Shown: positions 1 through 64,000 of the stretch, piece by piece
Position numbering within the stretch: the first letter of the stretch is position 1
Layout: each line of letters begins with the position of its first letter
DNA from: Blautia wexlerae DSM 19850
GTDB lineage: Bacteria > Bacillota > Clostridia > Lachnospirales > Lachnospiraceae
Assembly: GCF_025148125.1 (NCBI RefSeq)
Contig: NZ_CP102267.1
Span: forward strand, 1,746,501 to 1,810,500
DNA: 64,000 bases
Reading direction: 5' to 3'
Position numbers and translations under genes: made by a program
The notes under the pieces: generated by a model
Seen by the model: only the letters and a program-made list of their open reading frames with translations
What the model was told of the DNA's origin: nothing
The model's database searches: none

Positions 1-2
1 AT

Positions 3-839
3 ATGGAATATCTGCGCAGGAACTGGTCGGGGAAAAAGGCATCAGCCCCGACACTGGAGAAAAGGCACCATAAATATTTCCTGCGTTTTTCTTATACGGA
101 AGAAGTGACACTTACGAAGACACCGGTAAAAGAACAGATCATCTGTAGTGTGGACCTGGGAATCAATACCGATGCGGTCTGTACCATTATGCGGGCAGAC
201 GGAACTGTCCTGGGGAGAAAATTTATCGATCATCCCAGTGAAAAAGACCGGATGTACCGCACACTGGGCCGGATCCGAAGATTCCAGAGGGAACACAGCT
301 CTGCGCAGTCACGGGGAAGGTGGGCATATACGAAACGTCTGAACATAGAGCTGGGAAGAAAAATTGCAGGTGCGATCGTAAAAAATGCAGAAGAGAACCA
401 TGCAGATGTGATCGTATTCGAGTATCTGGAAATGCAGGGAAAGATATCCGGAAAGAAAAAACAGAAACTGCATCTGTGGAGAAAACGGGATATCCAGAAA
501 CGCTGTGAGCATCAGGCACACAGAAAAGGAATGCGGGTATCCAGAGTCTGCGCATGGAATACGAGCAGTCTTGCATACGATGGCTCAGGAAGTGTGTCCC
601 GTGACCCGAAAAATCACAGTCTTTGTGTATTCCAGACAGGAAAAAGATATAGCTGTGACCTGTCGGCATCGTATAATATCGGAGCAAGATATTTTATCAG
701 AGAACTTTTAAAACCCCTTCCGGTAACGGAAAGGTCTTTGCTGGAGGCAAAAGTCCCTTCGGTAAAGCGTAGAACCTCATGTGTTTATGCAGATCTGAAA
801 GAACTTCATTTACAAATGGAAATCTTAAAGGCAGCATAA
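3..839 (+). CDS. TnpB-family RNA-guided nuclease-like protein of an IS200/IS605 element (5' end outside window)
   Basis: The visible 278 residues carry the three RuvC blocks of TnpB/OrfB proteins: DLGIN with Asp about 51, VIVFEYLE with Glu about 140 and CDLSASYNIGAR with Asp about 219, so the nuclease triad looks intact. Between blocks II and III the usual two-CxxC zinc ribbon is not recognisable; NTSSLAYDGSG and a few single Cys replace it, as I recall for a common Lachnospiraceae subfamily. The reading frame is open to the window edge, so the N-terminal REC/wedge part is probably missing. No TnpA is visible. TnpB proteins use an RNA from the element's right end to cut DNA and keep the element in the population. 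Family call is firm; activity is inferred. Confidence 0.85.
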   Translation: MEYLRRNWSGKKASAPTLEKRHHKYFLRFSYTEEVTLTKTPVKEQIICSVDLGINTDAVCTIMRADGTVLGRKFIDHPSEKDRMYRTLGRIRRFQREHSSAQSRGRWAYTKRLNIELGRKIAGAIVKNAEENHADVIVFEYLEMQGKISGKKKQKLHLWRKRDIQKRCEHQAHRKGMRVSRVCAWNTSSLAYDGSGSVSRDPKNHSLCVFQTGKRYSCDLSASYNIGARYFIRELLKPLPVTERSLLEAKVPSVKRRTSCVYADLKELHLQMEILKAA

Positions 840-840
840 A

Positions 841-1000
841 TGCAGGCAGATATACAGCGGACTACCTGCAATGTGGGAACCTGCCATATCTGGCATGGAA
901 AAATGCGCATAACTGCGCTGGCCTAAGTTACAGGCGTATCCGCCGATATTTAGTCTGACGCCTAAAGCGTCTGGAAGCACGCGACTTCAGTCGTGTGAGG
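841..1000 (+). ncRNA. IS200/IS605-type right end with candidate omega RNA scaffold
   Basis: Directly after the TnpB stop lie several small hairpins, ending in a stem of CACGCGAC, loop TTCA, GTCGTGTG (978-997) followed by AGG. This is the typical subterminal hairpin of IS605-type right ends, and in TnpB systems the same strand encodes the guide RNA scaffold. The element would end at about 1000, and the bases just after it would be the guide. The exact RNA ends cannot be set from sequence alone. Confidence 0.6.
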
Positions 1001-1009
1001 ATAAAGTTT

Positions 1010-1234
1010 TTAATTCACAGTAGAAGTAATGCACAGGGCAAAAATCATCACAGCCGATATTCCGCCGGACACCCAGTTTTTAAGGTCACCGAAACGCATC
1101 ACATGCTCGGCTTTGTGCATATTCGGAAATTTCCCGGTAATACCTGCATAGAGGCAAAATCCCAAATAAGCCAAAGCCAAAAGTGCCCCTACCAGCTTCA
1201 AAATTGTTTTTCCTGAAAGTTTTCGTTTCTCCAT
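1010..1234 (-). CDS. Small two-helix membrane protein, unknown function
   Basis: This 74-residue protein has a basic N-terminus (MEKRKLSGK), one hydrophobic helix at about residues 11-32 (LVGALLALAYLGFCLYAG) and a second at about 54-70. An AGGA ribosome site precedes the ATG. It follows the DUF2185 gene on the same strand with a 27-bp gap, so the two are probably co-transcribed. I do not recognise a family. The gene ends only 10 bp from the IS605-type right end, so its real 3' end may have been altered by that insertion. Confidence 0.5.
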   Translation of the reverse strand: MEKRKLSGKTILKLVGALLALAYLGFCLYAGITGKFPNMHKAEHVMRFGDLKNWVSGGISAVMIFALCITSTVN

Positions 1235-1261
1235 CTTCGTCGTTTTCCTATAAAATCACTG

Positions 1262-1606
1262 TTATATCCGTTTTCCGGTATTCGTGTCGATAAAATATCT
1301 TCTAGTATTGTCAAAACAGAATTCCAAATCCGTACCTACCGGCATATCATATACAGCCAAAACTGTCGGCTCAATGTTTGCAAGGGTATTAAAGTCTACA
1401 ACTATGGAATTTTCCGGGTTATTTAAGTATTCCTGTGTATCATTATCCCCGATTGCCCGCCAGCCATTATCAGAAGGATTTACACTTTCCTCTCTAAAAA
1501 ACCATTTCAGCTTAGAAGTTCCCTCATAAATTGATTTCGTGATAATCATTCCGCCAGCATTTTCAATAAAAGTAATTTGTTTATTTTTCTTTTTGAAAAA
1601 TCCCAT
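1262..1606 (-). CDS. DUF2185 (Imm33-like) immunity-type protein
   Basis: The 114-residue protein has the features I associate with DUF2185: an early GGMIITKSIYEG strand, then WFFREESVNPSDNGWRAIGD, NNPENS and a central DFNTLANIEP. This family occurs among immunity proteins of polymorphic toxin systems and as stand-alone genes. A good ribosome site (GGAGG) lies just upstream of the ATG. Neighbours on the same strand are a PH-like domain protein upstream and a small membrane protein downstream. No toxin with a recognisable secretion or Rhs/LXG domain is present here, so the immunity role is inferred from family only. No membrane segment or signal peptide is visible, so it should be cytoplasmic. 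Confidence 0.6.
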   Translation of the reverse strand: MGFFKKKNKQITFIENAGGMIITKSIYEGTSKLKWFFREESVNPSDNGWRAIGDNDTQEYLNNPENSIVVDFNTLANIEPTVLAVYDMPVGTDLEFCFDNTRRYFIDTNTGKRI

Positions 1607-1654
1607 TAGCGTTACCTCCTCCGTGTTTATAAGGCATTGATATAATCCGCTCTA

Positions 1655-2113
1655 TTATCCGAGTTTGGAAACAATCTGGCAGAACATCTCAACATTTTCT
1701 TTCTGCCCCTGAATATCAGAGCCAATCGCATTGTTCATCAAAGAAATTTTCATTTTCTCTTTTCCAAAATGCAGCATTACGACTTTTCTTCCGGGCAGCA
1801 GTCCACCCTTGACTTCTGCCTTTGTTATGCTGCTTAGGGGCAGAGAAAGCCGGTTTTCAATTTTGGAGACATTAACGGAATTTACAATGACCATATTCAG
1901 GTGTTGCTCGGTAACTCCCAGATAGCAGTAAGCATTGCTCAGTGCGCCCAATGCAGCGGCAGCGCCCCCCGTCAGTGTAGAAAGTCCTCCAATCAGTGCA
2001 TAGGTATCAGCCCCGGCCATGATGACTGCCCATAACTTGCACTGATAGGCTTCGTTTTCGTTCAAAATGGCTTCCAGCATTTCATTTTTATCTTTTTCAT
2101 TCATTGTAAGCAT
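1655..2113 (-). CDS. Putative PH-like domain protein with hydrophobic N-terminal region
   Basis: The protein has 152 residues. Residues about 26-70 are Ala/Gly-rich and hydrophobic (AVIMAGADTYALIGGLSTL). The C-terminal half has the strand pattern of bacterial PH-like domains: LPLSSITKAEVKGGLLPGRK, then VVMLHFGKEKMKISL, then a terminal helix. No catalytic residues are evident. It precedes the DUF2185 gene by 49 bp on the same strand and is probably co-transcribed with it. Start ATG follows AGGAGGAACAATT; a second Met three codons on is an alternative. The domain call is structural inference; no function is proposed. Confidence 0.45.
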   Translation of the reverse strand: MLTMNEKDKNEMLEAILNENEAYQCKLWAVIMAGADTYALIGGLSTLTGGAAAALGALSNAYCYLGVTEQHLNMVIVNSVNVSKIENRLSLPLSSITKAEVKGGLLPGRKVVMLHFGKEKMKISLMNNAIGSDIQGQKENVEMFCQIVSKLG

Positions 2114-2193
2114 AATTGTTCCTCCTGATTATTGTTTTAAGTTGAGAACGCCGGATGCAATCCTTTGATATATGCACCCGGCGTTCAAAAGCA

Positions 2194-3306
2194 TTAGTCT
2201 ACTTTCAAATTTTTGTCCAGGATCACCAGTTCGCCGTTGCGTTCAATGATACCAGGCTGAACCACGACGATTTTCAGACCTTCCTGCAATTCCAGATACT
2301 GTGAAGCATAACCCCAAACCTTGACCTGATCGCCTTCCTCAAGCTCAATGGCAGTGCTTACAGTACCATCTTCATTCAAAATCTGGTTAGCAATACAGTA
2401 GAGCTGGCCGGTTGTATCCTCTGAGATGTAGAGAGACACATCCGAAGCGAGCGGCGTTCCGGCAATAGATTTATATTCACCGACTTCTTCGCCCCAAATA
2501 GTACCTTCACTGTAAAATCCAACGGCCATATTTTCTTCATATCCCTCGATGATCGCATTGAAATCCTGAGCATACGGCTCCATCTCGGCTTTTGTAGTAT
2601 CCTTGTAAGCGGCAATCTTTTCATTAGATGCCTGTTCTTTTACCTCTTGCGGCTGATAATCCTTGTATTCAAAAACATTGTCCGAAGCAAGCGTGATTGC
2701 TGTGTAGTCATCATCCAGAATGACTTTATAAACAGCAATTTCATCATCATCAACAGTACGATTGATGTCGATATTTCCTGCGGAATTCAGTTCATATCCG
2801 TCTACACCTTCCAGCGCCTTTTGTAAAGCTGCGTTGGACATCGCACAGTTGATCCCATTGAGCGTTACAAAGAAATCAGGATTTTGTTGATCCTTATCGG
2901 CAGAGTATTCCAGTTCTACCACCGTTCCGCCCTCAGCAGGCTTGCATGGCTCTGTCCCGGCATTTACGATTGCAACATCTATTTCCTGATCGTCTTTGGA
3001 AAGTTCCCCATAAATACGCTCGCCGGGTTGCAGAGAAACCTCTGCTGCATCATATTCTTCCGTTTCCAAACTCCAGCCGGCTTGTATCAGCTGGGAAGTT
3101 TCCAAAGGAAGTGTGTAGTAAGTGCCATCCAGTATGAACTCAGGTGTCCCGTCATTTTTCAGCTGAGACAGAATGGCCTCATCCGTATAGCCTTTATCGC
3201 TGCCCGCAGCTGCCGGAGCTGATGTCTGAGGTTTTGAGCCGCATCCGGCCAGCATACTGCATACCAGCACACATCCTGTTAGTAAAGCAATCCATTGTTT
3301 TTTCAT
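2194..3306 (-). CDS. Secreted lipoprotein of unknown function
   Basis: I start at MKKQWIALL (370 residues) because it gives a clean lipoprotein signal peptide with lipobox LAGC (Cys about 22) and has AAAGGA upstream. A longer in-frame reading would run back into the preceding membrane-protein gene. After an Ala/Ser linker the mature part is acidic and repeats YTLPLETSQLI-like and EYDAAEVSL-like strands, with a C-terminal OB-like stretch (LEEGDQVKVWGYASQY). This resembles the unclassified surface lipoproteins common in Clostridia. It follows the 195-residue membrane protein on the same strand, so the three genes from 4804 down to 2194 may form one unit. Function unknown; it acts outside the membrane. 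Confidence 0.65.
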   Translation of the reverse strand: MKKQWIALLTGCVLVCSMLAGCGSKPQTSAPAAAGSDKGYTDEAILSQLKNDGTPEFILDGTYYTLPLETSQLIQAGWSLETEEYDAAEVSLQPGERIYGELSKDDQEIDVAIVNAGTEPCKPAEGGTVVELEYSADKDQQNPDFFVTLNGINCAMSNAALQKALEGVDGYELNSAGNIDINRTVDDDEIAVYKVILDDDYTAITLASDNVFEYKDYQPQEVKEQASNEKIAAYKDTTKAEMEPYAQDFNAIIEGYEENMAVGFYSEGTIWGEEVGEYKSIAGTPLASDVSLYISEDTTGQLYCIANQILNEDGTVSTAIELEEGDQVKVWGYASQYLELQEGLKIVVVQPGIIERNGELVILDKNLKVD

Positions 3307-3380
3307 AAGTGTAAATCCTTTCTGCGATTCTATCAAATTTGTTTTATGTATGAACAACTCATATCCTATATAAAGGTCGA

Positions 3381-3968
3381 TTATGCTCCGATCAGCGTCA
3401 TGACCACATAGAGTACGATAAGCAGGAGAGCAAGACACATTGCACAGAAAACGGCAATCGTCGTTTTGACCCTGTGCCGCTCCTTTAATGTCAGAACCAT
3501 CATTGCAAGTACATCAAAGGAAAAGAAAAACTGGCAGATTCCAGCTAAAACCGCCAACCATTTCGGATGAATGCCGTCTTTGTATGACTTTATCAGATAA
3601 GCGATAGCATAGGGAGCTGCCCCTAATAGAATCCCGTATCCAAAAATCAAAAAAACAATGGTTACCAGTCCAAACAACGCCATCAGCGGCAATGGGAAGA
3701 ATGCCATCAGCGTTACATATACGGTGATGCTCCCTCCGATCAGGAAGAACGGGATCAGTCCATACTTGATGATCAAAGTGCAGTTCAGCAATGTCTTTCT
3801 AGACCACTTTCTTCCTACGGTCAGCACAACAATCAAATTGACGATTCCCATGATAAAGGGCAGAAGGATCAATACTATCTGCAATTTGATTGCATTGTCA
3901 AAACAGCCTGCCAAAAGGAAGAATGTATAAGACACAATTACATAGAGTACCGGGAGGATATAAGTCAT
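3381..3968 (-). CDS. Polytopic membrane protein, unknown function
   Basis: This 195-residue protein is almost entirely hydrophobic with about five or six predicted helices, including about residues 5-21, 28-50, 65-85, 90-118 and 170-193. Its ATG overlaps the stop of the upstream gene (ATGA type, 4 bp), which implies translational coupling. Short charged loops such as VGRKWSRKT and LTLKERHRVKTT probably face the cytoplasm. There are no conserved polar residues in the helices that would suggest a transporter class I can name. The linked lipoprotein downstream suggests an envelope function, which is only inference. Confidence 0.5.
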   Translation of the reverse strand: MTYILPVLYVIVSYTFFLLAGCFDNAIKLQIVLILLPFIMGIVNLIVVLTVGRKWSRKTLLNCTLIIKYGLIPFFLIGGSITVYVTLMAFFPLPLMALFGLVTIVFLIFGYGILLGAAPYAIAYLIKSYKDGIHPKWLAVLAGICQFFFSFDVLAMMVLTLKERHRVKTTIAVFCAMCLALLLIVLYVVMTLIGA

Positions 3969-4804
3969 TTAACAACCTCCTTTCTGCGCCGGATCAACCA
4001 GAGAATCAGCCAGATCAAGCAGACTGGGAACGAGAACAAGCCCAAAATAAAAACTCCGGCTCCAAACGATCCAAGGATTGAGTCCCCGGTGGAGATATTG
4101 CTGATGATTCCGAACAGTGCCAGACCAACGCTGAAAGAGAGCCAGCAAAAGAAAGCATATTTACTCTCTTTGGCGCTTGCGAGTACTCTTGATTCTCCCT
4201 TTTTGTTTCCAAGCTTGGTTTTTAGCTGTTCGCTTATAAGTCGTTCCTGTTCCTCTAATTTGGTATTTCCGATCGCCCTTGCGTAATCTCCCCGAAGCAG
4301 GTGATACCCTATTTTATCCTGCGTATTTTTTGCTCGATGCAAAAACTGCTCCAAAGTTTCTTCCGCTTCTGTCCAGCGCTGTTGGTCCAGCAGAGCGGAG
4401 AACCAGTTCGCTGTAATGATGTTTTTGGAATGTTTGCTGAATGCCCAGGGACGCCAGCGATCCAATCCCTGTTTCAAATTCTCAAGATTATGGTCGCTTT
4501 GATATGACACCACATAGGGGTTCAATTTCTTTGCCAGCCAGTGTTCATATTTGCAATATGCGAAAAAGCATAGAGCAAGCAGCGCAAGAAACACTACAAC
4601 AGCAATCCACATAGTCTCGTAAGAAAAAAAGTGATCATAAATCAGGCATGCAGCTCCAGAGAGAGCCGCAATGCTGAAAATTGGCCATGGATTTCTCATA
4701 ATAGCAATATCTCCAATCATCTGTTTGAATAAAGATTCCGATATGGTCAAATTGTCATATCTATATGCAAACATTATAGCATTTGCATGATCTTTCGTCA
4801 TCAT
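3965..4804 (-). CDS. Membrane protein with TPR-like middle part, unknown function
   Basis: The 279-residue protein has paired helices near residues 41-80 (SIAALSGAACLIYDHF, VVVFLALLALCFFAY) and another pair near 218-268. Between them lies a helical soluble stretch (NWFSALLDQQRWTEAEETLEQ) that reads like tetratricopeptide helices. The tail is basic (RRRKEVVK). It is first in a minus-strand run of three genes and overlaps the next by 4 bp. No clear ribosome site precedes the ATG, so an internal Met is possible. I do not recognise the family. Confidence 0.45.
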   Translation of the reverse strand: MMTKDHANAIMFAYRYDNLTISESLFKQMIGDIAIMRNPWPIFSIAALSGAACLIYDHFFSYETMWIAVVVFLALLALCFFAYCKYEHWLAKKLNPYVVSYQSDHNLENLKQGLDRWRPWAFSKHSKNIITANWFSALLDQQRWTEAEETLEQFLHRAKNTQDKIGYHLLRGDYARAIGNTKLEEQERLISEQLKTKLGNKKGESRVLASAKESKYAFFCWLSFSVGLALFGIISNISTGDSILGSFGAGVFILGLFSFPVCLIWLILWLIRRRKEVVK

Positions 4805-5412
4805 TTTTCTGCTGTATGGCTAGGAATTTGATTGTAAACAAATTATGAATAAATTTAGATAAAAACTATTTTCGTTCTTTCTTAGATTGTACTACTAATC
4901 AGAGTGGAGATAAAACTGGATGAGTTCTTATTTTGCATCTTATAACAAAAATATTTTGATAAAATTTTGTTTGAAGCGTCTGTTTTTTGCTCTTTTTGTC
5001 AGTGTTAATAAGAAGGACAAGTTTTCCCCCTTCAACAGCACTTTGCTACAATTTCATAGACAGCATAACAGGTACATAACCCGTGTACGAGCGAGTGTGG
5101 AACGCCGCGAAGATAGAGCAGACAGGGAGGTGATGAACAAAGCTGTTTTGGAGCGATCTACGATTTCACAAAACGGATGGTGGCAGATTCGGCGCGAGGA
5201 CTGCACGGGGGCTTAAAGATACTTCCTCACGGCCTCCTAAAGACTTGGGGGGAACCCTGCGGCGCACGAGTAAAACGACGCTGCGGAGTTATGACAACCG
5301 CGCCAGCGGAGACCTGCTATGTTCCCATCGTCAGGGTTGCGTGGCAAATGTGACGAGAATTGAGTCATATTAAAATAGGAAGCGATTGATTTCTTTGTTG
5401 GTCGTTTTTTAT
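4805..5412. other. Gene-poor junction: AT-rich upstream half, GC-rich mobile-element-like half
   Basis: From 4805 to about 5040 the DNA is AT-rich with no supportable gene. From about 5080 to 5345 it becomes GC-rich and reads openly in more than one frame without clean starts. It lies directly before the excisionase and integrase genes, where Tn916/Tn1549-like elements carry regulatory and end sequences. I take it as leftover element DNA but cannot name a gene in it. Confidence 0.35.
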
Positions 5413-5472
5413 TCAAAATCAGATACCATGCGCTGGCAGTTACGGCTGCCAGCGCATGGTATCTGATTTTGA
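5413..5472. repeat. Perfect 27-bp inverted repeat with 6-nt loop upstream of xis
   Basis: The arms 5413-5439 and 5446-5472 are exact reverse complements around the loop TTACGG; the core reads GATACCATGCGCTGGCAG. It has no downstream T-run on the plus strand, while the minus strand would run into AATAAAAAACG rather than a T-run. It could be a cruciform, recombinase or regulator site of the integrative element, or an RNA hairpin controlling xis. Confidence 0.8.
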
Positions 5473-5514
5473 AAGCACGACGATAACCTTGACAGATTGG
5501 AGGGAATATGGACT

Positions 5515-5745
5515 ATGGAAAAACTCATTACACGAAAAGAAGCTGCTGAAATCTTAGGAATCAGCATCGCAACGCTGGATGCCGCCCGTAACAACGGCTT
5601 GATCTCTTATGTGCAGTATGTTCAGAATAGCTGTGTGTATTTTACTGCGGCGGGTCTCCAGGAGTATATCGCAAAATGTACGCACAGGGCAAAGCCTGTT
5701 GAGAGAAGCACAACTTACCGTAAGCCTCGGAGCGGAAGATCGTGA
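5515..5745 (+). CDS. xis: Excisionase-like MerR-fold DNA-binding protein
   Basis: The 76-residue protein starts MEKLITRKEAAEILGISI, a winged helix-turn-helix of the excisionase/MerR-like type: helix, turn at GISIATLDAARN, then a wing containing YVYFTAAGLQEYI-like residues. GGAGGG at 5499-5504 sits 10 bases before this ATG, which is why I prefer it to an upstream TTG. Such proteins bend the element end and direct the integrase to excise. It precedes the damaged integrase gene on the same strand, the usual xis-int order of Tn916/Tn1549-like elements. With the integrase broken it probably no longer supports excision. Confidence 0.7.
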   Translation: MEKLITRKEAAEILGISIATLDAARNNGLISYVQYVQNSCVYFTAAGLQEYIAKCTHRAKPVERSTTYRKPRSGRS

Positions 5746-5823
5746 GCCGGTCCGTATTCTTGATGGAATCAGGAGTAGTGTCTGATAAAACAAAGGTACA
5801 GCGCTGGAGACTATTCTTAGGAG

Positions 5824-6647
5824 GTGGAGGAATTGGCAAATAGAAAAATAATGCTTCCCCAATATGGCACAGTTATGAAAAGAGGTGTCCTATATTATAG
5901 GACCAGAATCAAAGATGCGAATGGAAAGCTCATAGCTCTCTACGCAAAAACACCTGAAGAACTATATAACAAAGAAACGCTTGCATTGGAACAGATTGAG
6001 AATGCCACTTTTCATCGGAAAACGCCCACAGTTGCAGAGTATTGTGAAAAGTGGCTGCTGATGCAGTCGGTTCATGTACGAGCTACTACTTTGACGGATT
6101 ACACCTCAAAGGTCAGGCGGCATATTATAGCGGAATTGGGAGATAAACGGATGAATTGAAAACCAAGGCTGCGGAGAGAAATATCCCCCTCCCTGTTTGT
6201 TTGGCCGAGTGCTTGAAAGCAGCAAAGGAAACTTCGACTTCGGAATATGTAGTTTCAAACCGGGATGGCGAACCGCTGTCCTATACGCAGTTTAAGCGGC
6301 TGTGGCAGTATATTGTTACGAGAACGGTCAAGGAACGGAGCTATTATCGGTATGAAGATGGAAAAAGAGTAAAGTATACTGTCACACCTGTCTTGGGAGA
6401 AAAGGCCGCTCATAACGGAAAAGTGGTTTACAGCCTGGACGTTGAGGTAACACCCCATCAGTTGCGGCATACTTACATCACCAACCTTATTCATGCGTCG
6501 GTAGATCCCAAAACGGTTCAATACCTGGCAGGCCATGAAAGCAGCAAGATTACCATGGACATCTATGCAAAGGTTAAGTATAACAGGCCGGATGAGCTGG
6601 TCAGATCAATGAGCTGCGCGTTTGCAAGCTGGGACGCAGCACAGTAA
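5824..6647 (+). pseudogene. int: Tyrosine recombinase (integrase), internally deleted and frameshifted
   Basis: Two consecutive reading frames make up one damaged gene. 5824-6159 encodes the N-terminal arm-binding and core-binding parts (YYRTRIKDANGK; TVAEYCEKWLLMQSV; RRHIIAELGDKRMN). 6156-6647, in another frame, resumes at KTKAAERNIPLP, which in this family lies after the first catalytic Arg box. It continues through the His-x-x-Arg box (HQLRHTY), LAGHESS and the Tyr nucleophile in MDIYAKV. The catalytic Arg I region is absent, so more than a hundred codons have probably been lost at about 6155. The product should be inactive. This is the clearest sign that an integrative element once ended here. 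Confidence 0.85.
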
Positions 6648-6670
6648 TAATAAAATAGGAAATAAAGCAG

Positions 6671-6694
6671 GAGCGAGGCAAGGATGTCTCGCTC
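6671..6694. terminator. Intrinsic terminator after the integrase remnant
   Basis: Stem GAGCGAG / CTCGCTC with a 10-nt loop is followed by TTTGTTTG. It separates the integrase remnant from the convergent histidine kinase gene and may serve both strands. Confidence 0.6.
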
Positions 6695-6711
6695 TTTGTT
6701 TGTGAAGGATT

Positions 6712-8553
6712 CTAAGATAAAGAGATAGTTTTGGATAATTCAGGTTGGAAAAAGGAAGGCTCTATATTAATGGCTGAGGAAGGCAGTACAATATCAATAA
6801 TAGTACCTTCGCCAGGTATACTTTCTACCAAAAGTCCATATTCCTCTCCATAATAACTGTGTAACCTTTGATTTACATTTGCAAGTCCAATAGAGTGATG
6901 CCCTTTTGGAGAAGTTTTGCCGGAACACTGAAAAGTTTTTAATTGTTCCTGAGACATTCCACTTCCGTTATCAGCAACCAGGAAATGAAGTAATTCGTTT
7001 TCAAGTTGACAGGAAATACTGATATAACATTCATTTTCTTTATTAGAAAAACCATGTTCCACACTGTTTTCTACAAGTGGCTGGAACAAAAATACAGGAA
7101 GATTCATCTGCAGGAATTCAGGCGGGACATTAATATCATAGCAGAATTTTCCGGGAAAGCGTATGTTCTGGATAGTCATATAGCGCTGAACCTGCTGGAG
7201 TTCTTCCTGAAGAGTTGCAACAGGAAATTTTTCCAGATTATACCGTACAAGTTCAGACATACAAGTAGCAATGGTTTCGATTTCAGGTACATCATGAATT
7301 TCAGCAAGTGACTTGATAACATTTAAAGTATTATGAAGAAAATGATGATTTATCTGAAATTGCAGCATTTGAACCCGCATTTGTTGTTCGGCAATCTGAA
7401 TTTCATAATTTTGTTTCAGGCTCAGAAAGAGACGCTGGCTCATTCCGTTAAAGCTGTCAATCAGTTTGCGCAATTCCTGGTTGGAACCGCAGGATTTCAG
7501 ATCAATCTGTGTTCCATCGGAAGGATCCAGAATATCGATTTCATGACATAGATTGGAAACCGGACGGGTAAGTATTCTGGACAGGAAAATTGCCAGGATA
7601 AGTCCAAGCAATGCGCAGAACAGGAAAATTCCCAGGTAACTGATGATAGTGTCATGAAAAGTATGAGCGATTTTTTCGTTGCTTATGATCTGAACAATAT
7701 GCCACTGGGTAGTATTATTAATGCATCCATTAATTACAAACTGCCCCAGAGATGTCTTAAGAGTACTTTGACCGATTGCATCCTGTGAAGTTAGAGTATT
7801 GCTGAAGTCTTCAAGTTTGGACAAAACAGAGGAAGATATATCTGCTTCTGAAAAAGATGCAAGATTAATTGTGCATGTAAGTTTGTTATCTGCATTATAG
7901 ATTAAAAGTGTATTTTGTGTTTCACAGGATGAAGATAGGATTTCCATAATTGGAGTAAAATCTATTTCTGCATAACATAGTCCTGTTTCCCGGTAATCGT
8001 ATCTATCCAGTAAAATTTTGACCATTGGAAGAATACTGTGTCCGGTACTGGAATCTGTCTGCAGAGGTGCAAAATATGTCCGGTTTTTAGAAGTTTCAGC
8101 TATTTTTTTCCATTTTTCCATATTAGATTCAATTGTATGACGCTGCTGCGCTGTCTTTACATTATATTCAAAAGAGTAACCGTATCTATTTTGAAAATAG
8201 ACGGTAAGCATAGAACTGTTCAATTGATTTGTCTGGCGCATTAAATTTCGAAAAACATTGAAATCCTGAGCATATGACAGATAATCTTTTTCGTAATTAG
8301 TTATCATGGCTTTGCGTGCGTCATCGTTGAGAAGAGGAGTATCCGCTATTTTTAGTGCATTTTCAAGAAGTGTATCAAGAGACTGGTTCATTTGCGTCAG
8401 TGTTGCTGCAGTAGAAGTATTATATTCTGAAGTGATTGTACTGGTTTTTGAAATGGCATTTATTGTGCTTAGAAGAACCGTTGGAAAAATAACGAGAATA
8501 AGTGATGACAGAAAAATCTGCATACGAAAAGACAATTGATGTATTTTTTTCAT
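6712..8553 (-). CDS. YesM-like sensor histidine kinase
   Basis: The 613-residue protein has a helix at about 10-32, a large extracellular sensor domain to about 303, a second helix at about 304-327 and a HAMP linker. The His-kinase box is INHHFLHNTLN with the phospho-His at about 404. The ATPase domain has N-box ENSVEHG at about 495-501 and DNGSGMS. This is the LytS/YesM class that pairs with YesN-type AraC regulators. The partner is almost certainly the regulator at 12896, encoded divergently with the transport genes between them. GGAGG precedes the ATG. In the kinase box His replaces the usual Pro of INPHF. It probably senses an extracellular sugar-like ligand bound by the transport system. 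Confidence 0.9.
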   Translation of the reverse strand: MKKIHQLSFRMQIFLSSLILVIFPTVLLSTINAISKTSTITSEYNTSTAATLTQMNQSLDTLLENALKIADTPLLNDDARKAMITNYEKDYLSYAQDFNVFRNLMRQTNQLNSSMLTVYFQNRYGYSFEYNVKTAQQRHTIESNMEKWKKIAETSKNRTYFAPLQTDSSTGHSILPMVKILLDRYDYRETGLCYAEIDFTPIMEILSSSCETQNTLLIYNADNKLTCTINLASFSEADISSSVLSKLEDFSNTLTSQDAIGQSTLKTSLGQFVINGCINNTTQWHIVQIISNEKIAHTFHDTIISYLGIFLFCALLGLILAIFLSRILTRPVSNLCHEIDILDPSDGTQIDLKSCGSNQELRKLIDSFNGMSQRLFLSLKQNYEIQIAEQQMRVQMLQFQINHHFLHNTLNVIKSLAEIHDVPEIETIATCMSELVRYNLEKFPVATLQEELQQVQRYMTIQNIRFPGKFCYDINVPPEFLQMNLPVFLFQPLVENSVEHGFSNKENECYISISCQLENELLHFLVADNGSGMSQEQLKTFQCSGKTSPKGHHSIGLANVNQRLHSYYGEEYGLLVESIPGEGTIIDIVLPSSAINIEPSFFQPELSKTISLS

Positions 8554-8592
8554 AAAAACCTCCAGATATTTGTGATAGAATATTTTTAAAGA

Positions 8593-8601
8593 ATTATAGC
8601 A
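8593..8601 (-). promoter_or_regulatory. Extended -10 promoter element for the sensor kinase
   Basis: On the minus strand the sequence reads TGCTATAAT, an extended -10, about 40 bases before the ribosome site of the kinase gene. The -35 region is poor, which is typical of extended -10 promoters. Position fits a short leader. Confidence 0.45.
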
Positions 8602-8759
8602 TGTATTTTTTGGAAAAAATAGAAAATATCCTAAGAAATTTTCTATTTTTATAAAACAATCTTTCTATTTTTTTGAAAAGAAGTTTATTATACTGTTTTT
8701 AACGGTCAGGGAACTTTGCAAAGCAGAAGACAGTAGAAAATTCAGGAGGTTAGAGAAAG

Positions 8760-9707
8760 ATGACAAAGAAAGAGCGTGTACTGGCAGTAATGAAAAAAGA
8801 GCAGGTGGATATGATTCCGGCTGGATTCTGGTTTCATTATAAATCAGATTATACAGTGCAGCAGATGATTGATGAGCATATGAAATTATTCAGAACTACA
8901 GATATGGATATTATTAAAATTATGCAGGATTACCCATATCCGATTTCTGGAAAGATAACCTGCGCGGATGACTGGTACCATATCCAGGTAAAAGGAACAG
9001 ACTCTGAAGAATTTGCAAAAATGGCAGAGATCATAAGAGGAATAAGAAAAGAAGCAGGTAAAGATGTTTTGATCTTCCAGACAATGTTTGGACCTTTTAA
9101 AGCTGCATCTATGATTTTTGGTGATGATGTTCTGATGAAATACAGTAAAGAAGCTCCAGAGGCAGTTGTGGCTGGTGTTAAGATTATTGCAGATGCATTG
9201 GAAGAGTGGACAAAGGGATATCTGGAGGCAGGAGCAGATGGCATATATTATTCTGCACAGTTTGGTGAAATCGGAAGATTTGAAAAAAATGAATGGGAAG
9301 AACTTGTGCGCCCATATGATCTTCAGATTTTAAAAGTAGCAGAGGAAATGCCAGAGAAATATAATATTCTTCATATTTGTGGTGAACCGGAATATCAGTT
9401 TGAAACACATGTAGAATGGTTTAAGAATTATCCGGCTGATTTGATTAATTGGTCAGTGAAAGATAATCATTTCAGTCTGGAGCAGGGACGTAAACTTTAC
9501 AGCAGCGCGATTCTTGGTGGAATGAATAATAAGGGTAATGTATTGAATGGCTCTGAAGATGCAATCCGAGAAGAAGTAAAAGGAATTTTGGACGCGTTTG
9601 GAACAAAAGGAATTATGATTGGAGCTGACTGTACGATTCAGGGCGAAAATATCAGCCTTGATCTGATTAAAACAGCAGTGGAAGCGGCACATGCATACAA
9701 GAAATAA
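8760..9707 (+). CDS. Uroporphyrinogen decarboxylase-family protein (likely methyltransferase or other non-haem role)
   Basis: The 315-residue protein begins MTKKERVLAVMKKEQVDMIP, the usual start of URO-D-family proteins related to the corrinoid methyltransferases MtaA/CmuA. It contains HICGE at about 204-208, matching the zinc-binding His-x-Cys of that methyltransferase group, and ends with GIMIGADCTIQGEN, the expected nucleotide-like C-terminal motif. AGGAGG precedes the ATG. It is the first gene of the transport operon and lies 22 bp before the solute-binding protein. No haem gene is nearby, so haem synthesis is unlikely. I infer transfer of a methyl or similar group from the imported compound; the substrate is unknown. 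Confidence 0.8.
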   Translation: MTKKERVLAVMKKEQVDMIPAGFWFHYKSDYTVQQMIDEHMKLFRTTDMDIIKIMQDYPYPISGKITCADDWYHIQVKGTDSEEFAKMAEIIRGIRKEAGKDVLIFQTMFGPFKAASMIFGDDVLMKYSKEAPEAVVAGVKIIADALEEWTKGYLEAGADGIYYSAQFGEIGRFEKNEWEELVRPYDLQILKVAEEMPEKYNILHICGEPEYQFETHVEWFKNYPADLINWSVKDNHFSLEQGRKLYSSAILGGMNNKGNVLNGSEDAIREEVKGILDAFGTKGIMIGADCTIQGENISLDLIKTAVEAAHAYKK

Positions 9708-9729
9708 AAAGTAAAAGGAGAATTATATT

Positions 9730-10980
9730 ATGGGTAAGAAGAGTTTGGCAGCATTACTTTGTGCAACAATGGCAATGACAGCATGTATGTTACCTGCAAC
9801 AGCAGCAATGGCAGATGAACCATTAAAAATTGAATTCTTTCAGCAGAAGGGAGAAGAAGGACCTCAAAAGGGATATAAGGAGATTATTGATAAGTTCAAT
9901 AAAGAAAATTCAGATATAGAGATTGAAATGAATACAGTTCCGGATGCAGGAACAGTTCTTACATCCAGAATTTCTTCTGGTGATATTCCGGTGATTTTTT
10001 CCGATTATCCAACACAGACACAGTTTAAACAGAAAGTTGCCAATGGATATGTACAGGATCTTTCTGATCAGGATTTCCTAAAAAACGTCAATGAATCCGC
10101 ACTGGAAATGACAAAACAGGAAGATGGTGGATATTATGCGCTTCCTTACAGCCGAAACTATATTGGAGTTTACTATAACAAAAAGACCTTTGAAGATAAT
10201 GGATTAGAAATCCCGACTACATGGGAAGAGTTTACTGCAGTATGTGATAAGTTAAAAGAGGCAGGAATTACTCCTGTTGGAATGCATGGAAAAGATCCGG
10301 CGCGTGTAGGACATCTGTTCCAGGCAGCAACTGTTGCATGGGCACCGGATGGTGTGGAAACTATCGGAAAAGTTGTTTCCGGAGAGGCAAAAATTGAAGG
10401 AGACGAAGAATTTAAAAATGTATTTGAAAAGATGAACACACTTCTTTCCTATGCGAATGAAGATGCACTGGCACTTTCTGATACAACATGTTACGAAAAT
10501 TTTGTAAATGGTGAATATGCAATGACGATTACAGGTTCTTATGCGAGAGGAACTATCCAGTCTATTAACCCGAATCTGGAAATTGGTGTATTCCCACTTC
10601 CAAATGATTCTTATGATGATACTAAGTGCTTATCCGGTATTGATGCTGCAATTTGTGTATCTGCACAGGCAAGTGATAAGGAAAAAGATGCAGCATATAG
10701 ATTCCTTTCTTATCTTGCTGATCCTGAAAATGCACAGATATTCTGCGATAATGACGGTGCACCATCCTGTATCACAGGTGTTACAAGCAATGATGATGGA
10801 ATAAAACCTATGGTAGATATGATTAATGCCGGAAAAACACATGACTGGATGGCGTCTACAATTGATAACAATGTAACTACTGATCTTTATAATGTAGTGC
10901 AGGGATTCTGGGCAAATAAAGATGTAGATGCCGTTATGAAAGACATGGATGTATCAATTGAAATTTCAAGCGCACAGTAA
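9730..10980 (+). CDS. Extracellular solute-binding protein of a carbohydrate-type ABC transporter
   Basis: This 416-residue protein has an N-terminal export signal. Cleavage could be at TAAMA-DEP, or Cys 19 in MAMTAC could serve as a weak lipobox. The mature part is a family 1 solute-binding protein: EIIDKFNKENSDIEIEMNT, YYNKKTFEDNGLEIPTTWEEF and the late VVQGFWANKDVDAVM motif. AAAGGAG precedes the ATG. It binds ligand outside the membrane and delivers it to the two permeases downstream. A strong hairpin follows it, which would let this gene be expressed above the permeases. The ligand cannot be read from sequence; family 1 members bind mono- to oligosaccharides. Confidence 0.9.
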   Translation: MGKKSLAALLCATMAMTACMLPATAAMADEPLKIEFFQQKGEEGPQKGYKEIIDKFNKENSDIEIEMNTVPDAGTVLTSRISSGDIPVIFSDYPTQTQFKQKVANGYVQDLSDQDFLKNVNESALEMTKQEDGGYYALPYSRNYIGVYYNKKTFEDNGLEIPTTWEEFTAVCDKLKEAGITPVGMHGKDPARVGHLFQAATVAWAPDGVETIGKVVSGEAKIEGDEEFKNVFEKMNTLLSYANEDALALSDTTCYENFVNGEYAMTITGSYARGTIQSINPNLEIGVFPLPNDSYDDTKCLSGIDAAICVSAQASDKEKDAAYRFLSYLADPENAQIFCDNDGAPSCITGVTSNDDGIKPMVDMINAGKTHDWMASTIDNNVTTDLYNVVQGFWANKDVDAVMKDMDVSIEISSAQ

Positions 10981-11016
10981 AATATTAAACGGCTCAATGT
11001 AGAAAAACCGTATACG

Positions 11017-11074
11017 TTCAAAAAAAGATTGCTGCGTAAGAATAATGATTCATTGGCAGCAATCTTTTTTTGAA
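11017..11074 (+). terminator. Intra-operon terminator-like hairpin
   Basis: Perfect 19-bp arms (11017-11035 and 11056-11074) have an inner stem GATTGCTGC / GCAGCAATC and end in a run of seven T. It lies between the binding-protein and permease genes, as in many binding-protein operons, and should reduce read-through to the permeases. The flanking A-run makes it bidirectional. Confidence 0.75.
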
Positions 11075-11120
11075 CCTGGATTTGATAATAATAAACAAAG
11101 CCTTTTAAGAGGAGTGCTAT

Positions 11121-12005
11121 ATGAATAATACAAAAAGAAAAAAGTTATCGGGCAGAGTGACGTTTTTTCTGTTTACACTGATACCGGTAGTGCTTTATAC
11201 ATTTTTTTACGTGGTATCTGTAATCAATGGTATTCGATACAGTTTTACAGACTGGGATGGAATGGCTCAGAAAATGAATTTTATCGGGTGGAAGAATTAT
11301 AAGATATTGCTCAAAAATCCGAACTTTTGGAATGCTATAAAAACAACGGTGATTTACAGTGTATTGCTGGTGATTGGGGTAATTGTAACATCACTGATTT
11401 TGTCAATTTCACTGAATTCACTGAAAAAGTTTAAGACATTAGTAAAATCCGTGTATTTTGTTCCAGCAATGATTGGTGGTGTTACAATTGCACTGATCTG
11501 GGATCAGATTTATTATCGAGTGATTCCGGTAATCGGGAAAGCACTGGGAATTTCCTGGTTATCTAACAGCGTTCTGATGTCTGGAGATACGGCGTTGCCT
11601 GCAGTTGTATTTGTACAGATATGGCAGGCGGTTGCGATGCCAACGGTAATCTTTATAGCCGGTTTGCAGCAGATTCCAGAAGAGCAGTATGAATCTGCCA
11701 AAATTGATGGTGCCACAGCTTTTCAGCGTTTCAGGTATGTTACATTTCCTTATTTGCTTCCAACAGTAACAGTAAATCTTATACTTACAATTAAACAGGG
11801 ATTTACCTCATTTGATTTTCCGTACGCACTTACCGGAGGTGGACCTGTCCGGGCAACAGAAGTAATAGGAATTCTGATATATAATGATGCGTTTAAAAAT
11901 ATGCGATTTTCCATGGCAAATGCAGAAGCATGTATATTATTTGTGATTGTTGCGATATTCTCACTTACGCAGTTGAAACTGACAAGTAAAGGAGGGACGG
12001 ACTGA
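11121..12005 (+). CDS. ABC transporter permease, MalF-like (carbohydrate uptake)
   Basis: The 294-residue protein has six predicted helices and the cytoplasmic EAA loop that docks the ATPase (EEQYESAKIDGATAFQRFRYVTFPYL, residues about 190-215). The N-terminus TLIPVVLYTFFYVVSV and the late LTGGGPVRATEVIGI are typical of the MalF/UgpA side of CUT1 transporters. A GAGGAG ribosome site precedes the ATG. Its stop codon shares one base with the next permease start (TGATG), so the two are translationally coupled. No ATP-binding subunit is encoded here, so a shared MsmK-like ATPase encoded elsewhere is expected. Confidence 0.92.
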   Translation: MNNTKRKKLSGRVTFFLFTLIPVVLYTFFYVVSVINGIRYSFTDWDGMAQKMNFIGWKNYKILLKNPNFWNAIKTTVIYSVLLVIGVIVTSLILSISLNSLKKFKTLVKSVYFVPAMIGGVTIALIWDQIYYRVIPVIGKALGISWLSNSVLMSGDTALPAVVFVQIWQAVAMPTVIFIAGLQQIPEEQYESAKIDGATAFQRFRYVTFPYLLPTVTVNLILTIKQGFTSFDFPYALTGGGPVRATEVIGILIYNDAFKNMRFSMANAEACILFVIVAIFSLTQLKLTSKGGTD

Positions 12006-12850
12006 TGAAGATAAAAGCAGGAAATGACGAAAGAGTATGGCTTTTTTTTAGAAATATTATTTTGATCGGTGGATTACTCCTGATTTTATGCCCTCTTTGG
12101 ATGGTGCTGATCAACTCATTTAAAACATTGGAGGAGGCCGGAAAAAATTTCTTTGCGCTTCCTTCAAAACTGAATCTGGAAAATTATATTGAATTGTTTA
12201 CTAACAGTAATTACTGGATTTTTTTGAAAAATTCATTTAAAATAACAGTAATATCCATCATTTTGATTTTGATTTTTGTTCCGTCTGTTTCTTATTCTAT
12301 TGCAAGAAACTTTAACCGGAAGTATTACAAAACAATTTATTTTTATATTATGATGGGGTTATTTGTTCCGTCGCAGGTAGTATTGTTGCCTGTAACCAAA
12401 ATGATGTCAAAGTTAAATATGCTTAATCATGCGGGACTGATTATTCTGTATGCGGCATTTGGCCTGACGCAGGGAGTATTTCTGTTTGTAAATTATATCA
12501 GAGGTCTTCCTTACGAAATTGAGGAGTCTGCACAGATTGACGGTTGCAGTGTATTTCAGACATATGTAAAAATAGTACTTCCTCTGGTAAAGCCTATGAT
12601 TTCTACGTTGCTGATCATGGATACTTTGTGGATCTGGAATGACTTTATGCTCCCTTTACTAATTTTAAACCGTTCACAGGCTATTTGGACGCTTCCTCTT
12701 TTTCAGTATAATTTTAAGACAGAATATTCTTTTAACTATACAATGGCGTTTACGGCATACTTACTTGCTATGTTGCCTATGTTGATCATTTATTGTATGG
12801 GACAGAAATACATAGTCAAAGGACTGACAGCAGGATCTGTAAAAGGTTGA
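12005..12850 (+). CDS. ABC transporter permease, MalG-like (carbohydrate uptake)
   Basis: The 281-residue protein begins with a helix (NIILIGGLLLILCPLWMVL), continues with NSFKTLEEAGKN and has the EAA loop EIEESAQIDGCSVFQTYVKI (about residues 176-195). It ends KYIVKGLTAGSVKG, the standard C-terminus of MalG-like CUT1 permeases. Start ATG overlaps the upstream stop by one base. It forms the heterodimeric channel with the MalF-like partner. The two-component regulator follows after 45 bp. Confidence 0.92.
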   Translation: MKIKAGNDERVWLFFRNIILIGGLLLILCPLWMVLINSFKTLEEAGKNFFALPSKLNLENYIELFTNSNYWIFLKNSFKITVISIILILIFVPSVSYSIARNFNRKYYKTIYFYIMMGLFVPSQVVLLPVTKMMSKLNMLNHAGLIILYAAFGLTQGVFLFVNYIRGLPYEIEESAQIDGCSVFQTYVKIVLPLVKPMISTLLIMDTLWIWNDFMLPLLILNRSQAIWTLPLFQYNFKTEYSFNYTMAFTAYLLAMLPMLIIYCMGQKYIVKGLTAGSVKG

Positions 12851-12895
12851 TCCTGTAGAAGTAGTATATTGCGGGCGAAAGGAGAATCATGAAAA

Positions 12896-14443
12896 GTGAA
12901 GGTGCTGGTTGTAGAAGATGAATTTTATGCAAGAAAAGCCATGATAAGACAAATCAAAAAATATGATCAGGATGGACTTTTTGAGATATCGGAGGCATCT
13001 AATGGAGAGGAAGGCTGGGAATTTTGCGAAAAATATAAACCAGAACTTGTCTTGACAGATATTCGTATGCCTAAAATGGATGGGATACAGCTTCTTCAGG
13101 AGATCCGCAATAATGAATTAAAAATAAAAGTAATTATTCTGAGTGCTTACTCTGATTTTGAATATGCTCGCAGTGCAATTGTAAATGGAGCTTCAGATTA
13201 TTTACTGAAACCAATTGATGATACGGCTCTGACAGAATGTCTGAATAAGTTTGTCACTCAGCATAAAATAGAACGAAAAGAAGCTATGCTATCCAGAAAA
13301 GATATGGCAACACAATATATTTTGAACAGCATTCAGGAATCAAAATATTCCGGTTTTATAGAGAAAAATATGTTTGAAAGAGTGTTTCCGCAATATCAGC
13401 TAGGTGTTTTTCTGTTTCTTCGTGATAAGCCCAGACAGGAAATCTTTCTTACGGAATTGGAAGAAAGCTGCGGAAGTATCATGCTGACGAAGATTCGGTT
13501 TGTAGAATTGAAACCGAATATGTGGGTATTGCTTGTAAGACCGGAGGGAGATATGCTGTTTTTCTGGAGACGTATCAGAAAACTGCTGGAGAAAGAGGAT
13601 TCCCAGGTTAAGATAGGAATCAGTAATGTGTATGGTGCAAATGCTTCTGTTTTGGATGCTTTTAGAGAAGCGGTTACCGCGATAAAGAGCAGAATTTATA
13701 AAAGGGAATCTCTGATTTTTGCGAAGGAAATAAAACAGGAAGATTTTTCAGAATATTACCTTGAAAAAGAAATAGAAAGAGAACTGGAACAATATCTAAA
13801 GGAAGGGGATGAAAGCAAAACAGGGACAACGCTGGATAAACTTTTTAAAGATATTGAGAAAGTTCTCCCAATTCGAATAGAATGTATGGAACTTCTGTAT
13901 TCGCAGATTATCCTTATATACCGAAGGACGATTCGAATGGAAAATCATGATAAAGAATTAGATAATCTGTCAGAAAGTTTTCTGAAGTTTGATTCTGTTT
14001 TGGAGATTGAAAGCTATCTCAGGAGGATTGCGGAAAATATTTGTCATATGCAGCCGCAGAGACAATCAGATGAGTTGACAAATACGGGAATGGACATTGT
14101 GGAGAAGATGAGCGAATATGCAGTCAATAACTATAATATGGACATTACAATCCGGAATCTTGCGGAAAATGTATTTTTCATGAATCAGAGTTATATCAGC
14201 CACTTATTTGCTGAGAAGAAAGGAATTAGTTTTTCTGCATTTCTGCGAATGATTCGGATTTGTCATGCTAAGGAATTTCTGGCAGATGCGAGATGGTCCG
14301 TAACAGATGTTGCATTGATGTCGGGTTATAACGATACCTCACAATTTATACGTATTTTCCGACAGGAAACAGGAATGACACCAAAGAAATACCGAATATT
14401 TCTGAAAAATGGAGGAAGTGAAAATGAATCCAGGGAAAGTTGA
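12896..14443 (+). CDS. YesN-like response regulator with AraC DNA-binding domain
   Basis: The protein has 515 residues. The receiver domain shows VVEDE, phospho-acceptor Asp in LVLTDIRMPKMDG (about 54) and Lys in YLLKPIDD. A central linker is followed by two AraC helix-turn-helix motifs at about 400-505: NLAENVFFMNQSYISHLF and VALMSGYNDTSQFIRIFR. The start is a GTG at 12896 after AAAGGAGA. An ATG at 12889 is out of frame and opens only a ten-codon reading frame overlapping the start. It should be phosphorylated by the kinase at 6712-8553 and activate the divergent uptake operon. Its 3' end overlaps the start of the peptidase gene by 20 bp. Confidence 0.92.
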   Translation: MKVLVVEDEFYARKAMIRQIKKYDQDGLFEISEASNGEEGWEFCEKYKPELVLTDIRMPKMDGIQLLQEIRNNELKIKVIILSAYSDFEYARSAIVNGASDYLLKPIDDTALTECLNKFVTQHKIERKEAMLSRKDMATQYILNSIQESKYSGFIEKNMFERVFPQYQLGVFLFLRDKPRQEIFLTELEESCGSIMLTKIRFVELKPNMWVLLVRPEGDMLFFWRRIRKLLEKEDSQVKIGISNVYGANASVLDAFREAVTAIKSRIYKRESLIFAKEIKQEDFSEYYLEKEIERELEQYLKEGDESKTGTTLDKLFKDIEKVLPIRIECMELLYSQIILIYRRTIRMENHDKELDNLSESFLKFDSVLEIESYLRRIAENICHMQPQRQSDELTNTGMDIVEKMSEYAVNNYNMDITIRNLAENVFFMNQSYISHLFAEKKGISFSAFLRMIRICHAKEFLADARWSVTDVALMSGYNDTSQFIRIFRQETGMTPKKYRIFLKNGGSENESRES

Positions 14444-15827
14444 ATGGAATGAAGAAAATAAGCCGCAGCCGGATATGGAATTATTAGAACAATGGATCTC
14501 CAGACAGGAAGATCAGATGCGAGAAGATATTGCAGCATTGATCAGAATCCCGAGTATTGCTGATCAGCAGGAAGCAATTCCGGGGGCACCATATGGAAAA
14601 AAATGCAGGGAAGCACTGGAACAGATGCGAGCATTTGGATTGAGAGAACAGATGGAGACAGAAGATATAGACGGACACTGTCTGACTATTGCTACAGGCA
14701 AAGGGAATGTTGAGATTGGAATATGGAATCATCTGGACGTAGTTCCGGAAGGAAAAGGATGGATATATCCGCCTTATACGTGTACAGAAAAGGATGGCTA
14801 TTTAATTGGGCGTGGAGTACAGGATAATAAAGGTCCCGCAGTTGCTGTTTTATATGCAATGAAATATTGTAGGGAAAAAGAAATTCTGAATAATATTAAA
14901 GTAAGGCAGATTCTTGGATGTCAGGAAGAAAGCGGTATGACAGATGTAGAATATTATCTGAAATACAAAAAAGCACCGGAATATTCTTTTGTTGCTGATT
15001 GTGGATTTCCCGTATGTTGCGGAGAAAAAGGACATTGTATTGTGTTGATGGAAACTGTTAGTGCAGTAGAGGGGATTCGGGAATTTGACGGAGGGACTGC
15101 GCCTAACAGCGTGCCGTCTTTTGCTCATGCGGTTGCGGAGAACAAAATAGGACAAAAGAGCGAAGAAACAGCAGTGGGAATCAGTGGACATGCAGCTTTT
15201 CCGGATGGAACTCAAAATGCAATAGGTATACTTTGTGGAAAGTTGAAAATGCAAAATTTTCCTGAACAGACAAAAAGAGCATTAGAATTTGTGGAGAGAG
15301 TTTCAGAAGGCGGTTATGGGGAAAAAACAGAAATTTGTTGTTCTGATGAATGTTCTGGTAGACTGACATGCAATATAGGTCAGGCATTTCTGCACGAAGG
15401 ACATTTAAGAATAGTGATTGACATCCGTTATCCAGTTACTAAAAAAACAGAAGATTTTCTTCCGAAGCTGCAAACAGAAGCTGCTAAATCAGGAATTCAC
15501 ATCATTGGTATTGAAGACAGCAGACCATATTATATGAATCCGGAACAGCCTTTCATACAGACTCTGATGGAAGCATGGAGGGAGGTTACAGGTCTTGAAG
15601 GCAGACCATTTGTTATGGGAGGAGGAACTTATGCGAGGAAAATTCCCAATGCAGTGGCATTTGGCCCTGGACAGGAGCGAAATCTAGACAGGCTCGGACT
15701 TCCAAAAGGACATGGAAACTGTCATTGTGCGGATGAAGCAGAATTGTTTGAAAATCTGAAGAATGCAGTGAAAATATATGTTTTTGCACTTAAAAAACTG
15801 GACAAAAGAATAAAAGAAATACGTTAA
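14424..15827 (+). CDS. M20 family metallopeptidase (Sapep/PepV-like dipeptidase)
   Basis: From ATG 14424 (GGAGGAAG six bases upstream) the protein has 467 residues. M20 motifs are present: IWNHLDVVPEGKGW (zinc His and catalytic Asp), GRGVQDNKGP (bridging Asp), CQEESGMTD (catalytic Glu and zinc ligand) and C-terminal KGHGNCHCADE with the last zinc His. The MGGGTYARKIPNAVAFGPG segment is typical of Sapep-like enzymes. It would hydrolyse a dipeptide or an N-acyl amino acid in the cytoplasm. It overlaps the regulator gene, so it belongs to the same transcription unit and may act on the imported compound. Substrate is not predictable. Confidence 0.88.
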   Translation: MNPGKVEWNEENKPQPDMELLEQWISRQEDQMREDIAALIRIPSIADQQEAIPGAPYGKKCREALEQMRAFGLREQMETEDIDGHCLTIATGKGNVEIGIWNHLDVVPEGKGWIYPPYTCTEKDGYLIGRGVQDNKGPAVAVLYAMKYCREKEILNNIKVRQILGCQEESGMTDVEYYLKYKKAPEYSFVADCGFPVCCGEKGHCIVLMETVSAVEGIREFDGGTAPNSVPSFAHAVAENKIGQKSEETAVGISGHAAFPDGTQNAIGILCGKLKMQNFPEQTKRALEFVERVSEGGYGEKTEICCSDECSGRLTCNIGQAFLHEGHLRIVIDIRYPVTKKTEDFLPKLQTEAAKSGIHIIGIEDSRPYYMNPEQPFIQTLMEAWREVTGLEGRPFVMGGGTYARKIPNAVAFGPGQERNLDRLGLPKGHGNCHCADEAELFENLKNAVKIYVFALKKLDKRIKEIR

Positions 15828-15843
15828 CTAAAGAGAAATACAT

Positions 15844-15872
15844 AAATTAAGTATAATAAAATTAAGTATAAT
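15844..15872 (+). repeat. Tandem 15-bp repeat with two -10-like TATAAT boxes
   Basis: AAATTAAGTATAAT occurs at 15844-15857 and again at 15859-15872, 15 bases apart, just before the AGGAGG of the aldo/keto reductase gene. Each copy carries TATAAT. It may be an internal promoter, although I see no good -35. Confidence 0.4.
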
Positions 15873-15887
15873 ACAGGAGGATACAAA

Positions 15888-16805
15888 ATGAAAATGTTTC
15901 AGATTAGTGACAAAATAGACAATGTATCAAGAATTGGAATTGGATGCATGAGAATTACAGGTTTATCTGATGAAAAAGCGGTAAGAAGTCTGACTGAAGG
16001 AGCACTGGAGTGTGGAATTAATTTTTTTGATCATGCAGATATTTATGCAGGCGGAGAAGCCGAAACAGTATTTGGAAATGCGCTGACACCTCAGTTGCGT
16101 GAAAAGATGGTGATTCAGACAAAATGTGCCATACGTCCGGGTATCTGTTATGATTTTTCAAAAGAATATATTCTGAATTCTGTAGATGGAAGTCTGAAAC
16201 GTTTAAAAACAGATTATGTAGATATATTACTTCTTCATCGTCCGGATGCGTTGATGGAGCCGGAAGAGGTAGCAGAAGCATTTGAAATTCTGGAAAAAAG
16301 CGGAAAAGTAAAAGCATTTGGTGTAAGCAATCACAATCCGATGCAGATTGAATTACTAAATCAATACTGTGGTGGAAAAATCTGTATTGATCAGATACAG
16401 TTTTCAGCGGCTCACTGTCCAACGATTGATGCAGGACTAAATGTAAACATCCATAATGATGCAGGATGTGATCGTGATGGTGGTATTATCGAGTATGCAA
16501 GACTGAAGAAAATGACATTGCAGGCATGGTCTCCGTTCCAGTATGGAATGTTTGAGGGAATATTTATTGGAAACGAGAAATTTCCGGAACTGAATAAAGT
16601 GTTAGATCGTCTGGCAGAGAAATATGGGGTAACACAGAATGCAATCGCAGTTGCATGGATTATGCGTCATCCCGCAGGAATCCAGACAATTGTAGGAAGT
16701 ACAAATCTGAAAAGAATTCAGGATATAAGTAGAGCATCCGATATTGTTCTGAGCCGTGAAGAATGGTATGAAATTTATCTTGCAGCAGGAAAAATGCTGC
16801 CGTAA
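15888..16805 (+). CDS. Aldo/keto reductase
   Basis: This 305-residue TIM-barrel oxidoreductase has the catalytic tetrad: Asp in NFFDHADIYAGG, Tyr in the same motif, Lys in VIQTKCAI and His in ILLLHRPD. The NADP site appears as IVGSTNLKRIQD near the C-terminus. AGGAGG precedes the ATG by eight bases. The closest relatives are the YdhF-like aldo/keto reductases. It would reduce a sugar or carbonyl compound in the cytoplasm with NAD(P)H. It lies between the peptidase and the cysteine desulfidase-like gene on the same strand. The specific substrate is unknown. Confidence 0.92.
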   Translation: MKMFQISDKIDNVSRIGIGCMRITGLSDEKAVRSLTEGALECGINFFDHADIYAGGEAETVFGNALTPQLREKMVIQTKCAIRPGICYDFSKEYILNSVDGSLKRLKTDYVDILLLHRPDALMEPEEVAEAFEILEKSGKVKAFGVSNHNPMQIELLNQYCGGKICIDQIQFSAAHCPTIDAGLNVNIHNDAGCDRDGGIIEYARLKKMTLQAWSPFQYGMFEGIFIGNEKFPELNKVLDRLAEKYGVTQNAIAVAWIMRHPAGIQTIVGSTNLKRIQDISRASDIVLSREEWYEIYLAAGKMLP

Positions 16806-16875
16806 GAAAAACATATCATCTGAATCAGATGGTAAAGAACTTTGCTTGACAGTTAGGAGAAGAGAGCGCGCATTC

Positions 16876-18195
16876 ATGGAAAAAAAAGTGTATGAGAGTT
16901 ATCTGGAGATTCTCAGAGAAGAACTTGTTCCTGCTCTGGGATGTACGGAACCTATTGCAATTGCATATGCAACTGCAACAGCAGCTTCTGTGCTGGAAAA
17001 AGTGATAAAAACAGATGATGATGGAAATAAAAAATATGATGGACATTTAAATCTTTATTGCAGTGGAAATATAATAAAAAATGTAAAAAGTGTTACAGTA
17101 CCAAATTCAGGAGGAATGAGAGGTATTGAAGCTGCTGCAGTTCTTGGAATGGTTGGGGGTCAGGCAGAACGGAAACTGGAAGTACTGGAGGGAATTACAG
17201 AAGCTGAACGCATTCAGACAGCAAAACTTCTTGAAGCACAATTCTGTACATGTTATCTTGAAGAAGGAGTAGAGAATCTTTATATCCGTGCAGAACTTAC
17301 GCAAAATGGACATAGAGCAGTTGTGGTTATAGAAAATAAACATACGAATATTGTCCTGATCAAAAAAGACGATGAGATACTGTTGGAAAAGAAGGGCTTT
17401 CAGCAGAAAAAAACAGAGAAAAACCAGGATAAAAGAGACTTGCTGAATGTAGCAGATATTCTGGAGTTTGCAGAAATTGTGGATATAAAAGAGATAGAGG
17501 AGGTTATAGGACGCCAAATTGCTATGAATACAGCAATTTCCGAAGAAGGCCTGCGTAATCATTACGGAGCAGAAGTTGGACGTACCTTGCTTCGAGCATA
17601 TGGTGATGATGTCAAAGTACGTGCCAGAGCAAAGGCGGCGGCTGGATCTGATGCAAGAATGAATGGATGCTCTATGCCGGTAGTTATTAATTCCGGGAGC
17701 GGAAATCAGGGAATGACCTGTTCTTTGCCAGTCATCGAATATGCCAGAGAACTTAAAGTTCCTAAAGAGAAAATGTATCGGGCACTGGTTGTAAGCAACT
17801 TAGTAGCGATTCATCAGAAAACTTATATTGGAAGTCTGTCAGCTTACTGTGGAGCGGTAAGTGCCGCATGTGGAGCAGGAGCTGCCATATCCTGGTTAAA
17901 CGGGGGTGATTACAATGCAATATCTAAAACAATCACAAATGCTCTTGCAAATACAAGTGGCATTGTATGTGATGGAGCTAAGTCTTCATGTGCTGCCAAA
18001 ATCGCTTCAGCAGTAGATGCAGCAATTATGGCATACGCTCTGGAGGATGCAGATCATTGTTTTCAGGCAGGGGAAGGATTGGTACGTGATAATGTTGAGG
18101 ATACAATCCGAAATATGGGATATGTAGGAAGAGTTGGAATGAAAGATACAGATGTTACAATCCTGAATTTGATGATCAATCAGAAAAAAGTATAA
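16876..18195 (+). CDS. L-cysteine desulfidase/serine dehydratase-like protein (CyuA, UPF0597 family)
   Basis: The 439-residue protein contains LREELVPALGCTEPIAIAYA, GNIIKNVKSVTVPNSGG and late Cys-rich NTSGIVCDGAKSSCAAK. These match the UPF0597/CyuA family, in which Cys residues hold a 4Fe-4S cluster that removes sulfide or water from cysteine or serine. I start at MEKKVYESY; a longer reading would overlap the aldo/keto reductase. The ribosome site AGGAGA is rather far (14 bases). The residue segment about 170-195 (KKGFQQKKTEKNQDKRD) is an unusually charged loop. It ends the transport/catabolism gene run and a terminator follows. Pyruvate, ammonia and sulfide (if cysteine) would be the products. 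Confidence 0.82.
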   Translation: MEKKVYESYLEILREELVPALGCTEPIAIAYATATAASVLEKVIKTDDDGNKKYDGHLNLYCSGNIIKNVKSVTVPNSGGMRGIEAAAVLGMVGGQAERKLEVLEGITEAERIQTAKLLEAQFCTCYLEEGVENLYIRAELTQNGHRAVVVIENKHTNIVLIKKDDEILLEKKGFQQKKTEKNQDKRDLLNVADILEFAEIVDIKEIEEVIGRQIAMNTAISEEGLRNHYGAEVGRTLLRAYGDDVKVRARAKAAAGSDARMNGCSMPVVINSGSGNQGMTCSLPVIEYARELKVPKEKMYRALVVSNLVAIHQKTYIGSLSAYCGAVSAACGAGAAISWLNGGDYNAISKTITNALANTSGIVCDGAKSSCAAKIASAVDAAIMAYALEDADHCFQAGEGLVRDNVEDTIRNMGYVGRVGMKDTDVTILNLMINQKKV

Positions 18196-18205
18196 AGAAT
18201 AAAAG

Positions 18206-18239
18206 CAAAGAACCTGTCAGGTTTTCGACAGGTCCTTTG
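18206..18239 (+). terminator. Intrinsic terminator after the CyuA-like gene
   Basis: Stem CAAAG-ACCTGTC / GACAGGT-CTTTG with one mismatch and an 8-nt loop begins 10 bases after the stop. The T-run is short, so efficiency is uncertain. Confidence 0.55.
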
Positions 18240-18396
18240 TCATGGAAATTTTCAGCATGAAGTTTTAAGGAGTATTTTTTGAGTAAATATTTATTGTCAT
18301 ATATCTCATGGGATAACAATCATCTGCTGCCGGATATGAATGATATCAGAAGCTATGGGCAAAATAGCATCCGATATCACATCATTCATCAACAGA

Positions 18397-19158
18397 TCAC
18401 AGGCTGCTGTGAATGATATCCAGCACCTGTTTTAATTCATGCACACCGACCTGTCCCGGAGCAGAAGCTTTGGAAGCAGCGCCGAAGGTGAGAGCGGAGC
18501 CAAATGTCTCACCTGTCAGGCGACTTACAACGCCTGTTCCTGCCATGGACATGGTAATGATTGGGCGGTCTGCATATTTCTCAGACATTTCCAGAGTAGC
18601 AGAGAGGAGCGTAAGAACATCCTGTTTGCAGGTCGGCATAACAGCCATTTTGGGAATATCAGCACCGAAATCCTGCATCATACGAAGACGTCTGATAATC
18701 TCCTCCTTCTCAGGAGTCTTAAAGAAATCATGGTTGGAAGCAATTACCTTCACACCTGCCTCGTGAGCAGCGTCAATGATCGTTTTTACAATATCATCAC
18801 CTGTAAATGCTTCTACATCAATTAAATCTACATAACCGCTCTGAGCAGCTGCAATATTTAAAGCAGCATAGTCATTTGCAGAAATTTCTTTCTCACCGCC
18901 TTCTTTGGAAGTACGGAATGTAAGGAGAACAGGAATGTCTTTTAAAACTTCCTGAAGCTCTTTAGCGGTTTCTAATACTTTCTCAGTAGCAAAGACATCA
19001 TCAAACCAGTCTACACGCCACTCAACTACATCAACAGGAAGAGTAGTGATCTTTTTGGCTTCTTCGAGAATGTCTGTTTTTGCTTTTCCTACGATGGGAA
19101 CGCAGATCTTAGGTCTGCCCTCGCCGATCACAGTGTTTTTTACCTGAACTGTGTTCAT
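18397..19158 (-). CDS. aroD: Type I 3-dehydroquinate dehydratase
   Basis: This 253-residue protein is a class I enzyme: VVEWRVDWF near residue 45, the catalytic His in VIASNHDFFKTP, the Schiff-base Lys in DIPKMAVMPT and the C-terminal FGAASKASAPGQ. It interconverts 3-dehydroquinate and 3-dehydroshikimate. AGGA precedes the ATG. It is last in a minus-strand run with aroE and a flavin/Fe-S enoate reductase, and no chorismate-pathway genes are nearby. That context, and the fact that class I enzymes are often used for quinate/shikimate breakdown, suggest catabolism; a biosynthetic role cannot be excluded. Confidence 0.95.
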   Translation of the reverse strand: MNTVQVKNTVIGEGRPKICVPIVGKAKTDILEEAKKITTLPVDVVEWRVDWFDDVFATEKVLETAKELQEVLKDIPVLLTFRTSKEGGEKEISANDYAALNIAAAQSGYVDLIDVEAFTGDDIVKTIIDAAHEAGVKVIASNHDFFKTPEKEEIIRRLRMMQDFGADIPKMAVMPTCKQDVLTLLSATLEMSEKYADRPIITMSMAGTGVVSRLTGETFGSALTFGAASKASAPGQVGVHELKQVLDIIHSSL

Positions 19159-19268
19159 CTGTTTATCCTCATATTTTCTGTTGTATTATAGTAGTTCTGG
19201 ATTATTATGGAACTGTTATAAGAATAACCGTAACATAACCGCATGATCAACAGCTTTTTGAAGCAAAC

Positions 19269-19320
19269 TGCAGGATATGTACATTCTGCGCGGAGTAATA
19301 TATCAGTACATCTCCTGCAG
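19269..19320. repeat. Imperfect inverted repeat between aroE and aroD
   Basis: CTGCAGGATATGTAC (19269-19283) faces GTACATCTCCTGCAG (19306-19320), 14 of 15 matching, around a 22-nt loop. It lies in the 268-bp gap between aroE and aroD and could be an mRNA processing hairpin or an operator that sets separate aroD expression. The rest of the gap holds nothing I can identify. Confidence 0.6.
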
Positions 19321-19426
19321 TACGCCGAAAAGCGGTATATATCAAATATTATGTGCAGAAAGATCAGTGAAATGATTTGTTCTGCATCACAATATGAGAT
19401 ATCTTTACTGAAGATACCATCAGGTA

Positions 19427-20305
19427 TCAGTCATCATAGGAGATGTGAAGAATCTCTTTCATATGTTCGATAGGCATTGGTTCGCCTGTCCATAACTCAA
19501 ATGCAGCGGAACCCTGGAATAACATCATTCCCAGACCATTCATTGTCTTACATCCAACTTCCTTGGCCATGGAACGCATTTTTGTTTCCAGAGGAGAGTA
19601 AGGAACATCAATAACGATCAGCTCAGGACGGAAGTAAGACTTGTCCGGAACAACGGACTGGCCTTCCAGTGGTTTCATTCCCACACCTGTAGCATTGACA
19701 AAGATAAAACTGTCATCCATCTCGGCTTTCAGTTTATCAAGGTCTGCCAGATCATAAAGAACTGCATGGCAGGATGTCTTTGTGTTGATCTTCTCTACTG
19801 TGGATACTGCACGATTCCAGAATTCATCCTTGCGGTTAAAGATTGTGATCTCGGCAACGCCGTCCAAAGCAGCCTGGATCTCGATAGCAGTGGCAGCACC
19901 GCCTGCACCGACGATAGTCATTTTCTTTCCAATCACATCAATATCATTATCTTTCAGGGCAGACATAAATCCAATACCGTCAGTGATATGACCTGTTAGA
20001 TGACCGTTGTCGTTTACGATCGTGTTAACTGCACCGCATAATTCTGCTGCAGGAGAAAGCTCATCCAGGTATTTTCCAACCAGAGTTTTGTTTGGCATGG
20101 AAACATTGGATCCTCTCATTTTCAGAGTGCGGATTGCTTTTACTGCATCCTCAATCTCATCTGCGCCAACCTCGAAAGCAAGGTAAGCGTAGTCATACCC
20201 GAGTTTTGCAAAAGCCTCATTCTGCATTGCAGGAGAGCTGGAGTGACGGATCGGGTAAGCCATCAGGCCGATTAATTCAGTATGTCCGGTAATTCTTTCA
20301 GCCAT
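19427..20305 (-). CDS. aroE: Shikimate/quinate dehydrogenase
   Basis: The 292-residue protein has the substrate motif YPIRHSSSPAMQNEAF, catalytic Lys in VSMPNKTLV, the nucleotide-binding loop VGAGGAATA and NATGVGMKP. AGGGGA precedes the ATG. It oxidises or reduces shikimate/3-dehydroshikimate (and in YdiB-like forms quinate). After the Gly loop the residues IFNRKDEFW resemble the NAD(P)-selecting region of YdiB-type enzymes more than the NRT motif of strict NADP-AroE, which favours a catabolic or dual role. It is 39 bp downstream of the enoate reductase gene and clearly in its operon. Confidence 0.93.
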   Translation of the reverse strand: MAERITGHTELIGLMAYPIRHSSSPAMQNEAFAKLGYDYAYLAFEVGADEIEDAVKAIRTLKMRGSNVSMPNKTLVGKYLDELSPAAELCGAVNTIVNDNGHLTGHITDGIGFMSALKDNDIDVIGKKMTIVGAGGAATAIEIQAALDGVAEITIFNRKDEFWNRAVSTVEKINTKTSCHAVLYDLADLDKLKAEMDDSFIFVNATGVGMKPLEGQSVVPDKSYFRPELIVIDVPYSPLETKMRSMAKEVGCKTMNGLGMMLFQGSAAFELWTGEPMPIEHMKEILHISYDD

Positions 20306-20344
20306 TATAATATCCCCTTTCGTATTTTGTTGTAAAGGTTTTTA

Positions 20345-22342
20345 TTAAAGGTATCCCATCTGAGTCAGTGTATTAAGGATATTTCTTCCTTCCAGAGTTC
20401 CGTCGATGATCCTTCTTGCACGTTTGCTGTCTCCGATGTTCAGAATCTCAACATCATCAGAAACAAAAGCATCGGAAAGCTCTGTGAAAGGCTGTCCCTG
20501 AGCTCTCATACCAAGACATACGAATCCGTAGTCAAATGGAAGCTCACGTTCACCTTCTACATCTTTTACAAGGAAAGAGCTGTCTTTTACTTCCTGAAGA
20601 GCTGTCTTTGTAAGCTGAGCCACATGATGTTTCTTCATCTGGTCCTTCATGTCATTCTTTGTAACAGGATCCAGGTCACGTCCAATCTGATCCATCATCT
20701 CCACAATAGAAATCTCGGCATTTCTTGCTGCAAAGAATTCCACAACATCAAGACCAACAGCGCCGCCGCCCACAACAACAACCTTCTTGCCTGTCATGTC
20801 TTCCGGATAATCATTGATGTGATTAATCATTCCCAGGATAGAAGCAATCTTGCTGCCTTCTTTGTCAATGCGGTCGTGAAGTCCCTTGATCGGAGGAAGC
20901 AGTGGTGCGGAACCTGTGGAGCTTACGATCAGGTTCGGATGGAACTTGCGGATATTTTCCGGTGTTCCCTCTGTGTTTGTAAAGATATAAAGATTCTCAA
21001 GTTGCGCTGCTCTGTGGATCAGATAGTTCGGGAAATCAGCCAGACGCTTCTTTGCAGGAATCTTAGAGATCACAGAAGCAAGACCGCCAAGAGTCTCACC
21101 TTTTTCCAGAAGGAAGGTATTACAGCCTACTTCTGCGGCTGTACAGGCAGCTTCCAGTCCGGCCGTACCGCCTCCGATTACTACAACGTTACAGTTCTTG
21201 TTCACTTTCTGATTCTTATAAACATCACCTTCCAGAACAGCTGGGTTTACAGTACAGCGGATCGGACGGTTAAAGCCGATTCTGTTTCCTGCACATCCGA
21301 TGTTACAGGAGATACATTTGCGAAGGTCACATTCTCTGCCTGTAGCTACTTTGTTTACCCATGCAGGTTCTGCGATAAGACCACGTCCCATACCGATCAG
21401 GTCTGCATCGCCGTCAGCGAGGATCTGCTCGGCAACCTTCGGGTTACGGATATTTCCCATGGAGATACATGGTTTGCCGAATTTCTCTCTGACAGCTTTA
21501 GGCATATAGGAACGCCATCCGTCTTTCATGTAGTTGGCATCGATCTGATACTGGATAGAACCGTTTAAACCGCAGGAAACATCGAAGATATCAACTTCAT
21601 CCTGAATATATTCCAGATATTCAAGAGTATCCTCGAGAGTATTGCCGCCTTCCATCAGCTCATCTGCGCTGAGACGGAGCATGATCGGGAAGAAAGGTCC
21701 AACCTGTTTTCTTACTTCCTCAATGACCATACGGCAGAAACGTGTTCTGTTTTCCACAGATCCGCCGAACTCATCTGTACGTTTGTTTGTAAGAGGAGAG
21801 AGGAACTGGCTGATCAGATAGGAATGTCCCGCATGGATCTCTACTGCGTCAAAACCTGCAGCCTGTGCCCTCTTTGCAGCCTCGCCGTATTTCTTTACAA
21901 TGTGATGGATTTCTTCCACTGATAACGTACGCGGGATTTCTCCGCCTTCTTTGGACGGAACATCAGATGCGGAAACCGGCTGCATATTTGTACGTGCGGA
22001 AACAGCGGAAGCACCTGCGTGGTTGATCTGGATCGCAATACAGGTACCATATTTGTGAATCTCTTCACAGAATTTGTACAGACGCGGCAGATAGTTGTCG
22101 TGGTCAATACGAAGCTGAGTAGTTCCGTTGGAACCCTGCGGAGAATCTACGCTTGCATTCTCTACGATGATCAGACCTGTGCCGCCTTTGGCACGCTCTT
22201 TATAATAATTAATGTGAAGAAAACTCATTTCGCCGTTCTGTTCCCCGTAATTGGTTCCCATAGGCATCATAACGATACGGTTTTTGATAGTCATATTTTT
22301 TACTGTGAGTGGTGTGAAAATATGCTGGTAATTGCTTTTCAT
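20345..22342 (-). CDS. NADH:flavin oxidoreductase, 2-enoate reductase/2,4-dienoyl-CoA reductase type (FMN, 4Fe-4S, FAD)
   Basis: The 665-residue protein has an N-terminal old-yellow-enzyme barrel (VKNMTIKNRIVMMPMGTNYG; AAGFDAVEIHAGHSYLISQF; MGRGLIAEPAW). A Cys cluster CISCNIGCAG...CTVNP binds 4Fe-4S. The C-terminal pyridine-nucleotide half has VVIGGGTAGLEAA and VVVGGGAVGLDVVEF. This is the architecture of FadH, enoate reductase and BaiCD-like enzymes, which reduce activated C=C bonds. AGGAGG precedes the ATG. It is first in the operon with aroE and aroD, so an unsaturated cyclic acid such as shikimate or a derivative is a reasonable candidate substrate. That link is inference from context. 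Confidence 0.92.
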   Translation of the reverse strand: MKSNYQHIFTPLTVKNMTIKNRIVMMPMGTNYGEQNGEMSFLHINYYKERAKGGTGLIIVENASVDSPQGSNGTTQLRIDHDNYLPRLYKFCEEIHKYGTCIAIQINHAGASAVSARTNMQPVSASDVPSKEGGEIPRTLSVEEIHHIVKKYGEAAKRAQAAGFDAVEIHAGHSYLISQFLSPLTNKRTDEFGGSVENRTRFCRMVIEEVRKQVGPFFPIMLRLSADELMEGGNTLEDTLEYLEYIQDEVDIFDVSCGLNGSIQYQIDANYMKDGWRSYMPKAVREKFGKPCISMGNIRNPKVAEQILADGDADLIGMGRGLIAEPAWVNKVATGRECDLRKCISCNIGCAGNRIGFNRPIRCTVNPAVLEGDVYKNQKVNKNCNVVVIGGGTAGLEAACTAAEVGCNTFLLEKGETLGGLASVISKIPAKKRLADFPNYLIHRAAQLENLYIFTNTEGTPENIRKFHPNLIVSSTGSAPLLPPIKGLHDRIDKEGSKIASILGMINHINDYPEDMTGKKVVVVGGGAVGLDVVEFFAARNAEISIVEMMDQIGRDLDPVTKNDMKDQMKKHHVAQLTKTALQEVKDSSFLVKDVEGERELPFDYGFVCLGMRAQGQPFTELSDAFVSDDVEILNIGDSKRARRIIDGTLEGRNILNTLTQMGYL

Positions 22343-22912
22343 TACGTCTTTCCTCCTGAAATTTTCTGTTGGATCTATAATTGTTCAGTGCTTAAGCTGT
22401 GGCCTGAATTTCTTTGATGTGTTAATTATATAACGGGATAATCCATAAATCTAATTGATAATTCGTGCTATATAATAAAAAACATCTATGGTTTTCCGTG
22501 CACTGTCCGCGTACTGAATGAAAGCATTCGCAACTGCATCCACATCATGGGAAAATCCTGTTGAACCTGTATGGCTATAGTATTTTTTCACCGAGCTGCG
22601 CTGAGACTTTTATACCTGTGCAGTCGGATTCGCAGACAAGTGAGTGGTATAGTTACCTCAAACACGCTCTGGTGTGCCGACAAGTTGATTCTTGAAACAG
22701 TCTTGCAGGATAGAAATAAGAAATTCAGACGCAGGCTTGTTCGAGAAATCAATTTGTCGACACACTGGCTTACAGGAGAGGGTGAAATACAGGACAATAC
22801 AAAATAACCGTAATACCCTCTATTAAATAGGAAGAAATGCTTAAAAAAACAAAATTTGGAGAAACCTGACAAATTTTTCTGCTATATTTTTAACGAAAAT
22901 GACAAATAAATG
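22343..22912. other. Intergenic region between divergent operons
   Basis: This 570-bp stretch separates the minus-strand enoate reductase operon from the plus-strand decarboxylase operon. A TATAAT on the minus strand near 22425-22430 could serve the reductase operon. The main structure is the long hairpin at 22672-22765. An open frame over the hairpin (22571-22807) lacks a ribosome site and I do not regard it as a gene. Confidence 0.5.
22672..22765 (+). repeat. Long imperfect hairpin (35-nt arms) upstream of the decarboxylase operon
   Basis: Arm 22672-22706 pairs with 22731-22765 over 35 positions with only five true mismatches when G-U pairs are allowed, leaving a 24-nt loop. The outer part is GTGTGCCGACAAGTTGATT against AATCAATTTGTCGACACAC. 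It lies about 150 bp before the operon promoter. It may be a small mobile repeat or a structured RNA. Confidence 0.6.
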
Positions 22913-22941
22913 TTGAAATTTTCTGCCGGAAAAGGTAAAAT
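22913..22941 (+). promoter_or_regulatory. Sigma-70-type promoter of the sodium-pump decarboxylase operon
   Basis: TTGAAA (22913-22918), 17-bp spacer, TAAAAT (22936-22941). It lies 65 bases before the ATG of the first gene, which has GGAGGG nine bases upstream. Confidence 0.65.
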
Positions 22942-23005
22942 TAAAATCGGCTAAATTTTTGGGTTAACTTTTAAATATTCTCATAAAGATGGAGGGCAAA
23001 CAAGA

Positions 23006-24442
23006 ATGAGTAATGCAACACAAAGCTTAGCAGGCACAAGAATTACTTCTTTGCTTGACGCAAACAGTTTTGTCGAAATCGGACAGGGTGTAACAGCCAG
23101 ATCCACAGATTTCAACATGACTGCAAACAAGGCACCATCTGACGGTGTTATCACCGGATATGGTGTGATCGATGACAAACTGGTTTATGTATACAGCCAG
23201 GATGCATCTGTATTAAACGGTACTGTTGGTGAAATGCATGCAAAGAAGATCACAAGACTTTATGATCTTGCCATGAAAACAGGCGCTCCGGTTATCGGAC
23301 TTGTTGACTGTGCAGGTATCCGTCTTCAGGAAGCAACAGACGCACTGGAAGCTTTCGGACAGATTTATCTGAAACAGACATTGGCATCCGGTGTGATCCC
23401 ACAGATCACAGCAATCTTTGGAACATGCGGCGGTGGTATGGCAGTTATCCCGTCCCTGACAGATTTCACATTCATGGAATCCAAAAAAGGAAAAATGTTC
23501 GTCAACACACCAAACGCACTGGAAGGAAACAACACAGACAAATGCGACACAGCAGCTGCTGATTTCCAGAGCAAAGAGACAGGTCTGATCGATGGCGTTG
23601 GTACAGAGGATGAGATTCTTGGCCAGATCCGTTCCTTAGTATCACTTCTTCCTTCTAATAATGAAGACACAGACAATTACACAGAGTGTACAGATGATCT
23701 TAACCGCGTATGCGCAGATCTTGCAAACTGTGCAGGTGACACAGCAATCGCACTTTCCCAGATCGCTGACAACGGTGAATTCTTCGAGACAAAAGCAGAC
23801 TATGCAAAAGACATGGTTACAGGCTTTATCCGTTTAAACGGCGCTACAGTAGGTGCTGTTGCAAACAGAAGCGAAGTATATGACGCAGAAGGCAAGAAAA
23901 CAGAAACATTTGACGGAAGCATCTCTGCAAGAGGCGCAAGAAAAGCAGCAGATTTCGTGAAATTCTGCGACGCTTTTGATATTCCGGTACTTACACTTAC
24001 AAACGCAACAGGCTTCATGGCAACCTTATGCAGCGAGAAGATGATGGCGAAATCCGTAGGTGAACTGGTAGCTGCATTCGCAGATGCAACTGTTCCGAAG
24101 GTAAACGTGATCATCGGCAAAGCTTACGGTACAGCTTACGTGGCAATGAACAGCAAATCTATCGGTGCAGACCTTGTATATGCATGGGATAACGCAGAGA
24201 TCGGTATGATGGATGCTTCCCTGGCAGCCAAGATCATGTATGCAGATGCAGATGCTGCTGAACTGAATGAGAAAGCTGCTCAGTACAGAGAGCTTCAGAA
24301 TGGTGTTGCTTCCGCAGCAGCAAGAGGCTATGTTGACACTGTAATCAGCCCGGCTGACACAAGAAAATATGTAATCGGTGCATTTGAGATGCTGTTCACA
24401 AAGAGAGAAGATCGTCCGTCTAAGAAACATGGAACGGTCTAA
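23006..24442 (+). CDS. Acyl-CoA carboxyltransferase subunit (MmdA/12S-like) of a biotin-dependent decarboxylase
   Basis: The 478-residue protein has the two crotonase-like halves of carboxyltransferases: VYVYSQDASVLNGTVGEMHA and GLVDCAGIRLQEATDAL in the first, IFGTCGGGMAVIPSL between, and PVLTLTNATGFMATL with IIGKAYGTAYVAMNS in the second. It removes CO2 from an acyl-CoA such as methylmalonyl-CoA and loads it on biotin. It differs from classical MmdA in lacking parts of the usual GA-RI motif order, so the acyl-CoA is uncertain. It is first in an operon with OadG, a biotin carrier, OadB and a 5S-like subunit. Codons are strongly biased, suggesting high expression. Confidence 0.82.
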   Translation: MSNATQSLAGTRITSLLDANSFVEIGQGVTARSTDFNMTANKAPSDGVITGYGVIDDKLVYVYSQDASVLNGTVGEMHAKKITRLYDLAMKTGAPVIGLVDCAGIRLQEATDALEAFGQIYLKQTLASGVIPQITAIFGTCGGGMAVIPSLTDFTFMESKKGKMFVNTPNALEGNNTDKCDTAAADFQSKETGLIDGVGTEDEILGQIRSLVSLLPSNNEDTDNYTECTDDLNRVCADLANCAGDTAIALSQIADNGEFFETKADYAKDMVTGFIRLNGATVGAVANRSEVYDAEGKKTETFDGSISARGARKAADFVKFCDAFDIPVLTLTNATGFMATLCSEKMMAKSVGELVAAFADATVPKVNVIIGKAYGTAYVAMNSKSIGADLVYAWDNAEIGMMDASLAAKIMYADADAAELNEKAAQYRELQNGVASAAARGYVDTVISPADTRKYVIGAFEMLFTKREDRPSKKHGTV

Positions 24443-24456
24443 GCGGGGTGACGCAT

Positions 24457-25209
24457 ATGAAAATGATCAAAAAAATAACTTCTGTATTCATGACATTTCT
24501 CGTAATGGCTGCGCTGGTGATCGGCAGCACCTCTGTGGTATTTGCCGCAGATAAGGTTGATGATACTGTTAAGTCCACACTGGTAACTACAGCAGAAGGA
24601 CTGACAGATGCCATTGTCCAGCTTAAAGATGAAGACATCGAGAATTACATGAGTTCAGGAGATGACTTTACAACAAGTGCCATGCAGTCCTGGCAGACAT
24701 CCAAGGATGAACTTGGCGCAAAGAAGGACAGCAATGGTGAAACTACTGTAACTTTCAAAGATGATCAGTACACAGTTACTGTTCCTCTTAAATTTGAGAA
24801 AGCAGATGCAAACTTTGTATATGTCTTTGACTCAAAGGGAACACCGACTTCCATGTCTGTAGATGTACAGTATGGTATGGGCAAGACTCTTCAGAGAGCA
24901 GGTCTTAATACTTTGATGGGTATTGGAACTGTATTCGTAATGCTGATTTTATTAAGCCTTCTGATTTCTCTGTTCAGATTTATTCCGAACCAGGAAGCAA
25001 AGAAAGCAGCAGAAGCAAAAGCAGCCAAAGCTGCAAAAGAGGCAGAGGCAGCAGCAATCGCAGCAGCACCTGCACAGGCAGAAGAGAACCTTGCAGATGA
25101 CGGAGAACTGGTAGCTGTTATCGCAGCAGCAATCGCAGCAGCAGAAGGAACTACAACAGACGGCTTCGTAGTTCGTTCCATCCGTAAAGTAAAAAGAAAT
25201 AGAAGATAA
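24457..25209 (+). CDS. OadG-like gamma subunit with N-terminal extracytoplasmic DUF3887-like domain
   Basis: From ATG 24457 the protein has 250 residues: a signal peptide or first helix to VVFAAD (about 30), an exported domain of about 120 residues (TAEGLTDAIVQLKDEDIE; VPLKFEKADANFVYVFD) resembling DUF3887, then one membrane helix (GIGTVFVMLILLSLLISLF). An Ala/Lys-rich tail ends GFVVRSIRKVKRNRR. The last part matches OadG subunits, which anchor carboxyltransferase to the OadB pump. A GTG at 24448 is an alternative start. Classical OadG is about 80-100 residues and lacks the exported domain, so this is an enlarged form. The gene starts 14 bp after the carboxyltransferase stop. Confidence 0.78.
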   Translation: MKMIKKITSVFMTFLVMAALVIGSTSVVFAADKVDDTVKSTLVTTAEGLTDAIVQLKDEDIENYMSSGDDFTTSAMQSWQTSKDELGAKKDSNGETTVTFKDDQYTVTVPLKFEKADANFVYVFDSKGTPTSMSVDVQYGMGKTLQRAGLNTLMGIGTVFVMLILLSLLISLFRFIPNQEAKKAAEAKAAKAAKEAEAAAIAAAPAQAEENLADDGELVAVIAAAIAAAEGTTTDGFVVRSIRKVKRNRR

Positions 25210-25236
25210 TTGTCATTTATTTAGGAGGATTTTAAA

Positions 25237-25605
25237 ATGAAAAGCTATACAATTACAGTAAACGGTACAGCATATGAAGTAACTGTTGAAGAAACAGGAA
25301 GCGTATCCGCACCTGCAGCAGCTCCGAAAGCAGCACCTAAGGCTGCACCTGCAGCAGCTCCGAAAGCAGCAGCACCTGCAGCAGGCGCCGGCGCAGTAAA
25401 AGTAACTGCTTCCGTACCTGGTAAAGTTGTCAAAGTAGCAGCAAGCGTTGGACAGGCAGTAAAAGCCGGAGACAGCGTAGTTATTCTTGAATCCATGAAA
25501 ATGGAAATCCCTGTAGTAGCTCCTCAGGACGGTACTATCGCAAGCATTGATGTTGCAGAAGGTGCCTCTGTAGAAAACGGAGATACTTTAGCAACAATGA
25601 ACTAA
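25237..25605 (+). CDS. Biotin carboxyl carrier protein of the decarboxylase
   Basis: The 122-residue protein has a short N-terminal strand pair (YTITVNGTAYEVTVEE), an Ala/Pro/Lys linker of about 30 residues and a biotinyl domain with ESMKMEI; the Lys in MKM (about residue 88) is the biotinylation site. AGGAGG precedes the ATG. It carries CO2 from the cytoplasmic carboxyltransferases to the membrane pump, like the 1.3S subunit of transcarboxylase. It is the only biotin carrier in the operon, so both carboxyltransferases must share it. Confidence 0.95.
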   Translation: MKSYTITVNGTAYEVTVEETGSVSAPAAAPKAAPKAAPAAAPKAAAPAAGAGAVKVTASVPGKVVKVAASVGQAVKAGDSVVILESMKMEIPVVAPQDGTIASIDVAEGASVENGDTLATMN

Positions 25606-25621
25606 GACGGGAGGTAGTCAA

Positions 25622-26770
<1,149 letters not shown>

Positions 26771-26795
26771 TTGAATTTATAAAGGAGATTTAATA

Positions 26796-28208
26796 ATGGC
26801 AGAATTAGAGAAAAAACCTGTTAAAATTGTGGAAACCATTCTCCGTGATGCTCATCAGTCCCAGATCGCAACACGTATGACCACAGAACAGATGCTTCCG
26901 ATCGTAGATAAACTTGATAAAGTCGGCTATCACGCAGTAGAGTGCTGGGGTGGTGCAACATTCGATGCATCCCTTCGTTTCCTTCACGAAGATCCATGGG
27001 AAAGACTTCGTAAATTACGTGACGGCTTCAAGAACACAAAACTTCAGATGCTCTTCCGTGGACAGAACATCCTTGGATACCGTCCATACGCAGATGACGT
27101 TGTAGAATACTTCGTACAGAAATCTGCTGCAAACGGAATCGACATCATCCGTATTTTTGACTGTCTCAATGACCTTCGTAACCTTCAGACAGCTGTAAGC
27201 GCTGCAAACAAAGAGAAGGCTCATGCACAGGTAGCTCTTTCCTATACATTAGGAGATGCTTACACAATGGAATACTGGACAGACATTGCAAAACGTATTG
27301 AAGATATGGGCGCTGATTCCATCTGTATCAAAGATATGGCAGGTCTTCTCCTTCCAAACAAAGCTACAGAGCTTGTTACAGCATTAAAAGAAACAGTTAA
27401 GATCCCGATCGACCTTCATACACATTACACCTCAGGTGTAGCTTCCATGACTTACTTAAAAGCAGTAGAAGCAGGTGTGGATATCATCGATACAGCAATG
27501 TCTCCATTTGCACTGGGAACATCCCAGCCTGCAACAGAGGTTATGGTTGAGACATTTAAGGATACACCATACGACACAGGATTTGATCAGAAGCTTCTCT
27601 CCGAGATCGCTGACTACTTCCGTCCGATCCGTGACGAAGCTCTTGACAGCGGACTGCTCAATCCGAAGAACCTTGGTGTTAACATCAAAACTTTACTGTA
27701 CCAGGTACCGGGCGGTATGCTCTCCAACCTGACTTCCCAGCTGAAAGAACAGCACGCAGAAGACAAATTCTACGATGTTCTCGAGGAAGTTCCGCGTGTA
27801 CGTAAAGACCTTGGTGAACCGCCACTTGTTACTCCGTCTTCACAGATCGTTGGTACACAGGCTGTATTCAACGTACTTATGGGCGAGAGATACAAAATGG
27901 TTACAAAAGAAACAAAAGATATCCTGTTAGGAAAATACGGCGCAACTGTAAAACCGTTTAATCCGGAAGTACAGAAGAAGTGCATCGGCGATGAGAAACC
28001 GATCACCTGCCGTCCTGCAGACCTTCTTGACAACGAGCTTGAGAAACTTGAGAGCGAAATGGCTCAGTACAAGGAACAGGATGAAGACGTATTAACATAC
28101 GCACTGTTCCCACAGGTAGCTATGGACTTCTTCAAATACCGTCAGGCTCAGAAAACAAAAGTTGACGAGAAAGCAGCTGACAAAAAGAACGGAGCATATC
28201 CTGTATAA
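26796..28208 (+). CDS. oadA: Oxaloacetate decarboxylase/pyruvate carboxylase-type carboxyltransferase (OadA/5S-like), without biotin domain
   Basis: The 470-residue protein begins VKIVETILRDAHQSQIATR, the metal and substrate motif of 5S-type carboxyltransferases. It continues with WGGATFDASLRFLHEDPWERL, the catalytic Lys region ADSICIKDMAGLL and the metal-binding DLHTHYTSG. It ends at about where the biotin-carrier linker would start, so it relies on the separate carrier upstream. It handles oxaloacetate/pyruvate. Together with the 12S-like gene at 23006 the operon encodes both halves of a transcarboxylase plus a sodium pump. AAGGAG precedes the ATG. Confidence 0.93.
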   Translation: MAELEKKPVKIVETILRDAHQSQIATRMTTEQMLPIVDKLDKVGYHAVECWGGATFDASLRFLHEDPWERLRKLRDGFKNTKLQMLFRGQNILGYRPYADDVVEYFVQKSAANGIDIIRIFDCLNDLRNLQTAVSAANKEKAHAQVALSYTLGDAYTMEYWTDIAKRIEDMGADSICIKDMAGLLLPNKATELVTALKETVKIPIDLHTHYTSGVASMTYLKAVEAGVDIIDTAMSPFALGTSQPATEVMVETFKDTPYDTGFDQKLLSEIADYFRPIRDEALDSGLLNPKNLGVNIKTLLYQVPGGMLSNLTSQLKEQHAEDKFYDVLEEVPRVRKDLGEPPLVTPSSQIVGTQAVFNVLMGERYKMVTKETKDILLGKYGATVKPFNPEVQKKCIGDEKPITCRPADLLDNELEKLESEMAQYKEQDEDVLTYALFPQVAMDFFKYRQAQKTKVDEKAADKKNGAYPV

Positions 28209-28239
28209 TTGATCAGTAATTAAATATGTCCAAACGAAA

Positions 28240-28267
28240 AAAGGAGCTTGCGTAAGCAGGCTCCTTT
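28240..28267 (+). terminator. Terminator of the decarboxylase operon
   Basis: Stem AAAGGAGC / GCTCCTTT around an inner TTGC-GTAA-GCAG hairpin, 30 bases after the last stop. T-run is only TTT then GCG, so it may be a weaker or bidirectional terminator. Confidence 0.65.
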
Positions 28268-28424
28268 GCGTTATTATGAAAGAATATGATACCCGGGAAT
28301 ATAATGTGCCAATGGGTATATGCTGCCAGTGGTACATATCTATATTGATCGTAGCGAAGCGGAGACGTGGAACCATGATGAAATAGACAATCTGCAGGGT
28401 AAAATAAATACAGGAGAATATTCC

Positions 28425-29792
28425 ATGAGCAAAGTTATAATAATCGGTGGTGGAGCCGCCGGAATGATGGCAGGGGTTTTTGCAGCCCGTAACCATCATG
28501 AAGTTCACATATTAGAGAAGAACGAGAAACTGGGAAAGAAAGTCTTCATAACAGGAAAAGGCAGATGTAATGTGACAAATGCCTGCGACACAGAAGAACT
28601 CTTTCCTGCAATGATGAGCAATCCCAAGTTCCTCTACAGCAGTTTCTATTCATTTACCCCTCAGGATGTAATGGAGTTCTTTGAGAAAGCAGGTGTCCCT
28701 CTGAAGGTAGAGCGTGGAAACCGCGTATTTCCACAGTCTGACCATTCCTCAGACATCATCCGCGCATTGGAACGTGAACTGAAGAAAGCAGGAGCAAAAA
28801 TTCATCTTCACACTGCTGTACAGGAAATCGTAAAGAAACCTGTAACGGAATCTGTAACGGAATCTGTAACAGATTCCGTAAATACCCTTGAATCAGAAGC
28901 CGCATTAACAGAATCAGGATCTGCTGCAGGAAAAGGCAGAAAAGGAAAAAAATCACCTGACATACCGCAGGAGAAGATCACAGGAGTCATCCTTACAGAC
29001 GGAACCTTCATGGAAGGCGATGCAGTCATCGTGGCAACCGGCGGATTCTCTTATCAGAGTACCGGTTCCACAGGCGACGGATACCGCTTCGCAAGAGAAC
29101 TGGGACTGAAAGTCACGGACATTGCTCCCTCCCTTGTGCCATTAAAGACAAAAGAAGACTATGTCCCTAAGCTTCAGGGACTTTCCCTTAAGAACACAGG
29201 ACTTACCATAAAGAATGGAAAGAAAGTACTCTATGAGGATTTCGGAGAGATGATGTTCACCCATTTCGGAGTCACAGGTCCCATGATCCTGTCCGCCAGT
29301 GCCCACATCGGTGCAAAACTGGCGAAAGCACCAAACGGCGAACTGTCCGCATATCTGGATCTGAAGCCGGCACTTACCAGAGAACAGCTGGATGCCAGGA
29401 TCCTGCGCGAATTTGAAGCAGGACCAAACAAACAGTTCAAGAACGTGATTGGCGTACTTTTCCCGTCATCTCTGACTCCGGTAATGCTGGAACTGGGTGG
29501 AATCCCCGCAGAGAAGAAAATCCACGACATCTCCAGAGAAGAACGCCAGCACTTCATTGACCTTATCAAAGCCTTCCCCTTCACAATCACAGGAATGGGT
29601 GAGTTCAAAGAAGCCATCATCACCAGAGGCGGCGTCTCTGTCAAAGAGATCAATCCCGGAACAATGGAATCAAAGAAAATCTCAGGTCTTTACTTCGCAG
29701 GCGAGGTACTGGATCTGGATGCAGTGACAGGTGGATATAACTTACAGATTGCCTGGTCTACCGCATATCTGGCAGCACAGGCCATACAGTAA
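28425..29792 (+). CDS. HI0933/YhiN-like flavoprotein (NAD(P)/FAD-dependent oxidoreductase)
   Basis: From ATG 28425 (GGAGA upstream) the protein has 455 residues. FAD binding is shown by VIIIGGGAAGMMAGVFAAR and VFITGKGRCNVTNAC; the middle has VIVATGGFSYQSTGSTGDGY; the end AGEVLDLDAVTGGYNLQIAWSTA is diagnostic of the HI0933 family. Family function is poorly defined. An unusual insert at about residues 140-180 contains VTESVTESVTDSV, encoded by 12-nt tandem repeats, then a Lys-rich stretch (GKGRKGKKSP). This is not part of the usual fold and is probably a surface loop. The gene precedes cmk, ispH and the S1 gene as is common in Clostridia. Confidence 0.88.
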   Translation: MSKVIIIGGGAAGMMAGVFAARNHHEVHILEKNEKLGKKVFITGKGRCNVTNACDTEELFPAMMSNPKFLYSSFYSFTPQDVMEFFEKAGVPLKVERGNRVFPQSDHSSDIIRALERELKKAGAKIHLHTAVQEIVKKPVTESVTESVTDSVNTLESEAALTESGSAAGKGRKGKKSPDIPQEKITGVILTDGTFMEGDAVIVATGGFSYQSTGSTGDGYRFARELGLKVTDIAPSLVPLKTKEDYVPKLQGLSLKNTGLTIKNGKKVLYEDFGEMMFTHFGVTGPMILSASAHIGAKLAKAPNGELSAYLDLKPALTREQLDARILREFEAGPNKQFKNVIGVLFPSSLTPVMLELGGIPAEKKIHDISREERQHFIDLIKAFPFTITGMGEFKEAIITRGGVSVKEINPGTMESKKISGLYFAGEVLDLDAVTGGYNLQIAWSTAYLAAQAIQ

Positions 29793-29882
29793 GCTGCTTA
29801 CTATAGAAACAACAGAAACAAGCAGATGATGAGTACCGTGTATGCGAATTATATCTATGATTCGGTTATGAGCAAGGAGCGA

Positions 29883-29929
29883 AGCGGATTGCGAATATCC
29901 GCTTGACTGATTAATAAACATTAATAATA
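29883..29929 (+). promoter_or_regulatory. Candidate promoter and small hairpin before cmk
   Basis: A hairpin AGCGGAT / ATCCGCT ends at about 29903 and overlaps TTGACT (29903-29908). A weak -10 (TAATAA, near 29925) follows at about 16 bases. The AGGAGG of cmk lies about 40 bases downstream. Confidence 0.35.
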
Positions 29930-29977
29930 AAACAGAGAAAATCTGTTTGAATAATAGAAACAGGAGGAACCACGAAA

Positions 29978-30649
29978 ATGGGATGTAACATAGCCATCGA
30001 CGGACCTGCAGGAGCAGGAAAGAGCACCATCGCAAAGAAAGTAGCGAAAGAATTATCATTTATCTATGTAGATACAGGAGCCATGTACAGGGCAATGGCT
30101 TTATATCTTCTGAACCATGGCGTAAACGGAGAAAATCAGGAAGAGATCGAGGCGGTATGTTCCGGCGCTGACATCTCCATCGAATACAAAAACGGAGAAC
30201 AGATTGTCATCCTCAACGGAGAGAACGTAAATGCTATGATCCGCACCGAACAGGTAGGAAACATGGCATCCAAAAGCTCCGCAAACCCGAAAGTCAGAGC
30301 CCACCTTCTGAAACTTCAGAGAACTCTTGCAGAGAAAAATGATGTAGTTATGGACGGCAGAGATATCGGCACAACTATCCTTCCAAACGCAGAAGTAAAA
30401 ATCTACCTCACAGCAAGCGCAGACACCAGAGCAAAAAGAAGAGCCCTGGAATATGAGCAGAAGGGAGAAGCCTTTGACCTGGACCAGATCCGAAAAGACA
30501 TCATCGAGCGCGACGAACGCGACATGAACCGCGAAATCTCCCCTCTGAAACAGGCAGAGGACGCAGTGCTTGTAGATTCTTCGGAAATGGGAATTGATCA
30601 GGTTGTAGATGCTATTCTTGATGTGTATAATAAGAAGATACAGAAATAA
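29978..30649 (+). CDS. cmk: Cytidylate kinase
   Basis: The 223-residue protein has P-loop IDGPAGAGKSTIAKK, the CMP-binding VDTGAMYRAMALYL, VVMDGRDIGTTILPNAEVKI and the lid RDERDMNRE. It phosphorylates CMP/dCMP with ATP in the cytoplasm. Length is normal. AGGAGG precedes the ATG. It is followed by ispH and the S1-domain gene, a conserved clostridial order. Confidence 0.97.
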   Translation: MGCNIAIDGPAGAGKSTIAKKVAKELSFIYVDTGAMYRAMALYLLNHGVNGENQEEIEAVCSGADISIEYKNGEQIVILNGENVNAMIRTEQVGNMASKSSANPKVRAHLLKLQRTLAEKNDVVMDGRDIGTTILPNAEVKIYLTASADTRAKRRALEYEQKGEAFDLDQIRKDIIERDERDMNREISPLKQAEDAVLVDSSEMGIDQVVDAILDVYNKKIQK

Positions 30650-30694
30650 CGGTCAGGCGGACAGATTATCTGTTTCAGACTACGCTATTTGCCC

Positions 30695-30742
30695 GTCAAC
30701 TACCTATCACCTAAAGTGGTGCTGCATCATAGGGTGGTTGAC
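30695..30742. repeat. Inverted repeat resembling an IS605-type subterminal hairpin
   Basis: GTCAACTACC (30695-30704) faces GGTGGTTGAC (30733-30742) with one mismatch, and inside is CACCTAAAGTGG. The ATCACCTAAAGTGGTG pattern is one I associate with left ends of IS200/IS605 relatives. It may be a relic in the 188-bp gap between cmk and ispH, or simply a hairpin acting between them. Confidence 0.35.
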
Positions 30743-30837
30743 AGCACCCTTTACAGACAAGATATACTCATCTGTAACTGTAAACTTCCCATGCTATACA
30801 GCAAACATTCTTTTACGGGTAAGGAAAGGATTTATTT

Positions 30838-31716
30838 ATGAAAGTTAAAGTAGCAGAGACAGCAGGCTTCTGCTTCGGCGTCAAACGTGCAGTGGACAAA
30901 GTCTACGAGTTGATCGACACAGAACAGAAACCAATCTTCACTCTGGGCCCGATCATCCACAACGAAGGCGTAGTAGCGGATCTGGAAGCTCGTGGCGTCC
31001 ATGTTATCGCAGAAGCAGACCTGGATTCCCCGGATGACACCCTGCAGAATGGAACAGTAGTCATCCGCTCTCACGGCGTAGGTAAACCCATCTACGATAA
31101 GCTGAAAGAAAAAAACATCTCCTACGTAGATGTGACCTGCCCCTTCGTCCTGAAAATCCACAGGATCGTGGAAAAAGAAAGCCTTGCAGGAAACCACATC
31201 ATCATCATCGGTGACAAAGACCACCCCGAAGTACAGGGCATCTGCGGCTGGTGTCAGGGACCGTACACGGTGATCAGAAACAAAGAAGAAGCCGAAGTAT
31301 TTGTACCCCCAAAAGGCAAAAAAATAAGTATTGTGTCCCAGACGACATTTAATTACAACAAATTTAAAGATTTAGTTGAAATTCTTTGCAAAAAGAGGTA
31401 TGATAATAATGTTTTAAATATTCTCAATATTTTAAACACTATTTGTAATGCTACCGAAGAACGGCAGAGAGAAGCAAAAAACATAGCCGGAGAGGTAGAC
31501 ACTATGTTGGTCGTAGGTGGCCGGCATAGTTCCAATACTCAAAAGCTGTTTGAAATATGTAAAAAGGAATGTGGAAATACTTACTATATACAAACACCTG
31601 TAGACTTGGATTCTGAAATGTTCCAATGCAGTAGTTATGTAGGTATTACAGCAGGGGCTTCCACCCCAAACAAAATTATTGAGGAGGTTCAAGAACATGT
31701 CAGAATTAAGTTTTGA
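30838..31716 (+). CDS. ispH: 4-hydroxy-3-methylbut-2-enyl diphosphate reductase
   Basis: The 292-residue protein has the three cluster Cys of IspH in AGFCFGVKRAV, DVTCPFVLKIH and NTICNATEERQ, and GPIIHNEGVV. It catalyses the last step of the MEP isoprenoid pathway. Codon and base use changes sharply near 31320: the first 480 bp are GC-rich like cmk, the remaining 400 bp are AT-rich, with runs such as VLNILNILNTI. This points to recombination with a diverged allele. The stop lies 20 bp inside the start of the S1-domain gene. Many Clostridia have IspH and S1 fused in one protein; here they overlap but are separate. Confidence 0.95.
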   Translation: MKVKVAETAGFCFGVKRAVDKVYELIDTEQKPIFTLGPIIHNEGVVADLEARGVHVIAEADLDSPDDTLQNGTVVIRSHGVGKPIYDKLKEKNISYVDVTCPFVLKIHRIVEKESLAGNHIIIIGDKDHPEVQGICGWCQGPYTVIRNKEEAEVFVPPKGKKISIVSQTTFNYNKFKDLVEILCKKRYDNNVLNILNILNTICNATEERQREAKNIAGEVDTMLVVGGRHSSNTQKLFEICKKECGNTYYIQTPVDLDSEMFQCSSYVGITAGASTPNKIIEEVQEHVRIKF

Positions 31717-32773
31717 ACAAATGCTGGAAGATTCCGTAAAGACTATCAGAAATGGAGAGATTGTACAGGGTACTGTCATCGATGTAAAAGAAGATGAGAT
31801 TATTCTGAATATCGGTTATAAAGCAGACGGTATTATCACAAAGAACGAATACTCTAACGATGCAAGCCTTGTACTCACAGATGCTGTTCACGTTGGAGAC
31901 ACAATGGAAGCAAAAGTTCTCAAAGTAAACGATGGAGAAGGTCAGGTTACTCTTACTTACAAGAGACTGGCAGCAGAGAAAGGCAACAAACGTCTTGAAG
32001 AAGCATTTGAGAATCAGGAAGTATTAAAAGCTCCTGTAACTCAGGTACTTGACGGCGGACTTTGTGTAAACGTAGACGAAGCAAGAGTATTCATTCCTGC
32101 AAGCCTGGTTTCCGACACATACGAGAAAGACCTTTCCAAATATGCAGATCAGGAGATTGAATTCGTTATCACAGAATTCAACCCGAGAAGACGCCGCATC
32201 ATCGGTAACCGTAAACAGCTTCTTCTCGCTGAGAAAGCAGAGAAACAGAAAGAATTAATGGAGAGAATCCATGTTGGCGATACAGTTGAAGGAACTGTTA
32301 AGAACGTTACAGATTTCGGTGCATTCATCGATTTGGGCGGAGCTGACGGACTTCTTCACATTTCCGAAATGTCCTGGGGCAGAGTAGAGAACCCGAAGAA
32401 AGTATTCACTGTTGGCGATAAAGTCAAAGTTCTTATCAAAGAGATCAACGGAGAGAAGATCGCACTTTCCCTTAAATTCCCGGAAGCAAATCCATGGCTC
32501 ACAGCAGCTGAGGACTTCGCTGTAGGAAACGTAGTTAAAGGTAAAGTTGCACGTATGACAGACTTCGGTGCATTCGTAGAGCTTGCACCTGGTGTAGATG
32601 CACTTCTTCATGTATCCCAGATTTCCAGAGAGCACGTTGCTAAACCAGCAGACGTACTGTCAATCGGACAGGAGATCGAAGCTAAGGTTGTTGACTTCAA
32701 CGGCGAAGACAAGAAGATCAGCCTGAGCATGAAAGCTCTTGAGGCACCGGCTGAGGAAGCTGCAGAAGAATAA
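31697..32773 (+). CDS. rpsA: S1-domain RNA-binding protein (ribosomal protein S1-like)
   Basis: I start at MSELSFEQML (358 residues), since GAGGAGG lies nine bases upstream inside ispH. Four S1 domains are visible: GEIVQGTVIDVKEDEIILNI, APVTQVLDGGLCVNVDEARV, GDTVEGTVKNVTDFGAFIDL with GLLHISEMSW, and GNVVKGKVARMTDFGAFVEL with LLHVSQIS. It should bind mRNA at the ribosome or act as a general RNA chaperone. Codon bias is strong, as for a highly expressed gene. The gene order cmk-ispH-rpsA is conserved in Clostridia. Confidence 0.93.
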   Translation: MSELSFEQMLEDSVKTIRNGEIVQGTVIDVKEDEIILNIGYKADGIITKNEYSNDASLVLTDAVHVGDTMEAKVLKVNDGEGQVTLTYKRLAAEKGNKRLEEAFENQEVLKAPVTQVLDGGLCVNVDEARVFIPASLVSDTYEKDLSKYADQEIEFVITEFNPRRRRIIGNRKQLLLAEKAEKQKELMERIHVGDTVEGTVKNVTDFGAFIDLGGADGLLHISEMSWGRVENPKKVFTVGDKVKVLIKEINGEKIALSLKFPEANPWLTAAEDFAVGNVVKGKVARMTDFGAFVELAPGVDALLHVSQISREHVAKPADVLSIGQEIEAKVVDFNGEDKKISLSMKALEAPAEEAAEE

Positions 32774-32810
32774 TAACAGACAACAAAAATAGTTGTGTTG
32801 AATAACAGAG

Positions 32811-32852
32811 ACTGCCGGATGGAAAGCTGCTTGCTGAATATCCGGCAGTTTT
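32811..32852 (+). terminator. Terminator after the S1-domain gene
   Basis: Perfect 10-bp stem ACTGCCGGAT / ATCCGGCAGT with a 19-nt loop followed by TTT. It separates the housekeeping genes from the polysaccharide locus. Confidence 0.65.
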
Positions 32853-32874
32853 GTTGACAGAAGGGATAACAAGA

Positions 32875-33603
32875 ATGCTCGAAGAAGGAATATTCGATAT
32901 ACATTGCCACATTGTGCCAGGAGTGGATGACGGAGCTGCGGATATTGAAGAAACAAGAAAATTATTGGAGATGGAATATAAGCAGGGAGTGAGAAACATT
33001 ATTCTGACGCCTCATTTCCGTTTTCAGATGTTTGAGACACCTCTGGAAAAAGTACAGAGACAATTCCGGCTTGCAGAAGAGGCGGCAGCAGATATCAGTA
33101 AAGATCTGCATCTTTACCTCGGATGCGAATTTCATGCAAATATGGAGATGCTTCCTATGCTTCGTGAGAAAAAAGTTGCTACCATGGCTGGTTCCAGGTA
33201 TGTGCTGGTAGAATTCTCTCACAATTCAGAGGCATCCTATATCAGAGAACGCCTGTCTGCAATGCTTTCCGGCGGGTATAGACCCATTGTTGCACATATT
33301 GAACGATACGAAGCGACACGCACAGATCTGGACTTTGTAGAAGAACTGACAGAGATGGGAGCTTATATGCAGATCAATGCAGACAGCATTGTGGGAAAAT
33401 GTGGCTTTTTTACAAAACGCTACTGTCAGAAGCTGATGAAGAATGACTTGGTTCATTTTGTAGGTTCTGACTGCCATGACAGCAGTAAAAGAATTTCCAG
33501 AATCGGGGAAGCCTATAGCTATGTAATAAAGAAAATGGATACAGACTATGCGAAACAGCTTTTCATTCGAAATCCACAGAAAATCATAGATCAGAAAATT
33601 TAA
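32875..33603 (+). CDS. CpsB/YwqE-type tyrosine-protein phosphatase (PHP fold)
   Basis: From ATG 32875 (AGAAGGGA upstream) the protein has 242 residues. Metal ligands are in FDIHCHIVPGVDDGA, ILTPHFR, GCEFHANMEM, VAHIERYE and the terminal VGSDCHDSSKR. This is the manganese-dependent phosphatase that dephosphorylates the BY-kinase in capsule systems. It opens the polysaccharide locus, ahead of the CpsC and CpsD homologues. A separate promoter follows it, so it may be transcribed apart from them. Confidence 0.93.
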   Translation: MLEEGIFDIHCHIVPGVDDGAADIEETRKLLEMEYKQGVRNIILTPHFRFQMFETPLEKVQRQFRLAEEAAADISKDLHLYLGCEFHANMEMLPMLREKKVATMAGSRYVLVEFSHNSEASYIRERLSAMLSGGYRPIVAHIERYEATRTDLDFVEELTEMGAYMQINADSIVGKCGFFTKRYCQKLMKNDLVHFVGSDCHDSSKRISRIGEAYSYVIKKMDTDYAKQLFIRNPQKIIDQKI

Positions 33604-33670
33604 TGGATTTTGACCGAGTCAACTTTGTGGTCAGATTTTAAAGAATTTCAAAGAATAATGTCACTCGCAA

Positions 33671-33699
33671 TTGACTTTTTATACGTACTACGGTAAAAT
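33671..33699 (+). promoter_or_regulatory. Sigma-70-type promoter of the capsule regulatory genes
   Basis: TTGACT (33671-33676), 17-bp spacer, TAAAAT (33694-33699). It lies about 100 bases before the CpsC-like gene in a 165-bp gap that otherwise has nothing recognisable. Confidence 0.75.
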
Positions 33700-33796
33700 G
33701 TATACGGTTTATGTAAAACTGTAACTGTCTGCTGTAAAATAAATCAGCCGGATAATTACGAAAACTACAATGAAAAAGGGAAAAGGAAAATATCAG

Positions 33797-34582
33797 ATGT
33801 TAGACAATTTGAACAGCAAATTTGAGAGCAGCAGGGTGCAGGCACTTGATGTCAATGACGATGAAGTTGAAATTGATTTACTGGAAATATTTCATGCACT
33901 CAGAAAGAAAATTCTGCTGGTACTGATGGTTGCTCTTATAGGTGGCTGTATCGGAGCTGCATGTACACAGTTCCTGATGACACCAATCTACAGTTCAACA
34001 TCCAGTATGCTTGTTCTCTCAAAGGAAACCACGCTGACATCTCTGGCGGATCTGCAGTTAGGTGCCAGTCTGACAAGTGATTACACAGTACTGATCACAA
34101 GTACTCCTGTACTGGAACAGGTAGTTACAAATCTGAACCTGGATATGACAGCGGAGGATCTGAAAGAGAATGTAACGATTAATAATCCGACAGATACCCG
34201 TATCCTTGAGATCACTGTTGATAATCCGGATTCTACAATGGCTAAGAAGATCGTAGATGAGATTGCGAATGTTTCCTCATCCTATATCGGAGACAAGATG
34301 GAAGTTATTCCGCCTAAGATCATCGAAGTTGGTAAGATTGCTACAGAGAGAACTTCTCCAAGTGTAATGAAGAACTCAGCAATTGGCTTCTTACTCGGAT
34401 TTCTTGCATGTGCGGCAATCGTAGTTGTATACGCTGTAATGGATGATACTATCAAGACAGAAGAAGATATTGAGAAATATCTCGGTGTTTCTGTACTTGC
34501 CAAGGTTCCTGACAGAAAAGACTACGTAAACATGAAGAACAAGAAACCAAAGAGCAATAAGAAGAACAAGAAGCGTCGCTAG
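33797..34582 (+). CDS. Polysaccharide co-polymerase/chain-length regulator (Wzz, CpsC/CapA-like)
   Basis: The protein has about 261 residues from ATG 33797 (AAAGGAAA upstream); an ATG at 33770 would add nine residues but has no ribosome site. The Wzz domain begins EIDLLEIFHALRKKILLVLM with the first helix, has an extracellular domain with LVLSKETTLTSLADLQLG and the TSPSVMKNSAIGFLLGFLA second helix, and ends with a Lys-rich cytoplasmic tail. It activates the BY-kinase encoded 21 bp downstream and sets chain length. Confidence 0.92.
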   Translation: MLDNLNSKFESSRVQALDVNDDEVEIDLLEIFHALRKKILLVLMVALIGGCIGAACTQFLMTPIYSSTSSMLVLSKETTLTSLADLQLGASLTSDYTVLITSTPVLEQVVTNLNLDMTAEDLKENVTINNPTDTRILEITVDNPDSTMAKKIVDEIANVSSSYIGDKMEVIPPKIIEVGKIATERTSPSVMKNSAIGFLLGFLACAAIVVVYAVMDDTIKTEEDIEKYLGVSVLAKVPDRKDYVNMKNKKPKSNKKNKKRR

Positions 34583-34603
34583 AGTAATGGAGGAATCTGA
34601 GCA

Positions 34604-35311
34604 ATGAAGAAACTCAATTTAACAGATAAAAGAAAACCGGACTATTTCTACAGCGAGGCGATTAAAACGCTGCGTACAAATATCCAGCTGTCCGGTCAGA
34701 GCATAAAGACAATTCTGGTTACAAGCTGCTTTCCGAATGAAGGTAAGAGTGATGTAGTACTCAGCCTTGCACAGGAGCTTGGAAGCATCGGTAAGAAAGT
34801 GCTTCTTCTGGATGCGGATATCAGAAAGACTGCTTATGCAGGACGACTGGGAGTAGAAGAAGAGGTCAAAGGACTTTCCCAACTTCTCAGTGGGCAGGTA
34901 GGACTGCAGGATATTATCTATGAGACGAATTTCCCGAATATGGACATTATATTCGGAGGTCCGGCTGCACCAAACCCTTCAGGACTTCTCAGCGAGAACA
35001 TTTTCAGGGTTTTTCTGAAAGAAGTCAGGGAATATTACAATTACATACTGATTGACACACCGCCGATCGGAACTGTAATCGATGCTGCGGTAATCGGCAG
35101 ATGCTGTGATGGAGCGATCTTCCTGATCCAGCCAGGCAGCGTCAGATACAGAGATGCACAGAAGGCATTTGCGCAGCTTGAGAGAAGCGGATGCCGTGTT
35201 CTGGGAGCTGTTATGAATAAGATAGACACCAGTGGCGACAAATATTACTCTTCTTACTACAAACATTATGGTGAATACTATCGCAGAAGCGATGATGAGT
35301 CCCAGAAATAA
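34604..35311 (+). CDS. Tyrosine-protein kinase (BY-kinase, CpsD/CapB-like)
   Basis: The 235-residue protein has the N-terminal YSEAIKTLRTNIQLS, an altered Walker A SCFPNEGKSDVVLSLA, Walker A' in VLLLDADIRKTAY and Walker B in YNYILIDTPPIG. The C-terminal Tyr cluster is YYSSYYKHYGEYYRR, the autophosphorylation tail. Walker A has GKSD where GKST/S is normal: the Thr/Ser after Lys is replaced by Asp. It should work with the CpsC-like protein and be opposed by the CpsB-like phosphatase. GGAGG precedes the ATG. Confidence 0.93.
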   Translation: MKKLNLTDKRKPDYFYSEAIKTLRTNIQLSGQSIKTILVTSCFPNEGKSDVVLSLAQELGSIGKKVLLLDADIRKTAYAGRLGVEEEVKGLSQLLSGQVGLQDIIYETNFPNMDIIFGGPAAPNPSGLLSENIFRVFLKEVREYYNYILIDTPPIGTVIDAAVIGRCCDGAIFLIQPGSVRYRDAQKAFAQLERSGCRVLGAVMNKIDTSGDKYYSSYYKHYGEYYRRSDDESQK

Positions 35312-35372
35312 TATCGCTGTCTGATAATCGTTCAGAAGTGATATCATAACCATAATTAACAGTAAAGGAAAA

Positions 35373-36350
35373 TTGGGAAAAGTGAGCAGAAATAAGAAGA
35401 GAAAAGGGAAAAAGACAAATATTTTGCTGGGTTTTATCTGTATTATCCTGGTGGGGGTTCTCGGTACAATTCTTGTGATGAGCTATAATACAGAGCAGGA
35501 AGAAGCCAAACGTCTGACAGAACTTGCAGGTAACCAGCAGAGCGGAATCGAAGATTATGAAGCAGTAAAGGAACACGCTGCACAGTTAGAGAAGGCATCC
35601 TCCGAAGATGAGAATACAGAAGATGCCGATAACAGTGAGACAAAGAAGAGCAAGAAGAAAGAAGACACAGCCGGGGAAGAGGATGCAGAGGAGACGGCAC
35701 AGGCAGAAGATACTACTGAAGCAGAAGCACCGAGAACAATTTCCGGTGTCGTATGCTGGGGAGATGATCTGATCAATGGTGAGGAATCCAACACTTATTC
35801 CTACATGGCAGTACTTCAGAAACTTCTGACAGACAACGGATATAACCTGACAGTGATTAACAAGACTCTTCAGGGCGGCGGTACACTTTCTATGATGAAG
35901 ATGGCCGGTGTAAGTGATGAAACTCTTCAGGGATATATTGCGAAACATCAGCAGGCTGCAAATGGTGCGCAGCTGAATGTAACAGAGACAGGAATCCGTG
36001 ATCTTACAGAAGAACAGACTACCAGAAATGATATGGACTGTGTACCTGTCATCTTCATGGGATACTATGGCGGATGGAATCATGATCCTGCAGAGCTTGC
36101 TGAGCAGCAGGAACAGATTTTAAATACATTCCAGAACAAAGACCAGTTCATTGTTGTAGGAACACGCCCTATGGATGGAAGCGTGACTTCTGAAGCACTC
36201 GATCAGGTGCTCAGCGAGAAGTGGGGCGAACATTATATCAGTCTTGCAAATGTGACACAGCAGCTGTCTGCTACTCATGAAGCACAGCAGGCTATGGCAG
36301 AGGCAGTGTTCCAGAAATTGCAGGAGCTTGGCTATATCAGCCAGAGCTGA
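35373..36350 (+). CDS. Membrane-anchored SGNH-hydrolase-like protein
   Basis: The protein has about 325 residues; a TTG (35373) and a GTG (35382) are both possible starts. A basic N-terminus and one helix (ILLGFICIILVGVLGTILV) are followed by an acidic, low-complexity linker (about 50-120). The exported domain begins VVCWGDDLING, where GDSL-type enzymes have the nucleophile Ser; here it is Asp. The late SATHEAQQAMAEAVF matches the block V His region without the usual Asp. I infer an SGNH fold with lost or changed esterase chemistry. It lies between the kinase and the LCP ligase, so a role in polysaccharide modification or assembly is likely. Confidence 0.7.
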   Translation: MGKVSRNKKRKGKKTNILLGFICIILVGVLGTILVMSYNTEQEEAKRLTELAGNQQSGIEDYEAVKEHAAQLEKASSEDENTEDADNSETKKSKKKEDTAGEEDAEETAQAEDTTEAEAPRTISGVVCWGDDLINGEESNTYSYMAVLQKLLTDNGYNLTVINKTLQGGGTLSMMKMAGVSDETLQGYIAKHQQAANGAQLNVTETGIRDLTEEQTTRNDMDCVPVIFMGYYGGWNHDPAELAEQQEQILNTFQNKDQFIVVGTRPMDGSVTSEALDQVLSEKWGEHYISLANVTQQLSATHEAQQAMAEAVFQKLQELGYISQS

Positions 36351-36372
36351 ATAAACGATTGAAGGAATGAAA

Positions 36373-37407
36373 ATGAAAAAAACAGCAAAAGAAGCTGCGA
36401 GACAACGAAAGATTTATATGATTCTGATAATTATCCTGATCATAGTTCTTACAGTTTTGGGCGGCGGGTATTATTTTATGATGCAGACAAAAGCATCATC
36501 CAGAAATACAGGTGCTCAGAACAGTAACGGTCAGAATCAGACGAGCCAGACATCAGGTAGTGACACTGTGGAATATCAGGGTGCGACATATAAATATAAC
36601 GATCATCTCAGCAACTACTTATTTCTAGGAATTGATACAAGAGAATCGGTAGATACTTATCAAACACAGGAAGATGCCGGACAGGCAGATGCGATTTTTG
36701 TGGTTTCTATGGACAGAGCGACGGAGAAGATTAAAGTGCTCTTCGTCCCGCGAGATTCTATGACAGAGATTGAGGTTTTCAATCCATCCGGTAAGAGTCT
36801 TGGAATGACAACAGACCACATAAATATTCAATACGCATTTGGTGATGGTCGACAGAAGAGTTGTGAACTGATGAAGACAGCAGTATCCAATCTGCTGGAC
36901 GGACTTCCGATTCAGGGATACTGTTCCATGAACATGGATGGTATTCCGGTGATTACGGACTTCGTAGGAGGAGTTCAGATCACAGTGCCTGACAACAGCC
37001 TTGAGGATGTAGATCCGGAATTTAAAGAAGGCGCTGTTGTTAACATTACAGGTGAAAACGCAGAAAAGTTTGTACGATATCGAGATACTGACAGGACCCA
37101 GAGTGCTCTGGTCCGTCAGGAGAGACAGAAAACCTATCTCCAGGCATTAATTCAGAAAGCCCAGGAGAAGGCAGGAGAGGATGCCGGATTTGTGACAGAC
37201 CTCTACGACAGTATTAAGAGCTATACAGTTACAAGCATGGGAAATGACATATTTGCGAAACTCCTTGCAGCATCAGGAAACGGTATCACTGATACAGAGA
37301 CGGTACCGGGTGAGGGAACGCAAGGTAAGAACTTTGATGAGTATCATGTAGATAAAGATGCTCTGTCAGACTTGATTATTTCCATGTTTTATGAGAAAAT
37401 TCAATAA
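36373..37407 (+). CDS. LytR-CpsA-Psr (LCP) family cell-wall ligase
   Basis: From ATG 36373 (GAAGGA upstream) the protein has about 344 residues. One N-terminal helix (IILIIVLTVLGGGYYF) and a Gln/Ser linker precede the LCP domain: YLFLGIDTRESVD, DAIFVVSMDRATEKI, LFVPRDSMTEI and VRYRDTDRTQSALVRQERQKT with the Arg residues that bind the polyprenyl pyrophosphate. It attaches the finished polysaccharide to the cell wall outside the membrane. It closes the first block of the locus. Confidence 0.93.
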   Translation: MKKTAKEAARQRKIYMILIIILIIVLTVLGGGYYFMMQTKASSRNTGAQNSNGQNQTSQTSGSDTVEYQGATYKYNDHLSNYLFLGIDTRESVDTYQTQEDAGQADAIFVVSMDRATEKIKVLFVPRDSMTEIEVFNPSGKSLGMTTDHINIQYAFGDGRQKSCELMKTAVSNLLDGLPIQGYCSMNMDGIPVITDFVGGVQITVPDNSLEDVDPEFKEGAVVNITGENAEKFVRYRDTDRTQSALVRQERQKTYLQALIQKAQEKAGEDAGFVTDLYDSIKSYTVTSMGNDIFAKLLAASGNGITDTETVPGEGTQGKNFDEYHVDKDALSDLIISMFYEKIQ

Positions 37408-37430
37408 ACCGGTTAGAAGACAGCCGGTTT
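37406..37430 (+). terminator. Weak terminator-like hairpin after the LCP gene
   Basis: Stem AAACCGG / CCGGTTT overlaps the stop codon region; no long T-run follows. Confidence 0.35.
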
Positions 37431-37483
37431 GGAATAAACTGTATGGTGGTAAATAGTCATTAGTACTGTTATTATTACTCAGA

Positions 37484-37515
37484 GATAATTCGTACAGACT
37501 TCCTGTACGATTATC
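37484..37515. promoter_or_regulatory. Inverted repeat upstream of the small secreted protein
   Basis: TCGTACAG (37490-37497) and CTGTACGA (37503-37510) are exact complements with a 5-nt loop, extended by GATAA / TTATC with one bulged base. It lies about 35 bases before the start codon. Candidate operator or mRNA-stabilising hairpin. Confidence 0.5.
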
Positions 37516-37548
37516 AATATAAAAATAATCCAAAAGGAGAGGTGCATT

Positions 37549-38151
37549 ATGAAACTTGCAAAGAAATTCATGACACTTGCTTTAGCAACTGCCCTTGGTG
37601 TAGGATGTGCTACTGTAGGTGTCAGTGCAGCAGGAAGCCGCACAAGCGCAATTACAGTATCTGCTGAACAGTCTGCAATCTATGAAGTTGTTCAGAAGAT
37701 CGAAGAAGCAGAAGGCTTTGCAGATCTGCAGGCAGAACTGCCGGCAGTAGCTGACGCTTTCAAACAGGTTAACGAAGGTAAAATGGAAGTTGCTGGTTTC
37801 GTTGACGTTCTGAAAACCCTTTCAGAAGAGACAACAGACGAAGAAGTTAAAGCAGCTATCGATGAACTCGTTCAGAAACTTGACGGAAAAGAATTCGTTA
37901 CAGGTTTTGATGAATTCAAAGTACTTGATGCAGACAAAGCAGAGAAGAATGCTGATGGTAAATATGAAGTTGAGATCTCTGTTCCAAGTATCACAGATAC
38001 TATGGAGAACATTCAGCTTGTAGCTTACAGCAAAGAAGATGCAAAGAAATGGCAGATCGTTGATCCGATCAGCGTTGACAAAGAGAACAAAACTCTTGAA
38101 GTTGCATTAGATGATGGTGCTTTCTTCACTGTTGTTGCAGATGCTGAATAA
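37549..38151 (+). CDS. Small secreted protein of unknown function, probably abundant
   Basis: The 200-residue protein has a signal peptide (MKLAKKFMTLALATALGVG; cleavage near VSAAG or TVSAE). A mature helical part (YEVVQKIEEAEGFADLQAEL) follows, then a C-terminal beta-rich part (YEVEISVPSITDTMENIQLV; LDDGAFFTVVADAE). Codons are strongly biased and the ribosome site (AAAGGAGAGG) is strong, which suggests high expression. It has its own upstream hairpin and a strong terminator, so it is a single-gene unit. No family is recognised. Confidence 0.7.
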   Translation: MKLAKKFMTLALATALGVGCATVGVSAAGSRTSAITVSAEQSAIYEVVQKIEEAEGFADLQAELPAVADAFKQVNEGKMEVAGFVDVLKTLSEETTDEEVKAAIDELVQKLDGKEFVTGFDEFKVLDADKAEKNADGKYEVEISVPSITDTMENIQLVAYSKEDAKKWQIVDPISVDKENKTLEVALDDGAFFTVVADAE

Positions 38152-38177
38152 TTATTCGGTAATTCAGAAATAAAATG

Positions 38178-38204
38178 CAGCCGCCAGAAATGGCGGCTGT
38201 TTTT
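38178..38204 (+). terminator. Strong intrinsic terminator
   Basis: CAGCCGCCA, loop GAAA, TGGCGGCTG followed by TTTTT, 26 bases after the secreted-protein stop. The next 295 bases to 38500 hold no gene that I can support. Confidence 0.9.
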
Positions 38205-38500
38205 GGTTTACAAAAAATTCAATAGGTGAGTGTTGATGAAGAAAATTTAATAAAGCGCAAAGAAATGACTGCTCCAATAATCTCTCGGAATCCTGAGTGA
38301 TTATATCCAGCACAGCTGGTGATGAACATTGAAAAGTGAATATTATTCGAAATGAATAAAAATGAGCATGAGAAACAGACATAACTGTCGCTATGCCTAA
38401 ACTGACTGTGAACAGCGGCAGGCTTATTCTTGTGTGGACAGCAGATTCATGGTATGATGAAAACAACAGGAAATGAATGTATTTGAGAGGAGTTGTCTGA

Positions 38501-40171
38501 ATGAAGAACCTGAACATCCCTGTGGGAATTTCCGATTTTGAGAAAATCCGCAGAGAAGGATTCTACTATATAGATAAAACCGGTCTGGTAAAAGAACTGC
38601 TGAATCCCAAACCAGCAGAGGTAACACTGATCACCCGCCCCCGACGTTTCGGCAAAACACTGGCAATGAGCATGCTGGAAAACTTTTTCGATATCAAAAA
38701 GAACAGCCGGGATCTGTTTGCAGGACTGGAAATTTCAGCCAGTGAGGAATTGTGCAGCCGGTGGATGAATCAGTGCCCTACAGTATCTCTGTCCTTTCGG
38801 CAGGTAGACGGGCTGGATTTTTCCAGTGCTTACGACATGCTGACCATGGTGATTTCCAATCTGTTTAACAGGCACCGTTACCTGCTGGAAAGCCAGGAAA
38901 TTTCAGAATTTCAGAAAACGGCTTTTGTGCAGATCGCCAGCCAGAAAGCCACAGCAGGAGAGATCAAGAACAGCCTGATATTGCTTACAGACATGATGCA
39001 GACCTATTATGGAAAAAAGGTGCTCCTGCTGGTAGATGAGTATGATGTGCCTGTGGCAAAAGCAAATAACAATGGTTACTACGAAGAAATGTTGGACGTG
39101 ATGAAGGGTCTGATGCAGGCTCTTAAGGACAACCGGGCACTTGGTTTTGCAGTGGTGACCGGGTGTATGAAAATTGCAAAGGAGAGCATTTTTACAGGCA
39201 CAAATAACTTTGTTTCAGATACTATAGCAGATTCCAGGCTTAATGAATATTTCGGATTTGTGCAGAGGGAAGTAGATCAGATCCTGGCAGACGGAGAGAT
39301 CACAGATAAGAGAGAACTTATAAAACAGTGGTACGATGGGTATCATTTTGGAGACTGGGATGTATATTGTCCCTGGGATGTGATGAATTATGTGCTGGAA
39401 CTACAGCATAATCCTCAGGCAAAACCTGCAGGATACTGGAAAAACACCAGTGACAATGCCATTATCCGATCCTTTATTGACTATGCCGGAGGCAGTATTA
39501 CCAGAAAACTGGAAATTCTCATGGAAGGAGGATACATCATCCAGCAGATTGATAAGAACCTGACCTATGACTACCTCCATTCTTCAGAGGATAATCTATG
39601 GAGTGTTCTGTATCTGACAGGGTACCTGACACAGGTACGGTCGGAAACTCTGAACCGGGAATTGCCGGCAGGATCTGCAGCATTGCAAATCCCCAATGCA
39701 GAGATACGGGAAATATTTGAGACAACAGTGATCCGGTGGTTTGATGACAGTGCAAAAACCTGGAACAGAAACCATTTATTTGCTGCAGTTTGGAAGGGAG
39801 ACAGTGAAGCTGTCACAAAGGAAATGACAGCCCTCCTTCGCAGAACCATCAGCTACCATGATTACAGAGAGGACTTTTATCATGCATTCCTGGCAGGAAT
39901 CTTCACAGGAGCCGGATATATGGTAGACTCCAACAAAGAGCATGGAGAGGGCAGAAGTGATATTGTAGTATACGATCCGGTTAACAGCCGGGTGGCGGTC
40001 TTTGAAGCAAAATATGCAAAGACAATGGAAAAAATGGAAGCAGAATGTGAACGTGCCCTGAACCAGATCAATGACCGGATGTATACAAAAGAATATGAGG
40101 AAGACTATGACCACATCCTCTGCTATGGAATCTCATTTTTCAGAAAACGGTGTATGGTAAAGAAAAAATAG
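38501..40171 (+). CDS. AAA-ATPase-like/PD-(D/E)XK nuclease-like protein (DUF1703 type)
   Basis: The 556-residue protein has the N-terminal IPVGISDFEKIRREGFYYID signature of this family. Walker A is TRPRRFGKTLAMSML and Walker B is VLLLVDEYDVPVAKA. The C-terminal EGRSDIVVYDPVNSRVAVF with EAKYAK is a PD-(D/E)XK core. Such genes are abundant in many copies in gut Firmicutes and Bacteroidetes. Their role is not established; defence or element maintenance has been suggested. GAGAGGAG precedes the ATG. It interrupts the polysaccharide locus between the secreted protein and the priming transferase and has its own terminator, so it looks like an inserted cargo gene. Confidence 0.88.
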   Translation: MKNLNIPVGISDFEKIRREGFYYIDKTGLVKELLNPKPAEVTLITRPRRFGKTLAMSMLENFFDIKKNSRDLFAGLEISASEELCSRWMNQCPTVSLSFRQVDGLDFSSAYDMLTMVISNLFNRHRYLLESQEISEFQKTAFVQIASQKATAGEIKNSLILLTDMMQTYYGKKVLLLVDEYDVPVAKANNNGYYEEMLDVMKGLMQALKDNRALGFAVVTGCMKIAKESIFTGTNNFVSDTIADSRLNEYFGFVQREVDQILADGEITDKRELIKQWYDGYHFGDWDVYCPWDVMNYVLELQHNPQAKPAGYWKNTSDNAIIRSFIDYAGGSITRKLEILMEGGYIIQQIDKNLTYDYLHSSEDNLWSVLYLTGYLTQVRSETLNRELPAGSAALQIPNAEIREIFETTVIRWFDDSAKTWNRNHLFAAVWKGDSEAVTKEMTALLRRTISYHDYREDFYHAFLAGIFTGAGYMVDSNKEHGEGRSDIVVYDPVNSRVAVFEAKYAKTMEKMEAECERALNQINDRMYTKEYEEDYDHILCYGISFFRKRCMVKKK

Positions 40172-40211
40172 AAACAAACCAAAGAAAAAATTGAATAAGA
40201 ATACACAAAAG

Positions 40212-40262
40212 AAGAAACAGTAGTGAACAGACAAGATAGCCTGTAAACTGCTGTTTCTTTTA
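40212..40262 (+). terminator. Terminator-like hairpin after the AAA/nuclease gene
   Basis: AAGAAACAG (40212-40220) faces CTGTTTCTT (40251-40259), followed by TTTATT. Loop is about 30 nt. Confidence 0.55.
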
Positions 40263-40294
40263 TTAGGATATAGTCCAAAATGCGCTGCAAATTT

Positions 40295-40520
40295 GTGGAG
40301 TATTTTACTCTACGAAAAAAGGCCCCCGGAACTCCCATAAACAGGGAATTCCGAGGGCTTTTGACCATAATTGCAACGGCAAATAGCACCCAAGTCAGCC
40401 CACTTTGATCATGATTTTTGCAGGGATAGATTAAATACCATATAAAAACTCCCTCTGTTTGTTAAAAAACTTTGTCATAAACAGAAGAATTTCACAGATT
40501 CGTAGAGTAAAATACTCCAC
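40295..40520. repeat. Pair of 19-bp inverted sites flanking a terminator-like hairpin
   Basis: GTGGAGTATTTTACTCTAC (40295-40313) recurs inverted as GTAGAGTAAAATACTCCAC (40502-40520), and each copy is itself a near-palindrome with a 3-nt centre. Between them is a GC-rich hairpin (about 40316-40362) ending in CTTTT. Short open frames over both copies share RRVKYSTN because of the repeat; I do not regard them as genes. No gene lies in 40172-40681. It may be a small mobile repeat or a pair of regulator sites before the priming transferase gene. Confidence 0.6.
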
Positions 40521-40681
40521 GAATCCTGTCGAAATCTGCGAAAAAGGAATGATCGTCATCTGGCGTTTTGCAAGCTACAGTGAGCTTATCAGGGTTGGCA
40601 TCTCTACGGTGATCACCTTTGACACGGGTATCATAAAATCTCTATGAGATATGAAATGGAGACTGGAAGGGAAAAGAAAAA

Positions 40682-42133
40682 ATGTATAGGAAAGATTCAG
40701 ATGGCTGGCTGAAGCATGCTGATTTTATGCTGTTGGACATGATCTGCCTGCAACTGTCATTTATTTTGGCGTATGCCCTTCGCGGGATGGAAATGGATTT
40801 ATACAGCGATGTTTTGTATCGTAATATGGCTGTTTTTCTTTGCCTGGCAGACCTGGTAGTGATCTTTACAGCAGGCACCATGAAAAGTGTATTGAAAAGA
40901 GGACACTACAAAGAATTCGTAGCAACTTTGAAACAGTCTGTCATAGTAGGCGTGCTGGCAATCATTTATCTGTTTGTGATTCAGGAAGGACAGAGCTTTT
41001 CCAGGCTGATTCTTTTTACCACTGTGATCATTTATCTGTTTTTTTCTTATATGGTAAGGGAAATCTGGAAGAATTCCTTACATAGAAAAATGAAAAATGG
41101 TGGCGACAAGAAGCTTCTGATCGTCACATCCAAAGCTGAGGCAGAGAAGGTGGTAAGCAACATGCAGGAAAACAACTATGCCAGATATTCTTTTGCAGGT
41201 GTAGCTGTGATCGATGAGGACTGCACCGGTCAGGAAATCTGCGGTGTTCCTGTGGTAGCCACAAAAAGCAGCACATCCATGTATGTGTGCCAGGAATGGA
41301 TTGACGAAGTACTTATGGTAATACCCGAGCACCTTCCCTATCCGGAAGATCTGATAGAACAGCTTACGGAAACAGGTGTAACCGTTCACCTGAATCTTTC
41401 CAAGATCACCAATAAAACAGGAAAAAGACAATTTGTGGAAAAGGTGGGAAACTACACGGTTCTCACCACAAGCCTTAACTACGCATCCTTCGGTCAGCTT
41501 TTCCTGAAGCGCCTTATGGACATTTTCGGCGGTCTGGTGGGCTGTATTTTTACTGGAATTATCACACTTTTCGTAGGTCCTGCAATTTATCTTGCATCAC
41601 CGGGCCCGATTTTCTTCTCTCAGGAACGTGTGGGAAAGAACGGAAAGAAATTCAAAATGTACAAGTTCCGCAGCATGTATATGGATGCAGAAGAACGTAA
41701 AGCAGAGCTCATGAAAGAGAACAAACTGGGCGATGGGAAAATGTTCAAGATGGACTTTGACCCCAGAGTAATCGGGAATAAAGTACTTCCGGACGGAACG
41801 CATAAGACAGGAGTGGGCGATTTCATCAGAAGGACAAGCCTGGATGAATTCCCACAGTTCTTTAATGTACTGAAAGGAGATATGTCCATTGTGGGAACAA
41901 GACCGCCGTTGATTTCGGAGACCAACCTGTATGAACCGCGACATAAAGCGAGACTTGCAATCAAGCCGGGAATCACCGGTATGTGGCAGGTCAGCGGACG
42001 AAGCGATATCACGGACTTCGAAGAGGTTGTGAGACTGGATAAAGAATATATTGAAAACTGGGATATTGGGTTGGATATTAAGATTCTTTTGAAGACGGTG
42101 ATGGTGGTTGCGAAGAAAGACGGGTCGATGTGA
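40682..42133 (+). CDS. Polyprenyl-phosphate sugar-1-phosphate transferase (priming transferase, WcaJ/CpsE-like)
   Basis: The 483-residue protein has four N-terminal helices, a Rossmann-like central region (KKLLIVTSKAEAEKVVSNM), a fifth helix (LVGCIFTGIITLFVG) and the catalytic C-terminus. The latter shows KFRSMYMDAEERK, RRTSLDEFPQFFNVLKGDMS, VGTRPP and KPGITGMWQVSGRSD. It transfers a hexose-1-phosphate to undecaprenyl phosphate, starting repeat-unit assembly. The ribosome site is weak (GGAAGGG). Codon use still resembles the upstream chromosomal genes; the change comes with the next gene. Confidence 0.95.
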   Translation: MYRKDSDGWLKHADFMLLDMICLQLSFILAYALRGMEMDLYSDVLYRNMAVFLCLADLVVIFTAGTMKSVLKRGHYKEFVATLKQSVIVGVLAIIYLFVIQEGQSFSRLILFTTVIIYLFFSYMVREIWKNSLHRKMKNGGDKKLLIVTSKAEAEKVVSNMQENNYARYSFAGVAVIDEDCTGQEICGVPVVATKSSTSMYVCQEWIDEVLMVIPEHLPYPEDLIEQLTETGVTVHLNLSKITNKTGKRQFVEKVGNYTVLTTSLNYASFGQLFLKRLMDIFGGLVGCIFTGIITLFVGPAIYLASPGPIFFSQERVGKNGKKFKMYKFRSMYMDAEERKAELMKENKLGDGKMFKMDFDPRVIGNKVLPDGTHKTGVGDFIRRTSLDEFPQFFNVLKGDMSIVGTRPPLISETNLYEPRHKARLAIKPGITGMWQVSGRSDITDFEEVVRLDKEYIENWDIGLDIKILLKTVMVVAKKDGSM

Positions 42134-42304
42134 TTGTTTTTGCTAAAATTAAAGGGTTGTGCGAGATGGTGCGCACACCAGAACCGCGGGAGTGGCTGAG
42201 CGGATATGGCCACAGTGTGGAATAGCCGCAGTGTGAATTTATAGACGACGAATACGAGCAAATACGAAAGAGGAAGAAATATAAACACGAGGGAGAATTA
42301 AGTT

Positions 42305-43417
42305 ATGTACGATTATCTGGTGGTTGGCTCTGGCCTATACGGAGCTACGTTCGCGCATGAAGCGCATCAACATGGGAAATCTGTTCTGGTCATCGATAAG
42401 AGGCCAAACATTGCCGGTAATATCTATACTGAAAAAGTAGAAGGTATCAATTTCCACAAGTATGGTGCGCACATCTTTCACACGAATAATAAGACTGTGT
42501 GGGATTACCTCCAAAACTTTACGGTATTCAACCGTTTCACAAACTCTCCGGTGGCTAACTACAAAGGTGAGTTATACTCCATGCCTTTTAATATGTACAC
42601 ATTCAACAAGATGTGGGGCGTGGTGACACCGGAAGAAGCGCAAGCCAAGATTGATGAGCAGCGGAAAGAAATCTCCGGTGAACCGAAGAATCTGGAAGAG
42701 CAAGCCATCAGTCTGGTCGGTAGAGATATCTACGAAAAGCTGGTTAAAGGTTATACGGAGAAACAGTGGGGACGTGACTGCAAAGACCTGCCGGCGTTTA
42801 TTATTAAGCGCCTGCCTGTACGCCTGACTTTTGACAACAACTATTTCAATGCTCTATATCAAGGCATCCCAATCGGCGGTTATACGCAGATGGTCGAGCA
42901 TATGCTTGATGGTATAGAGGTAAGGCTCGGCGTGGATTATCTGGAGCATAAAGCGGAACTGGATGCGCTGGCAGAGAAGGTTGTTTATACCGGACCGATT
43001 GATGCTTATTTCAATTATTCCCTCGGTTATCTGGAGTACCGTTCCGTTCGCTTTGAAAACGAAATCCTCGACAAGCCGAACTTCCAGGGCAATGCCGCTG
43101 TGAACTACACAGATCGAGAAACGCCGTGGACACGCATTATCGAGCATAAGTGGTTCGAGTTCGGTAAGGATGAAAACGGGAATGATTTGCCGAAGACCAT
43201 AATATCCCGTGAGTACAGCTCTGAGTGGAAACCCGGAGATGAACCGTATTATCCGGTCAATGATGCGAAGAATGGGACGCTCTATGCCGACTACAAGAAG
43301 CTGGTCGAGGGTGAGAAGAATATTATCTTTGGCGGGCGACTGGGCGAGTACAAGTACTATGACATGGATGCTGTGGTGGCATCGGCGTTGGAGATGAGCG
43401 AGAAGGAATTGGCTTAA
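42305..43417 (+). CDS. glf: UDP-galactopyranose mutase
   Basis: The 370-residue flavoprotein begins YDYLVVGSGLYGATFAHEA and has INFHKYGAHIFHTNNKTVW, YTEKQWGRDCKDLP and the late GGRLGEYKYYDMD, all conserved in Glf. It converts UDP-Galp to UDP-Galf, so the polymer should contain galactofuranose, in line with the transferase at 48515. GAGGGAG lies 12-18 bases before the ATG. It is preceded by a 171-bp gap containing a GC-rich segment but no gene. Confidence 0.96.
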   Translation: MYDYLVVGSGLYGATFAHEAHQHGKSVLVIDKRPNIAGNIYTEKVEGINFHKYGAHIFHTNNKTVWDYLQNFTVFNRFTNSPVANYKGELYSMPFNMYTFNKMWGVVTPEEAQAKIDEQRKEISGEPKNLEEQAISLVGRDIYEKLVKGYTEKQWGRDCKDLPAFIIKRLPVRLTFDNNYFNALYQGIPIGGYTQMVEHMLDGIEVRLGVDYLEHKAELDALAEKVVYTGPIDAYFNYSLGYLEYRSVRFENEILDKPNFQGNAAVNYTDRETPWTRIIEHKWFEFGKDENGNDLPKTIISREYSSEWKPGDEPYYPVNDAKNGTLYADYKKLVEGEKNIIFGGRLGEYKYYDMDAVVASALEMSEKELA

Positions 43418-43448
43418 AGCCTAATACGGATTAAAAGGGGTAGGCGAT

Positions 43449-44294
43449 ATGAGCCAAAATAAATCAAACGAATCATATAAACAAAACAAAGCATTAGACA
43501 TAAAAATCATTATAGCGGCGCACAAGAAATATCGTATGCCGCAGGATGATATATACATACCACTACATGTCGGAGCTGAGGGTAAGGAGTCAATTGGCTA
43601 TCAGGGCGATAATACCGGAGAAAACATATCAAAACTTAATCCTTACTTCTGTGAACTTACCGGAATGTACTGGATGTGGAAGAATCTGAAAGCTGATTAT
43701 TTGGGATTAGCACATTACAGACGACATTTCTGCTTACGGAAGAAGAAAGCCGAGAACGGTGAAGAAAGTAAGTGGAAATCGGTATTAAACAGCAAAGAAG
43801 CGCAGATTCTGTGTAAACAATACGACGTTATCGTTCCTGAAAAACGCCACTATGTGATTGAAACCTTAGAGTCGCATTACGCACACACTCACTACATAGA
43901 ACATTTGGAGAAGACAAGGGAAATCATCAGCGAACGATATCCGCAGTATCTTGATAGTTATGACAAGATTCTTAAAAAGAAAAGCGGATATATGTTCAAT
44001 ATGTTCGTGATGAGAGCGGATTTTGTTGACGAGTACTGCTCGTTCCTTTTCGATGTGTTGCATGAACTGGATAAAAGAGTGGATACGAGCAACTACTCCG
44101 CATTCCAAGCTCGGTATCCGGGTAGAGTTGGAGAAATCCTACTGAATGTCTGGCTAGATAAAGAAGTAGAAGCGCAAGGATTAAAGGTAAAGGAAATCCA
44201 GCATATACACATGGAACCGATTAACTGGTGGAACAAGGGAACAGCATTTTTGAAGGCTAAGTTCTTAGGTAGAAGATATGAGCACGGCTTCTAA
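43449..44294 (+). CDS. DUF4422 glycosyltransferase
   Basis: The 281-residue protein has IIIAAHKKYRMPQDDIYIPL, NPYFCELTGMYWMWKNL and DYLGLAHYRRHF, diagnostic of the DUF4422 family found in capsule clusters. It is taken to transfer a sugar to the lipid-linked intermediate on the cytoplasmic face. The downstream part has MFNMFVMRADFVDEYCSFLF. The donor sugar is not predictable. AAAGGGGTAGGCG precedes the ATG. Confidence 0.9.
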   Translation: MSQNKSNESYKQNKALDIKIIIAAHKKYRMPQDDIYIPLHVGAEGKESIGYQGDNTGENISKLNPYFCELTGMYWMWKNLKADYLGLAHYRRHFCLRKKKAENGEESKWKSVLNSKEAQILCKQYDVIVPEKRHYVIETLESHYAHTHYIEHLEKTREIISERYPQYLDSYDKILKKKSGYMFNMFVMRADFVDEYCSFLFDVLHELDKRVDTSNYSAFQARYPGRVGEILLNVWLDKEVEAQGLKVKEIQHIHMEPINWWNKGTAFLKAKFLGRRYEHGF

Positions 44295-44349
44295 ACAGTG
44301 CGAAATAGCCGAGAAAAATTTCAGAAAATTAAGGAAAAGGGCTTGACAC

Positions 44350-45474
<1,125 letters not shown>

Positions 45475-45534
45475 AGAAAATGAAAATAAAGTGTGGCCTT
45501 AAAATAAGGTAAAGAAGGAAAGAAGAGGAACACA

Positions 45535-47574
45535 ATGAGTTTAAAAACAAAAATTAAAAATGATATGTGGCAAGTAAATTATGTTGTTCCTTTCGTAAAG
45601 AAGCATCAATTTGATGAAAAAGGAAAAGTTGATATGTTGCGGCATGTTGCTAAAGCCTATTCAAAGATCAAAGCCGTAAAGTCGAGTGAAAAGAGAACAG
45701 TTGGCTATGACACAAAGAAGCTCCTTGAGACAGTGGAGATTTCATTGGATAGCAAGAGCCGTTTTGTGTATTTCCTTGATGAAGGGAAAACAATTGCCGC
45801 CCCAGGGAATATACTGAGCAACTTTACGCTGGACTATGACAAGGTTATTCACGGCTCGTTTGAGGAATTGGCTAAGAAGGCTGCTGGTTCTGATAATTAC
45901 GGTACAGAAGCCAAGGCGGTAGCAAATGGGATTGAAACTCTCCGTGTGCGCATACTTGAGGCGGTCAAAGCGTCCAGCAACTCCTATAAGAATAATCAGA
46001 TAAAGTACTTTGAAAATATGCTGACAAGACCTGCGCGGCATTTCGATGAGGCTTTGCAGCGCCTGCTTTTCTTCAACCAGATTATGTGGCAGACAAGGCA
46101 CCGTTTGAATGGCCTTGGACGCTTGGATTTAATCTTTGGAGACCTGTATGATGCCGATGTTAAGTCAGGGGAAATCAGCTATGATTCTGCTTCAGCTCTT
46201 GTAGCTGACTTCCTTAGCTCTTTAAGCAAATATCCGGAGTACAAGAGTGATGCTCTTGAGGGCGATATTGGGCAGATTGCTATCCTTGGTGGCAACAATC
46301 CTGATGGTTCATATTTCTGCAATGACTTGACGGAGATTTTCCTGAAAGAGCAGGCTAAGCTTGGCAAGCCAGATCCGAAGACTTTCATCCGTGTGGGGAA
46401 AGGCATGCCCGACAAGCTTTTGAAGACTGCTGTGTCCTGCCTTACTGCAAAAACAGGAAGCCCTCTTTTCTCAAATGACGAAGCTGTTGTACCTGCATTG
46501 CTCAGTTTTGGAATGCCGGAAGAGGATGCTTATTCCTATTGTGTTTCCGCCTGTTGGGAGCCGTATATCGTAGGGAAGTCGCTGGATCAAAACAACGTGA
46601 TGGTCTTCGATTACTTTAAGGCTCTGGATAGAGTACTTAACAACGGGCAGGAGTATGCTTCCTTTGAAGCTTTGCTTGAGGCTTACATAAAAGAAAATGA
46701 AAAGTGCTTTGCTGAATTTTTGGAGGGTGTCAATGCTCTGAAATGGGCAAAGGATCCTCTGGTTTCCATGTTTATGGACGGCTGCTCTGAGAAACGTAAA
46801 GATGTCTCAGAAGGAGCGGTTAAATATAACAACTACGGCGTGACCACGGTTGCAATATCAAATGTCGTGGATAGTCTTTGTAATATCAACAGTCTTGTGT
46901 TTGTGGAAAAGAAGCACACATTGGCGGAGATGAACAAGGCAAGGATGAACGATTTCGCTGTTTCGAATGAGGCGAAGGATGCTGATCAGATTTACACGGA
47001 GATTACGAGTCTGAGAAAGTCTTACGGTCATGATGACCCTGAGACGGAGGAGCTTGTTAACAAGATTACAGCGTCCGTTGCCACAAAAGCGGAGCAGTAT
47101 AAGAATACTCTTGGGGGAACTGTGAAGTTTGGTTTGAGTTCTCCTGGTTACAACATCTTGAGCAAGAAGATGCCGGCTGATTTCTCCGGAAGAAAAAGTG
47201 GAAAGCCGTATAACACACACATCTCTTGCACCGATGCTGGCTATACGGAAATCGTGGGATTTGCCGGGAAGCTTGAATATGACAAACAGCGGTTCAACGG
47301 AAACGTTATTGACTTCTTCATGACAGAGTCGCTGCTTGATACAAATCTGGACAAGTTTGTCCTTTTCATGAAAGGCGCAATAGCATTGGGCTTTTTCCAG
47401 ATGCAGATGAATCTGATTGACAGCAAGACGTTGATAGATGCGAAGGCGCACCCAGAGAAGTATAAGGGACTCATTGTTCGTGTCTGGGGATTTAGCGCGT
47501 ATTTTAACGAGCTTCCGGAAAGCTATAAAGACTTGTTAATTGAAAGGGCATTAGCTGCGGAGAAAGTGATGTAA
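45535..47574 (+). CDS. Glycyl radical enzyme (PFL-like superfamily), eliminase-type active site
   Basis: The 679-residue protein has the glycyl radical loop VRVWGFSAYF with Gly about 652, 28 residues from the C-terminus. The Cys loop is SYCVSACWEP, with Cys about 340 and Glu about 342. A Cys-x-Glu pair is typical of radical dehydratases/lyases (glycerol dehydratase, CutC type), whereas pyruvate formate-lyase has Cys-Cys. At 679 residues it is shorter than PFL (about 760) and the diol dehydratases (about 790). GAAGGAAAGAAGAGG precedes the ATG. It sits between capsule genes on the same strand and 7 bp before LicD. An activating enzyme is at 55370. Substrate is unknown; a sugar, polyol or sugar-phosphate is suggested by the neighbours. 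Confidence 0.9.
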   Translation: MSLKTKIKNDMWQVNYVVPFVKKHQFDEKGKVDMLRHVAKAYSKIKAVKSSEKRTVGYDTKKLLETVEISLDSKSRFVYFLDEGKTIAAPGNILSNFTLDYDKVIHGSFEELAKKAAGSDNYGTEAKAVANGIETLRVRILEAVKASSNSYKNNQIKYFENMLTRPARHFDEALQRLLFFNQIMWQTRHRLNGLGRLDLIFGDLYDADVKSGEISYDSASALVADFLSSLSKYPEYKSDALEGDIGQIAILGGNNPDGSYFCNDLTEIFLKEQAKLGKPDPKTFIRVGKGMPDKLLKTAVSCLTAKTGSPLFSNDEAVVPALLSFGMPEEDAYSYCVSACWEPYIVGKSLDQNNVMVFDYFKALDRVLNNGQEYASFEALLEAYIKENEKCFAEFLEGVNALKWAKDPLVSMFMDGCSEKRKDVSEGAVKYNNYGVTTVAISNVVDSLCNINSLVFVEKKHTLAEMNKARMNDFAVSNEAKDADQIYTEITSLRKSYGHDDPETEELVNKITASVATKAEQYKNTLGGTVKFGLSSPGYNILSKKMPADFSGRKSGKPYNTHISCTDAGYTEIVGFAGKLEYDKQRFNGNVIDFFMTESLLDTNLDKFVLFMKGAIALGFFQMQMNLIDSKTLIDAKAHPEKYKGLIVRVWGFSAYFNELPESYKDLLIERALAAEKVM

Positions 47575-47580
47575 GATATT

Positions 47581-48498
47581 ATGAATAAAAAAATTGATTC
47601 ACATGCACAATTTAAAATGAAATTTAGAAAGCTTGATAATATGCATACCCTGACAGATTGTGAATTAAAGAGGCTTCAGAATGTAGAATTGGGTATGTTC
47701 AGAGATTTCTTGGCTGTTGCTGAAAAATACGATATAGCCTACTCCATGAGTGGCGGAACAGCACTGGGAACTGTCAGACATAAAGGATTTATTCCTTGGG
47801 ATGATGATATAGATATTAATTTGACAAGGAAGAGTTATAAACGCTTTAAAGCAATTTTTGATGAAGAATTGGGAGGAAAATATGAGCTGTGGGCTCCTGA
47901 ACTGGGAAGAAATCACGGATTAGCACATGTTCAGATAAAAAAGAAGGGAACGGTTTATAAATCTTTTAATGAGTTGTCAAAATCAGATAATGGAATTTAT
48001 ATTGATATATTTATCCAGGAAAATGTTCCAAACAACGTGATTTTGAGGAAACTGCACGGATTTCTCTGCTTGGCATTTGGCTATTTGCTTACTTGCAGGA
48101 AAACATATAATGATATGCCATATTTGAAGCCTTATATTGAGGGAAACGCCGAATTAGAGAGAGCGTTTTCTAAGAAAGAAATTATAGGAAGATTGTTTTC
48201 ATGGCTTACCTTGGATACCATCAGCAAGTTAACAATAAAAGTATATTCTATGTGCAAAAATAACGGCTCGAAGTTCACATCGATACCAACTGGCAGAAAG
48301 CACTATTTTGGTGAGCTACTTTTAAGAAGTGATAGCTGCGAAACGATCGAGATGGAATTTGAAGGAATTAAAGTAAGAATGCCGAAGGGATACGACAATT
48401 ATCTTTCGAGGTTATATGGTAAGAACTATATGGAAATTCCGCCGATTGAAAAGCGTGAACAGCATCCGCTGATGGAGCTGGATTTTGGCGAGGAATAA
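47581..48498 (+). CDS. LicD family phosphotransferase
   Basis: The 305-residue protein carries SMSGGTALGTVRHKGFIPWD followed by DDIDINLTRK, the nucleotidyltransferase motif of LicD proteins, and ends PPIEKREQHPLMELDFG as is usual. LicD enzymes transfer phosphocholine or other phospho-alditol groups from a CDP carrier to glycans. The CTP-using enzyme at 49750 in the same operon would supply the CDP donor. It begins 7 bp after the radical enzyme, without a strong ribosome site, suggesting coupling. The transferred group is inferred, not shown. Confidence 0.92.
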   Translation: MNKKIDSHAQFKMKFRKLDNMHTLTDCELKRLQNVELGMFRDFLAVAEKYDIAYSMSGGTALGTVRHKGFIPWDDDIDINLTRKSYKRFKAIFDEELGGKYELWAPELGRNHGLAHVQIKKKGTVYKSFNELSKSDNGIYIDIFIQENVPNNVILRKLHGFLCLAFGYLLTCRKTYNDMPYLKPYIEGNAELERAFSKKEIIGRLFSWLTLDTISKLTIKVYSMCKNNGSKFTSIPTGRKHYFGELLLRSDSCETIEMEFEGIKVRMPKGYDNYLSRLYGKNYMEIPPIEKREQHPLMELDFGEE

Positions 48499-48514
48499 GA
48501 ACAGGGGAACGACA

Positions 48515-49603
48515 ATGATTTATTATGTTGATATAGACCGGGAGAGACGCAATACTGCAGGTGCCAAAGCTCCGGATGATATAGCGGTGCTTTGTCAAAG
48601 AAGAGGATATGAGAGAATAGCTATCCCGTTTGCGTTAAAGAAAAAGAATAACATTTTTCAAAGATTTTGGTTGGCGTTTGTTTTGACTGTACATTGGATT
48701 AAGGTGCTTGTAAAGCTAAAGAGAGGTGACGTGATTATTTATCAGCACCCGTTTTCCGGAAAAAGATTGGCAGAGAAAATGGTGCCGATAATTCAAAGAA
48801 AAGGTTGCTATTTTATTGCCCTAATACACGATTTGGAATCCTTGCGAGGCGGAATCGAAGGCTTTGTAAGGAAGAAGAGGAGGACAAATGAAATCGGTGA
48901 TAACATTCTTCTGAAACATTTTGATGCTGTTATTTGCCATAACCAGCATATGAAAGATTATCTTGTCTCGAAGGGATTTGCCTCAGAAAGATTGTTTGTA
49001 CTTGAGATTTTCGATTATTTGACTGATGAGCCTTGCATATTGACTTCGGAGCAAGACCAACTATCTATAGCTATCGCAGGCAATCTTGCGAGTAGCAAAT
49101 GTGGGTATATTTATAAAATAATTGATGGATCAAATAAGGAGAATCAATCCTTAAAGATTTATCTTTTTGGTAATAATTATGAAACTGACAAGGGAGGTCC
49201 CAACATGATTTATGTTGGATCCTTTAAACCAGAGGAATTACCGGGACACCTTAAGGGAAGATTCGGACTTGTATGGGATGGGCCACAGGCAAATACTTGT
49301 GCAGGAAATACTGGAAATTATTTGCGGTACAATGACCCGCATAAGACTTCGTTGTACTTAACGGCCGGGTTGCCCGTGATTGTATGGAATGAAGCAGCTG
49401 TCGCGGATTTTGTTAAGGAAAATAAAGTGGGTCTACTTATTACTGATCTTAGTGATTTGGAAGAAAAATTATGCGATATATCTGAAACGGAGTACGATGA
49501 TATGTGCTGTGCTACTAAAAATATATCAGATAAATTAAGAAATGGTTATTATTTTTACAAAGCCTTGGATGAGTGTTTGCGTTATATAAATACTCTGATA
49601 TAA
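48515..49603 (+). CDS. Galactofuranosyltransferase-like glycosyltransferase
   Basis: From ATG 48515 (AGGGGAA upstream) the protein has 362 residues. It has IALIHDLESLRGG and the C-terminal block GLVWDGPQANTCAGNTGNYL and NDPHKTSLYLTAGLPVIVW, typical of beta-1,6-galactofuranosyltransferases in streptococcal and lactobacillar clusters. With glf in the same locus the assignment is consistent. It uses UDP-Galf on the cytoplasmic side. A 146-bp gap follows, holding only the next gene's leader. Confidence 0.85.
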   Translation: MIYYVDIDRERRNTAGAKAPDDIAVLCQRRGYERIAIPFALKKKNNIFQRFWLAFVLTVHWIKVLVKLKRGDVIIYQHPFSGKRLAEKMVPIIQRKGCYFIALIHDLESLRGGIEGFVRKKRRTNEIGDNILLKHFDAVICHNQHMKDYLVSKGFASERLFVLEIFDYLTDEPCILTSEQDQLSIAIAGNLASSKCGYIYKIIDGSNKENQSLKIYLFGNNYETDKGGPNMIYVGSFKPEELPGHLKGRFGLVWDGPQANTCAGNTGNYLRYNDPHKTSLYLTAGLPVIVWNEAAVADFVKENKVGLLITDLSDLEEKLCDISETEYDDMCCATKNISDKLRNGYYFYKALDECLRYINTLI

Positions 49604-49749
49604 GAAAATGCGAAAGGCGAAAAACAGCGTTATAAATTATGAGATACAAGTATAAAAGTAATTGAAAATCCCATAGGGCTGAAATTGAAATATAATTTGT
49701 ATGATTAATGAAATTGTATTTCAAACTTATATAAAGGAGATTACGACTT

Positions 49750-50460
49750 ATGAACATTGCACTACTTATCGCTGGTGGTTCTGGTGCACGTATGCATCAG
49801 AATATACCGAAGCAGTTTTTGACGGTCAATGAGCGTCCGGTCATTGTATATACGCTGGAAGCATTTCAGAAGCATCCGGAGATTGACGAAATTGCAGTTG
49901 TTTGCATTGAAGGATGGGAATCTGTTCTTTGGGCATATGCGAATCAGTTCAACATTTCAAAGCTTAAGTATGTTGTTCTTGGTGGAAAGAATGGACAGGA
50001 TTCTATCCGTAATGGCGTATATGAACTTGAAAAGCACCATTCAGCGGAGGATATTGTCCTGATTCATGATGCGATTAGGCCAATGGTTTCTGCTGAGATC
50101 ATATCCGATTGCATTAGAGTTACACAGGAACATGGAAATGCGATCACTGTAATTCCTTGTGCTGAGGCTATGATGCAGACAGAAGATGGTGAGGTTTCTA
50201 TTGGCAGTTATCCAAGAGACAGGCTCAAGAGAACACAGACCCCACAAGGATTCCGTATTGGCGATATCTGTGAACTTCATCGGGAAGCACTTAAAGCAGG
50301 AATTACAAATTCTGTTGCATCTTGTACATTGATGATAGAAATGGGAAAACAAGTTTATTTTTCGGCGGGATCTGAGAAGAATATTAAGTTAACGACAGTT
50401 GAGGATATTGATATTTTTAAAGCACTTCTTGTAGCAAAGAGATCAGATTGGCTGAAGTGA
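49750..50460 (+). CDS. IspD/TarI-family cytidylyltransferase
   Basis: The 236-residue protein has LLIAGGSGARMHQNIPKQFL (CTP-binding loop), GGKNGQDSIRNGVYEL, IHDAIRPMV and TQTPQGFR, all shared by IspD and TarI. In this locus it more likely activates a pentitol or pentulose phosphate as a CDP compound (TarI-like) than methylerythritol. It overlaps the next gene by one base (TGATG). AAAGGAGA precedes the ATG. Supply of a CDP donor fits LicD upstream. Confidence 0.88.
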   Translation: MNIALLIAGGSGARMHQNIPKQFLTVNERPVIVYTLEAFQKHPEIDEIAVVCIEGWESVLWAYANQFNISKLKYVVLGGKNGQDSIRNGVYELEKHHSAEDIVLIHDAIRPMVSAEIISDCIRVTQEHGNAITVIPCAEAMMQTEDGEVSIGSYPRDRLKRTQTPQGFRIGDICELHREALKAGITNSVASCTLMIEMGKQVYFSAGSEKNIKLTTVEDIDIFKALLVAKRSDWLK

Positions 50461-51515
50461 TGGTGGATGATATGGACTTACATAATAGCAGAACATATTT
50501 AGCTGATTTGGATGTAGCTATCCAGCATACTGTTGATTTGGAGAATTTAAAGGGAAAGTCTGTCGTCATCACCGGGGCAACAGGGACAATCGGCTCTTTT
50601 GTGACAGATGTGTTGTTAAGATATAATCAGACTTCAGGAGCCAGTATACATGTGATAGCAGCTGGGAGAAATGCGCAGAAACTCGAAAGCCAGTATGGGA
50701 AATTTAAAGGATTTCAACCGATCTCATATGATTTGAATTCTAATATTGATTTCGATGTTGATGTTGATTATATCATTCATGCAGCTGGTAATGCGTACCC
50801 TGCGGCGTTTAATGGTGACCCGGTTGGAACAATAATGGGAACTGTAAATAGCACCTACAGATTACTTGAATATGGAAGGACGCACGGTGCTAAAAGATTG
50901 CTCTATGTTTCATCAGGTGAAGTGTACGGCCAGGGAGATTTGACCATTGGTGCATTTGAGGAAACTTATTCCGGGTATTTGGATACGCAATCGCCTCGTT
51001 CTTGTTATCCAATGGCAAAGAGGACAGCGGAGAACTTGTGCGCATCTTATTCAAAACAGTACGGTTTTGAGACGGTCGTAGTTAGACCGTGTCATACATA
51101 TGGGCCTTATATTACGCAATCGGACAATCGAGCCAATGTACAATTTTTGCGCAATGTCTTAAACAACGAAGATATTGTTATGAAGAGCGCTGGAACTCAG
51201 ATGAGAAGCTATAACTATGTCGCTGATTGTGTGTCAGCACTTTTGACTGTTTTGATAAAGGGAAATTCTGGAGAAACGTATAATACTGCAAATCCAGAAG
51301 CGAGATGTACAATTGCTCAGTTAGCTGAAACGATTGCAAACAAAGCAGGTAAACAGGTCTTTTTTGCGGATCCGACTGCCGTTGATTTGGCTAATAGATC
51401 ACCGATTGCAAGGCAGGTTTTGAGTACGAGAAAGATAGAGACCCTCGGGTGGCAAGGTGCATTTACTGTGAATAAAGGAATAGAACACACGCTAAAAATC
51501 CTCTGCGGAGAATAA
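50460..51515 (+). CDS. NAD-dependent epimerase/dehydratase (extended SDR)
   Basis: From ATG 50460 the protein has 351 residues. The Rossmann motif is VVITGATGTIGSFVTDVLL, then YIIHAAGNAYP, VSSGEVYGQ and the catalytic YPMAK (Tyr-x-x-x-Lys), with RPCHTYGP. It resembles sugar-nucleotide epimerases/dehydratases such as UDP-glucuronate decarboxylase. Its start overlaps the cytidylyltransferase stop, so the two are coupled and probably act on the same nucleotide-activated or phosphorylated compound. A truncated relative lies at 54919. Substrate is unknown. Confidence 0.88.
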   Translation: MVDDMDLHNSRTYLADLDVAIQHTVDLENLKGKSVVITGATGTIGSFVTDVLLRYNQTSGASIHVIAAGRNAQKLESQYGKFKGFQPISYDLNSNIDFDVDVDYIIHAAGNAYPAAFNGDPVGTIMGTVNSTYRLLEYGRTHGAKRLLYVSSGEVYGQGDLTIGAFEETYSGYLDTQSPRSCYPMAKRTAENLCASYSKQYGFETVVVRPCHTYGPYITQSDNRANVQFLRNVLNNEDIVMKSAGTQMRSYNYVADCVSALLTVLIKGNSGETYNTANPEARCTIAQLAETIANKAGKQVFFADPTAVDLANRSPIARQVLSTRKIETLGWQGAFTVNKGIEHTLKILCGE

Positions 51516-51571
51516 GCTAAAATTTCGCCTGGGATTTAAAATTGCAATGGAGAGTAAGAGGAAGAAAGTTT

Positions 51572-52273
51572 ATGCTAGAAGATTTGAAGAAAATTGTCTG
51601 TGAGGTTAATCTTGACCTCGTTGCCAAGGGCGTCGTCATTTACACGTGGGGAAACGTCAGCGGAATATCGGAAGACAGGAAATACATGGTCATTAAACCG
51701 TCCGGTGTTGACTACGACGGAATGGCTGCTGAAGACATGGTGGTTGTGGATATTGAGAGTGGTGAGACTGTTGATGGCAAATGGAAGCCTTCTTCTGATA
51801 CCAAGACCCATCTGGAATTATATAAAAGGTATAAGGAGATAAAAGGAATCGTTCATACGCATTCCACCAATGCTGTAGCCTTTGCACAGGCTGGCATGAA
51901 CATTCCGGCACTCGGAACAACTCATGCGGATTATTTCTACGGAGACATTCCTTGTACAAGAGAACTGAGTGAAGTCGAAGTCATGGAAGCCTATGAACTG
52001 AACACCGGGAAGGTCATCATCGAGACGATTGAAAGATTGGGGTACGACCCAATGGCGATTCCTGGTATCGTGGTGAAAAATCATGGGCCATTCGCTTGGA
52101 GAACAAGTCCTGCTAATGCTGTATATAATGCTGTGGTCATGGAAAAGGTTGCGGAAATGGACATCAAGACTTTGGCTTTGAATCCGAATGCCGAGATAAA
52201 GCAGTATGTGTTGGACAAGCATTACATGAGGAAGCACGGACCGAACGCTTATTATGGACAAAAGGTTCAATGA
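51572..52273 (+). CDS. L-ribulose-5-phosphate 4-epimerase-like class II aldolase family protein
   Basis: From ATG 51572 (GAGGAAG upstream) the protein has 233 residues. It has [29 protein letters not shown], the zinc motif [33 protein letters not shown] and the late zinc His with [14 protein letters not shown]. These are close to AraD, which interconverts L-ribulose-5-P and D-xylulose-5-P by a retro-aldol mechanism. NHGPFAWR replaces the usual NHGPFxWG. In a capsule operon next to a CTP transferase, it probably supplies a pentulose phosphate for a glycan constituent. That role is inference. Confidence 0.9.
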
Positions 52274-52317
52274 TTTATTTAAGGCAAGTGATATCTTAAT
52301 AGAAGGAATGGGTATTG

Positions 52318-53676
52318 ATGGGTAATTTGGTTGTTTTAATAGTAATTTATGCCGTGTTGTTGGTGTTTTGTTTGATGAGCTCATACAGAAATGCCTTGAT
52401 GACACCTCAGTTTGCCTTTGTCGTTGGATTTTTTGTACAAGCCGTATTTGCAATAAAATATGTTGAAGTATGGGATTTGAATTTATCAAGTGCAACAATG
52501 TGGGTTCTAGGAGGCGGATCAATACTCTTTGTTGTTGTATCTTTTTCAACCCAATGGACACGGCGATTTACTGTCGTAATCAATAAAAAAAGGGAAAATT
52601 TAGGGCAGAATAATTCTTCTGCTTTGATAAAAAATAGAAATGAGAGCAAAATAAACTCTTTGAAATTATTTTTATTTGCTGCATTTCAAATGGTCACGAT
52701 TATGTTGATTATAGCCTTTTTAAGAGGATTGTCTGGTGAATCACTAGCTGACGCTATTTATGTTTTTCGCTATGCAAATACATTTACAGAAGATAAGATT
52801 GCTATACCAATGATTGTTAAACATATGAGAAATTTTTGTATGGCTTCAGGGTACATTTGGGGATACATACTTGTGTATGATATTATTCAAAAATCTGGAA
52901 ATAATAGAATGCTGCTTGTTGTCAACATTGTGTTAAGCGGAGTGTGTGGCGTGATATTTGGTTCGCGCACACCGCTATTTTCATTGCTCGTGGCTATAGT
53001 TACACAATATTTGTTATTGAGAGAAAAACAAACAGGAAAAAAGCGCAGACTTCCTTTTAAATATGTTATGGTGTGCATTCTAGGATCTATTGCTGCATTG
53101 ATTTCTTTTCAAACCCTTGGAAACTTGCTTGGTAGAAATTCAACAAGGTCACCAATGGATTATTTGGCAATGTATTTATCTGCGGAGATTAAAAATTTGG
53201 ATACGTTTATTAAGGCAGGGAGATTCGGTGCTGACATAACAGAAAACCAAACTTTTGCTGTAGCAATAAATTGGCTTTGCGGGAAGATTTTTCCGAGTGA
53301 TTGGTCGCATGAATTGAATCTTCCATTTAAGTATATTAATGGATTCAGCTTGGGAAATGTGTATACAACTTATTACTCTTTCTTGTATGACGCAGGTTAT
53401 GTTGGCGTTGTTATATTTGTGATTTTTATGGCTATTTTATCTCAAAAAATTTATTTAAAAGCAATCCGATCTAGTAAGGTAAAAAATGATTGGATTGATT
53501 TGAATGTCCTGGCTTATTCATATATGTACTATACAATTTTGTTTTCTTTTTTTTCAAATAAATTTTACGAAGAGATTTTTTCTCCTAGGTTCCTTTACTA
53601 TCTAGTATGGTGGATAGCTTTAAAATTTTTGTGTGAGTTAAAGCTGAAAACCAGGGGGAGACTGTCCGAAAACTAG
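52318..53676 (+). CDS. wzy: O-antigen/oligosaccharide repeat-unit polymerase (Wzy-like)
   Basis: The protein has 452 residues from ATG 52318 (AGAAGGA ten bases upstream) and about eleven hydrophobic helices. The large periplasmic-type loop is around residues 270-350 and contains NLDTFIKAGRFG and PFKYINGFSLGNVYTTYYSF, as in clostridial and streptococcal Wzy proteins. It joins lipid-linked repeat units on the outer face of the membrane. AT-rich composition is typical of Wzy genes. It is followed by a hairpin. Confidence 0.88.
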   Translation: MGNLVVLIVIYAVLLVFCLMSSYRNALMTPQFAFVVGFFVQAVFAIKYVEVWDLNLSSATMWVLGGGSILFVVVSFSTQWTRRFTVVINKKRENLGQNNSSALIKNRNESKINSLKLFLFAAFQMVTIMLIIAFLRGLSGESLADAIYVFRYANTFTEDKIAIPMIVKHMRNFCMASGYIWGYILVYDIIQKSGNNRMLLVVNIVLSGVCGVIFGSRTPLFSLLVAIVTQYLLLREKQTGKKRRLPFKYVMVCILGSIAALISFQTLGNLLGRNSTRSPMDYLAMYLSAEIKNLDTFIKAGRFGADITENQTFAVAINWLCGKIFPSDWSHELNLPFKYINGFSLGNVYTTYYSFLYDAGYVGVVIFVIFMAILSQKIYLKAIRSSKVKNDWIDLNVLAYSYMYYTILFSFFSNKFYEEIFSPRFLYYLVWWIALKFLCELKLKTRGRLSEN

Positions 53677-53744
53677 GATGAGTCTTCACTGAAATTAAGA
53701 TTGATTCACTCACATGGGTGTTCAATATAAATAAAAAATGTACA

Positions 53745-53775
53745 TTGCTACGAATTTTATTTTCGTAGCAATGAC
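53745..53775. terminator. Hairpin after wzy
   Basis: CATTGCTACGAA (53745-53756) and TTCGTAGCAATG (53764-53775) pair perfectly over a 7-nt loop. On the plus strand no T-run follows; on the minus strand TACATTTTTT does. It may reduce transcription into the second acyltransferase. Confidence 0.5.
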
Positions 53776-53801
53776 ACATAGAAAGAAGAGGGGCTAATTT
53801 T

Positions 53802-54905
53802 ATGCTGAAAAATCAAGTTTTCGGACGGTCTGGGGGGGGAGAGAAATATGACACGCAGATTACGATAATGCGTGTAATCCTTGTCGTGTTGGTTGTAATA
53901 GGACATGGGATATTCTACACAATCGATACTAATTTTGGTGGAATATACATTTATGAAGCGATGAATGATGCGGGGATAAAAGATACAGCATTCCATGAAT
54001 TGCTGCTTTATGTGTCTTCTTTTATTTATTCTTTTCATATGCCTGCATTCTTTTCGGTTTCCGGAATGCTTTTTTTTAGGCAGATAGAAAAGGGAAGATA
54101 CAGAAGTCTCAAATCTTTAGCTGTAATAAAATTTAAGCGACTTATTGTACCTTTGATATTTACATGGATGATTGTAAATATTCCTATTAAATGGATTTCA
54201 GGATATTATAAGGATTTGGAACATCCCTTTTTTAGTGCTTTATTTCAAGTTCTAGTTCCATATGATGTTTATTTGTGGTATCTGGAATCATTGTTTTTGG
54301 TTTTTATCTTAGCTTATATTATAGAAGGGTTTTGCAGGAAGCATCAGAAAGTTGGAGAATTTATATTTCCAGCCGCGTTATTAATATGTGGCATAATCGT
54401 TCAAAAAGTCCTTGGTAAAATGCTGATTTTAGGCAATCCCATTAAATATGTGTTTTGGTTTTACATGGGAAAGTGGATAGATCAATGCAGATTTCCAATA
54501 AAGAGCAGATTCCAGAGGTTGATAAATATAGCGGCTTTTTTCGCGGCATATGTTATTTCGTTGAATATCCCACATGGTGGTTGGATTATACGTGAGACGA
54601 TTACTCCATTTATAGGGACTATCTTGTTGTGGGACTTGTGTGCAAACATTTTGAGTATGATTTCGCAACAAAGCAAAGATAGCTTGAATAATGCCGCTTC
54701 TTATGCGTTTGGAATTTATTTGTATGCTGACCCGATAAATTATCTTATCTTGTGGGGTGTGAACGAAATTATTGGCGTTTGCATTTTGGGCTCAGAACTA
54801 GGAGCAATTGCGGTGTTTTTATCTCGCATTCTTCTTTCGACAGCTTTTGCTTTTTGGGTGGTCTGGATCTTGAAAAAGATCAATTTGAAAATCTGCTTAT
54901 ATTAG
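53802..54905 (+). CDS. Second membrane O-acyltransferase (acyltransferase 3 family) with 5' poly-G tract
   Basis: The 367-residue protein starts MLKNQVFGRSGGGEKYDTQI, and the acyltransferase 3 fold begins at ITIMRVILVVLVVIGHG with the conserved His. About ten helices follow. The Gly-Gly-Gly is encoded by a run of eight G at 53832-53839, ten codons after the ATG. Change of one G would shift the frame; the shifted frames stop soon after. AAGAAGAGGGG precedes the ATG. It would acylate the polysaccharide, perhaps at a different position than the enzyme at 44350. Confidence 0.88.
   Translation: MLKNQVFGRSGGGEKYDTQITIMRVILVVLVVIGHGIFYTIDTNFGGIYIYEAMNDAGIKDTAFHELLLYVSSFIYSFHMPAFFSVSGMLFFRQIEKGRYRSLKSLAVIKFKRLIVPLIFTWMIVNIPIKWISGYYKDLEHPFFSALFQVLVPYDVYLWYLESLFLVFILAYIIEGFCRKHQKVGEFIFPAALLICGIIVQKVLGKMLILGNPIKYVFWFYMGKWIDQCRFPIKSRFQRLINIAAFFAAYVISLNIPHGGWIIRETITPFIGTILLWDLCANILSMISQQSKDSLNNAASYAFGIYLYADPINYLILWGVNEIIGVCILGSELGAIAVFLSRILLSTAFAFWVVWILKKINLKICLY
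53832..53839 (+). repeat. Homopolymer G8 inside the second acyltransferase gene
   Basis: Eight consecutive G lie about 30 bases after the start codon. Tracts of this length can be unstable, but eight is near the lower limit for frequent switching. Confidence 0.9.
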
Positions 54906-54918
54906 ATTTGGAGGAAAG

Positions 54919-55143
54919 ATGACTGACTATTATAAAATATCGCTAGATGAAATGCCTTTATTTGATGAATTAGGCAATAAAAGCATACTGATTACTGGAG
55001 CAACAGGCTTGATTGGCAGTGCAATTGTTAACTCTTTTTTATCATATAATGAACATTCACCAAAGAAAATCCATACCATTCTTTATGTGCGAAATATGAG
55101 AAAAGCACTGGATTTATTTGGTGACCGTGCAGATATTTCTTAA
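54919..55143 (+). pseudogene. Truncated NAD-dependent epimerase/dehydratase (5' fragment)
   Basis: The 74-residue reading frame contains the SDR nucleotide-binding start SILITGATGLIGSAIVNSFL and then stops at RADIS. The catalytic Tyr-x-x-x-Lys half is missing. It resembles the N-terminus of the SDR at 50460, so it is a relic of a second, related gene. A good ribosome site (GGAGGAAAG) is still present. It joins directly to a flippase fragment. Confidence 0.8.
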
Positions 55144-55286
55144 CAAGCGGAATCTTTAATACAGCGATTTTGGTTATCGCTGGTGCTTTCAGCTATTTTA
55201 TGATTTTGCTTATTTTGCGGGATGAGTTTTTCTTGTCAAATGCAATTGGCGCTTTGAAGAAAATGAGGGCTAAGCTCAAAAATTAG
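55143..55286 (+). pseudogene. C-terminal fragment of a flippase/polysaccharide membrane protein
   Basis: A 47-codon open stretch reads SGIFNTAILVIAGAFSYFMI, one hydrophobic helix, then RDEFFLSNAIGALKKMRAKL and a stop. This matches the end of Wzx-like proteins. It has no start of its own and abuts the truncated SDR, so a deletion has fused the two. A complete wzx lies at 58354. Confidence 0.6.
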
Positions 55287-55369
55287 AATATTATGTAGCA
55301 TAGCCTATCGTTGGAGAATTTAAGCTTGTCAGTAACAAATTTGTAAGAGGGAAGTGATTTAAATTTGAT

Positions 55370-56245
55370 ATGATACCTGAAAAGAATATCCTCCTCACCA
55401 ATATCCAGCGTTTCTCTCTGCACGACGGCCCTGGAATTAGGACTACGGTTTTTCTTAAAGGCTGTTCAATACACTGCCCTTGGTGTAGCAATCCGGAAAA
55501 TTTACTGCACAGAGAGCAAAGGTATGTAAGGAAGAATCATAACGGTAAAGTTGAAGAAGAAGGAACCTATGGAAAATGGTATAGCCCAGATGAGCTGTAC
55601 GCCGAAGTTGTAAAAGATAAAGCGTTTTACGGTTCCTGTAATTCTAATTCGGTTACTTATCTGGACTCCCTTACGGGTGGAGTGACGTTCTCTGGCGGCG
55701 AGTGTATGCTCCAGATGAAAGAGCTTGATCCTATGCTTCAACGGCTTAACGATGAGCAAATCCACATAGTTGTGGAGACAAGCCTTTTCTGCTCATCAGC
55801 ACAACTTTCCATTGCAATCAAGCATATAGACCTGTTTTACGTTGATATTAAGGTTCTGAGTGATGATTTGTGCTCATCTTCTCTCGGTGGAAAGATTGAG
55901 CTATATAAAAACAATCTTGTGACATTACTGAACAGCGGCAAGCCAGTTGTCTTTCGCTTGCCGGTTATCGGCGGTTACACGGATAGTGAGGAAAACAGGA
56001 AAGCTGTGGTTGAACTGATAGAATCGAAAGCCAAAAGCTATTCGAACCTTTTGAAGATTGAAATCCTCAAGGAACATAATCTTGGAACGAATAAGTATCA
56101 GTCGTTGATTGATGGCGGGAATGAGATAATGCTGCCAGAATATAATGGCGTAAGTGATGAGCTGATGGGGCAGTATAAGATAGAAATTGAAGAGGGGCTG
56201 AGGATCGTTGGAAGTTCAATACCTGTGGAAATCTGCAAAATTTGA
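55370..56245 (+). CDS. Glycyl radical enzyme activating enzyme (radical SAM)
   Basis: The 291-residue protein has FSLHDGPGIRTTVFLKGCSI followed by HCPWCSNPENL; the Cys-x3-Cys-x2-Cys motif binds the 4Fe-4S cluster used with S-adenosylmethionine. GGVTFSGGECMLQ is the SAM-binding motif of this family and LFYVDIKVLSDD follows. The clostridial-type insert with two extra ferredoxin clusters is not seen, so it is PFL-AE-like in size. It should install the glycyl radical in the enzyme at 45535, the only such protein in the window, although 7.8 kb of genes and a deletion scar lie between them. GAGGGAAGTG precedes the ATG. Confidence 0.93.
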   Translation: MIPEKNILLTNIQRFSLHDGPGIRTTVFLKGCSIHCPWCSNPENLLHREQRYVRKNHNGKVEEEGTYGKWYSPDELYAEVVKDKAFYGSCNSNSVTYLDSLTGGVTFSGGECMLQMKELDPMLQRLNDEQIHIVVETSLFCSSAQLSIAIKHIDLFYVDIKVLSDDLCSSSLGGKIELYKNNLVTLLNSGKPVVFRLPVIGGYTDSEENRKAVVELIESKAKSYSNLLKIEILKEHNLGTNKYQSLIDGGNEIMLPEYNGVSDELMGQYKIEIEEGLRIVGSSIPVEICKI

Positions 56246-56309
56246 ACCACCAGTATTCCGCCACGCCTTGCCACTTGACTATTGACAGGGAGCACATTGG
56301 GGTCAGACC

Positions 56310-58235
56310 GTGCGTCCAGCTAAGGGTATATAGTCCGGTGTGTGGAAGCCCCATCAAATAAGCTGCTAACCACAGCATTTGAAGCGAGTCTTGAGTCTGT
56401 CGCGGTAACGTTGCAGGCTAAGCGTAGACAGCAAGATAACAGGGATAGCTATTGAGCACCGAAATCCTAAAGTCACCAGAGGGTCGACATCGTGGTCTGG
56501 ATGGAAGACAACATATGTATTTATCGTTATGGTGAGATTTTACATACCTCTGCGGTGTTGGTTGGAACTATTCATGTTATACAGGGAATATATATCAACT
56601 GGAGAGAACCTGCATTTTCTTCTGTAGTGTGTAAACAGAAAGTATGCCTGACAACCAGAAGAAGGATGGTAAAAGAAATGCAGGTAGTCGGAGGTCCGAA
56701 TAGTACCAAGGAAGGTATGAACAAAAATAAATACCAGAGGGAAGTCAAGAGAGAACTGTTCCTCACAGTTCTGACCTGCGAAACTATATCAAAGAGGAAA
56801 CATTAGCTATACACAGGGATAGAGGTACTAATGGAAACGAAATTGGCGAGAATATCACAATTATCAAACGCAAAGGAAAATCCAGATATGGTATTTACGT
56901 TTTTAGGACATCTGCTTAATAAGGAAATGCTTAAGAGCTGTCATGCCCAGATGGATGGAACGAAAGCTGTAGGAATTGATGGGATTACCAAAGAGGAATA
57001 CGGGAGAAGTCTGGAAGAAAACATAAACGCTCTTATAGAACGTCTAAAGAAAAAGTCCTATAAGCCGAAACCAGCAAGGCTGGTGGAAATACCGAAGGAC
57101 AATGGAAAGATGCGACCGCTCAGTATCTATTGTTACGAAGATAAGCTGGTGCAGGAAGCACTGCGCAGAATACTGGAAGCGGTGTTTGAACCAATGTTTT
57201 ATGATGAAATGATGGGATTCCGACCCAACAGGGGATGTCATAAAGCAATCCGAAAATTAAACCTGATGTTGGAGAGAAAACCAACAAGTTATGTATTGGA
57301 TGCAGACATTAAAGGGTTCTTCCAGCATCTTGACCATGAATGGATCATACGTTTTATAGGATCAAGGATCAAAGACCCCAATATCATCCGTCTTGTCAGG
57401 CGGATGCTGAAGGCAGGGATTATGAACAACTATGAATTTGAAGAAACCGAAGAAGGAAGTGGACAAGGTTCTGTCTGTTCTCTTGTAATCTCCTGCATCT
57501 ATATGCATTACGTACTGGTATGGTGATTTAAAGAGGTGATAACACCAAAGCTGAAAGGATATGCAGGTCTGGTCGTATATGCCGACGATTTTGTGGTAAC
57601 ATTCCAGTATAAATCGGATGCAGAGTGGTTCTATGAACATCTGAAACATAGAATGGGACACTTTGGATTAAGCCTCGAGGAAGAAAAGAGCCGTCTGATA
57701 GAGTTCGGGCGTTATGCAAAAGAAAGATGCAGAAAAACCGGAACGAAACCAGGCACTTTTACTTTCCTGGGTTTTACACACTACTGTTCCAGAAGTAGGA
57801 ATGGCAGATTCAGAGTGAAGAGGAAAACAAGTAAGAAGAAGTCTGCAAAGAAGTGCAGAGAAGTAAATCTTCTGTTAGTGAAGATGAGAACATGCAGATT
57901 AAAAGAGATGATTGAAAAACTTAACCAGATACTAACTGGTTATTACCATTACTATGGAATTACGGACAATACAGAAAGTATAACAGCATTCCGATATAAC
58001 ATCATGAGAAGCCTGTTCTACTGCCTGAACCGGAGAAGCCAGAAGAAAAGCTATAACTGGATAGAATTTCTAAATATGCTGGATAACAGCTATCCACTGG
58101 TAAGACCTCGGATATATGTCAATATATATGAATGATAATGTGAACGATTCGTTTCGCAAAGAGCCGGATGCGGGAAAGCCGCACGTCCGGAATTCTGTGA
58201 GAGGTGTACGACCGTAAGGGGTTCACCTACTCGAC
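56310..58235 (+). mobile_element. Group II intron (near complete)
   Basis: The element starts with GTGCG at 56310 and ends with CTCGAC at 58235. Domain V is at 58161-58195 (GAGCCGGATGCGGGAAAGCC and onward), and a domain VI stem GAGAGGTG / CACCTACTC follows. Removing it rejoins GGGGTCAGACC with CCAT, restoring the same motif seen uninterrupted at 63206-63220. A first-domain ribozyme stretch of about 500 bp precedes the maturase gene. The maturase has an in-frame stop, so mobility probably depends on another copy. Insertion at a small palindrome resembles bacterial class C behaviour; class is inferred. Confidence 0.88.
56831..58135 (+). pseudogene. ltrA: Group II intron reverse transcriptase/maturase, interrupted by an in-frame TGA
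   Basis: The first part (56831-57526) has GIDGITKEEYGRSLEENI, KPKPARLVEIPKDNGKMRPL and GFRPNRGCHKAI, then stops at YVLVW. The second (57536-58135) continues in the same frame with GYAGLVVYADDFVVTFQYK, the catalytic YADD, and the maturase X domain ending GYYHYYGITDN and RSLFYCLNRRSQKKS. A single TGA at 57524-57526 sits where relatives usually have a second Trp, so one base change (TGG to TGA) explains it. No endonuclease domain is evident at the C-terminus. Confidence 0.9.
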
Positions 58236-58353
58236 CCATGAAATCCACAAGAAATATTAAGAATGCAACTGGCAATGATAAATTTCAAAAAGATTTCACA
58301 TATTGGGTTATTGCATGTACAAAATACGTTAGAAAAGTACAGGGAGAACAGCT

Positions 58354-59805
58354 TTGAAAAAAACTTCAATTAAAAAGAACTTTATAATGAATGCATTGCT
58401 TACAATGTCATCGTTCATTTTTCCATTGATTACGTTTCCATATGTTTCGCGTATCTTATCACCGGAGGGGACTGGAAAAGTGTCTTTTGCAACTTCGGTG
58501 ATTGCTTATTTTGCGCTGTTTGCGCAGCTGGGAATTCCCACTTATGGAATCCGGGTGTGTGCGAAGGTACGGGATGATAAAGTTGAATTATCCAGGACTG
58601 TGCAGGAAATATTTGTTATTAATGTTGGTATGACGGCAATAACATATATTGCATTCGGAATTGCTTTGGGATGTGTACCTCGTTTGCAGGCAGAACGTCT
58701 ATTATTTTTGATTATGAGTACCACATTGTTATTTAATACAATTGGTATGGATTGGCTGTATCGTGGATTGGAGAAATATACATATATTACACTTAGATCT
58801 ATTTTATTTAAATTTATAGCACTCCTTGCTATGTTTGCATTGATCCATCAGAAGAGTGATTATGTTATTTATGGCGGAATTTCTATTTTTGCTGCGTCAG
58901 CTTCGAATATTTGTAATTTAGTTAATGTCCACCGTTACATTCATCTAAAACCTGTCGGAGACTACAATTTTCGGAGACATTTGGGACCAATCATGATTTT
59001 CTTTGCGATGTCATGTGCTACGACAATTTACACTAACCTGGATACGGTTATGTTGGGGTTTATTAAAACAGATGCTGATGTTGGATATTATAATGCTGCT
59101 GTAAAAATCAAGGGTGTATTATTGGGAATCGTTACTTCTCTGGGAACTGTGCTATTGCCAAGGGCTTCTTATTACATAGAGCATCATGAAATGGAAGAAT
59201 TCCGGAGAATTACGAAAAAGGCTATTAATTTCGTTTTCCTGATTGCGGTTCCTTTGACCGTTTATTTTATTTTGTATGCAAAAGAAGGGATTCTGTTTTT
59301 ATCAGGAGATGCTTATATTTCAGCAGTTGTTCCAATGCAGATTATTATGCCTACGATTCTGTTTATAGGTCTGACGAATATTATGGGGATTCAGATGTTG
59401 GTTCCATTGGAACGTGAAAAAGTGGTTTTGTATTCGGAAATTGCAGGAGCAGTTGTTGATCTGATTTTGAATGCAATATTGATTCCACAATTGGCATCAG
59501 CAGGAGCAGCAATTGGTACTCTTGTGGCAGAAGGTGTTGTCTGGATAGTACAGTTTATTGCATTAAGAAAAGAAGTTACACCAGCTTACAGGAATGTACG
59601 TTATGGCGCAGTTATATTAGCAACAGTTGTTGGAGTGGTAAGTTCAAGCTGGGTTAAGATGCTGGGAATGGGAAATTTTGTAACGTTGGTATTTTCGGCT
59701 GTTCTTTTCTTTGGTGGATATGGTATTATTTTGACAGTATTGAAAGAGTCGCTTGTATGGGAAATTGAGAGTCAGGTTTTGAAAAAATTAACAAAGAAAA
59801 AATAG
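58354..59805 (+). CDS. wzx: Polysaccharide flippase (Wzx-like, MOP superfamily)
   Basis: The 483-residue protein starts at TTG 58354 with GGGAGA seven bases upstream. It has about 14 helices and the family start NFIMNALLTMSSFIFPLITF followed by PYVSRILSPEGTGKVSFA, typical of RfbX/Wzx flippases. It moves lipid-linked repeat units across the membrane. It lies between two intron copies. Its C-terminus does not match the fragment at 55143, so that relic came from a different flippase. Confidence 0.94.
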   Translation: MKKTSIKKNFIMNALLTMSSFIFPLITFPYVSRILSPEGTGKVSFATSVIAYFALFAQLGIPTYGIRVCAKVRDDKVELSRTVQEIFVINVGMTAITYIAFGIALGCVPRLQAERLLFLIMSTTLLFNTIGMDWLYRGLEKYTYITLRSILFKFIALLAMFALIHQKSDYVIYGGISIFAASASNICNLVNVHRYIHLKPVGDYNFRRHLGPIMIFFAMSCATTIYTNLDTVMLGFIKTDADVGYYNAAVKIKGVLLGIVTSLGTVLLPRASYYIEHHEMEEFRRITKKAINFVFLIAVPLTVYFILYAKEGILFLSGDAYISAVVPMQIIMPTILFIGLTNIMGIQMLVPLEREKVVLYSEIAGAVVDLILNAILIPQLASAGAAIGTLVAEGVVWIVQFIALRKEVTPAYRNVRYGAVILATVVGVVSSSWVKMLGMGNFVTLVFSAVLFFGGYGIILTVLKESLVWEIESQVLKKLTKKK

Positions 59806-59875
59806 AAGTGTTGATAGTAGTGGGGTAGCACTTCATAAAATGTGTATAAACAAGGGGAATACTCGGGGTCAGACC

Positions 59876-60290
59876 GTGCGTCCAGCTAAGGGTATATAGT
59901 CCGGTGTGTGGAAGCCCCATCAAATAAGCTGCTAACCACAGCATTTGAAGCGAGTCTTGAGTCTGTCGCGGTAACGTTGCAGGCTAAGCGTAGACAGCAA
60001 GATAACAGGGATAGCTATTGAGCACCGAAATCCTAAAGTCACCAGAGGGTCGACATCGTGGTCTGGATGGAAGACAACATATGTATTTATCGTTATGGTG
60101 AGATTTTACATACCTATGCGGTGTTGGTTGGAACTATTCATGTTATACAGGGAATATATATTAACTGGAGAGAACCTGCATTTTCTTCTGTAGTGTGTAA
60201 ACAGAAAAAGTCCTATAAGCCGAAACCAGCAAGGCTGGTGGAAATACCGAAGGACAATGGAAAGATGCGACCGCTCAGTATCTATTGTTA
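59876..60290 (+). mobile_element. Group II intron remnant with internal deletion
   Basis: From GTGCG at 59876 the sequence is nearly identical to 56310-56640 of the intact copy. It then jumps at AGAAA to the part equivalent to about 57050 and ends near 60290. The 3' half with YADD, domains V and VI is absent. The upstream exon is again GGGGTCAGACC. An open frame across it is ribozyme plus a maturase piece, not a gene. Confidence 0.9.
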
Positions 60291-60346
60291 AGTATTTCTT
60301 AAAGGCGTATCCACATAAGGCGGAAAGAATGCAGTAAGGAGAGATT

Positions 60347-61267
60347 ATGAAAACAACATTACTTATCATGGCAGCCGGTATCGGCAGCCGATTTGGAACA
60401 GGAATCAAGCAGTTGGAGCCGGTGGATGATGCTAATCATATCATCATGGACTACTCAATTCATGATGCGATTGAGGCAGGTTTCAACCATGTGGTATTTA
60501 TCATCCGTAAGGATATCGAGAAAGAGTTCAAAGAGGTCATCGGTGACCGTATTGCCTCCATTTGCACTTCTCATGATGTCACTGTGGACTACGCTTTCCA
60601 GGATATCAACGACATCCCGGGAGCTCTGCCGGAAGGACGTACAAAGCCGTGGGGAACCGGTCAGGCTGTGCTTGCGGCGAAGAAAGCAATCAAAACCCCA
60701 TTCATTGTGATTAATGCAGATGATTACTACGGCAAAGAGGGCTTCAAAGCCGTCCATAACTATTTGGTGAACGGCGGTAAGTCCTGTATGGCAGGTTTTG
60801 TGCTGAAGAACACACTGTCCGATAATGGTGGTGTGACCCGCGGCATCTGCAAGATGGATGCGGAAAATAACTTGACTGAGGTCGTAGAGACCAAGAACAT
60901 CGTAAAAACAGCGGATGGGGCAGAAGCAGACGGAAAAGTGATTGATGTGAATTCTCTGGTTTCTATGAATATGTGGGGATTAACTCCTGAGTTTCTGGAG
61001 GTTCTGGAGGAAGGCTTCAAAGAGTTTTTCGAGAAAGAAGTCCCGGGCAATCCTCTGAAAGCGGAATACTTGATTCCCATCTTCATCGGTGAATTGCTGG
61101 AGCAGGGTAAAATGTCCGTGAAGGTTCTGAAAACAAACGATACCTGGTACGGCATGACCTATCACGAGGATGTCGCAGCAGTAAAGGACAGCTTCAAGAA
61201 GATGCTGGCGGATGGCATGTACAAGTCTGAACTGTTCAGTAGAAGCTTCCTGGGTCTGACCCTATGA
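60347..61267 (+). CDS. Sugar-phosphate nucleotidyltransferase
   Basis: The 306-residue protein begins TTLLIMAAGIGSRFGTGIKQ, the nucleotide-binding signature of NDP-sugar pyrophosphorylases, followed by KPWGTGQAVLAAKKAI, VINADDYYGKEGF and NDTWYGMTYHEDVA. It makes an NDP-hexose for the locus. AAGGAGAG precedes the ATG. The last seven or so codons (FLGLTL) are encoded by the GGGTCTGACCC repeat, so its native C-terminus seems to have been replaced, though the fold should be complete. Codons are GC-richer than in wzx upstream, hinting at a different origin. Confidence 0.87.
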   Translation: MKTTLLIMAAGIGSRFGTGIKQLEPVDDANHIIMDYSIHDAIEAGFNHVVFIIRKDIEKEFKEVIGDRIASICTSHDVTVDYAFQDINDIPGALPEGRTKPWGTGQAVLAAKKAIKTPFIVINADDYYGKEGFKAVHNYLVNGGKSCMAGFVLKNTLSDNGGVTRGICKMDAENNLTEVVETKNIVKTADGAEADGKVIDVNSLVSMNMWGLTPEFLEVLEEGFKEFFEKEVPGNPLKAEYLIPIFIGELLEQGKMSVKVLKTNDTWYGMTYHEDVAAVKDSFKKMLADGMYKSELFSRSFLGLTL

Positions 61268-61567
61268 AGTGCAACTAAAAAGGATAAAGCAGAGCTAAAA
61301 GATCTATAAAAGAATTATAAAATCGGAAATAGAGTGGAAAGAGAAGAAAAGAATGTCGGGGTCTGACCCTATGAAGTGCAACTAAAAAGAATAAATTAGC
61401 TCTAAAAGATCTATAAAATGTGAACTTCCAGTGATTTTTCCACCTAAAGAAAAAAGAACGAAATAAAATCATAAAAAATCCCAATGTCATTAACTTAAAA
61501 GCAGAAGATATTTATTCCTAAAAGGATTAGATATCTTCTGCTTTTTTTGATATGCTTATAAAATGTC
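61252..61567. repeat. Block of degenerate repeats bounded by GGGGTCTGACCC motifs
   Basis: Motif copies lie at 61252-61262 and 61358-61369, each followed by CTATGAAGTGCAACTAAAAA and a stretch with CTAAAAGATCTATAAAA. The first copy (about 88 bp) is nearly the same as one starting at 63490. The region holds no gene. These look like leftover ends of a mobile element. Confidence 0.75.
61497..61548. terminator. Terminator-like hairpin
   Basis: AAAAGCAGAAGATAT (61497-61511) pairs with ATATCTTCTGCTTTT (61531-61545) and is followed by TTT. It would stop transcripts from the polysaccharide operon before the IS. Confidence 0.7.
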
Positions 61568-63218
61568 GGGGTCTGACCCCAATGTGGTCAACCTAGCGTC
61601 AACTTAGGGGCATATTAGCGAATAGCCTCCAATGCAAACTACAAAACAAATCGGTTTATGCTAGAAAACAGTTGCTGTTTTGTTGGAAACTAGAAGATTT
61701 ATAAAAATGACCGCACTTAAATAAGCCTATTGATGAATGCTGGCTCTATTTTAAAAAGAAGCTTTTTTATTTCGAAAATGTGAACGTCCCTTGGATTTCA
61801 ATTTCTTCCTTGGAAACGACCTGCCGGGCAGGAGCTGTGATCTGCAGCGTACAGCATCTGTATATAACTGTTCAATAATTGAAAGCTCAAACAGTCCGCA
61901 GAGTATTTTGGGAACAATACTTTTGATCCGTCCAATGATAAATGCACGATTGGCCTGATAACGGAACTTATTTGTGCTTTTGGCAGAAATCTGTATTTCC
62001 TCATCTGCTTCATTTTTTATAAGGGAGGCCAGATTCGATAAAAGCATATTTATATAAAATTCCTGCTGTATAGACACTGCAGTAGCACCGGAAAACTCTT
62101 CCATGGCAAAGCGGCTTTTTAGTTCTTTGTACTTAAGTTCTACAGGCCATCTGTAGAAGTAAAGTTCCCGGAACATATCTTTTGTAACAGCAGGATCAAA
62201 CAGGTTTGTTGCAAGATATTCTTTTGTGCCATCATCAAGCGGAATCTCAAGGACACGTATAGGTACATCGGAAGTACCTTCTTTTGAAGTTCCCTGAAGA
62301 ATGGAAATCATATCACCATTGCATTTTTTAGATAAATTGATTCCCTCTTTCAGTCTCATAACACAGAGATGCCCATGCTCTACACAGTAGCGGAACATAT
62401 CTTCTGAATAATAACCTCTGTCAAAAATAATAATACTGTTGTTATATAGTCCCATATCTTCAAGAACTTTAAGATGTTCTAATGCAGCTGCTCGTTCAGA
62501 GGAAAGAAATTTATGGATAGATGCATGAAGGATATAATCATCCAGAACATCATAAATTATGGAAGCCAGTCCCATGGTATAACGTCGGTTTGGATCAGGA
62601 TAGCTGGACATTTCACCAAAGAAATCAAAAGTTGATTTTGAATTCGGAAGTTCGATCCTGGAACCATCTACTGCAAAAAGATGATAACCCTGCCACAGCT
62701 TTCTTGAAGGGATCTGGCTGTAAAACAGATCAACAGAAAGATAATAAAGTTCCTTAAACAGTGAAGGATTAATGAACTGTCTGGCTTTGGAAAGTGCCTG
62801 TTTTGAAACATCCGGAAAAGAAAGTGTGCCAAGTTCTTCTCTGATCTGTGAAAGATTCTGGAACATGGAAGCTTTTGAAGAAAAGAACAGATAAATAATA
62901 ACTTGCAAAAGTGAAAGTTTTCTTCGCCGTACAAAATGTTTTTCCACCCGATGGGGTTCCAGTTTAACTTGATCTGTGATATAATCTTTAATGGATTGGA
63001 CGATATTTTTACAAATATTAGTTCGATTCATATGGCATACCTCCTACGTATTGGAATAGATAAATATTTCGCCGGTAACGTAATATTGCTTAATCTATAA
63101 ACCACATATTTAGGAGGATATGTCAAGATATTTATATAAAAAAATCCAGAATATAAGCCCAGAATCGTTGAATTTTCAGCATTCTGGGCTTAAGTTGACC
63201 ACATTGGGGTCAGACCCC
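61568..63218. mobile_element. IS4-family-like insertion sequence with 25-bp terminal inverted repeats
   Basis: The left end 61568-61592 and the right end 63194-63218 are perfect inverted repeats that start with GGGGTCTGACCCC and continue AATGTGGTCAAC. The 1651-bp element contains one transposase gene on the minus strand and an inner hairpin (AGCCCAGAAT / ATTCTGGGCT) near the right end. No clear target duplication is visible, since both flanks are other repeat fragments. Confidence 0.88.
61751..63031 (-). CDS. IS4-like DDE transposase
   Basis: The 426-residue protein has the three catalytic parts of the IS4 group: Asp in LFAVDGSRIELP, Asp in IIIFDRGYYSEDM and the YREK-type motif YFYRWPVELKYKELKSR with Glu. 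The N-terminus has VSKQALSKARQFINPSLF and the C-terminus is very basic (RKKLKSKGRSHFRNKK). AGGAGG precedes the ATG. The frame is intact and both ends are present, so the element may be active. Confidence 0.93.
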   Translation of the reverse strand: MNRTNICKNIVQSIKDYITDQVKLEPHRVEKHFVRRRKLSLLQVIIYLFFSSKASMFQNLSQIREELGTLSFPDVSKQALSKARQFINPSLFKELYYLSVDLFYSQIPSRKLWQGYHLFAVDGSRIELPNSKSTFDFFGEMSSYPDPNRRYTMGLASIIYDVLDDYILHASIHKFLSSERAAALEHLKVLEDMGLYNNSIIIFDRGYYSEDMFRYCVEHGHLCVMRLKEGINLSKKCNGDMISILQGTSKEGTSDVPIRVLEIPLDDGTKEYLATNLFDPAVTKDMFRELYFYRWPVELKYKELKSRFAMEEFSGATAVSIQQEFYINMLLSNLASLIKNEADEEIQISAKSTNKFRYQANRAFIIGRIKSIVPKILCGLFELSIIEQLYTDAVRCRSQLLPGRSFPRKKLKSKGRSHFRNKKASF

Positions 63219-63226
63219 ATAAAGAA

Positions 63227-63479
63227 AGAGTGAAGAGGAAAACCAGTAAGAAGAAGTTTGCAAATAAGTGCAGAGAAGTAAATCTTCTGTTAGTGAAGAT
63301 GAGAACATGCAGATTACAAGAGATTATTGCAAAACTTAACCAGATACTAACTGGTTATTACCATTACTATGGAATTACGGACAATATAGAAAGTATAACG
63401 GCATTCCGATATAACATCATGAGAGGCCTGTTCTATTGTCTGAACCGGAGAAGCCAGAAGAAAAGCTATAATTGGGTAG
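63227..63479 (+). pseudogene. 3' fragment of group II intron maturase
   Basis: The reading frame KRKTSKKKFANKCREVNLLL through ILTGYYHYYGITDN to RRSQKKSYNW is close to 57811-58060 of the intact copy. It begins 9 bp after the IS right end and stops at a new GGGGTCTGACCC copy. Domain V is absent. It is a third intron relic, cut on both sides at motif copies. Confidence 0.85.
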
Positions 63480-63489
63480 TATGAATGTT

Positions 63490-63650
63490 GGGGTCTGACC
63501 CTGTGAAGTACAACTAAAAAGAATAAAGCAGAGCTAAAAAATCTATAAAAGAATTATAAAATCGGAAATAGAGTGGAATGTCAAGATATTTTGGTAAAAA
63601 AGTGTAAAATATAAGCCCAGAAATATTGAAAAATGTCGGGGTCTGATCCT
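63490..63650. repeat. Degenerate repeat block and decayed IS right end
   Basis: 63490-63575 nearly repeats 61251-61340. 63576-63637 (ATGTCAAGATATT to TATAAGCCCAGAAATATTGAA) resembles 63118-63175 just inside the IS right end, so part of a second IS copy is present. Motif copies bound it at 63490 and 63638. Confidence 0.65.
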
Positions 63651-64000
63651 ATGAAGTTTGTTATGCATTCTTCAGTGAAAGAATTTAAGGATTCTTATAT
63701 GGGATTATATCCGGTAGAAGAAAACTGGTTTAGTGATTCGATACGCACATATCATGATAATGGAAGATATTTAAGATACATTAAGGATGAAGATGCAAGA
63801 CAATTTGCCGCCTATGCTCATAAATTGGAACAATATAATGTGCAGATTCATAAATGGTATGCAGAGCAGATTGGAATACAAGAAGATGTTTTTATAAAGA
63901 AAAATAGAACGCTTCCGGGGTCTGACCCTATGAAGTCTCAGTTTGTCACTAATCAGATTTGCTCCCATGTCACAGATCTGCTGAGTTTTGTGTCATTGGC
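63651..64000 (+). CDS. Unrecognised reading frame running off the window edge
   Basis: An open frame starts at ATG 63651 inside a motif copy (CCTATGAAG) and runs to the window end without a stop. It reads KEFKDSYMGLYPVEENWFSD, then a segment with LRYIKDEDARQFAAYAHKLE, and at 63917 reads through another motif copy as PGSDPMKS. No ribosome site precedes it. It may be a fragment of a gene interrupted by motif-bounded repeats rather than a functional gene. Confidence 0.35.
   Translation, partial: MKFVMHSSVKEFKDSYMGLYPVEENWFSDSIRTYHDNGRYLRYIKDEDARQFAAYAHKLEQYNVQIHKWYAEQIGIQEDVFIKKNRTLPGSDPMKSQFVTNQICSHVTDLLSFVSL

Follow-up and report, generated by a model that had tools for sequence, protein, structure and literature searches.

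To our knowledge, all characterised glycyl radical enzymes (GREs) function in catabolism, fermentation or deoxynucleotide synthesis, and we know of no radical enzyme in the galactofuranose (Galf) pathways. Among the matches listed in a search of the open-licence PMC literature (titles and abstract openings), none described a GRE in polysaccharide synthesis, and the combination of GRE and galactofuranose gave only unrelated matches. This agrees with an earlier note on this DNA, which knew of no described capsule pathway of this kind. The window, i.e. the whole stretch of 64,000 nucleotides from Blautia wexlerae DSM 19850 analysed here, contains such an arrangement (Table 1). The reading of the earlier note that a GRE and its activase are built into a polysaccharide locus was confirmed by the Cys-Trp-Glu and glycyl loops and by the location of the activase gene on the same strand.

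The GRE gene starts 60 nt past an acyltransferase gene, which separates it from the DUF4422 gene, and ends 6 nt ahead of the LicD gene. The predicted product of the DUF4422 gene scored 296.8 bits against PF14393 (cut-off 25 bits), which places it in DUF4422/GT111 at the sequence level. The activase belongs to TIGR02494 and possesses the CxxxCxxC motif (Cys32, Cys36, and Cys39). Its five additional cysteines are scattered and form no obvious additional ferredoxin-type cluster domain.

Table 1. Coordinates and assignment of genes in the polysaccharide locus of the window
Feature	Coordinates	Strand	Basis of assignment
Initiating polyprenyl glycosylphosphotransferase	40682..42133	+	TIGR03025, 358.4 bits (cut-off 295.55)
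UDP-galactopyranose mutase (Glf), UDP-galactofuranose source	42305..43417	+	TIGR00031, 402.4 bits (cut-off 303.75)
DUF4422 (GT111-type) glycosyltransferase, putative galactofuranosyltransferase	43449..44294	+	WbbM 6u4b, E 2.6e-35; PF14393, E 2.4e-88
Membrane acyltransferase (Acyl_transf_3)	44350..45474	+	Acyl_transf_3; (AGCA)n tract near gene start
Glycyl radical enzyme (GRE), short ACWE/RVWG clade, 679 aa	45535..47574	+	Motifs, Pfam, fold
LicD-type phosphoalcohol transferase	47581..48498	+	
Beta-1,6-galactofuranosyltransferase-like glycosyltransferase	48485..49603	+	NF007326, 274.1 bits (under cut-off 420)
IspD-like cytidylyltransferase	49750..50460	+	NF001183 (ribitol-5-phosphate type), 161.6 bits (cut-off 166); ispD TIGR00453, 166.4 bits (cut-off 181.3)
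Extended SDR (epimerase/dehydratase family)	50448..51515	+	
L-ribulose-5-phosphate 4-epimerase-like (AraD)	51542..52273	+	Passes subfamily NF006047 (354.3 vs 257); under equivalog TIGR00760 (334.3 vs 389.1)
Wzy-type oligosaccharide repeat unit polymerase	52315..53676	+	TIGR04370, 109.3 bits (cut-off 40)
Second Acyl_transf_3 acyltransferase	53802..54905	+	
Radical-SAM GRE-activating enzyme, 291 aa	55370..56245	+ (same strand as GRE)	TIGR02494, 196.3 bits (cut-off 174.35)
Putative Wzx-type flippase	58354..59805	+	Assigned from sequence without family search; homologues recurrent in related loci

The window GRE exceeded the cut-offs for both the PFL-like barrel (PF02901; 225.4 bits) and the Gly_radical domain (PF01228; 50.1 bits), and a structure search agreed with the fold of the GRE superfamily. 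Both the Cys-Trp-Glu loop (Cys340, codon at 46552) and the glycyl loop (Gly652, codon at 47488) are present, and Cys340, Glu342, and Gly652 are kept in all 29 clade rows of the alignment. In the NCBIfam profile search, no cut-off of a GRE family was reached: 82.6–179.1 bits for the CutC, HypD, sulfopropanediol dehydratase, aryl decarboxylase, and PRK09983 families (cut-offs 1000–1150); 215.5 bits for TIGR01774, the broad PFL2/glycerol dehydratase subfamily (cut-off 678.2); and 38.1 bits for the distantly matching pyruvate formate-lyase profile (cut-off 994.2). The Cys-Cys pair of the pyruvate formate-lyase type is absent. An identity of the window GRE as pyruvate formate-lyase or a CutC-like enzyme was rejected on scores, signature, and context. 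The positions of His164 and Asp447 (GDH numbering), which we take to be active-site positions that serve in binding in diol/glycerol dehydratases and which were mapped by sequence alignment only, are occupied by Asn96 and Asn354 in 29/29 clade rows, versus His in 16/19 and Asp in 11/19 standard GREs. Judged by these two residues, the clade would fall outside the diol/glycerol dehydratases. The Cys-x-Glu motif suggests that the window GRE is an eliminase.

The window GRE belongs to a compact clade of proteins of about 675 aa with the signatures ACWE and RVWG, which we name here the polysaccharide-locus short GRE clade on account of these signatures, its single branch, and its gene context. In a tree built by a quick method from rows of >600 aa only, its 29 rows (window included, two genes of L016, without L018 and L052) formed a single branch with SH-aLRT support of 100. 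The sister group consisted of 22 other short GREs, and 19 standard GREs, none of them both named and biochemically characterised, stood apart. L020, a Gemmatimonadota MAG sequence on a long branch, was included in the tree but placed in no group and left out of the counts; the duplicates L022, L047, L050, and L109 were also dropped from the counts. Among 7998 scored candidates, at least 403 proteins matched at E 1e-10; an origin of the GRE in this locus by chance of assembly or annotation was ruled out by this number. The 120 relatives among the matches listed, the window's own protein excepted, share 61–82% identity with the window GRE. Two copies look broken: the GRE of L052 has internal stops and that of L018 is split. 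Among the matches listed in the structure search, there was no solved structure from this clade.

At least one labelled polysaccharide gene was found, by a fixed label rule, in 28 of the 29 related loci (window excluded) versus one of the 22 sister-clade loci. The label library was drawn partly from these same loci; with own-locus queries dropped, the counts were still 28/29 and 1/22, and with the window genes as sole queries they were 24/29 and 1/22. The label rule is blind to distant families, as L055 scored 0 despite a WbsX glycosyltransferase detected by Pfam. The earlier note had named two outcomes that would speak against its reading, namely clustering with a characterised GRE of unrelated metabolism and homologues that never occur near glycan genes. 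Neither was observed, since the clade lies apart from the standard GREs of the tree, none of which is both named and biochemically characterised, and its glycan context is kept. An activase gene was labelled in 26/29 related loci; in 24 of these 26 it lies no more than two ORFs away from a GRE. For 15 of the 28 full-length GREs, the gene directly upstream has the same orientation and encodes a glycosyltransferase; this nearness is weak evidence alone, since loci of this kind often contain glycosyltransferases in any case. Additionally, three kinds of fusion were identified: a GT2–GRE protein of 988 aa in L056, a GT2–activase protein of 746 aa in L049, and a GRE–MptE-like protein of 998 aa in P0002 (44 member sequences). 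MptE-like (Maf) proteins are presumably glycosyltransferases.

The best explanation, which we consider moderately probable, is that the window GRE is a copy of a GRE family dedicated to surface-polysaccharide synthesis. It would perform a radical elimination on a sugar or polyol, and the product would be used by the neighbouring or fused glycosyltransferase. The family most likely occurs mainly in Lachnospiraceae. In the proposed mechanism, the linked activase would place the radical on Gly652, from where it would pass to Cys340. Cys340 would take a hydrogen off the sugar or polyol substrate, and Glu342 may aid the departure of the adjacent C–O (or similar) bond, yielding a deoxy-keto or deoxy-aldehydo product. 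This product or tailored residue would be passed to the glycosyltransferase whose gene adjoins that of the GRE or whose domain is fused to it, often one of the galactofuranosyl type, with subsequent export by Wzx. If this is true, a whole clade has added radical chemistry to glycan biosynthesis in surface-polysaccharide loci, and gut anaerobes would gain sugars dependent on the absence of oxygen on the surface where phages and the immune system make contact with a gut commensal.

Of the candidate precursor genes IspD, LicD, AraD, SDR, and Glf, none was detected in all loci, the AraD and SDR genes being sought solely by similarity to the window's copies. Given this result and the many unlabelled ORFs, the substrate is not readable from the neighbourhood. 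Galactofuranosyl-type transferases (GlfT1-like GT2 or DUF4422/GT111) occur in 19 of the 30 loci (window included). L052 has a gene similar to the Galf transferase of the window (185 bits), which would raise this count to 20/30 if included. GlfT1-like GT2s were detected in 15/30 GRE genomes versus 9/110 family genomes, or 8/106 after four GRE carriers (G000, G046, G079, and G098) were dropped on the assumption that the family genomes are G000–G109. Of 24 GlfT1-like hits, 18 are located within 10 kb of a GRE; a binomial test with a whole-genome null makes this look stronger than it is, since glycosyltransferase genes lie together in loci of this kind regardless. Within the loci, 10 of 17 GlfT1-like genes (the GRE-fused one excluded) adjoin the GRE, versus a base rate of 62/421 ORFs (p ~3e-5, kinship ignored; the 10, 17, and 18 come from manual placement by coordinates). 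The GT2 neighbours from five loci had GlfT1 (NF050113) as their best NCBIfam family, at 64.2–88.0 bits and far under the cut-off of 330, with a rhamnosyltransferase family as runner-up in 2/5. DUF4422 genes are present inside six of the 30 loci, window included; those of the window, L004, L007, and L013 precede the GRE by one or two genes. In WbbM, DUF4422 is a UDP-Galf transferase domain, according to PMC12269835, which covers the WbbM study of Clarke et al.

These neighbours and the GT2–GRE fusion are consistent with the boldest substrate candidate, which takes the best explanation to its most specific version. Here the substrate would be galactofuranose, in the form of UDP-Galf or of a Galf residue. 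The GRE would attack its exocyclic 5,6-diol, which is, as in propanediol, a 1,2-diol, and would supply a 5-deoxy-6-aldehydo or 6-deoxy-5-keto furanose to the adjacent galactofuranosyl-type transferase. We regard this as unlikely: 11/30 loci contain neither GlfT1-like nor DUF4422 genes in the locus DNA examined, and both GDH positions discussed above are Asn. Glf exceeded its cut-off in 28/30 GRE genomes but also in 75/80 family genomes; being nearly universal in the family, it is uninformative on the GRE. If true, this candidate would represent an oxygen-gated route by which gut Lachnospiraceae equip their surface glycans with deoxy-aldehydo or deoxy-keto furanoses not seen before, a surface-sugar chemistry open to anaerobes alone. 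The window itself, with AraD, SDR, IspD-like, and LicD genes beside the GRE, points to pentulose or pentitol phosphates or CDP-pentitols, from which the GRE would make a deoxypentitol moved by LicD. L014 repeats the GRE–LicD–IspD–SDR set, and L004 combines LicD with AraD and an FGGY kinase and carries a different nucleotidyltransferase fusion. If the family has a single substrate, however, the other loci should depend on it as well, and only 6/30 loci carry LicD no more than 10 kb from the GRE; IspD-like genes, with the window IspD as query, were found in the window and only 3/29 others (L006, L014, and L055). This makes a pentitol substrate quite improbable. Thus, the part of the earlier interpretation that concerned a polysaccharide-locus GRE stands, but the tie to LicD and CDP-activated pentitols does not hold as a general rule; the recurring partner is a glycosyltransferase, often of the galactofuranosyl type and sometimes fused. 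In the window, L010, and L018, acyltransferases adjoin the GRE, which would fit the production of a small general metabolite, such as an acyl or acetyl precursor, instead of a sugar. By the labels used, acyltransferases are not regular GRE neighbours, and the missing Cys-Cys pair and distant match to pyruvate formate-lyase also argue against this role, which is very improbable.

Among known systems, the B12-independent 1,2-propanediol and glycerol dehydratases (5i2a/5i2g and 1r8w) share 22–26% identity with the window GRE, which is 107–164 residues shorter. Their GCVE and RVxG motifs are replaced by ACWE and RVWG, and their residues at the GDH His164/Asp447 positions by Asn. PflD and YbiW (8id0 and 8id7 with 1,5-anhydrohexitol 6-phosphates; 8yjo with malonate) show 18–23% identity and are about 100–130 residues longer. 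8id0, with its sugar-sized ligand, was the top PDB profile match of the window GRE (257.1 bits; next 248.6). The solved GREs 8id0 and 8id7 represent a sugar precedent in the GRE fold. Against CutC, the choline TMA-lyase, the window GRE scored 169.6 bits (cut-off 1050) and has Asn at the position of Asp216, which we take to be an active-site position of CutC; the surroundings of the CutC gene are presumably unrelated to those of the polysaccharide-locus GRE. The sister short GREs (L057–L066 and L114–L125) share ACWE, RVWG, Asn96, and Asn354 with the window clade in 22/22 cases, but form a clade of their own (SH-aLRT 100) in which labelled polysaccharide genes are almost absent. Several of their loci look sugar-catabolic, with an ABC sugar transporter, LacI, aldo/keto reductase, aldolase or sugar isomerase. 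The galactofuranose pathways (Glf, GlfT1/GlfT2, and WbbM/PamA DUF4422) have in common with the loci described here that Glf and galactofuranosyl-type transferases also occur around the GRE.

The polysaccharide locus of the window (G000:C1:1746501-1810500, within the 4.69 Mb single-contig genome of Blautia wexlerae) runs on the forward strand throughout, from the CpsB/Wzz/CpsD/LCP-like genes to Wzx. The coordinates and motifs given for its glycyl radical enzyme (GRE) in the earlier note were correct, and the adjoining LicD gene is separated from it by 6 nt rather than 7 bp.

Genes of the polysaccharide locus in the window
Feature	Position	Strand	Remark
CpsB/Wzz/CpsD/LCP-like genes	about 32.8-37.4 kb	+	named from sequences
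Initiating glycosylphosphotransferase	starts 40682	+	
Glf	starts 42305	+	
DUF4422 gene	starts 43449	+	
Acyltransferase	starts 44350	+	
GRE	starts 45535	+	
LicD	starts 47581	+	
Galf-transferase-like gene	starts 48485	+	
IspD-like gene	starts 49750	+	
SDR	starts 50448	+	
AraD-like gene	starts 51542	+	
Wzy	starts 52315	+	
Second acyltransferase	starts 53802	+	
Activase	starts 55370	+	
Reverse-transcriptase-like ORFs	56831-57526, 57536-58135	+	named from sequence
Wzx	starts 58354	+	named from sequence

In the acyltransferase ORF that stops 60 nt short of the GRE, the 5' part holds 23.8 copies of the tetranucleotide AGCA (44376-44470); this gene is a candidate for phase variation, since slippage would shift the frame. 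Two pairs of direct repeats flank Wzx (56299-56598 with 59865-60164, 99%; 57048-57135 with 60203-60290, 100%). Together with the reverse-transcriptase-like ORFs, they appear to form the remains of a broken group II intron (56299-60290). The gene at 38501-40171 resembles AAA-ATPase_like/PDDEXK_9 proteins, as judged from sequence only; such proteins also neighbour polysaccharide genes elsewhere, by Pfam in L011 and L055 and by label in L019. Two further glycyl radical genes are present in G000, at G000:C1:1189711 and G000:C1:2318603. The former carries GCVEPQ, a motif typical of diol dehydratases.

Genomes of relatives with the GRE gene are mostly labelled Lachnospiraceae. A single-sequence query gave polysaccharide-type matches (at least 435 bits) in 11 of the 397 family genomes sampled, the next score being 277. 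With an alignment query, the 392 order-level genomes gave no score in the interval between 717 bits and 343, one member (614) was found at class level, and the phylum sample of 398 genomes held nothing above 371 except the window's own copy; at E 1e-60, six other genomes of the window's genus lacked any match. A tree of 71 GREs was built by a quick method, with one long-branch row (L020) in no group. A branch with SH-aLRT 100 set the 29 polysaccharide-type rows, window included, apart from 22 sister short GREs (100) and 19 standard GREs (99). The polysaccharide-type GREs are a distinct, patchy clade. An ACWE-type GRE and an activase are present together on L020, which is a contig of a Gemmatimonadota MAG. 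L061, the one sister-clade member tested, reached no cut-off among the NCBIfam GRE families that it matched.

Two GRE genes of the family occur in both L010 and L016, the second one of L010 being incomplete at the edge of the sequence stretch. In L018, a GRE relative is split into two halves that point in opposite directions. A perfect 35-bp inverted repeat (L018:1-35 and L018:2687-2721) marks the break, and one of its arms begins at the first base of the contig. The arrangement is either a switch that works by inversion or an artefact of assembly.

Ala339-Cys-Trp341-Glu, Trp651-Gly652, Asn96, and Asn354 are invariant in the polysaccharide (29/29) and sister (22/22) rows, whereas all 19 standard GREs have Gly-Cys-Val-Glu, with His (16) or Asp (3) at position 96. 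Lys237 and Asn353 mark the polysaccharide rows (29/29 versus 0/41 others), as do Asp593 (29/29 versus 0/22 sister and 1/19 standard) and His189 (28/29 versus 2/22 and 0/19). Compared with standard GREs, two stretches of about 36 and 37 residues are missing from the clade a short way ahead of Asn96, beside the loop that carries His164 or Asp216 in characterised enzymes.

Under a fixed label rule, at least one labelled polysaccharide gene was found within the sequence available for 28 of the 29 polysaccharide-type loci outside the window but for only one of 22 sister loci, where many ORFs have no label. The counts were the same when queries from the locus itself were left out (two or more genes in 27/29); window genes alone as queries recovered 24 loci versus one sister locus. 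The single miss, L055, holds a WbsX glycosyltransferase, an IspD-SDR fusion, and a nucleotidyltransferase-kinase fusion. The GRE in a polysaccharide locus is real and recurrent. Labelled activase genes occur in 26 of 29 loci, and in 24 of these the activase lies no more than two ORFs from a GRE; none was seen within the sequence available around the GRE in L004, L008, and L010. Two genes after its GRE, L004 encodes a nucleotidyltransferase fused to an SHMT/fluorothreonine-transaldolase-like PLP domain (L004:12946-15366). Some sister short ACWE GREs (L057-L066, L114-L125) lie in operons that look sugar-catabolic, and some of their loci contain an ABC sugar transporter, LacI, aldo/keto reductase, SMP-30, DeoC-type aldolase or sugar isomerase.

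AraD, SDR, IspD-like, and LicD genes make up a plausible CDP-pentitol set in the window, and L014 repeats the GRE-LicD-IspD-SDR order. As a general explanation, however, the pathway proposed earlier is not supported: only 6 of 30 loci have LicD near the GRE, only 4 have an IspD-like gene, and the window set may simply serve another residue of the repeat unit. Glycosyltransferases are the recurring partner: for 15 of 28 full-length GREs, the gene directly upstream on the same strand is labelled as one. GT2 shares a single frame with the GRE in L056 (988 aa) and with the activase in L049 (746 aa); protein P0002 (998 aa, 44 member sequences) joins a GRE to an MptE-like domain. Eleven other proteins scored above 140 bits against the GT2 domain of L056. 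Six of them adjoin a GRE, two lie two ORFs away, and three lie at three, four, and seven.

For all five GRE-adjacent GT2s tested, the best NCBIfam family was the galactofuranosyltransferase GlfT1, at 64.2-88.0 bits, below the cut-off of 330. GlfT1-like genes (E up to 1e-9) occurred in 15 of 30 GRE genomes versus 9 of 110 family genomes, or 8 of 106 with four GRE carriers left out (Fisher p about 8e-7, genomes being counted as independent and relatedness ignored). By coordinates, 18 of the 24 matches in GRE genomes, spread over 14 genomes, fall no more than 10 kb from the GRE. In the window, L004, L007, and L013, DUF4422 takes the place of GT2 one or two genes upstream. The window protein matches WbbM, whose DUF4422 domain is described as a UDP-Galf transferase (PMC12269835). 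DUF4422 lies within the GRE locus in six genomes, which together with nearby GlfT1-like genes gives 19 of 30 (both in one genome); per genome, its enrichment is only mild (15/30 vs 26/106, p 0.008). Glf exceeded the cut-off in 28 of 30 GRE genomes and 75 of 80 family genomes, and its presence is uninformative.

In GREs generally, the activase generates the radical on the glycine; a thiyl radical then forms at the Cys and abstracts hydrogen, and the Glu of Cys-x-Glu aids departure of a neighbouring group. Because these catalytic parts are conserved here, elimination is the best guess for the reaction. The surroundings of part of the sister clade, solved relatives with bound sugar phosphates, and the glycosyltransferase fusions suggest that the substrate is most likely sugar-like. 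Of the precursor genes sought (IspD, LicD, AraD, SDR, Glf), none was common to the loci, so the enzyme may act on a sugar nucleotide or sugar phosphate that is widely available, or on a residue of the glycan. Only the neighbouring transferases point to galactofuranose, whose exocyclic 1,2-diol resembles known GRE substrates. The changed His164 and Asp447 positions caution against presuming diol-dehydratase chemistry. No description of a GRE in polysaccharide synthesis was found in titles and abstract starts among the open-licence PMC matches listed. The enzymes belong to a known superfamily, here in a new biological setting.
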